A stretch of DNA of 64,000 nucleotides from NCBI GenBank assembly GCA_947501685.1, contig CANMWQ010000002.1, forward strand, positions 372,001 to 436,000, given 5' to 3'. The position numbers and the translations under genes were made by a program. Origin of the DNA: an uncultured Litoreibacter sp. (GTDB lineage: Bacteria > Pseudomonadota > Alphaproteobacteria > Rhodobacterales > Rhodobacteraceae). Shown one piece after another: positions 1 through 64,000 of the stretch (positions within the stretch are counted from its first letter, which is position 1; every line of letters begins with the position of its first letter). The notes below the pieces were generated by a model that ran no database searches, was not told the DNA's origin, and saw only the letters and a program-made list of their open reading frames with translations.

Positions 1-2
1 TT

Positions 3-818
3 GCGGTCGATCTACCTATGGGCTATGCCCGCCTCAGCGCAGAGCAGACCACCGTGATCGCAGATGTTGCGGCCCCGCCCAAGGACAAGGCGGCGCTCAA
101 CGCGCATGCAGGGACCCTCGCGTTCGAACTGACTTCCGCCCGCAGGCAAGTCATCGTGAATTGCGGGGCGGGGATGACGTTTGGGCCGGAATGGCACCGC
201 GCAGGACGCGCCACCCCCTCGCATTCGACACTTGCAATCGACGGGGTGTCGTCGGCCCAGTTGGAGGTCAGACCACATGGCGAGCGGCTGGTTGATGGAC
301 CAACCTTGGTCACCGCGCATAAAGCATCTGGTGAACACGGCAGCGATGTAACCGCAAGCCATGACGGCTACCTCAAAGACTACGGCTTGACCCATAGCCG
401 CAGGTTGTCCCTCAGCCGAGATGGCCGCGTGTTGCAGGGCGAGGATACCCTCGAGGCCACCACCAGCGCCCAAAAGCTGGCCTTTGACAAACATATGGAC
501 CGTATTGCGTTGCAGGGCGTGCCGTTCTCCATCCGGTTTCATCTGCACCCGGATGTCGAGGCCTCCATCGATATGGGGGGCACGGCCGTCTCGCTGATGC
601 TCAAAAACGAGGAGATCTGGGTCTTCCGCCCGGTCCAGCGCGTCGATTTGGCGTTGAAACGAAGCGTTTATCTTGAAAAAGGGCGTTTGAACCCGCGTCC
701 GACGCAACAGATCATTTTATCTTTGCGGGCGATGGAGTATGCGACCCATGTCAGCTGGGTTCTGGCCAAGGCGCGGGAGATTCCGTCTTCTCTGCGTCAG
801 GTTGGTTTCGACGTCTGA
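3..818 (+). CDS. Heparinase II/III-like protein, C-terminal part (5' end outside window)
   Basis: The open frame runs in from the left window edge and ends at a TGA at 816-818, so only about 271 C-terminal residues are visible. The stretch TLAFELTSARRQVIVNCG followed by RAGRATPSHSTL is typical of the C-terminal beta-sandwich domain of the heparinase II/III-like family found beside purH in Rhodobacterales. Full-length members are usually about 500-600 residues and are presumed polysaccharide lyases; the substrate here is unknown. Catalytic residues of the N-terminal toroid domain lie outside the window. purH begins 37 nt downstream on the same strand, so the two may share a transcript. The ATG at 18 is internal, not a start. 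Confidence 0.75.
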   Translation, partial: AVDLPMGYARLSAEQTTVIADVAAPPKDKAALNAHAGTLAFELTSARRQVIVNCGAGMTFGPEWHRAGRATPSHSTLAIDGVSSAQLEVRPHGERLVDGPTLVTAHKASGEHGSDVTASHDGYLKDYGLTHSRRLSLSRDGRVLQGEDTLEATTSAQKLAFDKHMDRIALQGVPFSIRFHLHPDVEASIDMGGTAVSLMLKNEEIWVFRPVQRVDLALKRSVYLEKGRLNPRPTQQIILSLRAMEYATHVSWVLAKAREIPSSLRQVGFDV

Positions 819-855
819 CACCAGGTTAAACCGCTTACCTTGACGAAGGACTTCC

Positions 856-2442
856 ATGACCGATCTTGCGCCCCTCCGCCGCGCCTTGCTTTCCGTCTCC
901 GACAAAACCGGCCTGATAGAGCTGGGCCAGGCGCTTGCCGCGCGCGGGGTTGAACTGCTCTCTACGGGGGGTTCAGCTGCGGCCCTTCGCGCGGCAGGTC
1001 TGCACGTGGGCGACGTCGCAGAGATCACCGGCTTTCCAGAGATGATGGACGGGCGGGTCAAGACATTGCATCCGGCTGTGCATGGTGGCCTGCTAGCCCT
1101 GCGCGACGACAAAGCCCACGTCGCGGCAATGCAAGAGCATGATATCGGTCCCATCGACCTGCTGGTCGTGAACCTCTACCCCTTTGAGGAGACCGTTGCC
1201 AAAGGGGCCGATTACGACACTTGCATTGAGAATATTGATATCGGCGGCCCTGCCATGATCCGGGCAGCGTCCAAGAACCATAAGTTCGTCTCGGTGGTCA
1301 CTGATGTTGAGGATTACGCCGCACTTTTGGCTGAGTTGGACGCCCATGACGGGCAAACAAGCTACGCCTTCCGCCAGACGCTTGCGCTCACCGCGTATTC
1401 GCGCACGGCGGCTTATGATGCGGCGGTCTCCGCCTGGATGGCGGACGCATTGGGAGAGGTTCCGCGCCGTCGCGCTGTGGCTGGCACGCTGGCCCAAACT
1501 CTGCGCTACGGCGAGAACCCGCATCAAAACGCGGCCTTCTATGTCGATGGCTCTTCCCGCCCCGGCGTGGCCACGGCCAAGCAACACCAAGGCAAAGAGC
1601 TGTCTTACAACAACATCAACGACACCGACGCTGCCTTTGAACTGGTCGCGGAGTTTGACCCCAAAGACGGCCCGGCGGTTGCGATTATCAAGCACGCCAA
1701 CCCCTGCGGCGTGGCGCGCGGAGCGACGGTGGCTGAGGCCTATGAAAAGGCGTTTCAATGCGACCAGACCTCGGCCTTTGGCGGCATCATTGCCGTGAAC
1801 CAGCCGCTGGATGGGGCCACGGCTGAGGCTATCAGCGGCATCTTCACCGAGGTGGTGATCGCCCCCGGCGCGGACGCTGATTCACTGAGCATCTTTGCCA
1901 AGAAGAAAAACTTGCGCCTGCTGACCACTGACGGCTTGCCGGACGTTAGCGCTGGCGGGCTGACCTATCGGCAGGTTTCCGGCGGGTTGTTGGTGCAGGA
2001 TAAGGATGTGGGCCATATCTCTGCGTCTGATTTGAAAGTCGTCACCAAACGCGCGCCCACGGACAGGGAGGTCGCCGACCTGCTTTTCGCTTGGACCGTC
2101 GCCAAGCACGTCAAATCCAACGCCATCGTCTACGCCAAGAACGGGGCCACTGTCGGCGTCGGTGCTGGTCAGATGAGCCGCGTCGATTCCACACGGATTG
2201 CGGCGCGCAAGGCGCAGGATATGGCGGATGCGCTGGGACTGGCGGAAAGCCCGACCATCGGGTCGGTGGTCTCCTCTGACGCGTTCTTCCCTTTCGCTGA
2301 CGGTTTGATCACCGCGGCCGAAGCCGGTGCCACGGCGCTTATCCAACCCGGAGGCTCTATGCGGGATGACGAAGTGATTGCCGCCGCAGACGAGCTGGGG
2401 CTGGCCATGGTGTTCACCGGCATGCGCCACTTCCGGCACTGA
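856..2442 (+). CDS. purH: Bifunctional AICAR formyltransferase / IMP cyclohydrolase
   Basis: 528 residues, the normal length for PurH. It catalyses the last two steps of de novo IMP synthesis: formylation of AICAR with 10-formyl-THF, then ring closure, in the cytosol. The N-terminal MGS-like cyclohydrolase domain (about 1-200) starts with [11 protein letters not shown] and contains the STGG motif and [13 protein letters not shown]. The C-terminal transformylase domain carries the signature KHANPCG near residue 279 and ends with MRHFRH, the usual PurH C-terminus. The ATG at 856 gives [17 protein letters not shown], fitting family starts. lspA begins 1 nt after the purH stop, so they are very likely co-transcribed. 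Confidence 0.98.
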
Positions 2443-2443
2443 C

Positions 2444-2929
2444 ATGCGGCTTCTCACGGTTTGGGCCGTCCTTTCATTCGCACTCGACCAGCTCTCCAAG
2501 GTGATTGTCGTCCATTGGATGAACCTCAAGGAGATCGGCGCGGTGGACGTGCTGCCGCCTTTGCTGAATTTCCGCATGGGCTGGAATGACGGCATCAATT
2601 TTGGCCTCTTTGGTGACGGGTCGCAGGTCATGCGCTGGGTGCTGATCGCGCTGGCGGTCGGCATTTCTGGCTTCCTGATCTGGTGGGCCAAACGCAGCCT
2701 GACCAAGCCTTTTGCGCTTGCGGGCGCAGGTATGGTCGTGGGCGGGGCCTTGGCCAACGCGCTTGACCGGGTGATCTATGGCGCGGTGGCGGATTTTCTG
2801 AACATGTCCTGCTGTGGGCTCAACAACCCGTTCACCTTCAACGTGGCCGATATCTTCATTTTCGCAGGCGCGTTTGCGATCATCATCTTCGGGGATGACG
2901 ACAAGGAGCGCGAAACCGGGCAGGGGTAG
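2444..2929 (+). CDS. lspA: Lipoprotein signal peptidase (signal peptidase II)
   Basis: 161 residues with four predicted membrane helices; an aspartyl protease of the inner membrane that removes signal peptides from diacylglyceryl-prolipoproteins. Conserved blocks are visible: [11 protein letters not shown] near the N-terminus, [13 protein letters not shown], the [15 protein letters not shown] block with the first catalytic Asp, and [12 protein letters not shown] with the second. The ATG at 2444 was chosen because it directly follows the purH stop and gives the expected length; an upstream in-frame codon at 2378 would lie inside purH. A lipoprotein gene, a potential substrate, follows at 2995. 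Confidence 0.95.
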
Positions 2930-2994
2930 AAACCCTCGTGACGCCCGCGGGTCTTTCCGCTAAACATGACCCAATGAGTTCTAGGGAGGCCGAC

Positions 2995-3519
2995 ATGGCT
3001 GGCAAGGTAACGATCCTTCTGGGCGCAATCGCTGCTGTTGCAGCACTGTCCGCCTGCGACCGCAACCGGGATCCGCAGCTGCTGAATGTGAAGGCGAATG
3101 GAGACGGGCCGGACGAGTTTGCGATCCTGCCCAACAAGCCCCTGACGCAGCCTGAAGACTACACCGCCTTGCCGCAACCCACTCCCGGCGGCGCGAACCG
3201 CGCAGACCTGACACCTCTGTCAGACGCAACGCTTGCGTTGGGCGGCAACCCTGCCGGCGGCATCAGCGATGGCGGCTTGGTCAATCACGTGTCGCGCTAT
3301 GGACGTGACGGCACCATCCGCGAGCAACTGGCCAGCGAGGACCTTGAATTCCGCCGCGAAAACAACGGTCGTTTGCTGGAGCGAGTCTTCAACGTGAACG
3401 TCTATTACAAGGCCTACCGCGAACAGTCGCTTGACCAGTATCGCGAACTGGAACGTCTGCGTCGCCTCGGCGTCAGAACGGTCTCCGCGCCGCCAGAAGG
3501 CGTTGAACCGGCTCAGTAG
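2995..3519 (+). CDS. DUF3035-type small lipoprotein
   Basis: 174 residues. The start ATG at 2995 is preceded by AGGGAGG at 2982-2988. An N-terminal hydrophobic segment ends in LSAC, a lipobox, so the protein should be lipidated after LspA cleavage and tethered to a membrane. The rest is hydrophilic and rich in Pro, Gly, Asn and Arg, with a pattern (DEFAILPNKPLTQPEDY...LPQPTPGGANRAD) that matches my recollection of the DUF3035 family, common next to lspA and M16 peptidases in Rhodobacterales. No function is established. The Arg-rich C-terminal half (YREQSLDQYRELERLRRLGV) looks helical. Confidence 0.8.
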   Translation: MAGKVTILLGAIAAVAALSACDRNRDPQLLNVKANGDGPDEFAILPNKPLTQPEDYTALPQPTPGGANRADLTPLSDATLALGGNPAGGISDGGLVNHVSRYGRDGTIREQLASEDLEFRRENNGRLLERVFNVNVYYKAYREQSLDQYRELERLRRLGVRTVSAPPEGVEPAQ

Positions 3520-3614
3520 AGGCTCATAACAGCTGCTCACAAGACCGTTGCGCCAGTTGAATTCGGCGCGGCACGCTTCATAATCAAAGTCCTAGAGTTT
3601 TGAGAAGGATTGCC

Positions 3615-4973
3615 ATGCTGCGCCGTTCCGTGTTTGCCCGTTCCGTCCTGGCGGTCTTTGCCGCATTCGCTTTACCCGCCACTGCCACCGAGAATGTCAC
3701 CACCTTTACGCTGGAAAACGGCCTTGAGGCTGTGGTGATCGAAGACCACCGGGCGCCTGTTGTCGTGCATATGCTGTGGTACAAGGCGGGCTCCGCTGAC
3801 GAGAAACCGGGCGTCTCCGGCGTGGCGCATTTCCTTGAGCATCTGCTGTTCAAGGCCACCGATAACATGGAGGCCGGAGAGTTCTCCGCCACGGTGGAGG
3901 CCAATGGCGGATCGGACAACGCCTTCACCTCCTTCGACTACACCGGTTATTTTCAGCGCGTCGCTGCAGACCGGCTTGGCCTGATGATGCAGATGGAATC
4001 CGACCGGATGCGCAACATCAAGCTGACCGAGGAAGATATCCTTACCGAGCGTGACGTGATCCTCGAAGAGCGCAACCAGCGTACCGACAGCGAGCCCGGC
4101 AATCTGTTCAGCGAGCAGCGGATCGCGGCGCAATATCTCAACCATCCCTACGGCATCCCCATCATTGGCTGGCGTCACGAGATGGAGCAGCTGTCCCGCG
4201 AGGATGCGCTTGAATTCTATGAAACCTACTACGCCCCCAATGCCGCCATTCTGGTGGTTGCGGGTGACGTGGACCCGGCAGAAGTCGAGGCGCTGGCCAA
4301 AGAGCATTACGGCCCCTTGAAGCCCACCATTGGCCTGCCGGAACGTGTCCGCCCGCAAGAGCCTCCACAATTGGCAGAGCGGCGCCTGACCTATGAAGAT
4401 GACCGCGTTGCCCAGCCCTATGTGATCCGCACCTACCTCGCGCCTGAGCGCGACAGCGGCGACCAGGAGACAGCCGCCGCTTTGACCTTGCTTGCCGATA
4501 TTCTGGGCGGCAGCTCCGCCACGTCGGTTTTTGGGCGTGAACTGGAGCTGGAAAACCGCAAGGCTGTCTACACCTCTGCCTTCTACAACGGGACCAACTA
4601 TGACGACGCCATGTTCGGCTTCGTGATCGTGCCGACGCCTGATCTGACACTTGAGCAGGCCGAGACAGAGATTGACGCCGTGATCGCGCAGTTCATCGAG
4701 GACGGGGTCGACCCGGATCAGCTTGAGCGGGTGAAGACCCAAATCCGGGCGTCTCAAATCTATGCCAATGACAATGTCAGCGGCCTTGCACGCCGCTATG
4801 GCCGGGCGCTGACCTCCGGGTTGACGGTGGAAGATGTGCAGGCCTGGCCCGATATTTTGCAAGCGGTCACGGAGGAGGACATCATCGAGGCCGCCAAGAT
4901 GATCTTTGCCCGCGACAACGCAGTCACCGGCTGGTTCCAAAAACCATCCGACGCAGGGGAGGTAACCCAATGA
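3615..4973 (+). CDS. M16-family zinc metalloprotease, catalytic subunit
   Basis: 452 residues with a Sec signal peptide (hydrophobic segment ending ALPATA). The inverted zinc motif HxxEH is present as H72-F-L-E75-H76, with the downstream acidic ligand region in the ERDVILEERNQRTDSEP block. It should be a periplasmic or exported peptidase of the pitrilysin / processing-peptidase type. The ATG at 3615 is preferred over the TTG at 3600 because AGAAGG sits at a good distance upstream. Its stop overlaps the start of a second M16 gene by 4 nt; paired genes of this kind normally form a heterodimer in which only one subunit binds zinc. Its natural substrate cannot be read from sequence. Confidence 0.93.
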   Translation: MLRRSVFARSVLAVFAAFALPATATENVTTFTLENGLEAVVIEDHRAPVVVHMLWYKAGSADEKPGVSGVAHFLEHLLFKATDNMEAGEFSATVEANGGSDNAFTSFDYTGYFQRVAADRLGLMMQMESDRMRNIKLTEEDILTERDVILEERNQRTDSEPGNLFSEQRIAAQYLNHPYGIPIIGWRHEMEQLSREDALEFYETYYAPNAAILVVAGDVDPAEVEALAKEHYGPLKPTIGLPERVRPQEPPQLAERRLTYEDDRVAQPYVIRTYLAPERDSGDQETAAALTLLADILGGSSATSVFGRELELENRKAVYTSAFYNGTNYDDAMFGFVIVPTPDLTLEQAETEIDAVIAQFIEDGVDPDQLERVKTQIRASQIYANDNVSGLARRYGRALTSGLTVEDVQAWPDILQAVTEEDIIEAAKMIFARDNAVTGWFQKPSDAGEVTQ

Positions 4974-6280
4974 TCCGTTTCCTGATGGCTCTTGCAGCCG
5001 CCGCTTTTCTTGCGCTGCCCGCCAACGCAATTGACATCAAGGAGGTCACCTCACCGGGTGGCATCAAAGCATGGCTCGTTGAAGAGCCCTCCATCCCGTT
5101 CATGGCGCTGGAAATCCGCTTCAAAGGCGGCGCATCGGTTGACCGCGAAGGCAAACGTGGCGCGATCAACCTCATGACCGGCACCATCGAGGAAGGCGCG
5201 GGCGACCTTGACGCCACGCAATTCGCCGCCGCACGTGAGGCATTGGCGGCCAGCTACCGCTTTGACGTGCATGACGACGCGCTGACAATCTCCTCCCAAT
5301 TCCTGACCGAGAACCGTCCAGAGGCGCTGGCGCTGCTGCGCAAGGCGCTGATTGAGCCAAGGTTTGACCAGTCTGCAATTGACCGCGTGCGGGCGCAGGT
5401 GCTCTCTGGTATCCGGTCCAACGAACAAGACCCTGCAAATATCGCGCAGGAAACCTTCATGACAAAAGCCTTTGGCGACCACCCCTATGGCTCGGCGGTG
5501 GAGGGCACGATTCAATCGGTCGAAGCTCTGACCCGCGACGACATCTTGGCGGCCTATAAGGACGTCATTGCGCGGGACCGCATCTATGTAGGCGCGGTGG
5601 GCGACATCACGGCTGACGAGCTCGGCGCGATCCTCGACGACCTGCTGGGTGCGCTGCCAGAAACCGGGGCGCCTTTGCCACAGGACGTTGACGTGGCCTT
5701 GACCGGCGGCAAAACCGTCGTGCCGTTTAACACGCCGCAATCGGTGGCTGTGTTTGGCCATGAAGGCATCGAGCGTGACGACCCCGACTTTTTCGCCGCT
5801 TTCGTGATGAACCAAGTCCTCGGCGCTGGCGGGTTTGGCTCGCGGTTGATGGAAGAGGTGCGCGAGAAACGTGGACTGACCTATGGCGTCAACTCCTACC
5901 TCGCCCCCAAGGACCATGCGGAGCTGATGCTGGGGCAAGTGGCCTCCTCAAATGACCGCATCGCGCAGGCCATCGAGGTGATCCGCGACGAATGGGCAAA
6001 GCTGGCCGCGGAGGGTGTAACCGAGCAGGAGCTTGAAGACGCCAAGAAGTACCTCACCGGGGCCTACCCGTTGCGATTTGACGGAAACAGCACCATCGCC
6101 AACATTCTGACGGGCATGCAAATGGACGATCTGCCGATTGATTACGCCGACACCCGCAACGACAAGGTGAATGCGGTGACGCTGGACGATATCAAGCGTG
6201 TCGCGGCCCGTTTGATGCAACCTGACGCGCTGCATTTCGTGGTGGTCGGGCAGCCCGAAGGCATTGAAAGCACCAACTGA
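4970..6280 (+). CDS. M16-family peptidase homologue lacking the zinc motif (partner subunit)
   Basis: 436 residues, with an N-terminal signal peptide (LMALAAAAFLALPANA). It has the M16 fold pattern but no HxxEH: the equivalent region reads GAINLMTGTIEEGAGDLD. The C-terminal half keeps the substrate-binding signature MNQVLGAGGFGSRLMEEVREKRGLTYGV (abbreviated motif GSRLMEEVREKRGLTYG). This is the pattern of the non-catalytic partner in bacterial M16 heterodimers, which contributes to the closed chamber. ATGA overlap with the catalytic gene at 4970 implies translational coupling. mutL follows 44 nt later. Confidence 0.92.
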   Translation: MIRFLMALAAAAFLALPANAIDIKEVTSPGGIKAWLVEEPSIPFMALEIRFKGGASVDREGKRGAINLMTGTIEEGAGDLDATQFAAAREALAASYRFDVHDDALTISSQFLTENRPEALALLRKALIEPRFDQSAIDRVRAQVLSGIRSNEQDPANIAQETFMTKAFGDHPYGSAVEGTIQSVEALTRDDILAAYKDVIARDRIYVGAVGDITADELGAILDDLLGALPETGAPLPQDVDVALTGGKTVVPFNTPQSVAVFGHEGIERDDPDFFAAFVMNQVLGAGGFGSRLMEEVREKRGLTYGVNSYLAPKDHAELMLGQVASSNDRIAQAIEVIRDEWAKLAAEGVTEQELEDAKKYLTGAYPLRFDGNSTIANILTGMQMDDLPIDYADTRNDKVNAVTLDDIKRVAARLMQPDALHFVVVGQPEGIESTN

Positions 6281-6324
6281 ACTGACATGGCCGAATCGGA
6301 GCGGAGCGTGCTACACTTAGGGGT

Positions 6325-8160
6325 ATGAACGCTCCGCACCGCAATATAGGCCAAGACCTGCCCAAAATCAGGCAGTTGGACGAGATCGCCGTGAATCAAA
6401 TCGCGGCGGGTGAAGTCGTGGAACGTCCGGCCTCTGCCGTCAAAGAATTGGTGGAAAATGCGCTCGACGCAGGGGCTACGCGGATCGAAGTGGCCCTCAA
6501 GGATGGCGGCAAGACTTTGATCCGGGTCACAGATGATGGCCACGGCATGTCTGCTGAGAACCTGCCGCTGGCCCTGTCGCGCCATGCGACCTCCAAGATT
6601 GACGGCAGCGATCTTCTCAATATCCACACATTTGGGTTTCGTGGCGAGGCGCTGGCCTCCCTCGGGGCTGTCGGACGGCTGACGCTGACATCCCGTGCGC
6701 GCAGCTCTGATACGGCGCATACGCTCTCCGTCAGTGGTGGGCAGGCGGCCCCGCTGCGCCCGGCTGCCTTATCTGTTGGAACCATCGTCGAGCTGCGCGA
6801 CCTGTTCTACGCGACACCCGCCCGCCTGAAATTTCTGCGCACCGACCGGGCGGAGATGCAGGCCATCAGCGACGTCATCAAGCGTCTTGCGATGGCCGAA
6901 CCCTATGTCGGCTTCACCATTCGCGATCTGTCCGGCGGCGATCAAGGGCGGGTCACGTTCAGGGCCGACCCCGAAACAGGGGACATGTTCACCGCAATGA
7001 ACGGCCGCTTGCGTCAAATCCTTGGGGCGGAGTTTGCGCAGAACGCGTTGCAGATCGACGCGGAGCGGGAGGGCATCACCCTCACTGGCTTCGCCGCGCT
7101 GCCCACATATTCACGCGGTGCCGCGACGGCGCAGTACCTCTTCGTCAATGGCCGCCCCGTCCGCGACAAGCTGCTGATCGGTGCGCTGCGCGGTGCCTAT
7201 TCCGATTTCCTGTCGCGGGACCGTCACCCGGTGGTCGCGTTGTTTCTGGAATGTGACCCCCAGAAGGTAGACGTCAACGTCCATCCCGCCAAAGCCGAAG
7301 TGCGTTTCCGCGATCCCGGTCTCGCGCGCGGGCTGATCGTCTCCGCCCTGAAACATGCGCTGGCGGAGGCCGGGCACCGGGCCTCGACCACCGTTGCGGA
7401 TGCCACGCTTGGCGCGTTTCGCCCTGAACCCACGGGCCGCATTTACCAGATGGACATGCCGTCGCAGCAGGCGTTGCGTGGCTGCTATGCGGCGCAATCC
7501 CCTGGTTTTTCCGAGGAGCCGGCACCGTTTGCGCCGACCTCGGCCCGTGTCGAAGAAATCATAGAAGACACGCCGCAAGACACCCCGCTTGGGGCCGCGC
7601 GGGCGCAGGTGCATGAGAATTACATCATTGCGCAAACGAGCGACGGGATGGTCATTGTGGACCAACACGCAGCCCATGAACGGCTGGTCTATGAAAAGCT
7701 GAAATGCCAAATGGCGGAGAATGGTGTCGCCACGCAGGCATTGCTGATCCCTGAGATTGTCGAACTGTCCGAGGGTGACGCGGGTCTATTGCTGGAGCAC
7801 CTGCCAGCCTTGGCCTCTTTCGGTTTGGTCATAGAACCCTTCGGCCAAGGTGCCGTTGCTGTGCGCGAGACCCCCGCCATTCTGGGTGTCATAAACGCCG
7901 AGAAGATGCTGCGCGATATTCTGGACGAGATCTCAGACCTTGGTGACAGCCAAACGCTCGCTGACCGGATCGAGGCGGTGTTGAGCCGGGTCGCGTGTCA
8001 TGGCTCCATACGGTCGGGCCGTGTGATGCGTGGCGACGAGATGAACGCCCTGCTGCGCGAGATGGAAGCGACGCCGCATTCGGGCCAATGCAACCACGGC
8101 CGCCCCACCTATGTGGAGCTGAAACTGGCCGATATCGAACGGTTATTTGGCCGGACATGA
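6325..8160 (+). CDS. mutL: DNA mismatch repair protein MutL
   Basis: 611 residues. The N-terminal GHKL ATPase domain shows [26 protein letters not shown] and [10 protein letters not shown]; the C-terminal domain carries [12 protein letters not shown], the DQHA(x)2E(x)4E metal-binding motif of endonuclease-proficient MutL. This fits bacteria without MutH, where MutL nicks the new strand. It acts with MutS in post-replicative mismatch repair. The region between about 345 and 420 is a variable linker. Its stop codon overlaps the start of rmuC (ATGA at 8157-8160), so the two are translationally coupled. Confidence 0.98.
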
Positions 8161-9383
8161 TCCAGATTGGCACCTATAGTTTCGACCTCAGCGACCCGCT
8201 CGTCATCGCCGCCATCATCGGCGCGGCAATTGTGCTGCTCTTCCTTTTGTTGTTGATCCTGTCGCTGCGCGCCTCTGCGCGCTCAGCCCGTGCGGCGGAG
8301 CCTTTGATGGGGCAGGTCGGCCAATTGGCGCAAACCGTCCAAAGCCTCAGCCAAGGACAGGCGCAATTGACGGGGGGGCTGGAAGGGGTCTCCAAATCGC
8401 AGGCGATGACATTGCAGACTATGGAAGTTCGCATGGCGGAAGTGCAGCAGAAAATGTCGGAACGCTTGCATGAGAGTGCCATGAAAAGTGCGCGCTCAAT
8501 GTCTGACCTGCAAGAGCGGATGAACGACACACTGCATGGCTCTTCTGAGAAAACCACCAAGTCGCTGACCCAGCTGCAGGAGCGACTAGCGACCATCGAC
8601 CGCGCACAAACGAATATCGAAAAGCTGTCGGGGGACGTGCTGTCCTTGCAGGATATTCTGTCCAACAAACAAACCCGCGGGGCCTTTGGGGAAATTCAGC
8701 TCAATGACATCGTCACCAAGGCGATGCCCGCCGACAGCTACTCCTTCCAGACGACGCTCTCAAACGGCAAGCGGGCCGATTGCCTGATCAATCTGCCCAA
8801 CCCTCCGGGCCCAATCGTGATCGACGCAAAGTTTCCGCTGGAAGCTTATGAGGCGCTGGTCGCGGCTGACACCAAAGAGGACCAGGCCCGCGCCATGACC
8901 GCGCTGGGCCAAGCGGTGCGCGTGCATATTCGCAAAATCTCGGAAAGCTACCTGATCGAAGGCGAAACCGCTGACGGCGCTCTGATGTTCCTACCCTCAG
9001 AGGCGGTCTATGCAGAGTTGCACGCCAAGCTGCCCAACATCGTCCGGGAGGGCTTTGACGCACGTGTCTGGATCGTGTCGCCGACCACCTGCATGGCCAC
9101 GCTCAACACAATGCGCGCCATCCTGAAAGACGCCCGCATGCGGGAGCAAACCGGCGAAATTCGCAAAGCGTTGCGGCAGCTGCACCGGGACGTCGAAATC
9201 ATTGGTGAAAAAGCAGGCAAGCTGGAGACGCATCTGCGTCAGGCGGGCGACGACGTGGCTGGGGTGATCACGGCAGCGACCCGCGCAGGCAAACGTGCGG
9301 ACCGACTGGATAATTTTGACTTCGAAGAACTGGCGCCTGATCCCGACACAAATGTCGTGCCTTTGGAAAAGCCCCGCGACTAA
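8157..9383 (+). CDS. rmuC: DNA recombination protein RmuC
   Basis: 408 residues. Start ATG at 8157 overlaps the mutL stop by 4 nt; an earlier in-frame codon lies inside mutL. One membrane helix at about residues 9-33 is followed by a long coiled coil (about 50-165, heptads rich in Gln, Met and Ser), then the RmuC nuclease-like domain starting near [16 protein letters not shown]. RmuC is a membrane-anchored, PD-(D/E)xK-like protein that limits inversions at short inverted repeats; its chemistry is little characterised. Pairing with mutL suggests a DNA-integrity operon. Confidence 0.95.
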
Positions 9384-9385
9384 AA

Positions 9386-9408
9386 AAGCCGACGCGAACG
9401 CCGGCTTC
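9386..9408 (-). terminator. Hairpin terminator, best T-tract on the minus strand
   Basis: Stem AAGCCGACG / CGCCGGCTT (9 pairs with one A-C mismatch) closing a CGAA tetraloop. Read on the minus strand it is followed by TTTTTT (the A-run at 9382-9387), whereas the plus-strand tail is only CTCTGTG. It may end rmuC but is better placed to stop minus-strand transcription coming from the 9.4-9.8 kb interval. Confidence 0.55.
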
Positions 9409-9543
9409 TCTGTGCTCTCTTGGTAAGCAAGCCTTCACGCCCTGCCTAAAGGTCGTATGGCCGTGTCGCGAACCTCTTCCGGGTCCTTCTTTTGACCAAC
9501 AGCTCTTTCAAGCTGCATTGAATGTCCCAAAGCGCCAGTGACA

Positions 9544-9729
9544 TCAGGCCGCCCTGAACAAGGTGTGCATGGCGACGCTGTGACTGTCGTGATCCTCAGC
9601 CCCATCGCCACTGCGTACCGGGTCTGTCGAGATCAGGTCGACATTGCGGACAACACAGAGGGCATGGGGGATACGCACGATCTGACGAGCGTGCATACGA
9701 GTGTAGCGAGATTTGATCCGAACAGTCAC
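9544..9729 (-). CDS. Possible small protein of unknown function (61 aa)
   Basis: I do not recognise this frame. It starts at a GTG at 9729 preceded, nine bases away, by GGAAGAGG on the minus strand, a good ribosome binding site, and the transcript would run into the minus-strand terminator at 9386-9408. The peptide (MTVRIKSRYTRMHARQIV...) is basic at its N-terminus and has no membrane helix. The rest of the 9408-9853 interval holds no gene I can support; a shorter minus-strand frame near 9440-9540 is also open. It could equally be the body of a small RNA. Treat as a hypothesis. Confidence 0.25.
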   Translation of the reverse strand: MTVRIKSRYTRMHARQIVRIPHALCVVRNVDLISTDPVRSGDGAEDHDSHSVAMHTLFRAA

Positions 9730-9853
9730 AGGTATTAACCTCTTCCAAGCAAGGCCCCGACCCAGCGTTGGAAAAAGTTTGCGATATTGTTAACATCCCA
9801 GCAAGTATTTGAAACCATACCCTAAATGCGGCACAAATGTGGCGGTTTTGCCT

Positions 9854-10495
9854 TCAGATGCGCGCCCAACGCTGCGCGATCCGCTGAACAAGACCAGAGA
9901 AGTGCAAAGGTGCGTCCGTCGCAGCCAAGCAGATGCAGGGCCCGCTATCGTCGGCAACCGGCTTGTGGTGGTCATCCTCGGTCGCAATCTCGATATCGCC
10001 GCGGGCAAACCGGTCCTGCTCGTCGATAAACGCACCTTTCAACACCAGTGTCAGCTCGGTTCCATGGTGGCCGTGGTCGGGCATTTCGCACCCGGCGGGG
10101 ATATGCAGCAGACGCACCGAAGCGCGGTTTGACGTCTTCAGGATGGCCTGACGAACACCCATGCCAAGTTTACTCCATTTCACCTGCTCGGGGTCTGGCC
10201 CGAGATAATCCATCAGAACCTGCGGGTAGATGTCGCTGCTTGGCTTGGAGACCACCGGCGTCACTTTTTGCGGCCCAACCGAGTCGAGCAGCGCTGCGGC
10301 GTCCATATCCATTGTCACGGTGCCCGCGTCTTCCAGCACCGCACCGCCCACCGCGTCAAACGCGCCAAGCCGAGCCCGGCAGTCGTCGCACATGGAGATG
10401 TGGGTGGCGACCACGAGATTGAAGGCCTCGGGCAACGTGCCGGCGGAGTATCCCATCAACAAGGCATCGTCGAGATGATGTGTAATCTGTGTCAT
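9854..10495 (-). CDS. chrR: ChrR-type zinc anti-sigma factor
   Basis: 213 residues. The N-terminal anti-sigma domain has the zinc motif HxxxCxxC as H32-I-S-M-C36-D-D-C39, plus His6/His7, matching the ligands described for R. sphaeroides ChrR. The C-terminal half is a cupin (IPAGCEMPDHGHHGTELTL...) needed in the known system for response to singlet oxygen. ChrR binds RpoE and keeps it inactive until singlet oxygen triggers release. Its start overlaps the rpoE stop by 4 nt (ATGA), so the pair is co-translated and probably autoregulated from the promoter at about 11162-11191. Confidence 0.95.
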   Translation of the reverse strand: MTQITHHLDDALLMGYSAGTLPEAFNLVVATHISMCDDCRARLGAFDAVGGAVLEDAGTVTMDMDAAALLDSVGPQKVTPVVSKPSSDIYPQVLMDYLGPDPEQVKWSKLGMGVRQAILKTSNRASVRLLHIPAGCEMPDHGHHGTELTLVLKGAFIDEQDRFARGDIEIATEDDHHKPVADDSGPCICLAATDAPLHFSGLVQRIAQRWARI

Positions 10496-11040
10496 ATTTC
10501 GTTTCGCTTCATGTTGTGACGCAGACGTTCCAGCGCCAACCGTATTCGTGATTTGATCGTGCCAAGCGGCAGACCGGTTTCCGAGGCGATCTCTGCATGG
10601 GTGAGATCGCCAAAATAGGCTTTCTGGATAAGGTCCCTTTGCTTATCCGGCAGCGTCGCCAATGCGGCCACAAGCTGCATGCTTTCTTGTTGGAGCCCCA
10701 AAAGCTCTTCTGGTTCAGGATCCGCTTCCGGCCCCCATGTCAGTTCTTCCGGCTCCGGCCGGCGTTCTTTGCGCAGCAGGTCGATGCGCCGATTGCGGGC
10801 AATGGTAAAAATCCATGTCGCCACAGATGCCCGCGACGGATCAAACATCTCCGCTTTTCGCCAGAGCGTGATCATCACGTCCTGCGTACATTCCTCCGCC
10901 ATGCTCACGCTTGAGCCTGACTTGATCAAAAACGCCTTAACCCTCGGACCAAAATGGTCAAAAATCGCGGCAAAGGATGCGCGGTCGCGTTCCGCGCTGA
11001 TGCGCGACATGCAATCGACCCACTTGGTGTTCTCAGTCAT
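10492..11040 (-). CDS. rpoE: RNA polymerase ECF sigma factor RpoE (singlet-oxygen response)
   Basis: 182 residues from the ATG at 11040 (MTENTKWVDCM), which matches the length and N-terminus of R. sphaeroides RpoE; the frame stays open upstream but those codons overlap the likely promoter. Region 2 (FDHFGPRVKAFLIKSGSS, AEECTQDVMITLWRKAEMFDP, WIFTIARNRRIDLLRK) and region 4 (LPDKQRDLIQKAYFGDLTHAEIA with TGLPLGTIKSRIRLALERLR) are intact. It is followed by chrR and faces a divergent five-gene operon, the arrangement I recall for RSP_1092/RSP_1093 and RSP_1091-1087 in R. sphaeroides. Confidence 0.96.
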   Translation of the reverse strand: MTENTKWVDCMSRISAERDRASFAAIFDHFGPRVKAFLIKSGSSVSMAEECTQDVMITLWRKAEMFDPSRASVATWIFTIARNRRIDLLRKERRPEPEELTWGPEADPEPEELLGLQQESMQLVAALATLPDKQRDLIQKAYFGDLTHAEIASETGLPLGTIKSRIRLALERLRHNMKRNEI

Positions 11041-11161
11041 TTTATCCGGTTGCATGCGCCGTCTTGTTTTGATGCCCAAAGCTGGGGCCGAAACTGCATC
11101 ATCCGCAGAAATTGGTACACTCAAAGGCCGTTCAATGGTCTCAAGCTTTTCGATCATACAA

Positions 11162-11191
11162 CAACTACGTCGCAAACACGTTAGCGGATCA
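11162..11191 (-). promoter_or_regulatory. Candidate RpoE-dependent promoter of rpoE-chrR
   Basis: On the minus strand TGATCC (11191-11186) is followed after exactly 18 bp by TAGTTG (11167-11162). The recalled R. sphaeroides RpoE consensus is TGATC-N18-TAAGA-like, so the -35 is perfect and the -10 partial. It lies about 120 bp before the rpoE start and would give autoregulation. No equally good match was found for the plus-strand operon. Confidence 0.5.
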
Positions 11192-11264
11192 AATAATTCT
11201 CTTTAATCCGTTAGGGCCGTGTATCCGTATGACAATCACTACCAAAATCCTGCTGGAGACCTGA

Positions 11265-12560
11265 ATGCCCTTTGAAAATGTGCCCGTGGCGCCGAAACGA
11301 ATTGCTGTGATCGGTGGGGGCATCTCCGGAATGGGTGCGGCACATGCGTTGTCGCATGACCACCACGTCACATTGTTTGAAGCCGAACCTCGTCTTGGAG
11401 GCCACGCGCGCACCGTTTTGGCGGGCCGCAGAGGCGAGCAGCCGGTAGATACTGGCTTTATCGTCTACAACGACATCAACTACCCGAACCTCGTGCGGCT
11501 CTTTGAGGAGCTCGACGTGCCAACGGTGGACAGCGACATGAGCTTTGGCGTGTCCATCAAAGGCGGGCGGCTGGAATATGCGCTCGCCAGCTATGACACG
11601 ATTTTTGCGCAGCGCCGGAACGTCGCCGACCCGCGTTTCCTGCGGATGCTACGCGACATTATGCGCTTCAACACCCATGCGCCCGAAATGACCAAATCAT
11701 CGGATCAAAGCATCGGCGATTTCCTTGCGGTGCTTGGGACCGGCAAATGGTTTCGCGATCACTATTTGCTGCCCCTCACAGGTGCCATCTGGTCTACCCC
11801 GCTTACCCGTATGCTGGATTTCCCGGCCCAAACCCTCGTGGCGTTCCTCAAAAACCACGGGCTGACCGGCTATCACGACCCGCATCAATGGCGCACCGTG
11901 CAAGGCGGCTCGACGCAATATGTATCGCGGTTACAGGCGAGCCTTGCGTCCAAAGGCGCTGAGATAAGGCTTGGAGCTCCAATTCATTCCGTAATGCGTG
12001 GCATCAGAGGCGTGGAGATCACCCCGAAAGGTGGCGTTGCCGAGCTCTTTGACGAGGTGGTCTTCGCCTGCCACTCCGATCAGGCGCTGGCCATGCTTGC
12101 AGACCCGTCCCCGCATGAGCGCGACGCTCTGGGTGCCGTGCGCTACCAACCGAATACCTCTGTCCTGCATGCCGACGCCTCGTTGATGCCGAAGCGTCGC
12201 AAAGTGTGGTCCAGCTGGACCTATTGCGAAGACAAGTCCGGGGCGAGCGAGAAGATTGACCTGACCTATTGGATGAATTCGCTTCAGCCCATCCCGCAGG
12301 ATGACCCGATGTTTGTCACGCTGAACACCACGCGTCCGATCCGCGAAGAGCTGATCTATGACATCAATACATTCATGCACCCGGTCTTCGATCTGGCCGC
12401 CATCAATGCGCAACGTCAGATCACCGCCATGAACGGCACGAACGCCACATGGTTTTGCGGTGCCTGGATGAAGAACGGCTTCCACGAGGACGGCCTGTCC
12501 AGCGGTCTTGATGTGGCGGACGGTATCCTGGGCAGCGGCCTGTCGGTGGCGGCGGCTTGA
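11265..12560 (+). CDS. FAD-dependent amine-oxidase-like oxidoreductase, first gene of RpoE-linked operon
   Basis: 431 residues. The N-terminal Rossmann motif IAVIGGGISGMGAAHAL and the following EAEPRLGGHARTV block mark an FAD-binding NAD(P)/FAD oxidoreductase of the flavin amine oxidase / desaturase superfamily. It occupies the position of RSP_1091 of R. sphaeroides, an RpoE-regulated gene that, as I recall, was linked to dehydrogenation of methylated fatty acids in furan fatty-acid synthesis (UfaD); that identity is not proven here. It overlaps the next gene by 4 nt. No signal peptide is apparent, so it probably acts at the cytosolic face on membrane lipid. Confidence 0.88.
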   Translation: MPFENVPVAPKRIAVIGGGISGMGAAHALSHDHHVTLFEAEPRLGGHARTVLAGRRGEQPVDTGFIVYNDINYPNLVRLFEELDVPTVDSDMSFGVSIKGGRLEYALASYDTIFAQRRNVADPRFLRMLRDIMRFNTHAPEMTKSSDQSIGDFLAVLGTGKWFRDHYLLPLTGAIWSTPLTRMLDFPAQTLVAFLKNHGLTGYHDPHQWRTVQGGSTQYVSRLQASLASKGAEIRLGAPIHSVMRGIRGVEITPKGGVAELFDEVVFACHSDQALAMLADPSPHERDALGAVRYQPNTSVLHADASLMPKRRKVWSSWTYCEDKSGASEKIDLTYWMNSLQPIPQDDPMFVTLNTTRPIREELIYDINTFMHPVFDLAAINAQRQITAMNGTNATWFCGAWMKNGFHEDGLSSGLDVADGILGSGLSVAAA

Positions 12561-13315
12561 ACCAAATCCAACATATCGCGGGAACCACGTTCCACGGGCG
12601 GAAGGGCAGCGTTGAAAACGCGTTCTCTTACGGCGTGGATTACGTGATGTTCAATCCGGAGGAGGAGGTCTCCGCTCCGGCGCTGTTCTCTCGAAATGGT
12701 GGCAATCTTGTCTCGCTCTGGGACCGCGACCACGGCGGCGCGCCAAAATCGGGCACTGGAGCCGCCTGGGTCCGGCAAGTTTTGCAAGCCCACGGTCTGG
12801 ACGCGGTGGTCACGACGATCACCTTGCTGGCCCAGCCGCGCGTATTTGGCCATGTGTTCAACCCGGTCAGCTTCTGGCTTGGGTTTGACGCGGAGGGTGG
12901 TTTGCGGGTCGTGATCCCCGAAGTGTCAAACACCTATGGCGACCGTCATTCCTACCTTTGCGTGCATGACGATCACCGGGTGATCGCTGGAACGGACACG
13001 CTGGACGCCGCCAAGATTTTCTATGTCTCGCCCTTTCAACCTGTGGAGGGTGGCTACAGTTTCCGCTTTGACATTCGCGACGACAAGATCGGCATTTGGA
13101 TCGACTATAGTGCAGGTGAGAACGGTTTACTGGCGACGCTGACCGGGCAGCGCCTTCCGCTGACAAACGCGTCGATCCTGCGCGCCTGCCTGCGTCGGCC
13201 TTTCGGGTCTCGCCGGGTGCTGGGGTTGATCCACTGGCAGGCTCTGAAACTGTGGTGGAAAGGCGCGATGTTCCGCACCCGTCCGGAACCCCCGACAGAA
13301 GAAATCTCAAGATGA
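12557..13315 (+). CDS. DUF1365 family protein
   Basis: 252 residues. The pattern FHGRKGSVENAFSYGVDYVMF, FGHVFNPVSFWLGFD and YVSPFQPVEGGYSFRF is that of DUF1365 proteins, which almost always follow the FAD oxidoreductase of the preceding gene and often a cyclopropane-fatty-acid-synthase relative. The biochemical role is unestablished. The start is taken as the TTG at 12557, overlapping the upstream stop (TTGA); no ATG exists early enough to keep the conserved N-terminus. Its stop overlaps the next gene by 4 nt. Confidence 0.85.
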   Translation: MNQIQHIAGTTFHGRKGSVENAFSYGVDYVMFNPEEEVSAPALFSRNGGNLVSLWDRDHGGAPKSGTGAAWVRQVLQAHGLDAVVTTITLLAQPRVFGHVFNPVSFWLGFDAEGGLRVVIPEVSNTYGDRHSYLCVHDDHRVIAGTDTLDAAKIFYVSPFQPVEGGYSFRFDIRDDKIGIWIDYSAGENGLLATLTGQRLPLTNASILRACLRRPFGSRRVLGLIHWQALKLWWKGAMFRTRPEPPTEEISR

Positions 13316-14550
13316 GCGTGCTTTCTCCAGCGCGCAACGACCGGCTCCCCGCCTGGTCGCTCTTTGGTGCAATCCTGTCCGCGGCGGGGCTGCCGATCTA
13401 TATCTATGCGCCCAAGTTCTATGCCGACAATTTCGGCATCAGCCTCGCGCTGCTGGGCGGGGTGCTCTTCGGCCTACGGCTGTTTGACGTGGTTCAGGAC
13501 CCGGTTCTGGGCTGGGTCAGCGAACGGCTTGGCAAGCTGCGCCGCTACGCCATCTGGGGTGCGGGGCTGGTGTTGGCAGGTTCCATGTATGGGCTCTTCG
13601 CCGTGGCCCCTCCAATAAACGCGGTCATCTGGTTCGCGTTGATGATCACCGGGCTGTTTACAGCCTTCAGCTTCATGACCATCAATTTCTACGCCGAGGG
13701 GGTGACCAAAGCCTCCGACATGGAAGGCGGTCACACCCGCCTCGCCGCTTGGCGCGAAACCGGCGCTCTGTTGGGCGTCTGTCTCGCCGCCATGGCTCCC
13801 AGCGCGCTGACCCCTATTGCCGATGCGCCTTTTGCCATTTTCGCCGTGTCCTTCAGCCTCTTCGTCATCGCAGCGCTCCTGTGGATGACGCCCGAATGGA
13901 CAGGCGGCGGCACGCAAGAGCCGACCCCGATCCGCGCAATCCTCGCAGATACAACCGCGCGACGTTTGCTGGTTTTGGCGCTGATCAACGCGACCCCGCT
14001 GGCGGTCTCCTCAACCCTGTTCCTGTTCTTCGTCGAAAGCCGCCTGGATGCGCCCGGTTGGGAAGGCCCGCTTCTGGTGCTGTTCTTCCTTGCCGCCGCG
14101 GCCTCCAGCCCGTTCTGGGCGAGGCTCTCTGACCGCGTCGGGCCGAAACGCGCGCTGCTCTGCGCTATGGCGCTTGCGATCGCTTCTTTTGCCTGCGTCC
14201 TCGCGTTGGGCTCTGGCGATATCTGGTTATTTGCGCTGATCTGCGTGGTCTCCGGGGCCACAATCGGTGCCGACCTGACACTGTTGCCGGCAATGTTTGC
14301 CAAGCGCATGGCGCAGGTCGCCCCAAATGGCGGGCAAGGGTTCGGGCTGTGGTCCCTTGTGTCGAAATTTACGCTCGCCTTTGCCGCCGCCGTATTGCTG
14401 CCGATCCTGCAGCTCACCGGCTTTACCTCCGGTGCAGCGGACAACCCTGAGACAGCCCTCAACACGCTGACGCTGCTCTATGCGTTGGTGCCATGCATTC
14501 TGAAACTCGTAGCCATTGGCCTTTTGGCCGCCACTCCTTTGGAGGACTGA
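13312..14550 (+). CDS. MFS transporter (GPH/MelB-like)
   Basis: 412 residues, about 12 membrane helices. The motif FGLRLFDVVQDPVLGWVSERLG near residue 55 is the loop signature of the glycoside-pentoside-hexuronide:cation symporter branch (similar to D-x(3)-DP-x-G-x(3)-D-R). It corresponds in position to RSP_1089 of the R. sphaeroides RpoE operon. The substrate is unknown; its setting among lipid-modifying genes suggests movement of a lipid or lipid precursor rather than sugar, which is inference. ATGA overlap upstream and a 3-nt gap downstream show tight coupling. Confidence 0.85.
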   Translation: MSVLSPARNDRLPAWSLFGAILSAAGLPIYIYAPKFYADNFGISLALLGGVLFGLRLFDVVQDPVLGWVSERLGKLRRYAIWGAGLVLAGSMYGLFAVAPPINAVIWFALMITGLFTAFSFMTINFYAEGVTKASDMEGGHTRLAAWRETGALLGVCLAAMAPSALTPIADAPFAIFAVSFSLFVIAALLWMTPEWTGGGTQEPTPIRAILADTTARRLLVLALINATPLAVSSTLFLFFVESRLDAPGWEGPLLVLFFLAAAASSPFWARLSDRVGPKRALLCAMALAIASFACVLALGSGDIWLFALICVVSGATIGADLTLLPAMFAKRMAQVAPNGGQGFGLWSLVSKFTLAFAAAVLLPILQLTGFTSGAADNPETALNTLTLLYALVPCILKLVAIGLLAATPLED

Positions 14551-14553
14551 CCT

Positions 14554-15132
14554 ATGGACGTTCTACTCTACCTTGCGATTGGCGCGGCGGTTGTCGCGTC
14601 GCTGGCCTATCTTCATCGAAGCAAGATGTCATTCATCGCGCAACACCCCGACGATTATGAAGAGCACGGTCATGTGCTGAACCTGCGCGAACACCTGAAT
14701 GGCCCAATCATTTGCGAAGGCGTGCTTTACGGCCCCTTTGGCAAGGTCACCTCGCGGTTCGTCGCGGATATGAATGTCACTTGGGACGGGAATATTGGTA
14801 CGATGACGGAGCATTTCCGCTATGATGACGGCTCCACACAGGATCGGTGCTGGACGCTGACCTTGGGCAATGACGGGTCGGTCAAAGCAACCGCGCCTGA
14901 CGTGATTGGAGAGAGCCGCGGCATGGCAAAGGGGCACGCCTTGCAACTGCTCTACAAGCTGAAATTGCCAGAAAGCGCGGGCGGCCATGTACTGGATGCG
15001 GTGGACTGGATGTATGTGGTAGAGAACGGCACGATCATGAATCGCAGCCAGTTCCGCAAGTTTGGCATCAAGGTGGCCGAGCTGGTCGCAACCATGCGCA
15101 AGACGGAAGTCCAAATGAAAGAAGCCGCGTGA
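14554..15132 (+). CDS. DUF3833 family protein, putative lipid-associated
   Basis: 192 residues with an N-terminal hydrophobic helix (VLLYLAIGAAVVASLAYL) acting as a membrane anchor or signal. The body (LREHLNGPIICEGVLYGPFGKVTSRFVADMNVTWDG, quoted in part: GPFGKVTSRFVADM) is lipocalin-like beta strands as in DUF3833 proteins. It matches the position of RSP_1088 in the R. sphaeroides RpoE regulon. Function not established. GTGA overlap with the following SDR gene. Confidence 0.82.
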   Translation: MDVLLYLAIGAAVVASLAYLHRSKMSFIAQHPDDYEEHGHVLNLREHLNGPIICEGVLYGPFGKVTSRFVADMNVTWDGNIGTMTEHFRYDDGSTQDRCWTLTLGNDGSVKATAPDVIGESRGMAKGHALQLLYKLKLPESAGGHVLDAVDWMYVVENGTIMNRSQFRKFGIKVAELVATMRKTEVQMKEAA

Positions 15133-15863
15133 GGTCTTTCTCCGGAAAACGCTACTGGCTCGTCGGCGCCTCCGCAGGCCTCGGGGAGGCCTTGGCCCAT
15201 AAGCTCGCAGATGCAGGCGCTGAGGTGATCGTCTCCGCGCGGGGCGAGGAGCAGCTGCAAAGAGTCGTAGCCGATCTGGGCGGGGCCGCGTCTTACGTGA
15301 CGGTGGATGTCAGCGATGCCGATGACGTAGCGCGTGCGGCGGCGGAAGTCGGTGAGATTGACGGCTACGTGCATCTCGCCGGGGTCTATTGGCCGCTGGC
15401 CGCGCAGGACTGGGACGGCCACAAGGTCGCGGCGATGCTGGACATCAACATGACCGGCATGGCGCGGGTTCTGGGTCATGTGGTCCCGCCAATGGTCAAA
15501 CGTGATGCGGGTCATATCGTGATCACCTCCTCGCTGACGGGGTTTCGGGGCTTGCCGGGCTCCATTGGTTATACCGCCTCCAAGGCCGCCGCCATGAGCT
15601 TGGCGGAATGCATGGAATGCGACCTGCGCAACACGGGCGTTGACGTGCAGGTGGCCAATCCCGGGTTCATCAAGACGCAGCTTACCGACAAGAACGACTT
15701 CAAAATGCCGTTCATTATGGAGCCCGACGAGGCCGCGCAAATCATGTTCGCTCACATGAAATTCGGCGGCTTCAAACGCAGCTTCCCGACGCTGTTCAGT
15801 CTGGTGTTCCGGGGCAGCCAATTCCTGCCTGACTGGTTGTATTTCCGCATCTTTGGACGGTAG
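15129..15863 (+). CDS. Short-chain dehydrogenase/reductase, last gene of RpoE-linked operon
   Basis: 244 residues. Cofactor motif VGASAGLGEALA near the N-terminus, the NAG-equivalent region HLAGVYWPLAA, catalytic Ser in TSSLTGF and YTASK as the YxxxK pair. Start is GTG at 15129 overlapping the preceding stop. The C-terminal hydrophobic tail (FSLVFRGSQFLPDWLYFRIFG) suggests membrane association, fitting a lipid substrate. It corresponds in order to RSP_1087. Substrate not determinable from sequence. Confidence 0.88.
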   Translation: MRSFSGKRYWLVGASAGLGEALAHKLADAGAEVIVSARGEEQLQRVVADLGGAASYVTVDVSDADDVARAAAEVGEIDGYVHLAGVYWPLAAQDWDGHKVAAMLDINMTGMARVLGHVVPPMVKRDAGHIVITSSLTGFRGLPGSIGYTASKAAAMSLAECMECDLRNTGVDVQVANPGFIKTQLTDKNDFKMPFIMEPDEAAQIMFAHMKFGGFKRSFPTLFSLVFRGSQFLPDWLYFRIFGR

Positions 15864-15865
15864 CG

Positions 15866-15880
15866 CGCCGCAAAACGGCG
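15866..15880 (+). terminator. Weak hairpin after the RpoE-linked operon
   Basis: CGCCG-CAAAA-CGGCG stem-loop immediately after the SDR stop codon, without a real T-tract. Could be a weak terminator or an mRNA 3'-end stabiliser. Confidence 0.3.
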
Positions 15881-15947
15881 GCTTCAAGTCGCGTGTGGCA
15901 GGCTGATCGCAAGGCCGGACTGGTTTATAGTCCGCCCTGAGGAGATC

Positions 15948-18716
15948 ATGCCCATGTCTGAGACCATCACATTCACGCTCGACGGCCAACAGGTCGAGGC
16001 GCGTCCCGGCGAAACCATCTGGGAAACCGCCAAGCGCGTCGGGACCACGATCCCTCACCTGTGTCACAAGGATGCGCCGGGCTATCGCAGCGACGGAAAC
16101 TGCCGCGCCTGCATGGTCGAGATCGACGGAGAGCGGACCTTGGCGGCCTCCTGTATTCGGGAGCCCTCCGAGGGCATGGTCGTCTCCTCTCAAGGCGCGC
16201 GGGAAACCAATGCCCGTCGGATGGTCATGGAAATGCTGGTCGCCGACCAGCCGGAGCGTGACGTGGCGCATGACAAGTCCTCTCACCTCTGGGACATGGC
16301 CGAAGAGCAGGGCGTCAGCGAGAGCCGCCTGCCTGAGCTGGAAAAAGCCCGTGTCCCGCTACTGGACAATTCCCACGTTGCAATGAGCGTCAATCTGGAC
16401 GCCTGCATTCAGTGTGGCCTTTGTGTGCGCGCCTGCCGCGAGGTGCAGGTCAATGACGTGATCGGGATGGCAGGACGTGGGCATGACGCCTATCCGGTTT
16501 TCGACATTGACGATCCCATGGGCGCGTCTTCTTGCGTGGCCTGCGGCGAGTGTGTTCAGGCCTGCCCGACAGGTGCGCTGATGCCCGCTACAGCGGTGGA
16601 TGAAAACCAGCAGGGTGACCTGAAGGATTTCGACCGTGAGGTGAAATCCGTCTGTCCCTATTGCGGTGTCGGCTGTCAGTTGTCGTTCAAGATCAAGGAT
16701 GACAAGATTGCATGGGTCGATGGCATAGATGGCCCCGCCAATGAAAACCGTCTCTGCGTCAAAGGCCGCTTTGGGTTCGATTATATCGACCACAAACACC
16801 GCCTGACCAAACCGCTGATCCGCCGCGACGACGCGCCTGCAAAGGGCTTGAACGTCGATCCAGGTAACTTGTCCTCGCATTTCCGCGAAGCGACTTGGGA
16901 TGAAGCTTTGGACATGGCTGCCAACGGAATGAAGGGCCGCGGTAGCGAAATCGCAGGCTTCGGCTCCGCCAAATGTTCCAATGAAGAAGCCTATCTGTTC
17001 CAAAAGTTGATCCGTCAGGCCTTCAAGCACAACAATGTCGACCACTGCACCCGGCTCTGCCACGCGTCGTCGGTCTCTGCCCTGCTGGAAAATGTAGGCT
17101 CCGGCGCAGTAACGGCGACATTCAACGAGATCGAGAACGCAGACGTCGCAATCGTCATCGGAGCCAACCCGACCGAAAACCACCCCGTTGCGGCCACCTA
17201 TTTCAAGCAATTCACCAAACGCGGCGGCAAGCTGATCGTGATGGACCCGCGCGGCCAAGGCCTTAAGCGCCATGCGTCGCATATGCTGCAATTCCGCCCC
17301 GGCGCGGATGTCTCAATGCTGAACGCGATCATGCATGTGATCGTGGAAGAGAAGCTTTACGACCAGCAATATATCGACGGCTATACCGAGAATTGGGAAG
17401 AGATGAAGGCGCATCTCAAGGCCTTCTCGCCCGAAAAAATGACCGATATTTGTGGCATTGCTCCCGACGTGCTGCGCGACGTGGCGCGGGTCTGGGCCGG
17501 GGCCAAGGCTGGCATGATTTTCTGGGGCATGGGCGTGTCGCAACATATCCACGGCACGGACAACTCGCGCTGCCTGATCTCGCTGGCGCTGATGTGCGGT
17601 CAGGTCGGCCGCCCCGGCGCCGGGCTGCACCCGCTGCGTGGGCAGAACAACGTGCAGGGTGCCTCTGACGCCGGGCTGATCCCGATGTTCCTGCCGGATT
17701 ATCAGTCGGTCACCGATGACGGCGTGCGCTCTGCATTTACCGATGTTTGGGGATCGGATGACTTCTCTAACGAGAAAGGCCTGACCGTGGTGGAAATCAT
17801 GGGGGCCATTCATGATGGTGACATCAAGGGCATGTATGTGCTTGGTGAAAACCCGGCCATGTCGGACCCCGATGTGGACCACGCCCGCGCCGCATTGGCC
17901 AAGCTGGATCATCTGGTGGTGCAGGACATTTTCCTGACGGAAACGGCCAACTATGCCGACGTGATCCTGCCCGCAAGCGCATGGGCGGAAAAGACCGGGA
18001 CTGTCACCAACACCAACCGGCAGGTGCAGATGGGGCGTCCCGCTGTGGCGCCTCCGGGCGAGGCCAAGGAAGACTGGTGGATCGAGACCGAGCTGGCCAA
18101 GCGCCTTGGCTTGGGCTGGACCTATACGCACCCCAAGGAGGTCTTCGCCGAGATGAAGATGAACATGGGGTCTTTGGACAACATCACTTGGGAACGGCTT
18201 GAAGGCGAGGCGGTGACCTACCCGTCGCTCAGCCCAGAAGATCCCGGTCAGGCCATCGTCTTTGGCGACGGTTTCCCCCGCCAAGATGGCCGCGCCAGGT
18301 TCACGCCTGCCAATGTGATTGCTCCCGATGAAAGCCCGGATGCGGACTATCCGTTCATCCTGATCACGGGTCGCCAGCTTGAGCATTGGCATACGGGCTC
18401 CATGACCCGGCGGGCTTCGGTGCTTGATGGGTTGGAGCCAGAGGCAAATTGTTCCTTGCACCCCAAGACCCTGCGCAAGCTGGGCGTGGAGCCGGGGGGG
18501 TTGATCCAGTTGACCACGCGGCGTGGTTCCGTGACCGTGATGGCGCGGGCGGATCGGGCGGTGTCAGAGGATAACGTCTTCCTGCCATTTGCCTATGTCG
18601 AAGCTGCGGCGAACATCCTGACCAACTCGGCGCTTGATCCTTATGGCAAGATCCCGGAGTTCAAGTTTTCGGCTGTCCGGGTTGAGAAGCCAAAACAGGC
18701 TTTGGCTGCGGAATAA
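15948..18716 (+). CDS. Molybdenum formate dehydrogenase, alpha subunit (Cys type)
   Basis: 922 residues. Domain order: NuoG-like [2Fe-2S] domain (PHLCHKDAPGYRSDGNCRAC), two [4Fe-4S] ferredoxin clusters (CIQCGLCVRAC, CVACGECVQACPTGA), a further [4Fe-4S] motif CPYCGVGC, then the molybdopterin oxidoreductase body and MGD-binding C-terminal domain. The active-site region reads DHCTRLCHASSV, so the Mo ligand is cysteine, not selenocysteine. It should oxidise formate to CO2. Unlike the fds/fdh operons, no diaphorase beta/gamma or fdhD genes are adjacent. ATG at 15948 has GAGGAG just upstream; 15954 is an alternative start. Confidence 0.92.
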   Translation: MPMSETITFTLDGQQVEARPGETIWETAKRVGTTIPHLCHKDAPGYRSDGNCRACMVEIDGERTLAASCIREPSEGMVVSSQGARETNARRMVMEMLVADQPERDVAHDKSSHLWDMAEEQGVSESRLPELEKARVPLLDNSHVAMSVNLDACIQCGLCVRACREVQVNDVIGMAGRGHDAYPVFDIDDPMGASSCVACGECVQACPTGALMPATAVDENQQGDLKDFDREVKSVCPYCGVGCQLSFKIKDDKIAWVDGIDGPANENRLCVKGRFGFDYIDHKHRLTKPLIRRDDAPAKGLNVDPGNLSSHFREATWDEALDMAANGMKGRGSEIAGFGSAKCSNEEAYLFQKLIRQAFKHNNVDHCTRLCHASSVSALLENVGSGAVTATFNEIENADVAIVIGANPTENHPVAATYFKQFTKRGGKLIVMDPRGQGLKRHASHMLQFRPGADVSMLNAIMHVIVEEKLYDQQYIDGYTENWEEMKAHLKAFSPEKMTDICGIAPDVLRDVARVWAGAKAGMIFWGMGVSQHIHGTDNSRCLISLALMCGQVGRPGAGLHPLRGQNNVQGASDAGLIPMFLPDYQSVTDDGVRSAFTDVWGSDDFSNEKGLTVVEIMGAIHDGDIKGMYVLGENPAMSDPDVDHARAALAKLDHLVVQDIFLTETANYADVILPASAWAEKTGTVTNTNRQVQMGRPAVAPPGEAKEDWWIETELAKRLGLGWTYTHPKEVFAEMKMNMGSLDNITWERLEGEAVTYPSLSPEDPGQAIVFGDGFPRQDGRARFTPANVIAPDESPDADYPFILITGRQLEHWHTGSMTRRASVLDGLEPEANCSLHPKTLRKLGVEPGGLIQLTTRRGSVTVMARADRAVSEDNVFLPFAYVEAAANILTNSALDPYGKIPEFKFSAVRVEKPKQALAAE

Positions 18717-18734
18717 TCTGCCAGACACGTTATC

Positions 18735-18748
18735 TGAACGCTTGTTCA
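18735..18748. promoter_or_regulatory. Inverted repeat upstream of the Liv/ligase operon, possible TetR-type operator
   Basis: TGAACGCTTGTTCA, a TGAAC-N4-GTTCA inverted repeat about 100 bp before the acyl-CoA ligase start, in the only sizeable gap before that operon. TetR-family regulators of fatty-acid genes often use such short palindromes. No TetR gene is in view. Confidence 0.35.
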
Positions 18749-18846
18749 AAAGTATTGTTTGACGTGAGGACGACCTCTGCCGCACAGTATTGTGACATAG
18801 GCCTGGGGGAGGAGTTCCGGCAGGTGACGTGATCTGGGAGGATAAC

Positions 18847-20814
18847 TTGGCGCCTTTGTCGACAGCCACGGCTGATATGCAGACCATTCCGCAGCTTCTG
18901 GAGCGCAACGTCGCACTCTACGGGGGCAAGGCCGCTTACCGCGAGAAAGAGTTCGGGATCTGGCAAAGCTGGACTTGGGCGGAGACGGCGAAAGAAATTG
19001 ATGCGCTGGCGCTCGGCTTACTGAACCTCGGGGTCAATGAGGGCGACCACATTGCCATCATTGGGCGCAACCGACCCTACATGTATTGGGCGATGGTCGC
19101 GGCGCAAAAATGCGGGGCGGTGCCGGTGCCGCTGTATCAAGATGCGGTCGCAGAAGAGATTGCCTATGTGCTCGACCATTGCGGCGCGCGGTTTGTCATC
19201 GCGCAGGACCAGGAGCAGGTGGATAAGGTCGTTGAGGTGCAGGACAAGCTGACCGGCCTTGAGCACATGATCTACCTCGACCCGCGCGGGGTGCGGAAAT
19301 ATGACCATTCCAAACTGACCCGCTACCAAACCCTGCAAGAACAGGGGCTGGCCGCAAAGGCGCAATTGCAGCCCGAGCTCGACGCGCGGCTGGCGCGCCA
19401 GGGAAGCGATACGACCTGCGTGATGCTCTATACCTCTGGCACCACGGGGCGCCCGAAAGGGGTGGTGCTGTCAAACCGGAATGTGGTCGAGACGTCCAAA
19501 AACTCTTCCGAGTTTGATCACCTGCGACCGGGCGACGAAATTTTGGCCTACCTGCCGATGGCTTGGGTGGGGGATTTCATCTTCTCGATTGGTCAGGCCT
19601 ATTGGACCGGGTTTTGCGTCAATTGTCCCGAAAGCCCCGACACGATGCATAGCGACCTGCGCGAGATCGGGCCGACCTATTATTTCGCCCCGCCTCGGGT
19701 ATTCGAGACGCAGCTGACCAATGTGATGATCCGCATGGAGGACGCAGGCCGGTTCAAGCAATGGCTGTTCCACCACTTTATGGCGCATGCCAAAAAAGTC
19801 GGGCCAGACCTGCTGGATGGCAAGTCTGTGGGCTTTGGCGACAAGCTGAAATACAAGCTCGGCGATCTGCTGGTCTTTGGGCCGCTGAAGAACACGCTCG
19901 GCTTTTCGCGGGTGCGGGTGGGCTATACGGCCGGGGAGGCTATTGGGCCGGAAATCTTCGATTTCTATCGCTCGCTGGGGATCAACCTCAAGCAACTCTA
20001 CGGCCAAACGGAGGCCTGTGTGTTCATCACCCAGCAACCTGATGGCGAGGTGCGCTCCGACACGGTGGGCGTTGCGAGCCCCGGGGTGGAGCTGAAAATC
20101 GCTGGGAATGGCGAGGTCTTTTACCGCTCCCCGGGTGTCTTCGTGGAGTATTTCAAGAACGCCGAAAGCACAGCGGATACTAAGGACAAAGAGGGCTGGG
20201 TGGCCACGGGCGATGCCGGATTTATCGAGGATGGCTCCGGCCATTTGCGGATCATCGACCGGGCGAAGGACGTCGGCAAAATGGCCGATGGCGCGCTGTT
20301 TGCACCGAAATATGTGGAGAACAAGCTGAAGTTCTTCCCCAATATTCTGGAGGCGGTGGTCTTCGGAAATGAACGTGACCGCTGTGCTGCATTCATTAAC
20401 ATTGACTTAACGGCCGTGGGCAATTGGGCGGAGCGCAACAATATCGCCTATTCCTCCTATCAAGAATTGGCCGGTCATCCGCAGGTTTTGGCGACGATCC
20501 AGGCCCATGTCGAAGAGGTCAACGTCTCCGTGGCGCAGGACCCGATGTTGGCGGGCTGCCAGATCCATCGCTTTCTGGTGCTGCACAAACAACTTGATGC
20601 CGATGATGGCGAGCTGACCCGGACGCTGAAAGTACGTCGGCGGATTATTGAAGAGAAATATGCCGATTTGATTAACGCCCTGTACGACGGGTCCGATCAT
20701 GTCTCCACCGAGACGGAAGTGACTTATGAGGACGGGCGAAAAGGCTCGATCAAAGCGGTTTTGGAGCTGCGGGACGCCAAGGTGGTTTCTGCGGTAAAGA
20801 TGGCGGCGGAATGA
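18847..20814 (+). CDS. Long-chain acyl-CoA synthetase-type AMP-forming ligase
   Basis: 655 residues from the TTG at 18847, chosen because GGGAGGA ends five bases upstream; an in-frame GTG at 18829 is the alternative. ANL-superfamily motifs: the P-loop-like LYTSGTTGRPKGVVLS, YGQTEACVF (A5), VATGDAGF (A7) and RIIDRAKDVGKM. A large insertion relative to short-chain ligases is typical of long-chain/benzoate-type FadD15 relatives. It activates a carboxylate to acyl-CoA with ATP. First gene of a Liv-type ABC transporter operon, a common Rhodobacterales pairing in which the ligase traps imported acids; the acid is unknown. Confidence 0.9.
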   Translation: MAPLSTATADMQTIPQLLERNVALYGGKAAYREKEFGIWQSWTWAETAKEIDALALGLLNLGVNEGDHIAIIGRNRPYMYWAMVAAQKCGAVPVPLYQDAVAEEIAYVLDHCGARFVIAQDQEQVDKVVEVQDKLTGLEHMIYLDPRGVRKYDHSKLTRYQTLQEQGLAAKAQLQPELDARLARQGSDTTCVMLYTSGTTGRPKGVVLSNRNVVETSKNSSEFDHLRPGDEILAYLPMAWVGDFIFSIGQAYWTGFCVNCPESPDTMHSDLREIGPTYYFAPPRVFETQLTNVMIRMEDAGRFKQWLFHHFMAHAKKVGPDLLDGKSVGFGDKLKYKLGDLLVFGPLKNTLGFSRVRVGYTAGEAIGPEIFDFYRSLGINLKQLYGQTEACVFITQQPDGEVRSDTVGVASPGVELKIAGNGEVFYRSPGVFVEYFKNAESTADTKDKEGWVATGDAGFIEDGSGHLRIIDRAKDVGKMADGALFAPKYVENKLKFFPNILEAVVFGNERDRCAAFINIDLTAVGNWAERNNIAYSSYQELAGHPQVLATIQAHVEEVNVSVAQDPMLAGCQIHRFLVLHKQLDADDGELTRTLKVRRRIIEEKYADLINALYDGSDHVSTETEVTYEDGRKGSIKAVLELRDAKVVSAVKMAAE

Positions 20815-20908
20815 TGTTGGATCGACGCTCGGTTTCACCTTCGCCCCGCCCACCATCCCGTAACGCCTCCGGCGGGAGTATTTGCGACCAAATGGAGACA
20901 TGTGCGCG

Positions 20909-21730
20909 ATGAATGATATGAGCGGCGGCAATTACATGACGGCGGACGGGCGTCAGATCGGCAACACGCTGATGGAAATGAAGAATATAACGCTGCGCTT
21001 TGGTGGCGTCGTGGCGATTAGCGACATCTCCTTTGACATTCACGAGGGAGAAATTCGCGCCATTATTGGACCAAATGGCGCAGGCAAATCCTCGATGCTG
21101 AATGTGATTTCGGGGTTTTATCATCCGCAAGAGGGCGAGGTCTGGTTTCGCGGCGAGAGACGCCCGACGATGAAGCCTTATCAGGTGGCAGCACAAGGCA
21201 TTGCCCGGACGTTTCAGAATATTGCTTTGTTCAACGGGATGAGCGTGCTCGACAACGTCATGACCGGGCGGTTGACCCATATGAATGCGGGGCTGTTTTC
21301 GCAAGCACTCTGGCGCGGCAAGGCCGAACGCGAAGAGGTTGAGAACCGCGAAACTGTTGAGAAAATCATTGATTTCCTTGAGATCCAAGCGATCCGCAAG
21401 ACGCCTGTGGGGCGTTTGCCCTACGGGCTGAAAAAGCGGGTTGAGCTGGCGCGGGCGCTGGCGGCGGAGCCGAAGCTGCTGCTGCTGGACGAGCCGATGG
21501 CGGGGATGAATGTTGAAGAAAAAGAGGATATGTCGCGGTTCATTCTGGATGTGAATGACGAATTCGGCACGACCATTGCGCTGATTGAGCATGATATGGG
21601 CGTGGTGATGGATCTGTCGGACCGTGTTGTGGTGATGGATTATGGCCGGAAAATCGGTGACGGCACGCCCGATGAGGTGCGCAACAATCAAGAGGTGATC
21701 GACGCCTATCTGGGGGTCTCGCATGACTAA
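20909..21730 (+). CDS. livG: Branched-chain amino-acid-type ABC transporter ATP-binding protein (LivG-like)
   Basis: 273 residues from the ATG at 20909, with GGAG at 20894-20897; earlier in-frame starts (20882, 20900) are possible. Walker A GPNGAGKSS, Q-loop TFQNIALF, a divergent signature LPYGLKKRVELARAL, Walker B LLLLDEPMAGM and the LivG-specific long insertion after the Q-loop. ATPase subunit on the cytosolic face. The intergenic gap before it holds a Rhodobacterales-type GC palindrome followed by GGAGTATTT. It overlaps the next gene by 8 nt. Confidence 0.93.
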   Translation: MNDMSGGNYMTADGRQIGNTLMEMKNITLRFGGVVAISDISFDIHEGEIRAIIGPNGAGKSSMLNVISGFYHPQEGEVWFRGERRPTMKPYQVAAQGIARTFQNIALFNGMSVLDNVMTGRLTHMNAGLFSQALWRGKAEREEVENRETVEKIIDFLEIQAIRKTPVGRLPYGLKKRVELARALAAEPKLLLLDEPMAGMNVEEKEDMSRFILDVNDEFGTTIALIEHDMGVVMDLSDRVVVMDYGRKIGDGTPDEVRNNQEVIDAYLGVSHD

Positions 21731-22217
21731 AAACGCCGTACACAACCCGTACACACCCTGTACACATTCCGTCGTGACACTCTGTGCGGGCGTCTTTCTG
21801 GCAACCGGCGCGCATGCGGGGGCTTGGGAAGAGTTTGAGGCAAGGTGCCTGACGCCGCTTGAAAATGGTTTTCCATCCCAAGTTGAAAATTTGAACCCCG
21901 TGGCTTTGCCCGGTTTGACTCCGGGAGAGACAGCTTTTGCCGGATTGCAAAGTGGTGCGATTTTGATCCTCGAGACTGAGCCGCAAGACGGGATTGCTGC
22001 TTGCCGGATTTTCCAACCTGAGGGTCCGGCTGTGGCGCAGTTTGAGATGTGGGCAAAAGAACAGCTGGCCAATGCGCGTTATGTGACCGATCCAGAGGCG
22101 CAGGATAGTTTGTCGGTGCTAAGCAATGTCTGGATTGAGCCGGTGATTGGCGTGCAGTTGCGCCGGGCAAAAGGCGGCGTTGAGATGCGTGCGCTGGAAA
22201 CCGAATTGGAGAGCTGA
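21723..22217 (+). CDS. Secreted protein of unknown function within the ABC operon
   Basis: 164 residues; I do not recognise the family. A hydrophobic stretch (VVTLCAGVFLATGAHA) ends in a likely signal peptidase site AHA-GAW, so the mature protein (about 130 residues) should be periplasmic. Two cysteines in the mature part (RCLTPLENG, AACRIFQPEG) could form a disulfide. The start overlaps livG by 8 nt, but three GTACACA repeats sit in the first codons, so the true start could be further in (GTG at 21774). Its place between ATPase and permease suggests a role with the transporter, which is inference only. Confidence 0.65.
   Translation: MTKNAVHNPYTPCTHSVVTLCAGVFLATGAHAGAWEEFEARCLTPLENGFPSQVENLNPVALPGLTPGETAFAGLQSGAILILETEPQDGIAACRIFQPEGPAVAQFEMWAKEQLANARYVTDPEAQDSLSVLSNVWIEPVIGVQLRRAKGGVEMRALETELES
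21738..21766. repeat. Three GTACACA direct repeats at 11-bp spacing
   Basis: GTACACA occurs at 21738, 21749 and 21760, each separated by a 4-bp spacer (11-bp period), just after the annotated start of the unknown secreted protein. The one-turn phasing looks like a protein-binding array, though it is translated as part of the putative signal peptide N-region. Confidence 0.5.
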
Positions 22218-22302
22218 TGCGGGGCAGGGATTTGGCACAGACGAGTTTTCGGCATGCGCGGCAGGGAGAGAATGGAATGTTGAACAGGCGGGGGCGCAGC
22301 TG

Positions 22303-23289
22303 ATGCCAGAGCAGTTTCTTTTCGCGACAGAGGTCGTTCTGAACGGGCTGATGGCGGGCGTGCTTTATGCGCTGGTCGCGCTTGGTTTCGTGCTGATCTA
22401 CAAGGCGTCGGGCATCTTCAACTACGCGCAAGGCGTCATGGCGCTGTTTGCTGCGCTGACACTGGTTGGGATCATGGACGGGCAGGTGCCGTTCTCGCAT
22501 CTGATCAACGCGATCTTTGGCACGGAAATTCATCACTTTGGCTGGCATGTGCCCGCCCTGCTGGCGATCCTTTTGACCATTGGCGTCATGGTTGTGCTGG
22601 CCTGGGCCGTGCAGCGGTTCATTTTCCGGCATTTGGTCAACCAAGAGCCGATCTTGCTGTTCATGGCGACGATTGGGCTGGCCTATTTCCTTGAAGGGGT
22701 GGGAGACCTGATGTGGGGCTCCGACATCAAGAAGCTCGATGTGGGGCTGCCGCAGGGGATCAATGACTGGATTGACGTCACCACCTTTGAGGCCTTTGGC
22801 TACGGGTTTTTCATCGACAATCTGGATATCTCAGCCACCATCGTGGCGATCATTTTGGTCGGCGCGTTGATTGCGTTTTCGCAATATACCAAACAGGGCA
22901 GGGCCCTGAGAGCCGTAGCCGATGACCATCAGGCGGCTTTGTCGGTGGGGATTTCGCTGAACTTCATCTGGATTTTGGTCTGGTCGATTGCGGGCTTTGT
23001 CGCCTTGGTGGCTGGGATCATGTGGGGCGCAAAGTCGGGCGTGCAGTTCTCGTTGTCTTTGATCGCGCTGAAAGCGCTGCCGGTGTTGATGCTGGGCGGG
23101 TTCACCTCGATCCCCGGTGCAATCGTTGGTGGTTTGATCATTGGCGTCGGCGAGAAGCTGTTCGAGTTTTTGATCGGCCCCATGGTGGGCGGGGCCACGG
23201 AGAACTGGTTTGCCTATGTACTGGCGCTGATCTTTCTGGTGTTCCGACCGCAAGGGCTATTTGGGGAGAAGATCATTGAGCGTGTTTGA
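22303..23289 (+). CDS. livH: ABC transporter permease (LivH-like)
   Basis: 328 residues, about 8 membrane helices. Begins MPEQFLFATEVVLNGLMAGVLYAL, the normal LivH N-terminus (ATG at 22303; the open frame upstream overlaps the preceding gene). Contains the permease-ATPase coupling region QGRALRAVADDHQAALSVGIS and ends with the usual VFRPQGLFGE. Forms the membrane channel with the LivM-like protein encoded next. Confidence 0.93.
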   Translation: MPEQFLFATEVVLNGLMAGVLYALVALGFVLIYKASGIFNYAQGVMALFAALTLVGIMDGQVPFSHLINAIFGTEIHHFGWHVPALLAILLTIGVMVVLAWAVQRFIFRHLVNQEPILLFMATIGLAYFLEGVGDLMWGSDIKKLDVGLPQGINDWIDVTTFEAFGYGFFIDNLDISATIVAIILVGALIAFSQYTKQGRALRAVADDHQAALSVGISLNFIWILVWSIAGFVALVAGIMWGAKSGVQFSLSLIALKALPVLMLGGFTSIPGAIVGGLIIGVGEKLFEFLIGPMVGGATENWFAYVLALIFLVFRPQGLFGEKIIERV

Positions 23290-23369
23290 CCTGCTCCATC
23301 TGGGTGACCGCATGTCACTGCGTTCCACGACACCCACCCACCTGTCGACCTTCATGGGGGAGTTCTGAG

Positions 23370-24446
23370 ATGTTTTACCGCGAGTCTGGAGATTTCTCGA
23401 CCACCTACCCGCAAGACAGCCAGACCTTCCCGATCAGGTTTGACCGCTACCGCTATTACGCGGTGCTGGCCGTCGCGTTTCTGGTGATCCCGTTCATCAT
23501 CAATGATTATTGGGCCAACGCGGTGTTCGTGCCGTTTCTGATCTACGCGATTGCAGCGATTGGGCTGAATATTCTGACCGGCTATTGCGGGCAGGTGTCG
23601 CTGGGCACGGGGGCGTTCATGGCTGTGGGGGCCTATAGTTGCTACAAGCTGATGACGGCGTTTCCCGAGATCTCCATCGTGATCCATGTGATCTTGTCGG
23701 GGGGAATAACGGCGGCCGTGGTGACGCTGTTTGGCCTGCCGTCGTTGAGGATCAAAGGGTTCTATCTGGCGGTCGCGACGCTGGCGGCGCAGTTCTTCCT
23801 TGTGTGGCTGTTCAACAAAGTGGGGTGGTTTTACAACTATTCCGCCTCGGGACAGATCTCGGCGCCGGAACGGAGCGTGTTCGGCATCATCGTAACGGGC
23901 CCCAACACCGAAGCCTGGGCGAAATACATGATCTGCCTGATCTTTGTGACTCTATGCGCTCTCATCGCGCGCAATCTGACGCGCGGGTCCGTGGGCCGGC
24001 GCTGGATGGCCATTCGTGACATGGACATTGCTGCCGAGATCATTGGGGTGAACCCGATGGGGGCCAAGCTGACTGCTTTTATGGTGTCGGGCTTTTTCGT
24101 GGGCATCGCCGGGGCTTTGTTCTTCTCGGTCTATCTGGGGGCCGCCGAAGTGGGCGAGAGCTTTGGGATCGACAAGTCGTTCCTTGTGCTCTTCATGATC
24201 ATTATTGGCGGGCTGGGCTCGATCTTTGGCTCTTTTGCCGGGGCGGCGTTCATGGTGCTACTGCCGGTGTTTTTGAAAAACGTCTTCGTCGGCGGGCTGG
24301 GCTGGCCCACTGATCTGGCGGCGCATTTGCAGTTTATCGTCTCAGGTGGTCTGATTATCATGTTCTTGATCATGGAGCCGCACGGGCTGGCGCAGCTTTG
24401 GCGGCTGGCGAAAGAGAAATTACGGCTTTGGCCGTTTCCACATTAA
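23370..24446 (+). CDS. livM: ABC transporter permease (LivM-like)
   Basis: 358 residues with about 9-10 membrane helices. ATG at 23370 follows GGGGGAG by eight bases. The LivM signature GLNILTGYCGQVSLGTGAFMAVGAY is present (part: GYCGQVSLGTGAF), and the coupling loop RRWMAIRDMDIAAEIIGVNP. Partner of the LivH-like permease; an 80-bp gap separates them. Confidence 0.93.
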   Translation: MFYRESGDFSTTYPQDSQTFPIRFDRYRYYAVLAVAFLVIPFIINDYWANAVFVPFLIYAIAAIGLNILTGYCGQVSLGTGAFMAVGAYSCYKLMTAFPEISIVIHVILSGGITAAVVTLFGLPSLRIKGFYLAVATLAAQFFLVWLFNKVGWFYNYSASGQISAPERSVFGIIVTGPNTEAWAKYMICLIFVTLCALIARNLTRGSVGRRWMAIRDMDIAAEIIGVNPMGAKLTAFMVSGFFVGIAGALFFSVYLGAAEVGESFGIDKSFLVLFMIIIGGLGSIFGSFAGAAFMVLLPVFLKNVFVGGLGWPTDLAAHLQFIVSGGLIIMFLIMEPHGLAQLWRLAKEKLRLWPFPH

Positions 24447-24455
24447 CCAACTGGA

Positions 24456-24473
24456 GGCGGGGAGAACCCCGCC
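24456..24473. repeat. Small palindromic hairpin GGCGGGG-AGAA-CCCCGCC
   Basis: Perfect 7-bp stem followed by CTACCAAC, lying between livM and the substrate-binding gene. A related element (GGTGGGC-AAAT-TGCCCACC then CTAC) lies just after the 16S gene at about 48675-48694. REP-like; may stabilise upstream mRNA. Confidence 0.5.
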
Positions 24474-24509
24474 CTACCAACTTCAAGATCCAATGGGAGG
24501 ATTAAGACT

Positions 24510-25787
24510 ATGAAACTTTTGACAATGGCAACCGCCGCCATAGTGGCCGCAAGCCCGGTGATGGCGGATTTGGTATTCCCGTCGCTGAGCTACCGCACAG
24601 GGCCATTCGCCTCGGGAGGCATACCCTTTGCTGACGGGTATGCTGACTACTTTACATTACTTAATGAACGCGATGGAGGTATTGGAGGAGTTGAAGCCCG
24701 TCTTATTGAATGTGAAACGGGTTATAATACTGAAAAAGGCGTTGAGTGTTATGAGGCCACAAAGGGAGAGGGTGCCCTTGTTTATCAACCTTTGTCTACT
24801 GGTATAACTTATCAACTTATTCCTCGCGCAAGCGCTGATGGGATTCCAATTCACTCAATGGGGTATGGGCGAACAAGTGCTGCTGACGGCACAACATTTC
24901 CTTGGGTTTTCAATTACCCAGGGACTTATTGGGATGCTGCTTCGATCATGGTGAATCATGCGCTTGATGAAGAGGGTGGCAGTCTCGACGGCAAGAAAAT
25001 CACACTTCTTTTCCATAATTCTGCTTATGGAAAGGAGCCTATTCGGACACTCGAAGCACTATCCAAAAAACACGGTTTTGATTTGAACCTATTGCCGGTC
25101 GATTCACCTGGACAGGAACAAAAATCTCAGTGGCTCCAAGTTAGACGAGATAAGCCAGATTATATCTTTTTCTGGGGATGGGGTGTAATGAATCAAGTTG
25201 CGATCCAAGAGGCAGCTAACATTCGGTATCCCATGGAGAAGTTTATTGGCGTTTGGTGGTCTGGGGCCGAACCCGATGTGATCCCAGCGGGAGATGGAGC
25301 GGATGGATACAAATCCACCAACTTCACCGGAACGGGTACAGACTTTCCGCTGTTTGCTGATATCCAAGAATATGTTGTCGATGCTGGTTTAGCGGCGGGG
25401 GATGGACAGTCCTTGGGACAGGTTCAGTATAATCGCGGGTTATTTGCGGCGATGTTGGCTGCGGAAGCGGTAAAGGTAGCGCAAGAGCTTCATGGAGTGA
25501 CTGAAATTGATGCCGCAATGATGCGGGATGGAATGGAAGCTCTTTCAATCACTGAAGCGGATTATTCTTCACTTGGCCTTCCTGGGTTTGCACCTGAGAT
25601 CAACATCACGTGTGAAAATCATAGCGGTCCCGGTATGGCATTTGTTCAGCAGTGGGATGCGGCCTCTCAACAGTGGAAGCCCGTCACTGATTATATGACC
25701 TCAGATCGAGAAACTATCCAACCGCTCATCAAAGCAGATGCTGCCGCGTTTGCCACGGAGAACGGCATCACGCCAAGCTGCTCATAA
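24510..25787 (+). CDS. ABC transporter substrate-binding protein (LivK-like), AT-rich
   Basis: 425 residues, periplasmic after cleavage of a Sec signal peptide (ATAAIVAASPVMA-DLVF). The peripheral binding-protein fold of the branched-chain amino-acid type is recognisable (GIPFADGYADYFTLLNERDGGIGG, quoted part; YNTEKGVECYEATK; ALVYQPLSTGITYQLIP). GGGAGGATT precedes the ATG. Base composition is odd: hand counts of three 60-bp lines from 24661 gave 45, 47 and 40% GC, against about 57-62% for neighbours, with AT-ending codons, while the first 130 bp look native. This suggests gene conversion or replacement by a homologue from a lower-GC source. Confidence 0.9.
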   Translation: MKLLTMATAAIVAASPVMADLVFPSLSYRTGPFASGGIPFADGYADYFTLLNERDGGIGGVEARLIECETGYNTEKGVECYEATKGEGALVYQPLSTGITYQLIPRASADGIPIHSMGYGRTSAADGTTFPWVFNYPGTYWDAASIMVNHALDEEGGSLDGKKITLLFHNSAYGKEPIRTLEALSKKHGFDLNLLPVDSPGQEQKSQWLQVRRDKPDYIFFWGWGVMNQVAIQEAANIRYPMEKFIGVWWSGAEPDVIPAGDGADGYKSTNFTGTGTDFPLFADIQEYVVDAGLAAGDGQSLGQVQYNRGLFAAMLAAEAVKVAQELHGVTEIDAAMMRDGMEALSITEADYSSLGLPGFAPEINITCENHSGPGMAFVQQWDAASQQWKPVTDYMTSDRETIQPLIKADAAAFATENGITPSCS

Positions 25788-25793
25788 GGAATC

Positions 25794-25826
25794 GACGGGC
25801 CGCCCCGGTTTCGGTGGCGGCCCGTC
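25794..25826 (+). terminator. Strong GC hairpin after the substrate-binding gene
   Basis: Eleven-bp perfect stem GACGGGCCGCC / GGCGGCCCGTC with an 11-nt loop, seven bases after the stop codon; no T-tract follows. In Liv operons such hairpins after the binding-protein gene usually stabilise that mRNA segment or partly terminate transcription. Confidence 0.6.
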
Positions 25827-25880
25827 TCACAACTCTGACTTTGAATTCCACTACCCTGCAAGAGGTCGGAATAGATCGCT

Positions 25881-27134
25881 ATGACCTGTTTTTCGAAAAT
25901 AATGCTGTCACTCTGTGCAGCCATTGGAGTTGCAGGATGCGCGCTGGATCGGGGCGAAGGGCTGACATGCAGCGCTGTTGCCGGACCCTATGCGGGCGTC
26001 ACCTCTCAATCTGATTTTGATCCGACCCGACCTCGCACCACTGCGCGGCCGCTCATGGCCATGGACGCCGATAGCGTTGGCCCGAGCATGCTGGACGGGT
26101 TGCGCCAGTCCATCGGCCCCGAGCTGCGCGCGCCTGTGCCCTCGCGCAAGGCGGCGGCTCCGATTGTGATCGACGTGCTGTCCTTGTCTGCGGGCGGGCA
26201 ATACGGCTCATTTGGCGCAGGCTTCCTGCAAGGCTGGGCCGAGAACGCCGAAACCCCGCGCCCCAAGTTTGATCTGGTCACCGGGGTCAGCGCGGGCGGG
26301 ATGCTGGCACCCGTCGCCTTTTCCGGCACGGCCCATGACGACGCGCTGGACGTGTTTCGCGGCCTCAGCCGGGACGACGTGTTTCGGCCGCGGCCCCTCT
26401 TTGCGCTTGCCAAGGCGCCGTCCGTTTTCAATCCCAAGCCCTTGGAGCAAACACTGGACCAGCTGCTCTCAGACCAGCTGATCGAGGATATCGCAACCCA
26501 TCAACAAACGGGGGCTTTGCTTCTGGTGATGGCGGTCAATCTGGATACCACGGAGGCGACGGTGTTTGATCTGGGGGCGATGGCGGCCTCAAACCTGCCG
26601 ATATCCCAAAGACGGGACTGTATGGCGGAGGTCATGCTGGCCTCCGGTGCAATTCCGGGTGTTTTCCCACCGCGCAACATCGACGGGTCGCTTTATGTCG
26701 ATGGTGGGCTGCGGGATCAGATTTTTCTCAGCGGGGTTGAATCAGCCCGGGCCGCCTTGGCGCGGGAAGCCAACCGTCCTGTGCAAGTCAGGGCAACCGT
26801 GGTGGTGAACGGATCTCTGCGTGTGCCTGAGGGCAAGGTTAAAGACAGCCTGCGCGGCTACGCAGAGCGGTCGCTCTATGCCCTGTCCGACGAGGTGCTG
26901 CGCGACTCGATTGCGGAAACGCTGGCCTTCGCCGACGCCCGGGAAAACTGGATGGTGCGCGGCGTGATCGCCGATCTGGATGTAGAAGAGATTTGCCCCT
27001 TGGGCGAAGCCGTTGGCACCTTTGACGCTTGCGTCACCACAGCATTGTTCGATTCCGGCCGCGAGCTCGGCATCACCTCGCCCATCGATTTCATGACATC
27101 TGCCGAGCTCTACGCTTTGGCCAACGCATATTAG
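25881..27134 (+). CDS. Patatin-like phospholipase, predicted lipoprotein
   Basis: 417 residues. N-terminal signal with lipobox VAGC, so likely membrane-anchored on the periplasmic side. Patatin fold: GGGQYGSF-like oxyanion loop (SAGGQYGSFGAG), nucleophile elbow GVSAG with Ser137, and catalytic Asp in DGG (Asp274). It should hydrolyse acyl ester bonds of lipids. It stands between the Liv substrate-binding and livF genes, which is unusual; a 93-bp gap with a hairpin precedes it and livF starts 12 nt after it, so it likely shares the transcript. The link to transport is unknown. Confidence 0.88.
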   Translation: MTCFSKIMLSLCAAIGVAGCALDRGEGLTCSAVAGPYAGVTSQSDFDPTRPRTTARPLMAMDADSVGPSMLDGLRQSIGPELRAPVPSRKAAAPIVIDVLSLSAGGQYGSFGAGFLQGWAENAETPRPKFDLVTGVSAGGMLAPVAFSGTAHDDALDVFRGLSRDDVFRPRPLFALAKAPSVFNPKPLEQTLDQLLSDQLIEDIATHQQTGALLLVMAVNLDTTEATVFDLGAMAASNLPISQRRDCMAEVMLASGAIPGVFPPRNIDGSLYVDGGLRDQIFLSGVESARAALAREANRPVQVRATVVVNGSLRVPEGKVKDSLRGYAERSLYALSDEVLRDSIAETLAFADARENWMVRGVIADLDVEEICPLGEAVGTFDACVTTALFDSGRELGITSPIDFMTSAELYALANAY

Positions 27135-27146
27135 GGAGGCCGTTTC

Positions 27147-27983
27147 GTGGAGGCTGCTGTGACACAGAACCAAGACCCCGCAAAGACGCTGCTGGAGGTC
27201 AACAATATCGAGGTGATCTACAATCACGTTATTCTGGTGCTCAAGGGCGTCTCCCTGAAAGTGGCCGAAGGCGGGATCACCGCCCTGCTTGGCGGCAACG
27301 GTGCGGGCAAGACGACGACGCTGAAGGCCGTCTCTAACCTGCTGCATTCAGAGCGGGGCGAGGTCACCAAGGGCTCGATCAGCTATCGCGGCGACGCGGT
27401 GGCGGGGCTGGACCCGGCGGATATGGTCAAGCGCGGGGTTATTCAGGTCATGGAGGGTCGCCATTGCTTTGAACACCTCACCGTCGAGGAAAACCTGATG
27501 ACCGGTGCCTATACCCGCGGCGATGGGCGCGGTGCCGTGGCCGCGGATTTGGAGAAGGTCTACACCTATTTCCCACGCCTCAAGGAACGCCGAACCTCGC
27601 AGGCTGGCTACACCTCGGGCGGGGAGCAACAGATGTGCGCCATTGGCCGCGCGTTGATGTCCCGGCCGGAAACCATTTTGCTGGACGAGCCGTCGATGGG
27701 GCTGGCCCCGCAACTGGTCGAAGAAATATTCGGCATCGTGCGCGACCTCAACGAGAAGGAAGGCGTGTCCTTTCTGCTGGCCGAACAGAACACCAATGTC
27801 GCACTGCGCTTTGCCCATTACGGCTACATTCTGGAATCGGGCCGCGTGGTGATGGATGGCCCTGCCGCCGAGCTGCGCGAAAACCCGGATGTGAAGGAAT
27901 TCTATCTTGGGGTGTCTGAGGAAGGGCGGAAGTCGTTTCGGGATGTGCGCTCCTACCGGCGGCGCAAGCGCTGGTTGAGCTGA
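27147..27983 (+). CDS. livF: ABC transporter ATP-binding protein (LivF-like)
   Basis: 278 residues; start GTG at 27147 with AGGGAGG seven bases upstream. Walker A GGNGAGKTTT, signature TSGGEQQMCAIGRAL, Walker B TILLDEPSMGLAP, and the LivF-type MEGRHCFEHLTVEENL after the Q-loop. Second ATPase of the Liv-like transporter. The C-terminus carries a basic tail (SYRRRKRWLS). Confidence 0.92.
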   Translation: MEAAVTQNQDPAKTLLEVNNIEVIYNHVILVLKGVSLKVAEGGITALLGGNGAGKTTTLKAVSNLLHSERGEVTKGSISYRGDAVAGLDPADMVKRGVIQVMEGRHCFEHLTVEENLMTGAYTRGDGRGAVAADLEKVYTYFPRLKERRTSQAGYTSGGEQQMCAIGRALMSRPETILLDEPSMGLAPQLVEEIFGIVRDLNEKEGVSFLLAEQNTNVALRFAHYGYILESGRVVMDGPAAELRENPDVKEFYLGVSEEGRKSFRDVRSYRRRKRWLS

Positions 27984-27991
27984 CGGATCTG

Positions 27992-28013
27992 CATATTTTT
28001 GCCAAGATGAAAC
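27992..28013 (+). repeat. Dispersed intergenic motif CATATTTTTGCCAAGATGAA
   Basis: Copy between livF and the next gene. Near-identical copies are at 30969-30990 and 39306-39327, and looser ones near 20874 and 33053. It typically follows a gene end, often after a GC palindrome. Function unknown. Confidence 0.6.
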
Positions 28014-28023
28014 TGGGGCTGAT

Positions 28024-29157
28024 ATGAGCTATTTCGACGACTTAGAAACCCGCAGCGCGGATGCGCGCGAGGCAGGCCAGCTGGCGCAACTTGCGGTGTT
28101 GGGCGTGGAGGATTTGGCGGCACGCCCCGTGCTGCGCAAATCCGAGCTGTCCAAATTGCAGGCCGCCGATGGACCATTTGGAGGGCTTCACGTGGGCGAC
28201 GTGGCGCATGTGTTTCAATCTCCGGGACCGATCTATGAGCCCGGCGGCGTCACCCATGACTGGTGGCGGTTCGGGCGGTTCCTGCATGCGGCAGGGATCG
28301 GGCGGGATGACGTGGTGCAGAACTGCTTTGGCTATCATCTGACGCCTGCCGGAATGATGTTCGAAAACGGCGCGCGGGCTGTCGGGGCCCGTGTGCTGCC
28401 CGCAGGCACCGGCCAGACCGAATTGCAGGCGCGCGCGGCCCATGACATTGGCTGCACCGCCTATGCAGGCACGCCGGATTATCTGAAGGTGATCCTCGAC
28501 AAGGCCGACGAAATGGGGCTGGAACTGGCCTTCAAGACGGCCTGCGTTTCAGGTGGCGCGCTGTTTCCGGCGCTGCGCCAAGCCTATGCGGAGCGCGGCA
28601 TTGCCTGCCTGCAATGCTATGCCACCGCCGATTTGGGCCACATTGCCTATGAAAGCCCCGCGATGGAGGGGATGATCCTTGATGAAGGCGTGATCGTCGA
28701 AATCATGACACCCGGCACCAGTGATCCGGTGGCAGAGGGCGAGGTGGGCGAGATTGTGGTCACGTCTCTGAACCCGGACTATCCCCTGATCCGCTTTGCA
28801 ACGGGCGATATGAGCGCCTTTATGGCCGGTCAGTCGCCCTGCGGGCGGACGGGAAAGCGTATCAAAGGCTGGATGGGCCGCGCGGATCAGACGACCAAGA
28901 TCAAGGGCATGTTCGTGCGGCCCGAGCAGGTGGCCGAATTTGTGAAACGCCACCCTGAAGTGAGCCGTGCCCGCGTGATTGCCACCCGTGACGGCGACGC
29001 GGATGCGATGACCGTGCGCATTGAGGCACCAGAGGGCGGCGACTACGCGGCCAGTCTGCAAGAGCTGCTGAAGCTGCGCGGAGATGTTGAAATCGTGCCC
29101 AGCGGAACCCTGCCTGCCGATGGGGTGTTGATTGAGGACAAGCGCAGCTACGATTGA
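28024..29157 (+). CDS. Phenylacetate-CoA ligase-like AMP-forming enzyme
   Basis: 377 residues, shorter than PaaK (about 430). PaaK-type features: the region around GCTAYAGTPDYLKVILDKA, FKTACVSGGALFPALR, GEIVVTSLNPDYPLIRFATGDMS and the C-terminal hinge RADQTTKIKGMFVRPEQV. The classical Ser/Gly-rich phosphate loop is not obvious, so catalytic competence is uncertain. It is the second adenylate-forming enzyme in the transporter operon and probably handles the same type of carboxylate. ATG at 28024 follows GGGGCTGAT. Confidence 0.82.
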   Translation: MSYFDDLETRSADAREAGQLAQLAVLGVEDLAARPVLRKSELSKLQAADGPFGGLHVGDVAHVFQSPGPIYEPGGVTHDWWRFGRFLHAAGIGRDDVVQNCFGYHLTPAGMMFENGARAVGARVLPAGTGQTELQARAAHDIGCTAYAGTPDYLKVILDKADEMGLELAFKTACVSGGALFPALRQAYAERGIACLQCYATADLGHIAYESPAMEGMILDEGVIVEIMTPGTSDPVAEGEVGEIVVTSLNPDYPLIRFATGDMSAFMAGQSPCGRTGKRIKGWMGRADQTTKIKGMFVRPEQVAEFVKRHPEVSRARVIATRDGDADAMTVRIEAPEGGDYAASLQELLKLRGDVEIVPSGTLPADGVLIEDKRSYD

Positions 29158-29185
29158 CGCGCAACCATGCCAAAGGAGCCGCTTC

Positions 29186-30826
29186 ATGAGAGTATTTCTG
29201 CTATCCGCCCTGATGGGCGCCACCGGGTTGAGTGCCGCGGCGGGCGATGTCGCGCTGCTGATTGCGAATGAGAATTACGACAATGGCAGCGACATTCGCG
29301 CGGCTGACGACCTGTTGGACGCAGAGGACGCCTTGGAGGCGGCCGGGTTCGAGGTGCTCACGGGCGAGGATGTCTCGACCACGGAGCTGCGCGGCCTCGT
29401 GGAAGAGCTACAGCAAAAAGCAGATGGGTCGGGCCGCGTCATCATCGCGGTCTCGGGGCATTTTGCCAGCTCGAACAGTGGCAGCTGGATATTCGGGAGT
29501 GACGCGGATGCACCCAGCCGGTTGAGCGCGGGCGCGCAGGGTGTGGCGTTGGAGGCGTTGGTCGGCGTGGCCGGGCTGTCTCCGGGGCAGGCGGTTGTGC
29601 TGTTGGGTACGGAAGAGCGCGAATTTGCCCTGGGCTCCGGGTTGCAGGCCGGGATCAAGGCCCCGGAGGCAGAACAAGGCGTGACGATTGTAACAGGCGA
29701 CGCCTCCGAGATCGCGGCGTTCATACAAGGCGAGCTGCTGGCAGACGGCCAGAGCATCGTGGCAAGCCTGAGCCGCGCGGCGGATTTGACGGGCAGCGGG
29801 TTTCTGGCACCACTCATCCCGTTCATGGGCGGCACCCCGGCGGTGCCGGTGGAGCTTGAGGATCCGAATAGCGCGGAGCGGGCTTTTTGGACGGCGACAC
29901 AAGGGATCAACTCAGCGGCAGGGTATCAGGGGTATTTGAACACCTATCCGGATGGCTTGTTTGCCCAAGAGGCCCGCCGGGCGATTGAGCGGATCGAACA
30001 GGAGCCTGCGAAACTGGCGGAAGCAGGAGAGGATGCGTTGAACCTCAGCCGTGACGCTCGGCGGCAAGTTCAGCGCAACCTGACATTGCTGGATTACGAC
30101 CCGAAAGGCATTGACGGTATCTTCGGCAGAGGGTCGCGCGCGGCGATCACTAAGTTCCAGCAAGCCAACGGGTTGCCTGCAACAGGGTTCGTGACGCGCG
30201 GGATGATGGACCGCTTGAGCGTGCAGGCCGAGCGACGCAACGCTGAGCTTGAAGCGGAAGCGGAGCGGCGACGTGTGGAGTTGGAACGTCAGGACCGGGC
30301 CTATTGGCAAGAAACAGGCGCGCTTGGGGATGAGGCTGGCTTGCGGGCCTATATCGAGCGCTACCCCGATGGTGTCTTCGCCGATATTGCCGCTGTGCGG
30401 CTCAAACCGTTTGAAGATGCGCGCCGTGAGGCGGCGGCGGCGCAGGACCGCGCGGATTGGGATGCGGCGGTCTCAGTGGATACGGGTGCTGCCTATGAAG
30501 GATATCTGCAGGCAAACCCCGAAGGGGCGTTTGTGGCGCAGGCCAAGGCGCGGATCTCGGAGCTGAAGTTCGCCAATCAGAACAAGGCGGCGCTGGACGC
30601 GGCCCAACGCAACGAAGAGCGGCTGGGTATGAGTGCGGGCACGCGGCGTTTGATGGAAGACCGACTAGAAAAGCTGGGCCTGGAGCCCGGGCCAGCGGAT
30701 GGCGTGTTTGACGACAAGACGCGGCGCGCCATCCGGCGCTACCAAGAGGCGCGCAGGTTGCAGGTGACGGGATATCTGAACCAGGCGACAGTTGTGCGGC
30801 TGCTGGCGGATTCGGTTCTGCGCTGA
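29186..30826 (+). CDS. Degenerate caspase-fold protein with two peptidoglycan-binding domains
   Basis: 546 residues; ATG at 29186 preceded by AAGGAG. Signal peptide (LLSALMGATGLSAAAG), then a caspase-like (C14) fold: VALLIANENYDNG, DLLDAEDALEAAGFEV, VIIAVSGHFAS. The His of the dyad survives in SGH but the usual Asp-x-Cys strand reads VVLLGTEEREF, so the nucleophile is absent and it is probably not a protease. Two PG_binding_1-type repeats follow: about residues 285-345 (RRQVQRNLTLLDYDPKGIDG) and about 480-545 (LEKLGLEPGPADGVFDD), separated by a Glu/Arg-rich helical stretch. Likely periplasmic and cell-wall associated. A terminator follows at once. Confidence 0.8.
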   Translation: MRVFLLSALMGATGLSAAAGDVALLIANENYDNGSDIRAADDLLDAEDALEAAGFEVLTGEDVSTTELRGLVEELQQKADGSGRVIIAVSGHFASSNSGSWIFGSDADAPSRLSAGAQGVALEALVGVAGLSPGQAVVLLGTEEREFALGSGLQAGIKAPEAEQGVTIVTGDASEIAAFIQGELLADGQSIVASLSRAADLTGSGFLAPLIPFMGGTPAVPVELEDPNSAERAFWTATQGINSAAGYQGYLNTYPDGLFAQEARRAIERIEQEPAKLAEAGEDALNLSRDARRQVQRNLTLLDYDPKGIDGIFGRGSRAAITKFQQANGLPATGFVTRGMMDRLSVQAERRNAELEAEAERRRVELERQDRAYWQETGALGDEAGLRAYIERYPDGVFADIAAVRLKPFEDARREAAAAQDRADWDAAVSVDTGAAYEGYLQANPEGAFVAQAKARISELKFANQNKAALDAAQRNEERLGMSAGTRRLMEDRLEKLGLEPGPADGVFDDKTRRAIRRYQEARRLQVTGYLNQATVVRLLADSVLR

Positions 30827-30835
30827 GTGAGACGG

Positions 30836-30900
30836 GATCTGAATGAAAAGCCCTCGATGCCTGCGCATCGGGGGCTTTGTTGTTTTTATCTGCGCCCTGC
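30836..30900 (+). repeat. 65-bp perfect repeat containing a terminator (copy A)
   Basis: Identical to 39172-39236, base for base as read here. It starts GATCTGAATGAAAAGCCC and ends ATCTGCGCCCTGC. It is the left end of a longer duplication that reaches through the small secreted-protein gene. Confidence 0.9.
30847..30888 (+). terminator. Intrinsic terminator after the caspase-fold gene
   Basis: Stem AAAGCCC-T-CGATGC / GCATCG-G-GGGCTTT followed by GTTGTTTTTA. Duplicated exactly after nfeD (39183-39223). Confidence 0.85.
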
Positions 30901-31015
30901 AGGAGGGCCGTTGGAGAGGGGCGGGCTTTGCCTTCGACGGGTGCGCAGGTTGTGAGACCTGAGTCGGGCATATTTTTGCCAAGATGAAGCGGGTTTTACG
31001 GTCTGTTTCAGCGAT

Positions 31016-31093
31016 CTCACGCGTTGTGAGGGCTTTCTCACGTCAGCGTGTGGATGATGGCTGACGCGCTGACCGAGATGTGCGTATACGCAC
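31016..31093 (+). promoter_or_regulatory. Conserved upstream operator of secreted-repeat gene, copy 1
   Basis: CTCACGCGTTGTGAG (31016-31030), then CTCACG at 31037, giving half-sites on a 21-bp direct-repeat period with an inverted half-site between. Exactly 64 bp from the start lies the perfect 14-bp palindrome GTGCGTATACGCAC (31080-31093). The same elements at the same offsets precede copies 2 and 3. Operator start to ATG is 220 bp. The regulator is unknown. Confidence 0.65.
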
Positions 31094-31150
31094 TGAATTT
31101 ACAAAAATAGAGAGAAATGTTCGTAGAAATGGGCGGCGGCGGGGTGCATA

Positions 31151-31234
31151 TTAGTCTCATCAAACGGCAACACACCGCCGCACACACAACGCCCCGCCAA
31201 GACGGCAAACGGGCAAACACAAACTGGAGACTAA
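31151..31234 (+). promoter_or_regulatory. Leader with anti-Shine-Dalgarno octamer, copy 1
   Basis: TTAGTCTC (31151-31158) is the exact reverse complement of GAGACTAA (31227-31234), which contains the ribosome binding site. The 68 nt between are A/C-rich and poor in structure. Alternatively TATTAG (overlapping the octamer) is a -10 box, in which case the octamer would not be transcribed. Confidence 0.45.
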
Positions 31235-31235
31235 C

Positions 31236-31529
31236 ATGAAAACTCTTATCGCAACCGCACTCGTATCCCTGTCCCTCGTAGCCCCTGCTGCCGCTGATAC
31301 CGCCATCCAGCAATTCTTCGCCCTGACAAATGACAGCGCCGCTGAGCGCATCGTTGGCGAAACTTCGGTCGGCGATCCCGTTGGCACAGCCCAAGAGCTG
31401 GCGCTGGTCAATGACAGCCCTGCCGAAAACACTGTGAACTTTGACCGCGCTCGCAACGTTGATGTCAAAGCGATCCAGAAAATCTTCGCACTGACCAACG
31501 ACTCGCCTGCTGAGAACATCGTTCGCTAA
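31236..31529 (+). CDS. Small secreted NDSxAE-repeat protein, copy 1
   Basis: 97 residues; I know no family for it. A Sec signal peptide (MKTLIATALVSLSLVAPAAA) leaves a mature chain of about 76 residues made of three imperfect repeats: FFALTNDSAAERIVG, LALVNDSPAENTVN and IFALTNDSPAENIVR, the last at the very C-terminus. No cysteines, acidic overall, no membrane helix after the signal. GGAG sits seven bases before the ATG. The conserved upstream region and terminator make it a single-gene unit. The mature protein differs from copy 2 at one position (I/T). Could be a periplasmic, surface or released structural or signalling protein. Confidence 0.8.
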   Translation: MKTLIATALVSLSLVAPAAADTAIQQFFALTNDSAAERIVGETSVGDPVGTAQELALVNDSPAENTVNFDRARNVDVKAIQKIFALTNDSPAENIVR

Positions 31530-31598
31530 ACGCTTCAACCAGATGGAGAACCCCAACCGGTTGATCCATCTCCAGTGACCCTGAGTTTTCAGGGTCGG

Positions 31599-31634
31599 AA
31601 CGGGCCCTGGTGATGCGGGGCCCGTTTCTATTTC
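31599..31634 (+). terminator. Terminator after secreted-repeat copy 1
   Basis: AACGGGCCC (31599-31607) pairs with GGGCCCGTT (31618-31626), followed by TCTATTTC. Another hairpin (GACCCTGA / TCAGGGTC, 31577-31596) precedes it. Confidence 0.75.
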
Positions 31635-31656
31635 GGACATTATCATGCCCTCAAAA

Positions 31657-31686
31657 GAAAAAGCCGCCCCGGAAGGCGACTTTTTC
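31657..31686 (-). terminator. Terminator of rpmJ
   Basis: On the minus strand AAAGTCGCC-TTCCGG-GGCGGCTTTTTC forms a stem (with one G-T pair) followed by a T-run, 20 bp after the rpmJ stop. Confidence 0.7.
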
Positions 31687-31705
31687 TATTCGTAGTAATG
31701 TGACC

Positions 31706-31831
31706 TTAGCCCTGGCGGGCTTTGAACCGACGTTGGGTTTTGTTGATCACGTATACACGGCCCTTGCGGCGCACAATCCGGCAATCCCGGTGGCGCGACT
31801 TCAGGGAGCGAAGCGAGTTCTTGACCTTCAT
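31706..31831 (-). CDS. rpmJ: 50S ribosomal protein L36 (bL36)
   Basis: 41 residues: starts [17 protein letters not shown] and continues with the bL36 core [22 protein letters not shown] (part shown: [19 protein letters not shown]). Length and sequence are those of alphaproteobacterial bL36. Only one cysteine is present, so it is the zinc-free type. It is an intrinsic protein of the large ribosomal subunit. A minus-strand gene with its own terminator, 92 bp downstream of tRNA-Val on the same strand. Confidence 0.95.
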
Positions 31832-31922
31832 GTCATTCTCCAATTGTCGTCCAGCGCGCTTGCGCCTTCAGGTTTCAGTTTGCCCGAAAGACCCAGGTCG
31901 GGCCAGTCCGGCGGAAATGCGA

Positions 31923-31997
31923 TGGTGGGCACTACTAGGTTCGAACTAGTGACCCCTTCGATGTCAACGAAGTGCTCTACCACTGAGCTAAGCGCCC
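31923..31997 (-). tRNA. tRNA-Val (GAC)
   Basis: 75 nt including encoded CCA. Acceptor GGGCGCT pairs with AGTGCCC (one G-T), anticodon stem CTTCG/CGAAG encloses TTGACAT with anticodon GAC, and the T-arm has GTTCGAA. Reads GTY codons of valine. Confidence 0.95.
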
Positions 31998-32150
31998 ATC
32001 GACTGCCCCCTGAGTTTGGCCCGGCTCGCATAGAATACGACGCGCCTGAAGCACGGGGGGTTCGCGCTCTATAGAAGGAGTCGGAATGTGGTTCAAGGGC
32101 TTTTGAACCTGCCACAAAACGGCCTATACTCTGTGCCACAAGGAGCGATG

Positions 32151-33011
32151 ATGCGCAAAGACGCCTACAGATTGACGCAGCCTGATCTGCAGACCACCAG
32201 CACGGTATTCACCAGCCCTCATAGCGGGCGGGATTACCCGTGGGCGTTCCTGCGCAAATCGGTGCTGGACGAGCTGGCGATCCGGTCTTCGGAAGACGCG
32301 TTTATGGATATGTTGATCTCCAACGCGCCGGCCTGCGGCGCGCCGCTTTTGGTGGCAAATATGCCCCGCGCCTTTCTGGACCTGAACCGGGCTGCCGACG
32401 AGCTGGACCCTGCGGTGATCGACGGGGTGAGCCAAGTGAGCCATAACCCCCGGATTGCCAGCGGGCTGGGAGTTATCCCGCGTGTGGTGTCCAACGGCCG
32501 CGCCATCTACCGCGGCAAGCTGAAGAACCGTGAGGCGCAGGACCGGATTGCGGACTATTGGCAGCCTTATCATGGCCAGCTTGCCGAGCTGATGAACAAC
32601 ACGCGGCGGGATTTTGGCGAGGCCATTCTGGTGGATTGCCATTCCATGCCGCATGAGGCGGTGGATGCCGTTACCCAAGTGGGGATGTCCCGCCCTGAGG
32701 TTGTGCTTGGCGACCGATTTGGGGCCTCTGCGGATGGTGAGATTGTAGACCGCATTGAGCAGGTCTTTCTGGAAGCGGGGCTTAGGGTCAGCCGCAACAC
32801 GCCTTTTGCCGGCGCCTTCACCACGCAACATTATGGCCGCCCGTCGCGCAATCAGCACGCGATTCAGATCGAGATTGACCGCGCGCTTTACATGAACGAG
32901 ATGCGGGTGCGCCCGAACGGCAATTTCGACAGCTTCCGGCAGCTGATGTCCAAAGTGGTGGCCGAGATTTCAGATATTGGCCGCCGCAAGATGCGGCTGG
33001 CGGCCGAGTAA
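32151..33011 (+). CDS. N-formylglutamate amidohydrolase family protein
   Basis: 286 residues. ATG at 32151 lies five bases after AGGAG; the adjacent ATG at 32148 is too close. Family features: TSPHSGRDYP at the N-terminus, FLDLNRAADELDP, VDCHSMPH and the QIEIDRALYMNE block with metal-binding His/Glu candidates. Members hydrolyse N-formylglutamate to glutamate and formate in histidine breakdown, but many Rhodobacterales homologues lie outside hut operons, as here, so the substrate is uncertain. Followed by an intergenic GC palindrome and GAGTATTTTTTGAAG, then the convergent dinB. Confidence 0.88.
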   Translation: MRKDAYRLTQPDLQTTSTVFTSPHSGRDYPWAFLRKSVLDELAIRSSEDAFMDMLISNAPACGAPLLVANMPRAFLDLNRAADELDPAVIDGVSQVSHNPRIASGLGVIPRVVSNGRAIYRGKLKNREAQDRIADYWQPYHGQLAELMNNTRRDFGEAILVDCHSMPHEAVDAVTQVGMSRPEVVLGDRFGASADGEIVDRIEQVFLEAGLRVSRNTPFAGAFTTQHYGRPSRNQHAIQIEIDRALYMNEMRVRPNGNFDSFRQLMSKVVAEISDIGRRKMRLAAE

Positions 33012-33079
33012 GATGAAGGGGCTTTGCCCCCGCAGCCTGCGGCTGCTCCCCCAGAGTATTTTTTGAAGCAATGATGGGG

Positions 33080-34333
33080 TCAGCGGAGTGCGCGGCCTTT
33101 GACGATGGCGTCCTTGCCGAACCGTTCGCGGATCTTGTCGGTGGCGCGTTCTGCGTCTGAGCGTTGATTGGCCTGAGGGTCCAGCAAATCGCCTGAGCGG
33201 TCAGCATCGCCTGCGTCCCACAGCTCTGAGATGCCCACGCCCAGCAGCCGGTAGGGACCTTGCGCGCCCACCTGGTCGAACAGGTCACGCGCGGTGCGGT
33301 AGATCTTGTCAGCCATTTGCGTCGGGTCGCGCAGCGACAGCCGCCGTGTGACCAGCTTGAAATCGGAGGTCTTCAGTTTCAGCGTCACCACCCGGCCCGC
33401 GATGGATTTGGCCTTCGCCCGGTCCGCCACCTTTTCCGACATGCGCCACAGATGCCCGTCCAAAATATCAAGGCTGGCGGTGTCGTCGCTGAAGGTGGTC
33501 TCGTTCGAGATGCCTTTGATGGGAGTATGCGCCGACACTGCGCGGCGGTCCTGCCCGCGGGCGAGATGCCAGAGCCGGTCCCCCATGGAGCCGAACCGCG
33601 CGCCCAGCTCCTTGCGGTCCCAGCGCAGCAGGTCGGCGAAGGTGCGGATGCCGGCTTTCTCGAGGCTGTCGCGGGTTACGGCACCGACGCCCCAGATCAT
33701 CGAGACAGGTTTATCGCGTAGGAAGGCGTCGGTCTCCGCCTTGCCGATCACGGAGAAGCCGCGGGGTTTGTCGAGGTCTGAGGCGACTTTTGCAAGGAAC
33801 TTGTTGTGGCTGAGGCCGATGGAGCCAGAAATACCAAGCTCGGTTTCCATACGGTTGACCAGCCGGGCGAGCACGACGGCGGGGGGGTGGCCGTGCAGGG
33901 TCTGGGTGCCGGTGAGGTCCAGGAACGCCTCGTCCAGCGAGAGCGGCTCGATGGAGGGGGTGAGCTCCTCCATCAGGGCGCGGACCTGGCGGGAGACCTC
34001 GACATAGGTGTCCATGCGGCCCCGGACGATGACGGCTTCGGGACAGAGCTTGAGGGCCTGGAACATCGGCATGGCGGAGCGCACGCCTTTGATGCGGGCG
34101 ATGTAGCAGGCGGTGGAGACGACGCCGCGGCGGCCGCCGCCGATGATGACGGGCTTGTCGCGCAGCTCCGGGTTGTCGCGTTTCTCGACGGAGGCGTAGA
34201 AGGCGTCGCAATCCATATGGGCGATGGAGAGGTCGAACAGCTCGGGATGGGCCATGACGCGGGGGCTGCGGCAGGCGGGGCAGCGGGGGCCGTCTTCAAA
34301 CGGGGTCAGGCAGGTTCGGCAGAGCGCGGGCAT
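33080..34333 (-). CDS. dinB: DNA polymerase IV with N-terminal zinc ribbon
   Basis: 417 residues; Y-family translesion polymerase. Catalytic motifs HMDCDAFYASVE and SLDEAFLD, the fingers/palm GGGRRGVVSTACYIAR, the HhH region (SMIWGVGAVTRDSLEKAGI) and little-finger domain are complete. The first 30 residues add a CxxC-9-CxxC knuckle (C5, C8, C18, C21) before the usual start near Met27, so an alternative shorter start exists. It copies damaged DNA with low fidelity. It converges on the upstream amidohydrolase and is separated from the restriction-modification genes by about 400 bp. Confidence 0.95.
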   Translation of the reverse strand: MPALCRTCLTPFEDGPRCPACRSPRVMAHPELFDLSIAHMDCDAFYASVEKRDNPELRDKPVIIGGGRRGVVSTACYIARIKGVRSAMPMFQALKLCPEAVIVRGRMDTYVEVSRQVRALMEELTPSIEPLSLDEAFLDLTGTQTLHGHPPAVVLARLVNRMETELGISGSIGLSHNKFLAKVASDLDKPRGFSVIGKAETDAFLRDKPVSMIWGVGAVTRDSLEKAGIRTFADLLRWDRKELGARFGSMGDRLWHLARGQDRRAVSAHTPIKGISNETTFSDDTASLDILDGHLWRMSEKVADRAKAKSIAGRVVTLKLKTSDFKLVTRRLSLRDPTQMADKIYRTARDLFDQVGAQGPYRLLGVGISELWDAGDADRSGDLLDPQANQRSDAERATDKIRERFGKDAIVKGRALR

Positions 34334-34493
34334 GGGGTGATTTTAGCACGCCGGGACGGGGCTGGACAGCGGCGGTGCTCCGGTTCGAGAGGGTTTGTTC
34401 TAGGGGAGAGATGGGGGGCTGAGGCCGGTCTCTGGACCGGTGGTCTCTGGGTCAGGAGGGGGGGCAGCTCGGGCTGGGGCCCCGGATACTGAG

Positions 34494-34511
34494 TCCGACG
34501 CATGCGTCGGA
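34494..34511. repeat. 18-bp perfect palindrome TCCGACGCATGCGTCGGA
   Basis: Lies in the 34334-34729 gap and is followed by TTGGGGTATC. It resembles the palindrome-plus-GTATTT intergenic element seen elsewhere, but the sequence turns AT-rich right after GGGGTAT, marking the left edge of the low-GC island. The remaining gap holds no gene I can support. Confidence 0.6.
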
Positions 34512-34634
34512 TTGGGGTATCTCACTGATTTTGTTTGGTTTTGTGATTTTTGTTAGGGGTTTGTTAAGAAGGTTGCAAAGGTCTAAGATTCCATTGCGTT
34601 GCTAGATGGTGACATCGCCTGCCAACCAATGAAA

Positions 34635-34647
34635 CTGAGAATCTCAG
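34635..34647. promoter_or_regulatory. Palindrome CTGAGAATCTCAG upstream of the methyltransferase
   Basis: Perfect odd palindrome about 83 bp before the methyltransferase start; its half AGAATCTC recurs inverted as GAGATTCT at 34677-34684. Possible autoregulatory operator, since no separate control-protein gene is visible. Confidence 0.4.
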
Positions 34648-34729
34648 AAAACAGATTGTCATAAGTGATTTATTCAGAGATTCTGTGCCCCACTGGTAAC
34701 GAACGCAGTTTGGAGATTGGAACCCTACA

Positions 34730-35851
34730 ATGGAAAACCCTTCGATTTTTTCGTTCTTTTCAGGGGCAGGATTTCTAGATCTAGGTTTTGAGACAGAGGG
34801 ATATGACATTTGCTATGTCAACGAACACCATGCCCCTTTCCTAGACGCCTATCGGTACTCGAGAGAAAAAATGCAACTCCCCTCACCGCGATATGGTTAT
34901 GACGGAGCAAGTATTGAAGAGATCATACCCGACGAGATTTCTGCATGTATCGATGAAGAGAAGAAGTATGGTAAGAGAGTGGGCTTTATCGGCGGCCCGC
35001 CCTGCCCAGACTTTTCAGTTGGTGGGAAGAATCGAGGTAAAGACGGCGAAAACGGCAAGCTGTCGCAAGTGTATATCGATCTCATTTGTGCGCATAAGCC
35101 AGATTTCTTTCTATTTGAGAATGTCAAAGGCCTATACAGAACAAAAAAGCATCGAGAGTTCTTTGAAAAATTAAAACGCAAGGTTCGCCGTGCAGGTTAT
35201 ATTCTTCATGAGCGCCTTGTTAACGCCATCGAATATGGGGCACCTCAGGATCGTGATCGGATAATACTTCTAGGCTTCAGGGACCAGAACTTGCCAAAGA
35301 ATTTTATTTGGAGTGGACAAGTATTCTCCGAAGGGGCTGCATTTGAATTTGACTGGCCCAAAGCAGAGCAATTCGAAGTGGAAGTTGTTAGAGATCGTCC
35401 GATGTCAGTACCTATAGAACTATCTGTTCAATACTGGTTTGAGAGGAATGATGTTGATAACCATTCAAATGCGAAGCATTGCTTTAAACCTCGTGCAGGG
35501 CTCGAACGATTTTTGACCGTTGCTGAGGGGGATGATAGCCGCAAGTCTTATAAGCGGCTTCATCGTTGGCGATATTCTCCGACGGCTGCTTACGGCAATA
35601 ATGAAGTGCACTTGCACCCTTACAAGGCCAGACGCATATCGGTTGCTGAGGCTTTGGCGATTCAGTCATTGCCAAAAGAATTTGAGCTCCCAGATAATAT
35701 GACTCTGTCCAATATGTTCAAGACAATTGGAAACGGCGTCCCATTTGTTGCTGCACAAGGATTGGCAAAATCAATTTCAGATCACCTAAGGATAGGCAAT
35801 GCAAGTAACCGCTCAAAACATTGTACGGGCCATCAGTCTGCTGCCGCGTGA
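34730..35851 (+). CDS. DNA (cytosine-5) methyltransferase of a type II restriction-modification system
   Basis: 373 residues. C5-MTase motifs in order: I (FSFFSGAGFLDLGFE), IV with catalytic Cys92 (GGPPCPDFS), VI (FENVKG), VIII (QDRDRIIL), IX/X (RRISVAEALAIQSLP, IGNGVP). The region between VIII and IX is the target-recognition domain; the recognition sequence cannot be read from it. AT-rich codons (one 60-bp line at 35101 counts 33% GC) contrast with flanking genes, so it was probably acquired horizontally. Its 3' end overlaps the next gene by 53 bp in another frame. Confidence 0.92.
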   Translation: MENPSIFSFFSGAGFLDLGFETEGYDICYVNEHHAPFLDAYRYSREKMQLPSPRYGYDGASIEEIIPDEISACIDEEKKYGKRVGFIGGPPCPDFSVGGKNRGKDGENGKLSQVYIDLICAHKPDFFLFENVKGLYRTKKHREFFEKLKRKVRRAGYILHERLVNAIEYGAPQDRDRIILLGFRDQNLPKNFIWSGQVFSEGAAFEFDWPKAEQFEVEVVRDRPMSVPIELSVQYWFERNDVDNHSNAKHCFKPRAGLERFLTVAEGDDSRKSYKRLHRWRYSPTAAYGNNEVHLHPYKARRISVAEALAIQSLPKEFELPDNMTLSNMFKTIGNGVPFVAAQGLAKSISDHLRIGNASNRSKHCTGHQSAAA

Positions 35852-36878
35852 TCGCGAGTATCAATATGTTAATCCCCGGAATGCTGGACGAATAAGAATC
35901 CACAATGTGCGGGAACCAGAAGGGCCGATAGAAATACGGCGCTATGATCCTTCGAAGGGCGAGCGCTTGTCGAACAAGCCCATAGAAAGCATCTCGATTC
36001 AGATGATTTGGCGTATGGCAAATGCAATACAGCCCGACAAACCAGTAAACGTGGATCGAGTATATGGCGGCAGCTATAATACTAGATCGGTGTTCGAAGC
36101 TCTTTTAGCGCATACCCCAAGTTTCTATAGTTGTAAGCCCGGGCGAATAGAGCTCATGAACGCCTACAAGAAAGTTAAGCCGGGCCATAAGCATCTCATC
36201 TACCTTCCCAATGAACCTCATGAAAACGGTTCAATGGGTTTTAAAGATGTGAATATGGAAGTCTCCGAGCTGTCTGTCGATGTTGTCTATAAGGGGTTGG
36301 ATTTGGACTCGACGCAGCCGGTGGCGGGAATGACTATTGCAGAAAAAAGAAGGCATGCACAGATTCAGATTGCTCTCGTCCTGATCGGTAAGCAACTTGG
36401 GTTTCGGACCTGGGTCGCATCGAACGACCGCAGCATCGAGTATGAAGGCAAACGGATTGCCGAGCTAGAGGCAGTAATCGAGAACCTGAACTCAGAACAA
36501 GTCTTAAGTGCCTACCCAGAAGCTACGAATGCTGCCCGCTTAATCGATTGCGTTTGGTTCAAGAATGGTCGCTTAATGCCCGCTGTAATGGAGATTGAGC
36601 ATAGTACTGGGGTTACAAGTGGGCTAACAAGGATGAAGGGTTTTTTTGATACTGGACCTCAGCTTCGAGATATAAGGTGGACAATCGTAGCGCCAGACGA
36701 AGATCGAAATAAGGTCATAGATCAAGCGAATCGTGATCAGTTTAGAGAAATGGATGCCAAATTCTTTCCTTACTCAGCGGTCGAAGAGTTGTATTCGCTT
36801 TGTGAGCGTAGAAAGCCGGAAGGTGTGACCGATAAATTTTTGAACTGCTTTATGGAAGATTGTTTGGTAGAGAAATAA
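35799..36878 (+). CDS. Predicted restriction endonuclease partner of the methyltransferase
   Basis: 359 residues. No family name is certain, but a PD-(D/E)xK-like core is visible: Asp250 in LIDCVWF, then Glu265 and Glu267 in VMEIEHSTGVTSGLTRM, a pattern common in modification-linked endonucleases. The central part (AEKRRHAQIQIALVLIGKQLGFRTWVASNDR) also looks nuclease-like. AT-rich like the methyltransferase and translated from inside its last 53 bp, which would help keep toxin-like and protective activities balanced. It should cut the same site the methyltransferase protects. Confidence 0.75.
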   Translation: MQVTAQNIVRAISLLPRDREYQYVNPRNAGRIRIHNVREPEGPIEIRRYDPSKGERLSNKPIESISIQMIWRMANAIQPDKPVNVDRVYGGSYNTRSVFEALLAHTPSFYSCKPGRIELMNAYKKVKPGHKHLIYLPNEPHENGSMGFKDVNMEVSELSVDVVYKGLDLDSTQPVAGMTIAEKRRHAQIQIALVLIGKQLGFRTWVASNDRSIEYEGKRIAELEAVIENLNSEQVLSAYPEATNAARLIDCVWFKNGRLMPAVMEIEHSTGVTSGLTRMKGFFDTGPQLRDIRWTIVAPDEDRNKVIDQANRDQFREMDAKFFPYSAVEELYSLCERRKPEGVTDKFLNCFMEDCLVEK

Positions 36879-36993
36879 CCTCGCCTTCTAATATTCTTTG
36901 ATGCTCTCGCGGCGCACAACTAGGGAAGCACCCTCCCAATTAGAAATGGAGCGCTGGCCGGAAGTGATTAAAAAGTATGTGGGAACTCTACCC

Positions 36994-37827
36994 TCACTCC
37001 TCCTTCACCCACCTTATCACCTCATCCAGCGCTTGTGCGGCGAGCATACCTGTGGCTCTTGGGCCTGTCAGAATGAGCGCCCAGCCGTCGGGGCGGTATT
37101 CGCGGCGGATGTGGATGTCGGAATGGGCCTGGACCATGCGTTTGGGCGCTTGGGGGTGTTTTAGGCGTGGGGCGCCGGCGAGGACTTGCTCCGACTCGTC
37201 GATGATGGGCGCGATGAGCTGCCAGATCTCATCGGTGGTTTTGACCTTGTGACGCCGGATCGTCTCCAACACCATATCGGCCAGACCGGCGCGGATCGTG
37301 GCACCGAGACGCAAGAGTTTGCGCTCCGACAGGGCGTGGGGGTCGGGGAAGGTCTCGAAGAACGTTTCCACCACCATAACGGTCGCGCGGAGGCGGCGCT
37401 TTTTGACATCGCTGGCGCGAGGGTGGAGGGCGGCGATGGCGGCGTCGGGGGTCTCGAATATCCTCTCATTGCAGGCCTCGACGATAATACGGGCGCGGTC
37501 CCAGGGGGAGATGTTGGCGCGGATTTCGTTCTCCGCGATCATCTGGGCCATGGCGTCGGGCAGCGTTTCGGGCGCGCGGATGAAGGCGGGGATCTTGGCG
37601 TAGCGGTCGCTGTCCTTGGCCAAGCTCTGATAGACGGTGAGCCGCCGGTGGCCCGCGATAAGGCCGTAGCCCTCGTTCTTTTTCCAAACTTCTATGGGCT
37701 GGCGCAACCCGTCGAGCAGGATGGACATGTAGAGCTCGTGGTCGTCCTCCTCATCCGCGTGGGAGCGGTCGCGGGGCAGCGCCTCCTTATCGATGAGGTG
37801 AACCGGGATATCGAGGAGGTCAGCCAT
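36994..37827 (-). CDS. ParB/RepB-like nuclease-domain protein
   Basis: 277 residues. N-terminal ParB/Srx-type domain: IPVHLIDKEALPRDR, ILLDGLRQPIEVWKK, GYGLIAGHRRLTVYQSL, followed by an HTH-like region (ENEIRANISPWDRARIIVEAC). The C-terminal half is less conserved. No ParA is adjacent, so a chromosome-partition role is unlikely; stand-alone homologues occur in Rhodobacterales and may be regulators. High GC resumes here, about 100 bp beyond the endonuclease, marking the right boundary of the island. The 36879-36993 gap shows nothing. Confidence 0.8.
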   Translation of the reverse strand: MADLLDIPVHLIDKEALPRDRSHADEEDDHELYMSILLDGLRQPIEVWKKNEGYGLIAGHRRLTVYQSLAKDSDRYAKIPAFIRAPETLPDAMAQMIAENEIRANISPWDRARIIVEACNERIFETPDAAIAALHPRASDVKKRRLRATVMVVETFFETFPDPHALSERKLLRLGATIRAGLADMVLETIRRHKVKTTDEIWQLIAPIIDESEQVLAGAPRLKHPQAPKRMVQAHSDIHIRREYRPDGWALILTGPRATGMLAAQALDEVIRWVKEE

Positions 37828-37978
37828 GGCGCGCGCCTTTGTTTTGTTTGGGTCGGCGTGCTGGTAGCGCAGTGTGGTTAACGTGCCATGACCGGGGCAA
37901 ACGGTGCCCGGCGCCCGGCGTTTTGCTTTAAAACAGGCCGGTTGGCCCCCATATAGAGTGGGAAAGAGAGGTTGATTT

Positions 37979-38875
37979 ATGGATATTCAGGAGATTTTGC
38001 TGGGGTTTGTCGGCAACAACGTGGTGTTCCTGCTGCTGGCTGTGTTGCTGATCGTCATCATTCTGATGGGCGTGCGCATCGTGCCGCAATCGGAGAAATA
38101 CGTGGTGGAACGGTTCGGCAAGCTGCGCTCCGTGCTGGGGCCGGGGATCAACCTGATTGTGCCGTTTATCGACCGGGTGGCGCATAAGATTTCGATTTTG
38201 GAACGCCAGCTGCCGACGAATTCGCAGGACGCGATCACCTCCGACAACGTGCTGGTGCAGGTGGAGAGCTCGGTGTTTTACCGCATTATTGAGCCGGAGA
38301 AGACGGTGTACCGCATTCGCGACATTGACGCGGCGATTGCCACCACGGTGGCGGGGATCGTGCGCTCCGAGATCGGCACGCTGGAGCTGGACGAGGTGCA
38401 GTCGAACCGGGCGCAGCTGATCGTGCGCATTCAGGGCGCGCTGGAGCGGATCGTGGATGACTGGGGCATCGAGGTGACGCGGGCGGAGATTTTGGACGTG
38501 AACCTCGACGAGGCCACGCGGGCCGCGATGTTGCAGCAGTTGAATGCCGAACGTGCGCGACGCGCGCAGGTGACGGAGGCCGAAGGGTCCAAGCGATCTG
38601 TTGAGCTGAACGCGGATGCGGAATTGTATGCAGCCGAGCAGCTGGCCAAGGCGCGGCGCCTTCAGGCGGATGCGGAGGCCTATGCGACCAGCGTGGTGGC
38701 CGCGGCAATTGCCGAGAACGGGCTGGAAGCCGCGCAATACCAAGTGGCACTGAAGCAAGTTGAGGCGCTGACGGCGGTGGGCGCGGGCGAAGGCAAGCAG
38801 ACTATATTATTGCCGGCCAACGCGCTGGACGCGTTCAGCGACGCCTTTGGGTTGCTGAAAGGGCGCGCGCCATGA
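37979..38875 (+). CDS. SPFH/band-7 membrane protein (QmcA/stomatin-like)
   Basis: 298 residues. One N-terminal membrane helix (VVFLLLAVLLIVIILMGV), then the SPFH domain beginning RIVPQSEKYVVERFGK, with VLGPGINLIVPFIDRV and a long Ala/Glu-rich helix (about 180-260). Stomatin-type proteins form oligomeric membrane microdomain scaffolds. The C-terminal TILLPANALDAFSDAFG is typical. It overlaps an NfeD gene by 4 nt, the standard partnership for stomatin operons. Confidence 0.93.
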   Translation: MDIQEILLGFVGNNVVFLLLAVLLIVIILMGVRIVPQSEKYVVERFGKLRSVLGPGINLIVPFIDRVAHKISILERQLPTNSQDAITSDNVLVQVESSVFYRIIEPEKTVYRIRDIDAAIATTVAGIVRSEIGTLELDEVQSNRAQLIVRIQGALERIVDDWGIEVTRAEILDVNLDEATRAAMLQQLNAERARRAQVTEAEGSKRSVELNADAELYAAEQLAKARRLQADAEAYATSVVAAAIAENGLEAAQYQVALKQVEALTAVGAGEGKQTILLPANALDAFSDAFGLLKGRAP

Positions 38876-39159
38876 TGTGGACCGAGTATTGGGTCTGGTT
38901 CGCGGCTGCGCTGGTTCTGGGAATTCTGGAGATACTGGCACCGGGCTACATCTTGCTGGGCTTTGCCATTGCCGCCGGGCTGATGGGTCTGGCCTTCTAT
39001 ATAGATGGCGGGCTTGGCAGTTATCTGGCGACCTCCCTCCCGATCACGCTGGCGCTCTTTGCGGGCGTCTCGCTGGGCGTTTGGTTTGCGCTGCGCAAGA
39101 TCTTCGGCCTGCGCCATGGGCAGGTGAAGGTTTGGGACAGAGATATCAACGACGACTAG
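38872..39159 (+). CDS. NfeD family protein (short form)
   Basis: 95 residues, with three hydrophobic helices (YWVWFAAALVLGILEIL, GYILLGFAIAAGLMGLAFY, LPITLALFAGVSLGVWFAL) and no N-terminal protease domain. The truncated C-terminus lacks the full OB-fold of long NfeD proteins. Works with the SPFH protein in the inner membrane. ATGA overlap upstream and a terminator right after. Confidence 0.85.
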   Translation: MMWTEYWVWFAAALVLGILEILAPGYILLGFAIAAGLMGLAFYIDGGLGSYLATSLPITLALFAGVSLGVWFALRKIFGLRHGQVKVWDRDINDD

Positions 39160-39171
39160 CTGTGTTTGCCT

Positions 39172-39236
39172 GATCTGAATGAAAAGCCCTCGATGCCTGC
39201 GCATCGGGGGCTTTGTTGTTTTTATCTGCGCCCTGC
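39172..39236 (+). repeat. 65-bp perfect repeat containing a terminator (copy B)
   Basis: Identical to 30836-30900. Continues, after a diverged 60 bp, into a second conserved block (39298-39379, three mismatches to 30961-31042) and then the copy-2 gene. Confidence 0.9.
39183..39223 (+). terminator. Intrinsic terminator after nfeD
   Basis: Same hairpin and GTTGTTTTTA tail as at 30847-30888. Confidence 0.85.
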
Positions 39237-39352
39237 GGGCGGGCAAGTGGAGAGGTCCTGGCCTTTGACGTCAGCCCCTGCGCGCATTGCGGGACTTGAG
39301 TCGGGCATAATTTTGCCAAGATGAAGCGGGTTTTGCGGTCTGTTTCAGCGAT

Positions 39353-39430
39353 CTCACGCGCTGTGAGGGCTTTCTCACGGCGGCGTGTGGGTGTCGGCTG
39401 TTGCGCGCAGAAATATGTGCGTGAGCGCAC
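39353..39430 (+). promoter_or_regulatory. Conserved upstream operator of secreted-repeat gene, copy 2
   Basis: CTCACGCGCTGTGAG (39353-39367), CTCACG at 39374 (21-bp period), and GTGCGTGAGCGCAC at 39417-39430, again 64 bp from the first element. An extra CTCACG lies at 39435. Operator start to ATG is 221 bp. Confidence 0.65.
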
Positions 39431-39487
39431 CTATCTCACGGATAAAACAGTCGATGTGCGTGGAAATGGCTGATGAGAGGGTCCATA

Positions 39488-39572
39488 TTAGTCTCATCAA
39501 ACGGCAACACCCCGCCGGACACACACAAGCCCAGCCAAGACGGCAAACGGGCAAACACAAACTGGAGACTAA
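39488..39572 (+). promoter_or_regulatory. Leader with anti-Shine-Dalgarno octamer, copy 2
   Basis: TTAGTCTC (39488-39495) is complementary to GAGACTAA (39565-39572) over the ribosome binding site, as in copies 1 and 3. Confidence 0.45.
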
Positions 39573-39573
39573 C

Positions 39574-39867
39574 ATGAAAAAGATCATCGCAACCGCACTC
39601 GTATCCCTGTCCCTCGTAGCCCCTGCTTCTGCTGACACGGCCATCCAGCAATTCTTCGCCCTGACAAATGACAGCGCCGCCGAGCGTATCGTTGGCGAAA
39701 CTTCCGTAGGTGACCCGGTTGGCACAGCCCAAGAACTGGCGCTGGTCAATGACAGCCCTGCCGAGAACACTGTGAACTTCGACCGCGCTCGCAACGTTGA
39801 TGTCAAAGCGATCCAGAAAACCTTCGCGCTGACCAACGACTCGCCTGCCGAGAACATCGTTCGCTAA
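39574..39867 (+). CDS. Small secreted NDSxAE-repeat protein, copy 2
   Basis: 97 residues. Signal peptide MKKIIATALVSLSLVAPASA; the mature chain is identical to copy 1 except Thr for Ile in QKTFALTNDS. Three NDSxAE repeats as in copy 1. Near identity, including silent sites over long stretches, points to recent duplication or gene conversion. ATG at 39574 follows GGAG; the in-frame extension upstream is not needed. Function unknown. Confidence 0.8.
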   Translation: MKKIIATALVSLSLVAPASADTAIQQFFALTNDSAAERIVGETSVGDPVGTAQELALVNDSPAENTVNFDRARNVDVKAIQKTFALTNDSPAENIVR

Positions 39868-39940
39868 AACGACCCTCGCCCAAAGCGAGACCCTGTTTCC
39901 ACCTGAAGCGGCCTTCCTCAAATCGAGGGGGGTCGTTTTG
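39867..39940. terminator. Terminator after secreted-repeat copy 2
   Basis: AAACGACCC (39867-39875) pairs with GGGTCGTTT (39930-39938) with inner hairpins and a TTTTGG tail. It could also serve the convergent M24 peptidase gene. Confidence 0.6.
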
Positions 39941-39949
39941 GTTTGAGGC

Positions 39950-41098
39950 TTACCGCGCGTAGAGATCCGGCGCGTGGCGGGACAAGCGTTCGCAGCCCTG
40001 CTTGGTGACCAGCACCGAATGGCCAAGGCACATGGCCGCACCTGCGTCGCTATCCATCAGGATCATATGCAGGAAAAACACCTGACCTTCCCGCATCTCA
40101 AGCGGATTGCCTTCGTAAAACATCGGGAAATCCACCCAAATCGGCGTGTAGACCGCGCCCATACCGTAGCCGCAGGCTTGTAGTCGGGCATGGCCCATCC
40201 CGGCGGCGTCAAAGACCGCTGCATGCGCGGCATAGACATCTCCCATGGGTTTGCCGGGACGGATGGCGGCCTCGCAGGCCTCCAGCGCGTCGCGAGCGGC
40301 GCTGTGCAATTTGCGGTGGGTGGCGGAGGGCTCCCCGACAATCAGGGTCTGCATCATTGCGGCGTGGTAGCGGGCATAGGTGCCGGACCATTCCAGCGTC
40401 AGCTGATCGGAAGCGTCCAGATGTCGGCGGCCCGAGAAATACCGGCATAGGAGCGCGCCGGGGCCAGAGCCGATCACGAACTCATTGCCCGCATAATCGC
40501 CGCCGCCTTTGAAGACCGCGCCCTGCATGCCGGCCAGAATATCGCCCTCAAACGCGCCTGCTTGGGTCAAGGAAAGAGCCGCATCAAACGCGTCATCCGA
40601 TAGGGCGGCGGCGCGGCGGTGCATGTCTATCTCGGCGGGGGATTTGAGGCGCCGCAGATCGCGGATCAGGTCAGAGGCCTCGATCAGATCGCCCAAGACC
40701 TCGCGGACCATGCGCCCGTTATAGTCGGTCAGCCCTGCCGTCTGCCCCTCAATGCCGATGCGGCCTTGTGCGACGCCAAGTCTGGACAGAAGTGCATGCA
40801 GATCCTTTGCGGGTGCCGCGCCCTCATATTCGGGCCAGATATGGATGTCATCATCGGCCAAACTTGAGGTGTGCTGTGCCTGGCGCAGGTCCGGCATCCG
40901 GGTGAGGAGCGACAAATGCCCCTCGCGGGTGAGCACCATGCATTGAAACATCGCAAAGCCGAACGTGTCATAGCCGCTGATCCAATACTGGCTTTCAGGC
41001 GCAAAGAGCAGAATAGCGTCGAGATTCGCGGCCCTGAGCGCCTGTGTAGCGGCGGCCTGGCGGGCGGCATATTCAGCATCGGTGAAGTGAAGCGGCAT
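39950..41098 (-). CDS. M24 family (Xaa-Pro aminopeptidase/creatinase-like) hydrolase
   Basis: 382 residues from the ATG at 41098 (MPLHFTDAEYAARQ), with AAGGA about ten bases upstream; the longer frame adds a Pro/Arg-rich extension without an RBS. N-terminal creatinase domain, then the pita-bread domain with LTLEWSGTYARYHAAMMQTL, GKPMGDVYAAHAAVFDAAGMG and YGMGAVYTPIWVDFP. Some metal ligands of true aminopeptidases (Asp-Asp-His-Glu-Glu) are replaced, as in creatinases and ectoine hydrolases, so the substrate is open. Its start faces the promoter of secreted-repeat copy 3. Confidence 0.85.
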   Translation of the reverse strand: MPLHFTDAEYAARQAAATQALRAANLDAILLFAPESQYWISGYDTFGFAMFQCMVLTREGHLSLLTRMPDLRQAQHTSSLADDDIHIWPEYEGAAPAKDLHALLSRLGVAQGRIGIEGQTAGLTDYNGRMVREVLGDLIEASDLIRDLRRLKSPAEIDMHRRAAALSDDAFDAALSLTQAGAFEGDILAGMQGAVFKGGGDYAGNEFVIGSGPGALLCRYFSGRRHLDASDQLTLEWSGTYARYHAAMMQTLIVGEPSATHRKLHSAARDALEACEAAIRPGKPMGDVYAAHAAVFDAAGMGHARLQACGYGMGAVYTPIWVDFPMFYEGNPLEMREGQVFFLHMILMDSDAGAAMCLGHSVLVTKQGCERLSRHAPDLYAR

Positions 41099-41169
41099 CG
41101 GGGCGGTCCTTTTCCTGTCTGCAGGGATTCTAGGCCGAGCCCGCCTGTCAGGGTGGTCGGAACGCGACA

Positions 41170-41248
41170 TTCACGCGATGTGAGGTGATTTTCACGGGCG
41201 CGCGACGATATCGGCTGAGCGTCGGAAGGATATGTGCATAAAAGCGCA
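41170..41248 (+). promoter_or_regulatory. Conserved upstream operator of secreted-repeat gene, copy 3
   Basis: TTCACGCGATGTGAG (41170-41184), TTCACG at 41191 (21-bp period) and GTGCATAAAAGCGCA at 41234-41248, 64 bp from the first element. Surrounding sequence is diverged from copies 1 and 2, so conservation of these blocks is informative. Operator start to ATG is 219 bp. Confidence 0.65.
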
Positions 41249-41305
41249 GAAGTCGGCCATTTTATCGTAAATGGTGTGTTGAGATGGTCTGCCGGGGCGC
41301 GCATA

Positions 41306-41387
41306 TTAGTCTCATCAAACGGCAACACACCGCCGCACACACAACGCCCCACCAAACACATAGGGGCACACACACATTGGAGACTAA
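41306..41387 (+). promoter_or_regulatory. Leader with anti-Shine-Dalgarno octamer, copy 3
   Basis: TTAGTCTC (41306-41313) complementary to GAGACTAA (41380-41387). The intervening leader differs in length and sequence from copies 1 and 2 but the two octamers are unchanged. Confidence 0.45.
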
Positions 41388-41388
41388 C

Positions 41389-41685
41389 ATGAAAACTCTT
41401 ATCGCAACCGCTCTCGTATCCATGACTTTTGCTGCCCCTGCTGCTGCTGACGTCACAGACCTTCAGAAGTTCTTTGCTCTGGGCAACGACTCTGCCGCTG
41501 AACGCATTGTTGGCCAAACATCCGTTGGCGACCCCGTGGGCACCGCCAAGCGTCTGGCTCTGGTCAATGACAGCCCGGCTGAGAACACCGTGAACTTTGA
41601 CCGCGCTCGTAACGTTGACGTCAAAGCGATCCAGCGCATGTTCGCCCTGACCAACGATTCTCCTGCCGAGAACATCGTTCGGTAA
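41389..41685 (+). CDS. Small secreted NDSxAE-repeat protein, copy 3 (divergent)
   Basis: 98 residues. Signal peptide MKTLIATALVSMTFAAPAAA, then VTDLQKFFALGNDSAAERIVG, LALVNDSPAENTVN and MFALTNDSPAENIVR. Differs from copies 1 and 2 mainly in the first mature 15 residues and around GTAKRLAL; repeat cores are kept. A strong terminator follows. The stop lies 1 bp from the convergent vWA pseudogene's stop. Confidence 0.8.
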   Translation: MKTLIATALVSMTFAAPAAADVTDLQKFFALGNDSAAERIVGQTSVGDPVGTAKRLALVNDSPAENTVNFDRARNVDVKAIQRMFALTNDSPAENIVR

Positions 41686-41686
41686 C

Positions 41687-42433
41687 CTAACCTGTCTGTC
41701 CTCCCACAGACACCAAGCGGCCTTCCTTCGGGAAGGCCGTTTTGCGTTGGGGCAGCGCGCCGATCAGGGCGCAGCCGAGCGTGGCGTTCAGCGCCTCGAC
41801 CAACTCGTCCACGGTCTCAGTAGAGACGTAGGTGCCGCCGGTTTCATCCGACAGGCATTTGGCGACCGTGTCGCCGCCGGTGGCGCTTTGCTCGGGGTTG
41901 TCCCAGCCGAAGAAATCAAAGCGGAACTTGAAGCCGATCACATGCACGGTGAGGTCAGCGCCTTGCGCCTGCAGCTGGCGGCCAAGCGCGCAAGGCGTGC
42001 CGCCACAGGTCTCGTTACCATCGGTAACTAGCACGATGGTGGCGGGCTGGTTGCGTTATTTCAGAACCTCTGCCGCCTGTGCAACAGATGCGCTGAGCGG
42101 GGTCATGCCGCCGGGGGCCAGCGCGTCGACGGCCCGGATAATTTTGTCGGCGGCGCGAGGCTCGGGGGCAAAGCGCAGGTCGATATTAGCGCAGCCGCCA
42201 AGGGCGCCGGGCCCGTAAACCAGCAGGCCAAGATCGCGAAACGCCTCGACCTGCGGCAGGGCGCGGGCGATGGCGGTACGCGCGTCGATGATGCGCGGGG
42301 TGCTGGCCTCCAGGCCGATTTCAGCCATGGAGCCCGAACCGTCAAACACCAGCATCGCGTCGGCCCCGCAATTGGAGCTGGCGGTGGCGGCCTGGGTGGC
42401 GATCAGCAAGGACAAGATTGCGGGTCTGAGCAT
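41687..42433 (-). pseudogene. von Willebrand factor A-domain protein disrupted by one stop codon
   Basis: From the ATG at 42433 the frame reads a signal peptide (MLRPAILSLLIATQAATA), then a vWA domain with the MIDAS motif DGSGSM. At 42056-42058 an in-frame TAA follows ASVAQAAEVLK, and the same frame continues RNQPATIVLVTDGNETCGG to a TAG at 41687. Family members have an aromatic residue (often Tyr) at the stop, so a TAC/TAT to TAA change is the simplest history. Both halves look otherwise intact, so this is a fresh nonsense mutation or a sequencing error. Intact it would be about 248 residues, secreted and metal-binding. Confidence 0.8.
41718..41743 (+). terminator. Terminator after secreted-repeat copy 3
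   Basis: CGGCCTTCC-TTCG-GGAAGGCCG followed by TTTT. It overlaps the 3' end of the vWA pseudogene on the other strand. Confidence 0.85.
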
Positions 42434-42501
42434 TGCAATTGAGGGTGGCAGTAAAGCACCGTTCTGTCCATGATGTGGGTTGGATAGAAGTGGAGAGCAT
42501 G

Positions 42502-44001
42502 ATGGAAACGAATGACATGATCGACCTGGCAAGCTGGGTGTTCCAGATACTGGCCTTTGCCTTTGTCTTCGTCGTGGGGCTGGCGGCGTTGGTTGCTGTT
42601 ATCCTGTTTGTCATCGACCGCACCCAGACCGAGGACGCGGTGCGGCGCAACTACCCGGTTATTGGCCGGTTCCGCCATCTCTTCACCGAGCTGGGAGAGT
42701 TCTTCCGGCAGTATTTCTTTGCCATGGACCGCGAGGAGCTGCCTTTCAACCGCGCGCAGCGGGATTGGGTGAAGCGCGCGACCAGCGGCAAGGGCAACAC
42801 GGTGGCGTTCGGCTCGACCCGGAATATTGCGGTGACGGGTACGCCGATTTTTGTGAATGCGCCATTCCCGCCTCTGGATGATCAATTTGCCTGCTCCGAA
42901 CCGATGATGATCGGGCAGGGCGCGCGGCAGCCCTATGTGGCGCAGTCGTTTTTCAACCTGTCGGGGATGAGCTACGGCGCGATCTCCAAACCGGCGGTGC
43001 TGGCCTTGTCACGCGGGTCCAAGGAGGCGGGCATCTGGATGAACACCGGGGAGGGCGGGCTGAGCCCTTACCACCTTGAGGGCGGCGCGGATATTGTGTT
43101 TCAGATCGGCACCGCGAAATACGGCGTGCGCGACAAGGAAGGGCATCTGGACGACGACAAGCTGCGCGAAGTTGCGGCGCATGAGCAGGTCAAAATGTTC
43201 GAGCTGAAGCTGGCCCAGGGGGCCAAGCCCGGCAAGGGTGGCATCCTGCCCGGTGCCAAGATCACGCCGGAGATTGCCAAAATCAGGGGCATTGATGAGG
43301 GCGAGGATTCGATCAGCCCGAACCGCCATGTAGAAATTGACGACTGGGATGACCTGCTGGATTTTCTGGCCCATATCCGCGAGGTCACTGGCAAGCCCGT
43401 GGGCATCAAGACGGTCTTTGGCGCAGAGCAGGCGTTTCGCGACATGCTGGAGACAATCAAGAAACGCGGCGACGACATGGCCCCCGATTTCATCACGCTT
43501 GATGGCGGGGAGGGCGGCACGGGGGCCTCGCCTTTGCCCTTGATGGATCTGGTCGGCGTCTCGATCAAGGAGGCGCTGCCGGAGGTTGCGGGGCTGCTGC
43601 GTGAATACGGGTTGAAGCAGCGGATCAAACTGGTGGCCTCCGCCAAGCTGATGGTGCCCGGCGAGGTGGCTTGGGCGCTGGCGGCGGGCGCGGATTTTGT
43701 CACCACCGCACGCGGGTTTATGTTCTCGCTGGGCTGCATTCAGGCGATGAAATGCAACATGAACACCTGCCCCACCGGGATCACCACCCATGACCCGAGG
43801 TTCCAGAAAGGGCTGGTGCCGGAAGACAAGTACAAGAAGGTGGCGCGCTACGCCAAAAGCATCGTCAAAGAGGTCGAAATGATTGCCCATTCGGTGGGCG
43901 TGGCCGAGCCGCGGCAATTGAAGCGCCAGCATGTGCGGATGGTGCAGGACACCGGCAATTCGGTCCCGCTGGATGTGCTCTACCCTGACAAGGCCTCGTG
44001 A
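42502..44001 (+). CDS. FMN-binding glutamate synthase-family membrane protein
   Basis: 499 residues from the ATG at 42502 (GGAG six bases upstream). An N-terminal membrane helix (ILAFAFVFVVGLAALVAVILFVI) precedes a GltB central/FMN-domain homologue: NLSGMSYGAISKPAVLALSRG, MNTGEGGLSPYH, GILPGAKITPEIAKIRGI, LDGGEGGTGASPLPLMD and the Cys cluster CIQAMKCNMNTCPTG that holds a [3Fe-4S]-type centre. There is no glutaminase domain. Such stand-alone proteins are annotated glutamate-synthase-like, but their substrate is unproven. A LysE exporter overlaps its stop. Confidence 0.88.
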   Translation: METNDMIDLASWVFQILAFAFVFVVGLAALVAVILFVIDRTQTEDAVRRNYPVIGRFRHLFTELGEFFRQYFFAMDREELPFNRAQRDWVKRATSGKGNTVAFGSTRNIAVTGTPIFVNAPFPPLDDQFACSEPMMIGQGARQPYVAQSFFNLSGMSYGAISKPAVLALSRGSKEAGIWMNTGEGGLSPYHLEGGADIVFQIGTAKYGVRDKEGHLDDDKLREVAAHEQVKMFELKLAQGAKPGKGGILPGAKITPEIAKIRGIDEGEDSISPNRHVEIDDWDDLLDFLAHIREVTGKPVGIKTVFGAEQAFRDMLETIKKRGDDMAPDFITLDGGEGGTGASPLPLMDLVGVSIKEALPEVAGLLREYGLKQRIKLVASAKLMVPGEVAWALAAGADFVTTARGFMFSLGCIQAMKCNMNTCPTGITTHDPRFQKGLVPEDKYKKVARYAKSIVKEVEMIAHSVGVAEPRQLKRQHVRMVQDTGNSVPLDVLYPDKAS

Positions 44002-44633
44002 TGTTCGAGGCCGAAACCCTGTTGGTTTTCGCGCTGGCCTGCCTTGCCCTGACCGCAACGCCCGGACCCGACATGCTGTTGATCGCCGCGCGCAGTGTCG
44101 CCCAAGGGCGGATGGCGGGGTTTGTCACCTATCTGGGGGTCGCGGCAGGGTCGTTTTGCCATGCGCTGTTTTTGGCTTTGGGATTGTCGCAGCTCTTTCT
44201 GGCCGTGCCCTACGCCTATGATCTGGTCCGCTATCTTGGTGCGGCCTATCTTATGTATCTCGCGTGGCAGGCTTTCACCGCCCGCAACAGTTTCGCGATG
44301 CCGCAGGCGGAGGCGCAGAAGCGCCGTCTACTGGTGATCTTCCGGCAGGGCTTTGTGACCAATTTGCTGAACCCAAAGGTGGCCTTGTTCTTTCTGGCGC
44401 TGTTCCCGCAATTTCTGGATCCTGCCGCCGGGGCTATCGGCTTGCAGGTTTTGGTATTGGCCACGATCCTCAACGTCATCGGCCTGATGACCAACGGGGC
44501 GGTGATCTTGCTGGCGGGCAGCCTGCGATCCTTTGCAACCGGCGCGCAGGCCTTTGCCACATGGTCCCGCTACATCCTGGGCAGTGTTTTTTGTGCTTTG
44601 GCCGCGCGTTTGTTAATTGAGAGCGAGAGGTGA
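44001..44633 (+). CDS. LysE/RhtB family amino-acid exporter
   Basis: 210 residues, six membrane helices. N-terminal ATPGPDMLLIAARSVAQGRMAGF and the NLLNPKVALFFLALFPQF motif are classic for the LysE/RhtB superfamily. Start ATG at 44001 overlaps the upstream TGA (TGATG); a GTG at 43998 is possible. Likely exports an amino acid; which one is unknown. Confidence 0.9.
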   Translation: MFEAETLLVFALACLALTATPGPDMLLIAARSVAQGRMAGFVTYLGVAAGSFCHALFLALGLSQLFLAVPYAYDLVRYLGAAYLMYLAWQAFTARNSFAMPQAEAQKRRLLVIFRQGFVTNLLNPKVALFFLALFPQFLDPAAGAIGLQVLVLATILNVIGLMTNGAVILLAGSLRSFATGAQAFATWSRYILGSVFCALAARLLIESER

Positions 44634-44750
44634 GGCTTTCCGGCCCTAAAGAGAGGCAGAACAGACCCAACAACTTCGTGAGATCCCCCGGTTTCGCTTT
44701 GTAGAACCGGTTTGGCGGATCATAGAGTATGCCAACCAAGCGAGGATACT

Positions 44751-45668
44751 ATGGCCAATAGATACAAATCCAAACTGACTTGGGCGGATGTGACGCCTGA
44801 GCACATGTTCCTGAACCGCCGCGGTTTCATGGCGGGCAGCGCGGCCTTTGCCGCCGGGTCTATCGCAGCACCGGCTCTGGCCGCGACGTCGCAATATTCG
44901 ACGGACGCGGAGCCCAACACATTTGAAGAGATCACCACCTACAACAATTTCTACGAGTTCGGCACCGGCAAGACCGACCCGTCGGAATATGCCCATGCCT
45001 TGACCACCAGCCCGTGGGCCGTGGAAATCGACGGCATGGTCGACAAGCCCGGCAGCTACTCCTTCGAGGACATCATGTCCCAGATGACCATCGAGGAGCG
45101 CATCTACCGGTTCCGCTGCGTCGAGGCATGGAGCATGGTCATCCCGTGGAACGGTTTCGAGCTCGCTGATCTGCTGAACCTCGCGGGCATCCAGTCCAGC
45201 GCCAAATACGTCTCCTTCGAGACCGTGCTGCGCCCCGATGAGATGTGGGGTCAGAAGCGCAGCTTCATCCCGTGGCCTTACCGCGAAGGGCTGCGCCTCG
45301 ACGAGGCCATGCACCCGCTAACCATCATGGCGACCGGCATTTACGGCAAGGACATCCCCAACCAGAACGGCGCGCCTTTGCGTCTGGTGGTGCCGTGGAA
45401 ATATGGCTTCAAGTCGATCAAGTCGATTGTGAAGATCACCCTGACCGACACCCAGCCGGAGGCCAGCTGGAACATGATCCAGCCGCGCGAATATGGTTTC
45501 TATTCGAACGTGAACCCGAATGTGGACCATCCCCGCTGGAGCCAAGCCTCCGAGCGCCAGATCGGCGGCGGCTTGTTGGCCAAACGCGTGCCGACGCTGA
45601 TGTTCAACGGCTATGAGGAAGAGGTCGCAGGCCTCTATGAAAACATGGACCTCAAAGCGAATTTCTGA
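44751..45668 (+). CDS. msrP: Protein-methionine-sulfoxide reductase, catalytic molybdoenzyme subunit
   Basis: 305 residues; ATG at 44751. Twin-arginine signal [15 protein letters not shown] directs folded export to the periplasm. The sulfite-oxidase-like Mo-cofactor domain has the Mo-ligand Cys123 in [14 protein letters not shown] and the conserved [20 protein letters not shown]. MsrP repairs oxidised methionines of periplasmic proteins using electrons from MsrQ. A small merF-like gene sits between msrP and msrQ, with TGATG and ATGA overlaps on both sides. Confidence 0.95.
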
Positions 45669-45877
45669 TGCTGCGGGATAAATGGCTCAGGATTGGGGCG
45701 CTTGCCGCCCTGATCGGCGGTTTGTGCTGCTTCACCCCTTTGGCGGTGATGGGGCTGACCGCCGCCGGTTTGGCGGCCTACACGATCTGGATTGACGCGG
45801 TGGCGATGCCGCTGCTGATCGTGGGCTTAGGAATTGTTGTCGCTTCTTTCGTAAGATTACGCCAAAACAGGGCATGA
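45668..45877 (+). CDS. MerF-like small membrane protein
   Basis: 69 residues, two membrane helices. The first helix contains the vicinal pair C20-C21 in GGLCCFTPLAVMGLTAAG, closely resembling the first helix of MerF mercury transporters; the second helix follows MerF spacing, but the second C-terminal cysteine pair of MerF is missing. Start ATG at 45668 shares the A of the msrP stop, and its stop overlaps the msrQ start. A role in mercuric ion or other soft-metal movement is possible; translational coupling to msrPQ suggests a redox or metal-stress link, which is inference. Confidence 0.78.
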   Translation: MLRDKWLRIGALAALIGGLCCFTPLAVMGLTAAGLAAYTIWIDAVAMPLLIVGLGIVVASFVRLRQNRA

Positions 45878-46524
45878 GCCACGTTCTGACCAAAGCCGAA
45901 CGGATCAACGCCGCGCTGCGGCCGATCCCCAAATGGGTGATCTACGTTATCGGCGCGTTGCCGGGTCTCTATATTATGGCGGGCGTGGGGCTGGCGCTGA
46001 CCGGCACCTATGACCTGTTCGGAGGCCGCCTTGGCGTCGACCCCGCCAAAACCATCGAGCATTGGCTGGGCGAGCTGGCATTGCAGTTCTTCATTGCCAC
46101 CATGCTGATCCGGGTGCTGCGCGACTTCTTCAAGCTCAAGCTGATCAAGTTCCGCCGCGCGCTGGGGCATCTGACCTTCTTCTATATCGTGCTGCATCTG
46201 ACGGTATATCTGTGGCTCGACCTGCAATGGGGCTGGTCGCAGATCTGGAACGACATTCTCAAGCGCCCCTACATTACCATCGGCATGGCGGGTTTTGTGC
46301 TGCTGATCCCGGTGATGGCCACCTCCAATGACAGCGCGATCCGCAAATACGGGCCAAAGGTCTGGCAGAACCTCCACAAGCTGACTTACCCGGCCCTGCT
46401 GCTGGGCGGGCTGCATTATGTGATGTTGCAACGGATCTGGGATGTGGAGTCGTTGATCTACCTCGCCGTGGTCTGCACGCTGCTTTTGCTGCGTGGAAAA
46501 GCGCTGCTGCCGAAATTCCACTGA
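45874..46524 (+). CDS. msrQ: Haem-binding membrane subunit of the methionine sulfoxide reductase
   Basis: 216 residues, about six membrane helices, ferric-reductase-like domain. Conserved His residues in helices (EHWLGELALQFF, HLTFFYIVLHLTVYLW, NLHKLTYPALLLGGLHYVML) are haem ligand candidates. It passes electrons from the respiratory chain or flavin reductase to MsrP. ATGA overlap with the merF-like gene. Confidence 0.94.
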   Translation: MSHVLTKAERINAALRPIPKWVIYVIGALPGLYIMAGVGLALTGTYDLFGGRLGVDPAKTIEHWLGELALQFFIATMLIRVLRDFFKLKLIKFRRALGHLTFFYIVLHLTVYLWLDLQWGWSQIWNDILKRPYITIGMAGFVLLIPVMATSNDSAIRKYGPKVWQNLHKLTYPALLLGGLHYVMLQRIWDVESLIYLAVVCTLLLLRGKALLPKFH

Positions 46525-46763
46525 TCCGAGTCGCCTGAGTCGGCCGCAACCGAGCTGATTCAAGCCTGGACTCGACCGGATTCATCCACATTTGGTAGTC
46601 AGCTTGTGGAAAACCCCAAGCCACCTATGTTTTACGACATGCCCGGCCGGGTAACGCATCGAATTGAGCAGGAATTTCCCAAAGATTTTGACGTCTAAGC
46701 CGTTGTTCTAGAACGATTTAGAAGATTGCGCGCAAAAAATGTCATCTTTCTGCAAAAAAGTGG

Positions 46764-46792
46764 TTGCGGGCACCCGCCACTGGGCCTAGAAC
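46764..46792 (+). promoter_or_regulatory. Candidate rrn promoter
   Basis: TTGCGG (46764-46769), 17-bp spacer, TAGAAC (46787-46792), about 390 bp before the 16S 5' end. The 46525-47185 gap otherwise holds no gene; it contains the rrn leader with a boxA-like site. Confidence 0.45.
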
Positions 46793-46931
46793 CCACTTCA
46801 CCGGAGGCGCAGCGATGCACCAACGGGCCGCCGGACAGGCCAAAAGGTCAAGAAAGCGGAATAAAAACAGAGACTTATGCAGGCTGTTGCGCCAAACAAG
46901 ATTGGGCGCTTCGGTTGGTTTTTGTCTCTAC

Positions 46932-46940
46932 GCTCTTTGA
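46932..46940 (+). promoter_or_regulatory. boxA-like antitermination site in the rrn leader
   Basis: GCTCTTTGA resembles boxA (TGCTCTTTA) and lies in the transcribed leader before 16S, where Nus-factor antitermination elements are expected. Confidence 0.4.
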
Positions 46941-47185
46941 AATTGATAGTAACTGAAGAGATATGTGGGCGGTTTGGCCATTTCGATGGATCAACCTCTT
47001 TCATATCGACTTACTAGAACTTCGGTTCGATGATGTAAGGTCAGCTTCACTGTTTGGACGGCTTCTAGTTATCTTTGATAACTTCAAGCACAACAAACAG
47101 AAAGAATGGTCAGCGCGTTTCAGTAAGGCGCGTTGATTGATATGTGCAGAGGTTCGACGTCAAGGTTAAGCATGCAAATGCTTTT

Positions 47186-48659
<1,474 letters not shown>

Positions 48660-48800
48660 GTTTCTAGCTGGACGGTGGGCAAATTGCCCACCCTACACAT
48701 GAAACACTTAGCAGTGCTTTAAGCACAAACGTTGGCACTTTCGGGTGACCAACACACGGTCCAGGCCGTCCTCATATCTCTTCAGTCATGAATAAAATCA

Positions 48801-48876
48801 GGGGCGTTAGCTCAGCTGGGAGAGCACCTGCTTTGCAAGCAGGGGGTCATCGGTTCGATCCCGATACGCTCCACCA
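48801..48876 (+). tRNA. tRNA-Ala (TGC), first tRNA in the 16S-23S spacer
   Basis: 76 nt with CCA. The G3-U70 identity pair is present in the acceptor (GGGGCGT / ACGCTCC), and the loop TTTGCAA gives anticodon TGC. It precedes tRNA-Ile, the reverse of the usual Ile-Ala order. Confidence 0.96.
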
Positions 48877-48951
48877 AGTTCGGCGCATCTCGGGCATTGC
48901 TTCGCAATACCCTGCCTGCGCGACGCCGATTTTGCTGAAGCAAAATCAGCT

Positions 48952-49028
<77 letters not shown>

Positions 49029-49460
49029 TATCCTCAAGGATTGGTGGACACTAAACATTCGAATGAATCTTTAAGCACCTAGCCAGGTTCTTAGACGTCC
49101 ATTCGGACGAATTGACATCGTATAGAGAGATACAACATCAGTTTTTTACATGATGTTCCGAGTAGGGAGCATCAGCAACTTCGGTTGCAATGTAAAAAAC
49201 ATACCGTGTTGCGTATGATTGCAATGGCCTTCCCGCCGGCGCGATCTGGGTTTCGAGCCCGCATGCGTAACACAATCCAAGTCAAGTAAAATACAACCTA
49301 ACTAAGGGTATCAGAGCTTTGAACCAGCGCTGATACCTGGGAAATATTTACTCTTTTGATTGGATAGGGTCTCAGCCGAGACAAGCCCTATCCGACTATA
49401 GGAAGTTCAAAAGGCCTATAGGTCAGAAAAGACGGTCCTGCACGGGTCTGTCTTCTTCTG

Positions 49461-52302
<2,842 letters not shown>

Positions 52303-52390
52303 CAGTAGAAGCGAGACTTCTGCGAGATAAATCGAAAGAGTACACACTACAAAACGTAGTTTACTGACTTGGAGTTGATGTTGTTCCTTT

Positions 52391-52509
52391 GGTTTGGTGG
52401 TCATAGCGCGAGCAAAACACCCGATCCCATCCCGAACTCGGCCGTTAAGTGCCGTCGCGCCGATGGTACTGCGTCTTAAGACGTGGGAGAGTAGGTCACC
52501 GCCAAACCT
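52391..52509 (+). rRNA. 5S ribosomal RNA
   Basis: GGTTTGGTGG...CCGCCAAACC ends pair; internal CCCGATCCCATCCCGAACTCGG and GGTACTGCGTCTTAAG (parts) are typical of 5S loops B-E. About 118 nt. Confidence 0.96.
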
Positions 52510-52553
52510 AACGAGCAACATCAAGTATCTCTCTGACGATGATCAATAAATCA

Positions 52554-52577
52554 GCCGCCCTTTGGGGCGGCTTTTTT
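52554..52577 (+). terminator. rrn operon terminator
   Basis: GCCGCCC-TTTG-GGGCGGC followed by TTTTTT, 45 bp after 5S. It ends the rrn transcript before the downstream genes and the distant tRNA-fMet. Confidence 0.92.
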
Positions 52578-52684
52578 GTGTCTGGCGCGTTGTAAATTTT
52601 ATCGTGACGATATGTCACCGCGCCTGCTGCTCTGGTTTTGTCATAAATTGGCCCCACCTATGGTTGATATGGCGGGTTATGAGT

Positions 52685-53485
52685 ATGTCCGACCCAAACG
52701 AAGCCCAGTATTTGGCGATCCGCGAAGAAGCGGAAGCCGCCGCAGGGCCAGTCTCGAGCCTTCGGGTCCGTGCACGGGGCTATCTGGACCTCTATCACCA
52801 GTCAAACGGCGTTTGCGTTTTCGCGCTTGTCGCCGCGAACGGCGCACTTTGGGCCTCTTGGTATCTGATCTGCGCCAAACTTGCCGCGATGGTCTTTGCC
52901 TGCACCGACCCGACCGTTCGGATGTCGCCGCGCACCCGCTATCGCCAGTTTGCCGCCTATGTGATGGTCCTCAAAGACATCAACAAGCTTGTGATGCTTG
53001 AGACCTACGTGCTGGTTCATACCATTCAGCGGCTCGGCGTAGAGGTGGCGATTGCCAAGGGCATCCCTGCCGATTTGGCGCATGATTATGCAAAGGCCAT
53101 GACGGCACAGCGGCCTCGGCCCACGATTTTGCGTGACCTCTATCACCGGCATTTTCTCTGGGAGCAGGAGCGCGTCGTCTCCACCAAGCTGGAAGAAGGC
53201 TTCGCCGTGTTCACATGGCCTTTCATGAGCCAGCTGTGCCAGCGCCCTTGGGTCTGGTTTGGGTATTTCAGGCCCGGCAAGTCGATGAATTTCAGGAACT
53301 TTACCGATCAGGCGGAGCGCGTTGAGAAAGGCCTCATTGCCTATGACCGCGCCGTGGCAATGGGGTTGGAGCGTATCGCGAGGCTCAGTGCCGCACGGAT
53401 CAAAATCTACCCCGGCCGCGCCGCGTTTCTAAAGAGACCCGCGCACGGGATTGCCGAACCCTCGTCAATCGGTCAGGGTCGCTGA
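52685..53485 (+). CDS. Conserved-looking protein of unknown function
   Basis: About 266 residues from the ATG at 52685 (GGCGGG nine bases upstream; an ATG at 52679 is also possible). I do not recognise a family. It has a moderately hydrophobic segment (GVCVFALVAANGALWASWYLICAKLAAMVFAC, part: FALVAANGALWASWYL), several aromatic clusters (FTWPFMSQLCQRPWVWFGYF) and a basic C-terminus. No signal peptide. The following methyltransferase gene starts 42 nt later, suggesting co-transcription. Function open. Confidence 0.6.
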   Translation: MSDPNEAQYLAIREEAEAAAGPVSSLRVRARGYLDLYHQSNGVCVFALVAANGALWASWYLICAKLAAMVFACTDPTVRMSPRTRYRQFAAYVMVLKDINKLVMLETYVLVHTIQRLGVEVAIAKGIPADLAHDYAKAMTAQRPRPTILRDLYHRHFLWEQERVVSTKLEEGFAVFTWPFMSQLCQRPWVWFGYFRPGKSMNFRNFTDQAERVEKGLIAYDRAVAMGLERIARLSAARIKIYPGRAAFLKRPAHGIAEPSSIGQGR

Positions 53486-53527
53486 AAAACTGGCGCACAG
53501 CGATGTGCCTGCACGAGGGGGCCTTGC

Positions 53528-54352
53528 ATGGACGAAGAATTCACCGCCGAAGAACGCAAAGAGATGAAGGCCATCATCCGCCAGCAAAGGATTGTCGCCG
53601 ATCGCGGCCCTCTGTTTGGCAGGCCCATCCCGAAGGAATTGCTGACCCCCTACGAGTGGAAGGACACGGAGCGGGCGCGCATCCACAACGTCCAGAAGAA
53701 GTACACCATCCGCCGTAAGAACATCCGCCGCTGTTGGAACCGGTTCCAGCTTTACCTGCCTGAGCTGATGCATCACGGCGCCCCGCAAAAGGTGTTCGAG
53801 ATGTCGACCGCCCATGGCGGCATGCTGGAGGTCGCGCGCCATTTTGGCCATGAGGTTCTGGGCAACGACTTTGCAAACCGCTTGGACCAGCACGACGTCA
53901 GCGCCTCGACCACCCACCGCAAGCTGAGCGACGACGCGTTTGAAAAGACCGTGACCGACCCGGTGGTGAAAGACGGCATGGCCTTGGATTGGCCCTATCG
54001 TCCGATCATTGAGGCGATTGACGTCCCGATCTCCCTGTTTGACGCGGGCCACGTGCCCTACCCGTTGGAGGACAAATCCCAAGACGTCCTGATCTGCGCC
54101 CAAGCGATTGAGCACTACTGCCACCCCGACCATTGGATGGAGCTGATGGACGAGTTCTGCCGGATCACCCGCAAGACGATTGTCATCATCATGAACCCGC
54201 TCTTTGTCCATTTCGCCGATGACAAGGACTACGTCGCCGCGTTTGAAAAATTCCGGGCAGACCTGCAAAGCTACAAACGCAACGGGTTCACCACGACATC
54301 GTGTCATATCCAATGGGCCGAAGCACTTGGATTCAAGCTGACCGCCGACTAA
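53528..54352 (+). CDS. Class I SAM-dependent methyltransferase-like protein
   Basis: 274 residues. A Rossmann-like methyltransferase core is suggested by VFEMSTAHGGMLEVARHFGHEVLGND (motif I, in parts EMSTAHGGML...VLGND), then SQDVLICAQAIEHYCHPDHW and KTIVIIMNPLF (motifs IV-V). A basic N-terminal region (about 1-80) precedes it. Substrate unknown. Lies between the unknown protein and a MATE transporter with short gaps. Confidence 0.72.
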   Translation: MDEEFTAEERKEMKAIIRQQRIVADRGPLFGRPIPKELLTPYEWKDTERARIHNVQKKYTIRRKNIRRCWNRFQLYLPELMHHGAPQKVFEMSTAHGGMLEVARHFGHEVLGNDFANRLDQHDVSASTTHRKLSDDAFEKTVTDPVVKDGMALDWPYRPIIEAIDVPISLFDAGHVPYPLEDKSQDVLICAQAIEHYCHPDHWMELMDEFCRITRKTIVIIMNPLFVHFADDKDYVAAFEKFRADLQSYKRNGFTTTSCHIQWAEALGFKLTAD

Positions 54353-54362
54353 GCAAGGTCCC

Positions 54363-55727
54363 TTGACCCGCACCGACATCCCCAACGCCCGCAGCGTGTT
54401 CAGCCTTGCCTGGCCAATGGCCTTGAAGGCGATGATGCTCCACGGCATCACGGTGATCGACGCCTACCTTGTCTCCTCTCTGGGGGAGGAGGCCCTGGCC
54501 GCCATGGGTCTGGCCAGCGCCATCACCGGGCTGGTGCTGGGGTTCCTCTTTGCGTTTTCCTCCGCCACCCAGATCAGGATCGCACAGGCCTTCGGCGCAG
54601 AGGACCCGCAACGGCTGAAATCGGGGTTCTATTGCGGGCTGATCATCAATCTGGTCGTGGCCCTAATGGGGCTGGCCCTGATCGCGGTCAGCGCGGAGCA
54701 GATCATTGAGGCCTTCGCCCACAGCCCAGAAGTGGCCGAGCAGGCGATGGGCTACCTGATGGTCTTCACCTTCGTGATTCTGTTCGAGGCCGTCAGCCTG
54801 TGTTTCGCCAATCATTTCAACGGCTGCGGCAAGACCCAGCTGCCGCTGATCGGCTACGCCTTCGGAATGCCGGTCAACATTGCGCTGAGCATCGCGCTGA
54901 TCCACGGTCTCTACGGCCTGCCCGCTTTGGGGCTCACGGGTGCCGCGGCGGGCAGCGCAGTGGCCTCCTTTTTGCAGATGCTGTTTCTGGGCGTGTTGTT
55001 CTACCGCGCGAACCGGGGCTACCGGGACGTACCCGGCTGGACCAATGGCCCGCTCTCCTATGCGCTGAAGCGGCATTTGCTCTTCTCACTGCCGATCGCA
55101 GCAACATTTGCCAGCGTCGCGGTCTCCAATCAGGTCTGCATGCTGATCTACGCCAAGATGAGCATCCATGAGTTTGCCGCCATGACGCTGATCATGCCAT
55201 GGGTCATGGTGGGCGGCACGCTTGGCATGTCCTGGGCGCAGGCCACGGGCATTTTGGTGGCGCAGCTCTTGGGCAAGCAGCAATCACACGGGGTGCTCGA
55301 CCGGTTTCTCAGTCAGGCTTGGCGCATGTCCTTTGCGGCAGCGGCCTGTGTGGCGGCGGTTTATGCGGGCGTGTGCCTTGCCTCCCCTGCGCTTTATTCC
55401 GAGCTGGAGCCTGCCACGACCAACGCCTTGTTGAGCCTGCTGCCGCTGGCCCTGTTGTTGCCCTTCCCCAAGCAATCCAACGCCATCTGCGGCAACACGC
55501 TCAGGGCTTCCGGGGACACGGTCTATGTGATGAATGTCTTTGTCGGCGCGCAGTGGCTCTTCAAAGTGCCTGCTGTGGCCCTGTTCGTGCTGTATTTCGA
55601 CCTGTCGGTGTTCTGGGTCTTCTCGATCCTTTTCCTCGACGAGCTGGTCAAATTCGCGCCCTTCCATCTCAGAACCTTCAAGGGCGACTGGAAAACCCTG
55701 CGCGAAGAAGAGCCCGCCGCAGCCTGA
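54363..55727 (+). CDS. MATE family efflux transporter
   Basis: 454 residues, 12 membrane helices in two six-helix halves. VFSLAWPMALKAMMLHG at the N-terminus and the repeat of the SLGEEALAAMGLASAI pattern match NorM/DinF-like MATE proteins. The start is the TTG at 54363; AAGG lies just upstream. It exports cationic compounds using Na+ or H+ gradients; substrate unknown. Confidence 0.9.
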   Translation: MTRTDIPNARSVFSLAWPMALKAMMLHGITVIDAYLVSSLGEEALAAMGLASAITGLVLGFLFAFSSATQIRIAQAFGAEDPQRLKSGFYCGLIINLVVALMGLALIAVSAEQIIEAFAHSPEVAEQAMGYLMVFTFVILFEAVSLCFANHFNGCGKTQLPLIGYAFGMPVNIALSIALIHGLYGLPALGLTGAAAGSAVASFLQMLFLGVLFYRANRGYRDVPGWTNGPLSYALKRHLLFSLPIAATFASVAVSNQVCMLIYAKMSIHEFAAMTLIMPWVMVGGTLGMSWAQATGILVAQLLGKQQSHGVLDRFLSQAWRMSFAAAACVAAVYAGVCLASPALYSELEPATTNALLSLLPLALLLPFPKQSNAICGNTLRASGDTVYVMNVFVGAQWLFKVPAVALFVLYFDLSVFWVFSILFLDELVKFAPFHLRTFKGDWKTLREEEPAAA

Positions 55728-55816
55728 CACGGGAACCGGAATAAAATCGCAGTTCTGTGTCAAAAGCCTATTGAAACCTTCCAAGGGCGGGCGTAGGTAC
55801 AGGGCTCGCGAATTGG

Positions 55817-55893
<77 letters not shown>

Positions 55894-55903
55894 ATGACAA
55901 CGA

Positions 55904-55931
55904 ACGCCCCGCAGTTAACTCTGCGGGGCGT
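55904..55931 (+). terminator. Hairpin after tRNA-fMet
   Basis: Perfect stem ACGCCCCGCAG / CTGCGGGGCGT with a TTAACT loop; followed by CGGTCGTTTG, a weak T-tract. Confidence 0.75.
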
Positions 55932-55969
55932 CGGTCGTTTGATCTACTATTTCGATGATCGTATCCAAT

Positions 55970-57931
55970 TCACCGTGCTGAGGGGTCATCCGCCATAAAC
56001 ATCGGCCCACCCCGCCAGCGCGGAAAGCTGTAGCCGTTGATCATTACGACGTCGATATCTTCCGGGCGTTGCGCGATGCCTTCTGCCAGCAGCGCCGTCG
56101 CCTCGGTTTGCATCGTGGTGAGGATGGTGTCCATGAGTTGGTCTTGTGAGAACTTTTTGCGGGCGATGCCCTTGCGCTTGGACGCGTCCAGAATGAGCGT
56201 CTTGACCCAGTCGGAGTTTACCGCGCGCCCGTCCTCATAGTCATACCACCCCGCGCCCGTCTTTTTGCCAAGGCGACCTGCCTCGCAGAGCTTATCGCCC
56301 AGATCAACGTAGCGCTCAGCCGGGTCGCGCGTGGCGGCTTGGCGTTTGCGCATCGCCCAGGAGATGTCGAGGCCCGCGAGATCCTGCATCTCGAACAACC
56401 CCATGGGGAATCCAAACCCGCGCATGGCGGCGTCAATGTCCCAAGGCCAGGCGCCGTCTTCGACCATGATCTCGCCGGCGCGCCGGTAGGCCGCCATGAT
56501 CCGGTTGCCGATAAACCCGTCGCAGACCCCGGCTGGAACCGCGATTTTCCCCAACCGTTTGGCCAGTGCAAAACCTGTCGCGAGGGCCGTGGGGCTGGCA
56601 TGGTCCGTCACGATCACCTCAACCAGTTTCATGATATAGGCGGGCGAGAAGAAGTGCAGACCGATGACGCGCGACGGGTGCGCCGTCTGCGCGGCCATGA
56701 CGTTTATATCAAGGTAGGATGTATTGCTGGCGATGATCGCATCTTCGTGCAACACGCCATCCAAAGCGGCCAGAACGCCATGTTTGACCTCCATGTCTTC
56801 AAAGACAGCCTCAATCACCAGATCGGCAAGCGACAGGTCTGCATAATCCGTTGAACTTTTGAACAGCGCGAGGGTGGCGTCATGTTTGGCCTGATCCATC
56901 AGGCCCCGGTCCAGGCTGTTTTTCAATACGCCCGCGACACGGTCATGCCCGGCGGCGCGTGCGATCTCGTCCCGCTCGATCATCGTGACGGCCAGCCCGC
57001 GCAGCAGACAAGCGGCGGCGATGCCCGCACCCATAGTGCCGCCACCAATCACGCCGATAGCGTTGAGCGGAGCAGGGCCCTCGCCCTTGAGCATGGGCAG
57101 TTTCGCGGCGGATCGTTCGGCAAAAAAGATGCGGCGCAGGGCGGCGCATTCTCGGCTGGATTTGAGGGTCATGAAGGCCTGACGCTCCGCCTTGAGCGCC
57201 TGATCTGTTGGCAAGTCCAACGCCCGTTGAACGGCGTCGACAGCCGCTTTGGGGGCCGCGGCCCCGCGCGCCTTTTTGCGCAGGCTGTCTTTTGCGGTGT
57301 TCCATGCATCAGGGTCACTCACCGCAACCGCTGGGCGCTGACTTAGAGGCGCGGGACGCGGTTGCGAGATCGCGGTGCGGGCGAAGGCAATCGCGTCTTC
57401 TGTCAGGTCGCCGGTTGCAACGGCGTCAATCAACCCGAGGGAGAGCGCTTTTTGCGCTGCGACAGGTTTGCCGCCGCTGATCATGGTCAGCGCTGCGTTT
57501 GGGTCGATCAGGCGGGGCAGGCGCACCGTGCCGCCAGCCCCGGGGATAAGGCCCAATGTGACCTCTGGCAGACCAAGTTTCGATTTTGCGTCGGCAATGC
57601 GGTAGTGACACCCCAGAGCGATTTCCAACCCGCCGCCCAGAATGCTGCCATGCAAGGCGGCGATCCACGGTTTTGTGGTCGCCTCCAGCGCGAGGATCAC
57701 GTCCGGCAGATGTGGGTCAAGAGGTGGTTTGTCGAACTCGGACACGTCTGCGCCTGCCGTGAAGGTCGCACCTTCTGCGCGCAGGATCACGGCCTGAACG
57801 GTGCTATCGGCCTCTGTCTGCGCAATGGCCGTCATCAGCCCCGCGCGCACCGCTTGGCTGGCTGCGTTCACCGGCGGGTTGTCGATGGTCACGACGGCCA
57901 GCTCGCCGGTTATCTCGACATGGACGGCCAT
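55970..57931 (-). CDS. Bifunctional enoyl-CoA hydratase / 3-hydroxyacyl-CoA dehydrogenase (FadJ-like)
   Basis: 653 residues. N-terminal crotonase domain: AALHGSILGGGLEIALGCHYR oxyanion loop and LPEVTLGLIPGAGGTVRLPR (catalytic Glu region). C-terminal 3HCDH domain: NAD motif GVIGGGTMGAGIAAA, IGLHFFSPAYIMKLVEV and GFIGNRIM, plus a second C-terminal helical repeat. Catalyses two beta-oxidation steps. Overlaps the glutaryl-CoA dehydrogenase gene by ATGA, so the minus-strand pair is an operon, probably for dicarboxyl- or ring-cleavage CoA esters. Confidence 0.93.
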   Translation of the reverse strand: MAVHVEITGELAVVTIDNPPVNAASQAVRAGLMTAIAQTEADSTVQAVILRAEGATFTAGADVSEFDKPPLDPHLPDVILALEATTKPWIAALHGSILGGGLEIALGCHYRIADAKSKLGLPEVTLGLIPGAGGTVRLPRLIDPNAALTMISGGKPVAAQKALSLGLIDAVATGDLTEDAIAFARTAISQPRPAPLSQRPAVAVSDPDAWNTAKDSLRKKARGAAAPKAAVDAVQRALDLPTDQALKAERQAFMTLKSSRECAALRRIFFAERSAAKLPMLKGEGPAPLNAIGVIGGGTMGAGIAAACLLRGLAVTMIERDEIARAAGHDRVAGVLKNSLDRGLMDQAKHDATLALFKSSTDYADLSLADLVIEAVFEDMEVKHGVLAALDGVLHEDAIIASNTSYLDINVMAAQTAHPSRVIGLHFFSPAYIMKLVEVIVTDHASPTALATGFALAKRLGKIAVPAGVCDGFIGNRIMAAYRRAGEIMVEDGAWPWDIDAAMRGFGFPMGLFEMQDLAGLDISWAMRKRQAATRDPAERYVDLGDKLCEAGRLGKKTGAGWYDYEDGRAVNSDWVKTLILDASKRKGIARKKFSQDQLMDTILTTMQTEATALLAEGIAQRPEDIDVVMINGYSFPRWRGGPMFMADDPSAR

Positions 57932-59160
57932 CAGGCGAAAGCCTGCAGCCCGGTGATCCCACGCCCCATGATCAGCGCGTGAATATCATGCGTGCCCTCA
58001 TAGGTGTTCACGGCCTCAAGGTTCATCACATGGCGAATGACGCCATATGCGTCGCTGATGCCATTGCCGCCATGCATGTCGCGGGCCTCGCGGGCGATTG
58101 CCAATGCCTTGCCGCAATTGTTGCGCTTCATCAGGCTGATCAGCTCGGCAGGGGCGGTGTGGGCATCGAACATGCGGCCCAGTTGTAAAGCACCCTGAAG
58201 GCCAAGGCCAATCTCTGTCTGCATGTCGGCGAGCTTTTTCTGGATCAATTGGGTTTGCGCCAAGGGCTTGCCGAACTGCTTGCGATCCAGCGTATAGCTG
58301 CGCGCAGCGTGAAAGCAGGCCTCGGCCGCCCCCATGGCACCCCAGGCAATCCCGAACCGGGCGCGGTTCAGACAGCCGAACGGCCCCGCCAAGCCGCTGA
58401 CATGGGGCAAGAGGTTCTCTTCGGGGACAAAGACCTCGTCCATCTGAATCATGCCGGTGATCGAGGCGCGGAGGGAGAATTTGCCCTCAATCTTGGGCGC
58501 GGCCAGACCCTTCATGCCCTTTTCAAGGATGAAGCCTTTGATTTTGCCGTCATGCGCGTCTGACTTGGCCCAGATGATAAAGACATCCGCGATGGGCGAA
58601 TTTGTGATCCAGTTCTTGGCGCCTGACAGGCTGTAGCCGCCCTCCACAGGCTTGGCGCGGGTCAACATGCCAGCGGGGTCCGAGCCCGCATCGGGTTCGG
58701 TTAGCCCAAAGCAGCCGACCCAGTCGCCCGCCGCCAGTTTCGGCAGGTACTTTTGCCGCTGCGCGTCCGTGCCATAGGCAAAGATCGGGTGCATCACCAG
58801 AGAGCTTTGCACCGACATGGCCGAGCGGTAGCCACTGTCGATCCGTTCCACCTCGCGCGCGACCAGACCGTAGGACACGTAATTCGCGCCGACGCCCCCG
58901 AATTCTTCGGGGATGGTGGCCCCCAGCAGGCCAAGCGCGCCCATCTCGGACATGATATCGCGGTCAAACACCTCGTGGCGGTTGCCATCCTGCACGCGGC
59001 GCAGCAACCCGTCCTGGCAATAGGCATGGGCCGCGTCACGGATCATACGCTCTTCTTCGGACAGCTGGTTTTCCAGCAGAAAAGGGTCGTCCCAGACCAG
59101 GGTGGCGGGTTTCTGGCGCGCGGTTTCAGGGCCGGTTGGGATCGGGTGAAGTGCGTTCAT
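57931..59160 (-). CDS. gcdH: Glutaryl-CoA dehydrogenase-like acyl-CoA dehydrogenase
   Basis: 409 residues from the ATG at 59160. GcdH-type features: [30 protein letters not shown], the [16 protein letters not shown] region, and the catalytic Glu in [15 protein letters not shown] enzyme that dehydrogenates and decarboxylates glutaryl-CoA to crotonyl-CoA. The upstream gap carries an ATTTCAAG inverted repeat shared with the divergent anthraniloyl-CoA monooxygenase gene. Confidence 0.93.
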
Positions 59161-59212
59161 ATGACGGCTCCGGGTGACGAGTTTCGCGCAGAGATTATGC
59201 TTTAGACATGAA

Positions 59213-59242
59213 ATTTCAAGCATAAAATATTTAACTTGAAAT
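59213..59242. promoter_or_regulatory. Inverted repeat ATTTCAAG-N14-CTTGAAAT in the divergent promoter
   Basis: Perfect 8-bp arms (59213-59220 and 59235-59242) in the 140-bp AT-rich gap between gcdH and the monooxygenase. It is the natural operator candidate for the MarR regulator encoded at 62308 in the same cluster. Confidence 0.5.
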
Positions 59243-59300
59243 GATCGTAACCCCGATCTACCGTTCCTGTATATCGGCAGATTTCAAAGGAAAGTTGCGA

Positions 59301-61595
59301 ATGCGAATTGCGTGTCTAGGGGGCGGGCCAGCGGGGCTGTATTTCGGCATCTCGATGAAGCTGCGCGATCCGAGTGCCGAGGTCGTTGTGATCGAACGCA
59401 ACCGCCCCAATGACACATTTGGCTGGGGTGTGGTTCTGTCCGACGAGACGCTCGATAATCTTGCACGCAATGACGCGAAAAGCGCTGCGGTGATCCGCGA
59501 GCATTTTGCCTATTGGGATGATGTGGCCCTTGTGCATGACGGAAAGCGGACGGTCTCAAGCGGTCACGGGTTCTGCGGGATCGGGCGCAAACGGCTGCTG
59601 ATGATCCTGCAAGAGCGCGCAGATGCGCTGGACGTCGAGATGCGCTTTGAGACCGAGGTAGAGGCCGCCTCTGCCTATATGGACGAGTTCGACGTGGTCG
59701 TGGCCTCTGACGGGTTGAATTCCAAGACGCGCATGGAATTTGCCGAGGTCTTCAAGCCCGATATCGATCAGCGCCTGTGCCAATTTGTCTGGATGGGCAC
59801 GCATCAGCGGTTTGATGACGCGTTTACCTTCATTTTTGAGAATACCGACAAAGGCTGGGTCTGGGCCCATGCCTATCAATTCGACGATGAGACAGCGACC
59901 TTCATCGTGGAATGCACGCAGGAAACCTTCGATGCCTACGGGTTCGGCGAGATGGACCAGCAGGCCTCGATTGCGATCTGCGAGGAGATCTTCAAGGACC
60001 ATCTTGGCGGTCATGCCTTGATGACCAACGCCAGCCATATTCGCGGCTCGGCCTGGCTGCGGTTTCCGCGCGTGTTGTGCGAGACGTGGAACCACAAGAA
60101 TGTGGTCTTGCTTGGCGATGCTGCGGCGACGGCGCATTTCTCCATCGGGTCGGGCACCAAGCTGGCGCTGGAAAGCGCGATTGCCTTGGCGGAGCACATC
60201 CACACCGAAGACACGTTGCCGGAGGCCTTCGCGAAATATGAGGATGCACGGCGGCTCGAGGTGTTGCGCTTGCAATCGGCGGCGCGCAATTCGGTGGAGT
60301 GGTTCGAGGATGTGGAGCGCTACCTTGATCTGGATTCTGTGCAGCTGAATTATTCCATGCTGACGCGATCGCAGCGGATCAGCCATGAAAACCTGCGCGC
60401 GCGCGATGCCGATTGGCTGGCCAGTGCGGAAAGCTGGTTCATGAAACAGGCGGGGGCGGGATCAAACGCACCACCGCGCGCGCCGATGTTTGCGCCTTTT
60501 GCCCTGCGCGATATGCAGTTGAAGAACCGCATCGTGGTCTCGCCCATGGCGCAATACAAGGCCGTGGACGGCGCGCCCACCGATTGGCATCTGATCCATT
60601 ACGGCGAACGAGCCAAAGGCGGTGCCGGGCTTGTCTATACGGAAATGACCTGCGTGTCCGCCGAGGGGCGTATCACGCCGGGCTGTCCGGGGCTTTATGC
60701 GCCCGAACATGAGGCCGCCTGGACGCGGCTTGTTGACTTCACCCATGCGGAGACCGAGGCAAAGATCTGCTGCCAGATCGGCCATGCGGGGCGCAAAGGG
60801 TCCACCCGTGTGGGGTGGGAGGGCATGGATATGCCGCTGAGCACAGGTAACTGGCCGCTTCTATCCGCCTCGGGCATCCCGTGGTCGGACGACAACGCGA
60901 CACCCAAGGCGATGGACCGCGCGGATATGGACGCGGTGAAAGCGGATTTTGTCGCCGCAACGCAGATGGCCGCGCGGGCCGATTTCGACATGATCGAGCT
61001 GCACGCGGCCCATGGCTATCTGATCTCCTCCTTCATTTCGCCTTTGTCGAACCTGCGGGATGACGCATATGGCGGCAGCCTTGAGAACCGGATGCGCTAC
61101 CCGTTGGAGGTGTTTGCCGCCATGCGCGCCGCGTGGCCTGCGGACAAGCCCATGGCGGTGCGTATTTCCGCCAATGACTGGGCCGGTGACGACGGTGTGA
61201 CGCCCGAAGAGGCGGTCGAGATTGCAGCCATGTTCGAGGCGGCAGGCGCTGATATTCTGGACGTGTCGGCCGGGCAAACCTCCACACAGGCCAAGCCGGT
61301 CTATGGCCGGATGTTCCAGACGCCATTTTCGGACCGTATTCGCAATGAGAAGGGCATCAAGACGATGGCCGTGGGCAATATCTATGAAGCCGATCACGTC
61401 AATTCGATCCTGATGGCAGGGCGTGCGGATCTGGTGTGCCTTGCGCGCCCGCATCTGAGTGATCCGTATTGGACGCTGCATGAGGCGACCAAAATCGGGG
61501 ACCGCGCGGAGATATGGCCAAAACCCTATGAGGCCGGGCGTGATCAGGCGTGGCGATTGGCCGACCGGGACGCAGAGATGGCGGGCAAGCTATGA
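59301..61595 (+). CDS. Anthraniloyl-CoA monooxygenase / salicylyl-CoA 5-hydroxylase-type fusion flavoprotein
   Basis: 764 residues from the ATG at 59301 (AAAGGA upstream). The N-terminal half (1-390) is a group A flavin monooxygenase: [13 protein letters not shown] and [20 protein letters not shown]. The C-terminal half (395-764) is an old-yellow-enzyme-type FMN reductase: [61 protein letters not shown]. This architecture is known for 2-aminobenzoyl-CoA monooxygenase/reductase and the related bifunctional salicylyl-CoA enzymes. It hydroxylates and then dearomatises the CoA thioester. Adjacent beta-oxidation genes favour an anthranilate-type hybrid pathway; no CoA ligase is in view. Confidence 0.9.
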
Positions 61596-62311
61596 GACGG
61601 GTTCTGGTCACAGGCGGCGGCACAGGGATCGGACGCGCGATTGCGCGCAGCTTTGCTGAAAGCGGCGATCACGTCACGATCTGCGGGCGGCGGTTGCAGC
61701 CCTTGCAGGACGCCGCCGCAGGGTTCGATATGGCGCTGCGCCAAGCTGATGTGACCGACGAGACGTCGGTTGCCGCGCTGTTTGAGGACCCCTTTGACAT
61801 TGTTGTCGCCAATGCGGGCATCGCCCGGAATGCCAAGCTGGCGGAGCTGTCATTGCAGGACTGGAACGAGACGTTGAATGTGACCCTGACGGGTGTGTTT
61901 CTGACCTTCCGCGCGGCCCTGCCCACCATGTCCAAAGGTGGGCGTTTGATTGCAATCGCCTCGACCGCCTCATTGCAAGGCGGCGCGACGCTGGCCGCCT
62001 ATTCCGCCGCCAAACATGGGGTGCTGGGGCTTGTGCGCTCCACCGCCAAGGAAATCGCAAAATCCGGTGTCACCTGCAACGCGGTCTGCCCCGGCTTTGT
62101 GGACACTGAGATGGCGCAAGGGGCCGCACAAGGGGTCTCGCAGAAATTCGGGATCACAGAAGACAAAGCGATGGAGATGATCGTTGCGGCCAACCCAATG
62201 CGCCGCCTGATCGCCCCCGAAGAGGTCGCGGCCACGGTGATGTTTCTGGCCTCCGAGGGTGCGGCATCAGTGAACGGCCATGCGCTGAGCGTCTCGGGAG
62301 GGGAAATATGA
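61592..62311 (+). CDS. Short-chain dehydrogenase of the aryl-CoA cluster
   Basis: 239 residues. Cofactor motif [18 protein letters not shown], catalytic Ser in AIASTAS and YSAAK as YxxxK, C-terminal [15 protein letters not shown](P)-dependent 3-hydroxyacyl-CoA-type dehydrogenase likely acting on a ring-derived intermediate. ATGA overlaps with both neighbours. Confidence 0.9.
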
Positions 62312-62787
62312 GCAAACCACTGGCCCAGATTCCGCTGGAGCACGCGGACAAAGAACGCCTGCGGCTTTGGCTGCGGCTGCTCAAGACGACACGCGGCATC
62401 GAGGCCACCCTGCGCGAGAATTTTCGCGACGCATTTGGCACCACTCTGCCCCGGTTTGATGTCATGGCCGCCCTGTCCCGGTTCGAAGAAGGCCTGAAGA
62501 TGAGCGAGATTTCCGGCGTGCTGAAAGTGTCCAACGGCAATGTCACGGGCATTGTCGACCGGCTGGCCGATGACGGCATGTTGGTGCGTGTGGCCGTGCC
62601 GGGTGATCGGCGCGCCCAACGGGTACGGCTGACACAGCGCGGGCAGGAAGAATTCGCGCGGCAAGCCGCAGCCCATGAAGGGTGGATTTCGGACGCGCTC
62701 GAAAACTTTTCAGCCGAAGAAGCGCGCGATGTTCTGACCCGCTTCTCCGCGCCCGACCTAATGACGGAGGATGATGATGCGCAGTGA
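62308..62787 (+). CDS. MarR family transcriptional regulator
   Basis: 159 residues. Winged-helix core: [43 protein letters not shown] (parts) and the wing [13 protein letters not shown]. Probably senses an aromatic CoA ester and represses the cluster via the 59213-59242 inverted repeat; that link is inferred. Overlaps upstream and downstream genes, so it is autoregulated with the operon. Confidence 0.93.
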
Positions 62788-63577
62788 CGTCACATATTTC
62801 AAATGCGACATCGCGGACCGGATTGCCACGGTCTCCCTTGATCGGCCTGATCGCAAAAACCCGCTGACCTTCGACAGCTATGCAGAGCTGCGCGACTGGT
62901 TTCGGGATCTGGTCTATGCCGACGACGTGGACGCGGTGGTCTTTGCCTCGAACGGGGGCAATTTCAGCTCGGGCGGGGACGTGCATGATATCATCGGCCC
63001 GCTGACCAAAATGTCGATGAAAGAGCTGTTGGCCTTTACCCGCATGACCGGCGATCTGGTCAAGGCCATCGTCAATTGCGGCAAGCCCGTGATCGCGGCG
63101 ATTGATGGCGTCTGCGTGGGCGCGGGTGCAATAATTGCAATGGCCTCGGATCTGCGCATTGCAACGCCAGAGGCCAAGACCGCCTTCCTGTTTACGCGCG
63201 TCGGTCTGGCGGGCTGCGATATGGGTGCCTGTGCGATCCTGCCGCGCATCATCGGGCAGGGCCGCGCGGCGGAGCTGCTTTATACCGGTCGGTCCATGAG
63301 CGCGGAGGAGGGCCACGCCTGGGGCTTCCACAACAAGATCGTGGCGGGTGCCGATCTGGATGCCGAGGCGCTGAGCCTTGCCAAACGCATCGCCGCAGGC
63401 CCGAATTTTGGGCATATGATGACCAAGACCATGCTGGCGCAGGAATGGTCCATGTCCATCGAGCAGGCCATTGAGGCCGAAGCACAGGCGCAGGCCATCT
63501 GTATGCAGACGGCGGATTTCGAGCGCGCCTACAATGCGTTCGTCGCCAAAGAAAAACCCGTTTTCGAGGGCGACTGA
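62777..63577 (+). CDS. Enoyl-CoA hydratase/isomerase family protein
   Basis: 266 residues. ATG at 62777 has GGAGG six bases upstream; ATGs at 62771 and 62774 are too close. Crotonase features: [23 protein letters not shown] and [22 protein letters not shown] oxyanion hole, with [18 protein letters not shown] in the catalytic Glu region replaced in part, as in several aryl-CoA-pathway homologues. Likely hydrates or cleaves a dearomatised ring CoA ester. Confidence 0.9.
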
Positions 63578-64000
63578 TGGCCGATACCTCTTTCCTCAGC
63601 TGGCCCTTCTTTGACGACGCCCATCGCGACTGGGCCGCAAAGGTGGAAGAGGTTGCAAAAGGGCTGGCGGTGGATCATTCCGACACTGACACAGCCTGCC
63701 GCGCCTTGGTCACGACATTGGGCGAGATGGGCGTTTTGGGCCCGACGGCCAGCCATGAGGGCAAGCTGGATGTGCGCCAGCTTTGTCTCGCGCGCGAGAT
63801 TTTGGCGCGTCACGACGGCTTGGCCGATTTCAGCTTTGCCATGCAGGGCCTGGGCACGGGCGCGATCTCGTTGTTCGGCTCTGAAGCGCAGAAAGCGGCG
63901 TGGCTTGACAAGACACGGCAGGGGCGGGCGATTGCGGCTTTTGCGCTGACCGAACCGCAATCGGGATCAGACGTTGCCAATTCCACCATGACCGCGACGC
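63577..64000 (+). CDS. Acyl-CoA dehydrogenase, N-terminal part (cut by window end)
   Basis: Start ATG at 63577 overlaps the upstream TGA. The visible 141 residues contain an N-terminal helical domain ([21 protein letters not shown]) and the start of the FAD-binding loop [15 protein letters not shown], typical of acyl-CoA dehydrogenases. Continues the aryl-CoA degradation operon. Confidence 0.88.

Follow-up and report, generated by a model that had tools for sequence, protein, structure and literature searches.

Within the 64,000-nucleotide window analysed here, from an uncultured Litoreibacter sp., lie three genes for small, apparently secreted proteins built from NDSxAE repeats, which raises the question of what these proteins are and why one genome keeps several copies of them. 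The first-pass annotation, made from the bare sequence, had proposed an undescribed three-copy family, independently promoted and used for dosage or in a phase-dependent manner.

A multicopy family of small repeat proteins

Translations of the three reading frames (Table 1) agree with that annotation: each encodes 97-98 aa, has a Sec-type signal peptide (called by eye) and carries the [FL]ALxNDSxAE unit three times; the copy 1 units are at residues 28, 55 and 84. Not one of 200,000 shuffles of the copy 1 mature chain contained even a single [FL]AL.NDS.AE. Copies 1 and 2 are separated by one mature residue (I/T), the signal peptide also being changed, and the divergence of copy 3 is concentrated early in the mature chain, both as had been described. 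The family is larger than three copies, since a cut-off of E ≤ 1e-3 finds nine members in the genome, of which five are near-identical (the three in the window and two on contig C1), one lies on contig C3 (64% identity) and three are divergent. Matches were found in 20 of the 21 genomes of the genus, with up to 12 in one genome.

Table 1 Features of the three window genes and their upstream regions
Feature	Position	Strand	Detail
Copy 1	31236..31529	+	97 aa NDSxAE protein, predicted secreted
Copy 2	39574..39867	+	97 aa; SPFH/nfeD pair upstream
Copy 3	41389..41685	+	98 aa
Second palindrome, copy 1	31026..31041	.	GTGAG-N6-CTCAC, read from sequence
Second palindrome, copy 2	39363-39378	.	GTGAG-N6-CTCAC, read from sequence
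Second palindrome, copy 3	41180-41195	.	GTGAG-N6-TTCAC, read from sequence
Predicted operator, copy 1	31080..31093	.	GTGCGTATACGCAC
Predicted operator, copy 2	39417..39430	.	GTGCGTGAGCGCAC
Imperfect operator-like site, copy 3	41234..41247	.	GTGCATAAAAGCGC; one mismatch to GTGC-N6-GCAC
Inferred -10, copy 1	31147..31152	+	CATATT; no good -35
Inferred -10, copy 2	39484..39489	+	CATATT; no good -35
Inferred promoter, copy 3	41279..41307	+	TTGAGA-N17-CATATT
Leader hairpin, copy 1	31165..31180	+	CGGC-N8-GCCG
Leader hairpin, copy 2	39502..39517	+	CGGC-N8-GCCG
Leader hairpin, copy 3	41320..41335	+	CGGC-N8-GCCG, from sequence; leader of the same type as the scored class-I leaders
Likely ribosome site, copy 1	31226..31229	+	GGAG
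Likely ribosome site, copy 2	39564-39567	+	GGAG
Likely ribosome site, copy 3	41379-41382	+	GGAG

That no described family could be recognised was borne out by Pfam, PHROGs, PADLOC and the PDB sequences, which gave 0 matches, and by NCBIfam, which gave one, far below its cut-off. P0001 and P0003 reached no curated or usual cut-off in Pfam, NCBIfam, PHROGs or PADLOC, and a profile search of the PDB sequences with alignment A2 returned 0 matches at E ≤ 1. We rejected membership in CopK (NF033793), to which the N-terminal half, signal peptide included, is weakly similar (E = 0.2), since the score of 11.7 bits lies far below the cut-off of 123. In literature searches, those on the motif and operator strings included, the family was recognised in no title or abstract start; both AlphaFold2 models were of low confidence, and Rfam on positions 28000-43000 returned nothing but a tRNA.

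Purifying selection and concerted evolution

Whole-gene dN/dS was 0.03-0.15 in 14 close pairs, and these low values indicate that the NDSxAE frames are translated. Grouping of same-site copies 1 and 2 across two species was rejected (p-AU 9.1e-6 and 9.5e-8), which indicates that the copies evolve in concert; concerted evolution is incomplete, because copy 3 clusters with the G214 and G208 copies. The NDSxAE genes are a multicopy, concertedly evolving, genus-level family under purifying selection.

These results bear on three alternative readings of the proteins. Copies may have spread as mobile or recombinogenic DNA whose protein matters little, as might be expected from the ~700 bp, upstream DNA included, that copies 1 and 2 have in common, and from the M24 gene that, with its flanking copies, is found at another location in L019, L028 and L053. 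We regard this as the least probable of the alternatives, given the low dN/dS and the conservation of sites such as that downstream of nfeD, which is kept in the window, L012, L022, L025, L027, L044 and L054. A phage or plasmid origin was likewise rejected, as tblastn of plasmid and phage collections gave no match at E 0.1. No transposase or defined element ends were recognised at the copies in the ORF list.

An antibacterial or competition protein would also be small, exported by appearance and variable between genera; here the copies within a genome are kept alike and not diversified, no immunity gene was recognised next to them, and PADLOC and PHROGs gave no match, so we consider this reading very unlikely. 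The third alternative is that the exported protein is a precursor, cut into two or three NDSxAE signal or inhibitor peptides whose yield the copies raise. The proteins are suitably small, multicopy and exported by appearance, with three like units per chain, the last of which stops four residues short of the C-terminus in the window copies. However, alignment by eye revealed no constant cleavage-like site between units, purifying selection spans the whole chain, and no gene for processing or transport was recognised next to the copies, which makes precursor function unlikely.

A conserved control region upstream of each copy

A separate promoter-like region and leader precede every window copy, consistent with independent promotion as first proposed. 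Phase-dependent use, by contrast with that proposal, found no evidence, and no invertible or slippage element was noticed on reading the upstream regions by eye. Three elements make up the control region: the predicted operator TGTGC-N6-GCACA, then a CATATT box, and a hairpin where the mRNA is inferred to begin. In its exact form, which misses the copy 3 site, the operator core GTGC-N6-GCAC is present in 24 of 37 upstream regions of class-I genes in the genus, versus 0.67 expected. For GTGC/GCAC, a spacing of N6 stands out in both the genus set and the set from outside it, and TGAG and TCAC come next after GTGC among the N6 half-sites of the genus set. Over the whole genome the operator pattern gave 9 rows versus 5 for a backward control, so it is the position of the pattern, and not its number, that stands out. 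Sites of the CRP/FNR type have the form TGTGA-N6-TCACA. The predicted operator shares their layout of two inverted 5-bp half-sites with a 6-bp gap, but has TGTGC instead of the canonical TGTGA.

A hairpin score of at least 6 was reached by 25 of 28 distinct class-I leaders, chosen with a regular expression for the -10/CATC region (by hand in the case of L042), versus 1.4% of shuffles that preserve base composition only. RNAalifold predicted no pair in an automatic leader alignment; among 11 chosen leaders, only one of the four stem pairs changes on both sides. Hairpins that stabilise the 5' end are known in bacterial mRNAs, and the leader hairpin is like them in that its short GC stem falls among the opening bases of the mRNA, as placed here by an inferred start. 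We also considered a hairpin that sequesters the ribosome site, in which TTAGTCTC, near the -10, is complementary to GAGACTAA, at the ribosome site, in the window copies. This candidate was rejected: L018 is among the relatives that do not keep the pairing, and the TTAGTCTC arm lies at the inferred -10/start.

High expression as read from codon usage was rejected too. Class-I genes score 0.555-0.662, which is ordinary (window neighbours are similar, with M24 at 0.604 and GOGAT at 0.705) and below the four ribosomal genes (0.698-0.801).

Much the same control region precedes other small secreted repeat proteins

Upstream of other, unnamed small secreted Rhodobacteraceae proteins, exact GTGC-N6-GCAC is found in 16 of 33 regions (absent in 17) versus 0.47 expected, and it ranks first of 2,048 half-site/spacing combinations, the runner-up having 5. 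In L149 and L151 the exact site lies farther upstream than in the others. A smaller outside-genus set, found by protein alone, has the exact operator in 8 of 17 regions versus 0.07 expected. The 33 regions comprise 17 from a first locus set, 11 from a second and five others, of which L172, L173, L178 and L179 were kept from seven loci read with upstream DNA in view; leaving out all five others gives 13 of 28. For the first set, 24 of 30 loci were given to the start-codon step, the rest being excluded (same genus, second gene piece, weak), and some of the 24 were dropped for want of a recognisable start or as copies (L165). For the second set, 21 of 30 were given to that step, and we dropped L198, L203, L209 and L215 (no start), L211 and L218 (other proteins), and L193, L201, L210 and L212 (counted under other ids). 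Wider searches, strictly filtered, covered 295 and 394 genomes and led to 9 and 13 loci being read (two of the 13 repeats), most of the weak ones coding-like by eye.

The hairpin test outside the genus took in 34 regions, and the 7 that have no operator were left out of the count. A hairpin at threshold was present in 15 of the remaining 27 (12 lacked one) versus 2.75 expected; the search admitted only hairpins that start 72-87 nt past the operator, which in part predetermines the narrow offset range. L118 and L124 in this count came from the leader models themselves, and without both it is 13 of 25.

The outside proteins, with LAASLGV, DSNNRG and IFA/STQSFG repeats, resemble the NDSxAE family in their Sec-type signal, small size and internal repeats, and also in that some genomes carry several copies, that GTGC-N6-GCAC lies upstream and that a leader hairpin is often present; their mature repeats, however, differ. 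Profile comparison of window and outside mature chains was weak (probability 21%, P 0.001, 45 columns). In G171 there are chains that start with NDSAAE and end in IAASLGV.

Such differences in repeat type and the weak alignment would be expected if there were not one regulon but a strong-promoter layout, 5' hairpin included, that is in common use by many Rhodobacteraceae genes, those of the secreted repeat proteins among them but unrelated to one another. A like hairpin leader does precede L121 and L127, which we take to be a phasin-like and a PepSY-like protein. This reading does not account well for an operator core upstream of the promoter that is exact in nearly half of the outside regions, or for strict operator places in the genome, of which 5 of 7 precede class-I genes. 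Moreover, a control-block model run as a genome search (150 of 1340 candidates scored) found the six class-I genes and one weak match (E 0.26), and no other gene with confidence. We therefore regard unrelated users as rather unlikely, although less so than peptide precursors.

A model for the secreted repeat proteins

We put at slightly under an even chance the reading that these genes form an undescribed Rhodobacteraceae regulon, in which one activator (on TGTGC-N6-GCACA) and a 5' hairpin drive multicopy secreted repeat proteins that gene conversion keeps alike within a genome and that take other repeat types between genera. It would amount to an export cassette that keeps its control region and signal peptide while changing the mature part. 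The NDSxAE family would be one branch of these wider Rhodobacteraceae proteins sharing one type of control region.

For the family itself, activator-controlled, dosage-amplified small exported proteins, with conserved operator, 5' hairpin and a bulk role, are an account to which we give even chances. An activator acting as a dimer, its geometry perhaps like that of CRP/FNR, would bind the operator ~70 bp upstream of the transcription start and recruit polymerase to a promoter whose -10 is CATATT and whose -35 is weak or variable. The short hairpin would open the mRNA and shield its 5' end, and would be followed by a CA-rich leader and the GGAG ribosome site. The protein would be exported and cleaved after A-x-A to leave an acidic chain of ~77 aa, with three predicted helix-NDS-helix units, which may work in bulk (in a structural, protective or binding role) in the periplasm or outside. 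Copy number would set the dose, and dosage, as the first-pass annotation suggested, is a plausible reason for the many copies.

These proteins stand outside all library families tested, yet proteins of this kind are found repeatedly across a major family of marine bacteria. The common predicted operator offers a way to reach the regulator and the signal behind it, through which the role of this unannotated secreted set would become testable.

A multicopy family of small secreted repeat proteins

The first-pass annotation described three small open reading frames with Sec-like signals and three repeats each, and these are present and translate as claimed. By eye, all three copies have a Sec-like N-terminus whose A-x-A site lies around residue 20, followed by a mature chain of 77-78 aa; repeat units of copy 1 start at residues 28, 55 and 84, and the repeat motif was absent from 200,000 shuffles. 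Mature copies 1 and 3, for which we computed pI values of 4.2 and 4.9, respectively, lack Cys, His, Trp and Tyr. The earlier view that the proteins belong to no described family held, with no match in family libraries or among solved structures. An AF2 model shows short helices interrupted at NDS (mean pLDDT 54.8), and that of a class-II relative has a mean pLDDT of 57.6, with 29 residues at 70-90; S-x-A-E is akin to a helix N-cap box. No conserved set of catalytic residues was seen.

The source genome (G000) contains nine members at E<=1e-3: five are near-identical (three on contig C2, of which the window spans 372001-436000, and two on contig C1), a member on contig C3 has 64% identity, and three are divergent. 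Matches were found in 20 of the 21 genomes of the genus, the exception being 79% complete, with up to 12 per genome, a count that includes some second pieces of one gene. Loci on named contigs belonged to Litoreibacter (27/28) or Primorskyibacter (1/28), and in a family-level sample 4/198 genomes matched, two of the four being Litoreibacter.

Conserved sites and concerted evolution

In 14 close pairs, whole-gene dN/dS was 0.03-0.15; for comparison with the C3 copy it was 0.27. Family genes occupy conserved genomic sites: after an SPFH/nfeD pair (the window, L012, L022, L025, L027, L044 and L054), between the gene of a peptidoglycan-binding protein and that of an N-formylglutamate amidohydrolase homologue, and adjoining an M24 peptidase gene, the neighbours being named here by sequence type. 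Any link to SPFH/NfeD is purely one of gene position.

In a tree of 35 coding sequences, copies group by genome (12 changes versus a shuffled mean of 24.2), and copy 3 clusters with copies of genomes G214 and G208. Forced same-site pairing of G000 and G214 copies was rejected at both sites covered, those of copy 1 (p-AU 9.1e-6) and copy 2 (p-AU 9.5e-8). Evolution of the copies is concerted, complete among copies 1, 2 and the two C1 copies and incomplete for copy 3. Because the M24 gene and flanking family copies lie at a different site in L019, L028 and L053, recombination between copies is suggested. The window M24 gene sits between two family copies; in those three loci, from other species, it adjoins the amidohydrolase gene, as if such recombination had moved it.

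The window also carries a DNA cytosine methyltransferase-like gene overlapping a possible restriction endonuclease gene. The codon score is 0.40 for each of the two versus about 0.6-0.7 in neighbours, as expected for an acquired restriction-modification pair.

A shared predicted promoter, leader hairpin and operator

Class-I (multicopy NDSxAE) genes share a control layout of a variable -35-like element (a poor one in copies 1 and 2, TTGAGA in the third), the putative -10 CATATT, (C)ATCAAACGGCAACAC..GCCG, a CA-rich leader and GGAG. When leaders were aligned on a regular-expression anchor, every one of the 28 distinct sequences could form a hairpin, which scores >=6 in 25 of them, versus 1.4% of 5,600 shuffles. 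Stem variants include CGGC/GCCG, GGGC/GCCC, AGGC/GCCT, TGGC/GCCA and GCAGC/GCTGC; in 11 chosen leaders 43/43 cells pair (19-49% in slid controls), with a both-sided change in one of four stem pairs. RNAalifold predicted no structure from an automatic leader alignment. In the genome, a sequence model of the control block matched the six class-I genes, plus one weak match (E 0.26) that by eye resembles coding sequence. By eye, upstream regions of the LFAMSNxSAAE and EEYLALSNxSAAE types, the relatives besides class I, lack this leader.

Sites scoring >=10 of 11 to GTGCRT..YGCAC, the predicted operator, occur in 28/38 upstream regions versus 1.7% of shuffles, mostly 129-160 nt 5' of the start codon. 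Genome-wide, the strict pattern GTGCRTNNRYGCAC gave 9 rows that fall at 7 places (5 rows for a backward control); five places precede class-I genes, and the others lie near a TruB-like gene and within a hydrolase-like ORF. The window has two such places (3 rows versus 0.13 expected). Each window copy also has a second palindrome, GTGAG-N6-CTCAC or similar, ~40 bp above the operator, and copies 1 and 2 have in common a terminator-like stretch far upstream, just 3' of the preceding genes.

Features of the window and genes beyond the genus matched by the control-region models
Feature	Location	Remark
Second palindrome	31026-31041	copy 1
Second palindrome	39363-39378	copy 2
Second palindrome	41180-41195	copy 3
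Terminator-like stretch	about 30836-30900	copy 1
Terminator-like stretch	about 39174-39240	copy 2
Methyltransferase-like/possible endonuclease genes	34730-36878	overlapping
M24 peptidase gene	39950-41170	
LAASLGV-repeat protein	L085/L118	block/hairpin model match
DSNNRG-repeat protein	L087/L119	block/hairpin model match
ESYISNF protein	L088/L124	block/hairpin model match; truncated by contig end
PepSY-like protein	L127	block/hairpin model match

Control-region matches precede other small secreted proteins beyond the genus

Scans with the block model (295 genomes) and hairpin model (394 genomes) gave matches upstream of other small secreted proteins. The phasin-like gene L121 (genome G054) has a similar AGGC/GCCT leader hairpin 3' of a TATA-like box. 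Searching with the LAASLGV protein alone matched 23/198 genomes at E<=0.01, several multicopy. Among 17 of the loci so found, all with a usable start, exact GTGC-N6-GCAC occurs in 8 (0.07 expected), and every other gap between 2 and 12 gave a count of at most 1. With one mismatch allowed, the N6 site occurs in 15 (3.43 expected). Chains at L010/L041 and L044 (G171) combine an NDSAAE-like start with a LAASLGV-family-like end.

A second protein profile (A7) matched 39/384 genomes at E<=1e-4, in some cases through the signal peptide alone; the highest number, eight dispersed copies, was in G317. In other genera, represented by genomes G317, G112, G238 and G251, a small secreted protein of the genus's own is present in three to eight copies, either dispersed or in tandem.

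Across 33 outside regions (the 17, 11 selected loci and five others, four kept with upstream DNA in view), the exact core occurs in 16 versus 0.47 expected (13/28 without the five) and ranks first of 2,048 half-site/spacing combinations, the runner-up reaching 5. Hairpins score >=6 in 15 of 27 outside regions carrying the operator, exact or with one mismatch, versus 2.75 expected; these have 13 different stems. Folding energy gave p<0.1 in 10/15.

Codon usage gives no sign that the proteins are extremely abundant. Our preferred inference is that they act in bulk beyond the cytoplasm, in a structural, protective or binding capacity, and that dose would be set by copy number and an activator.
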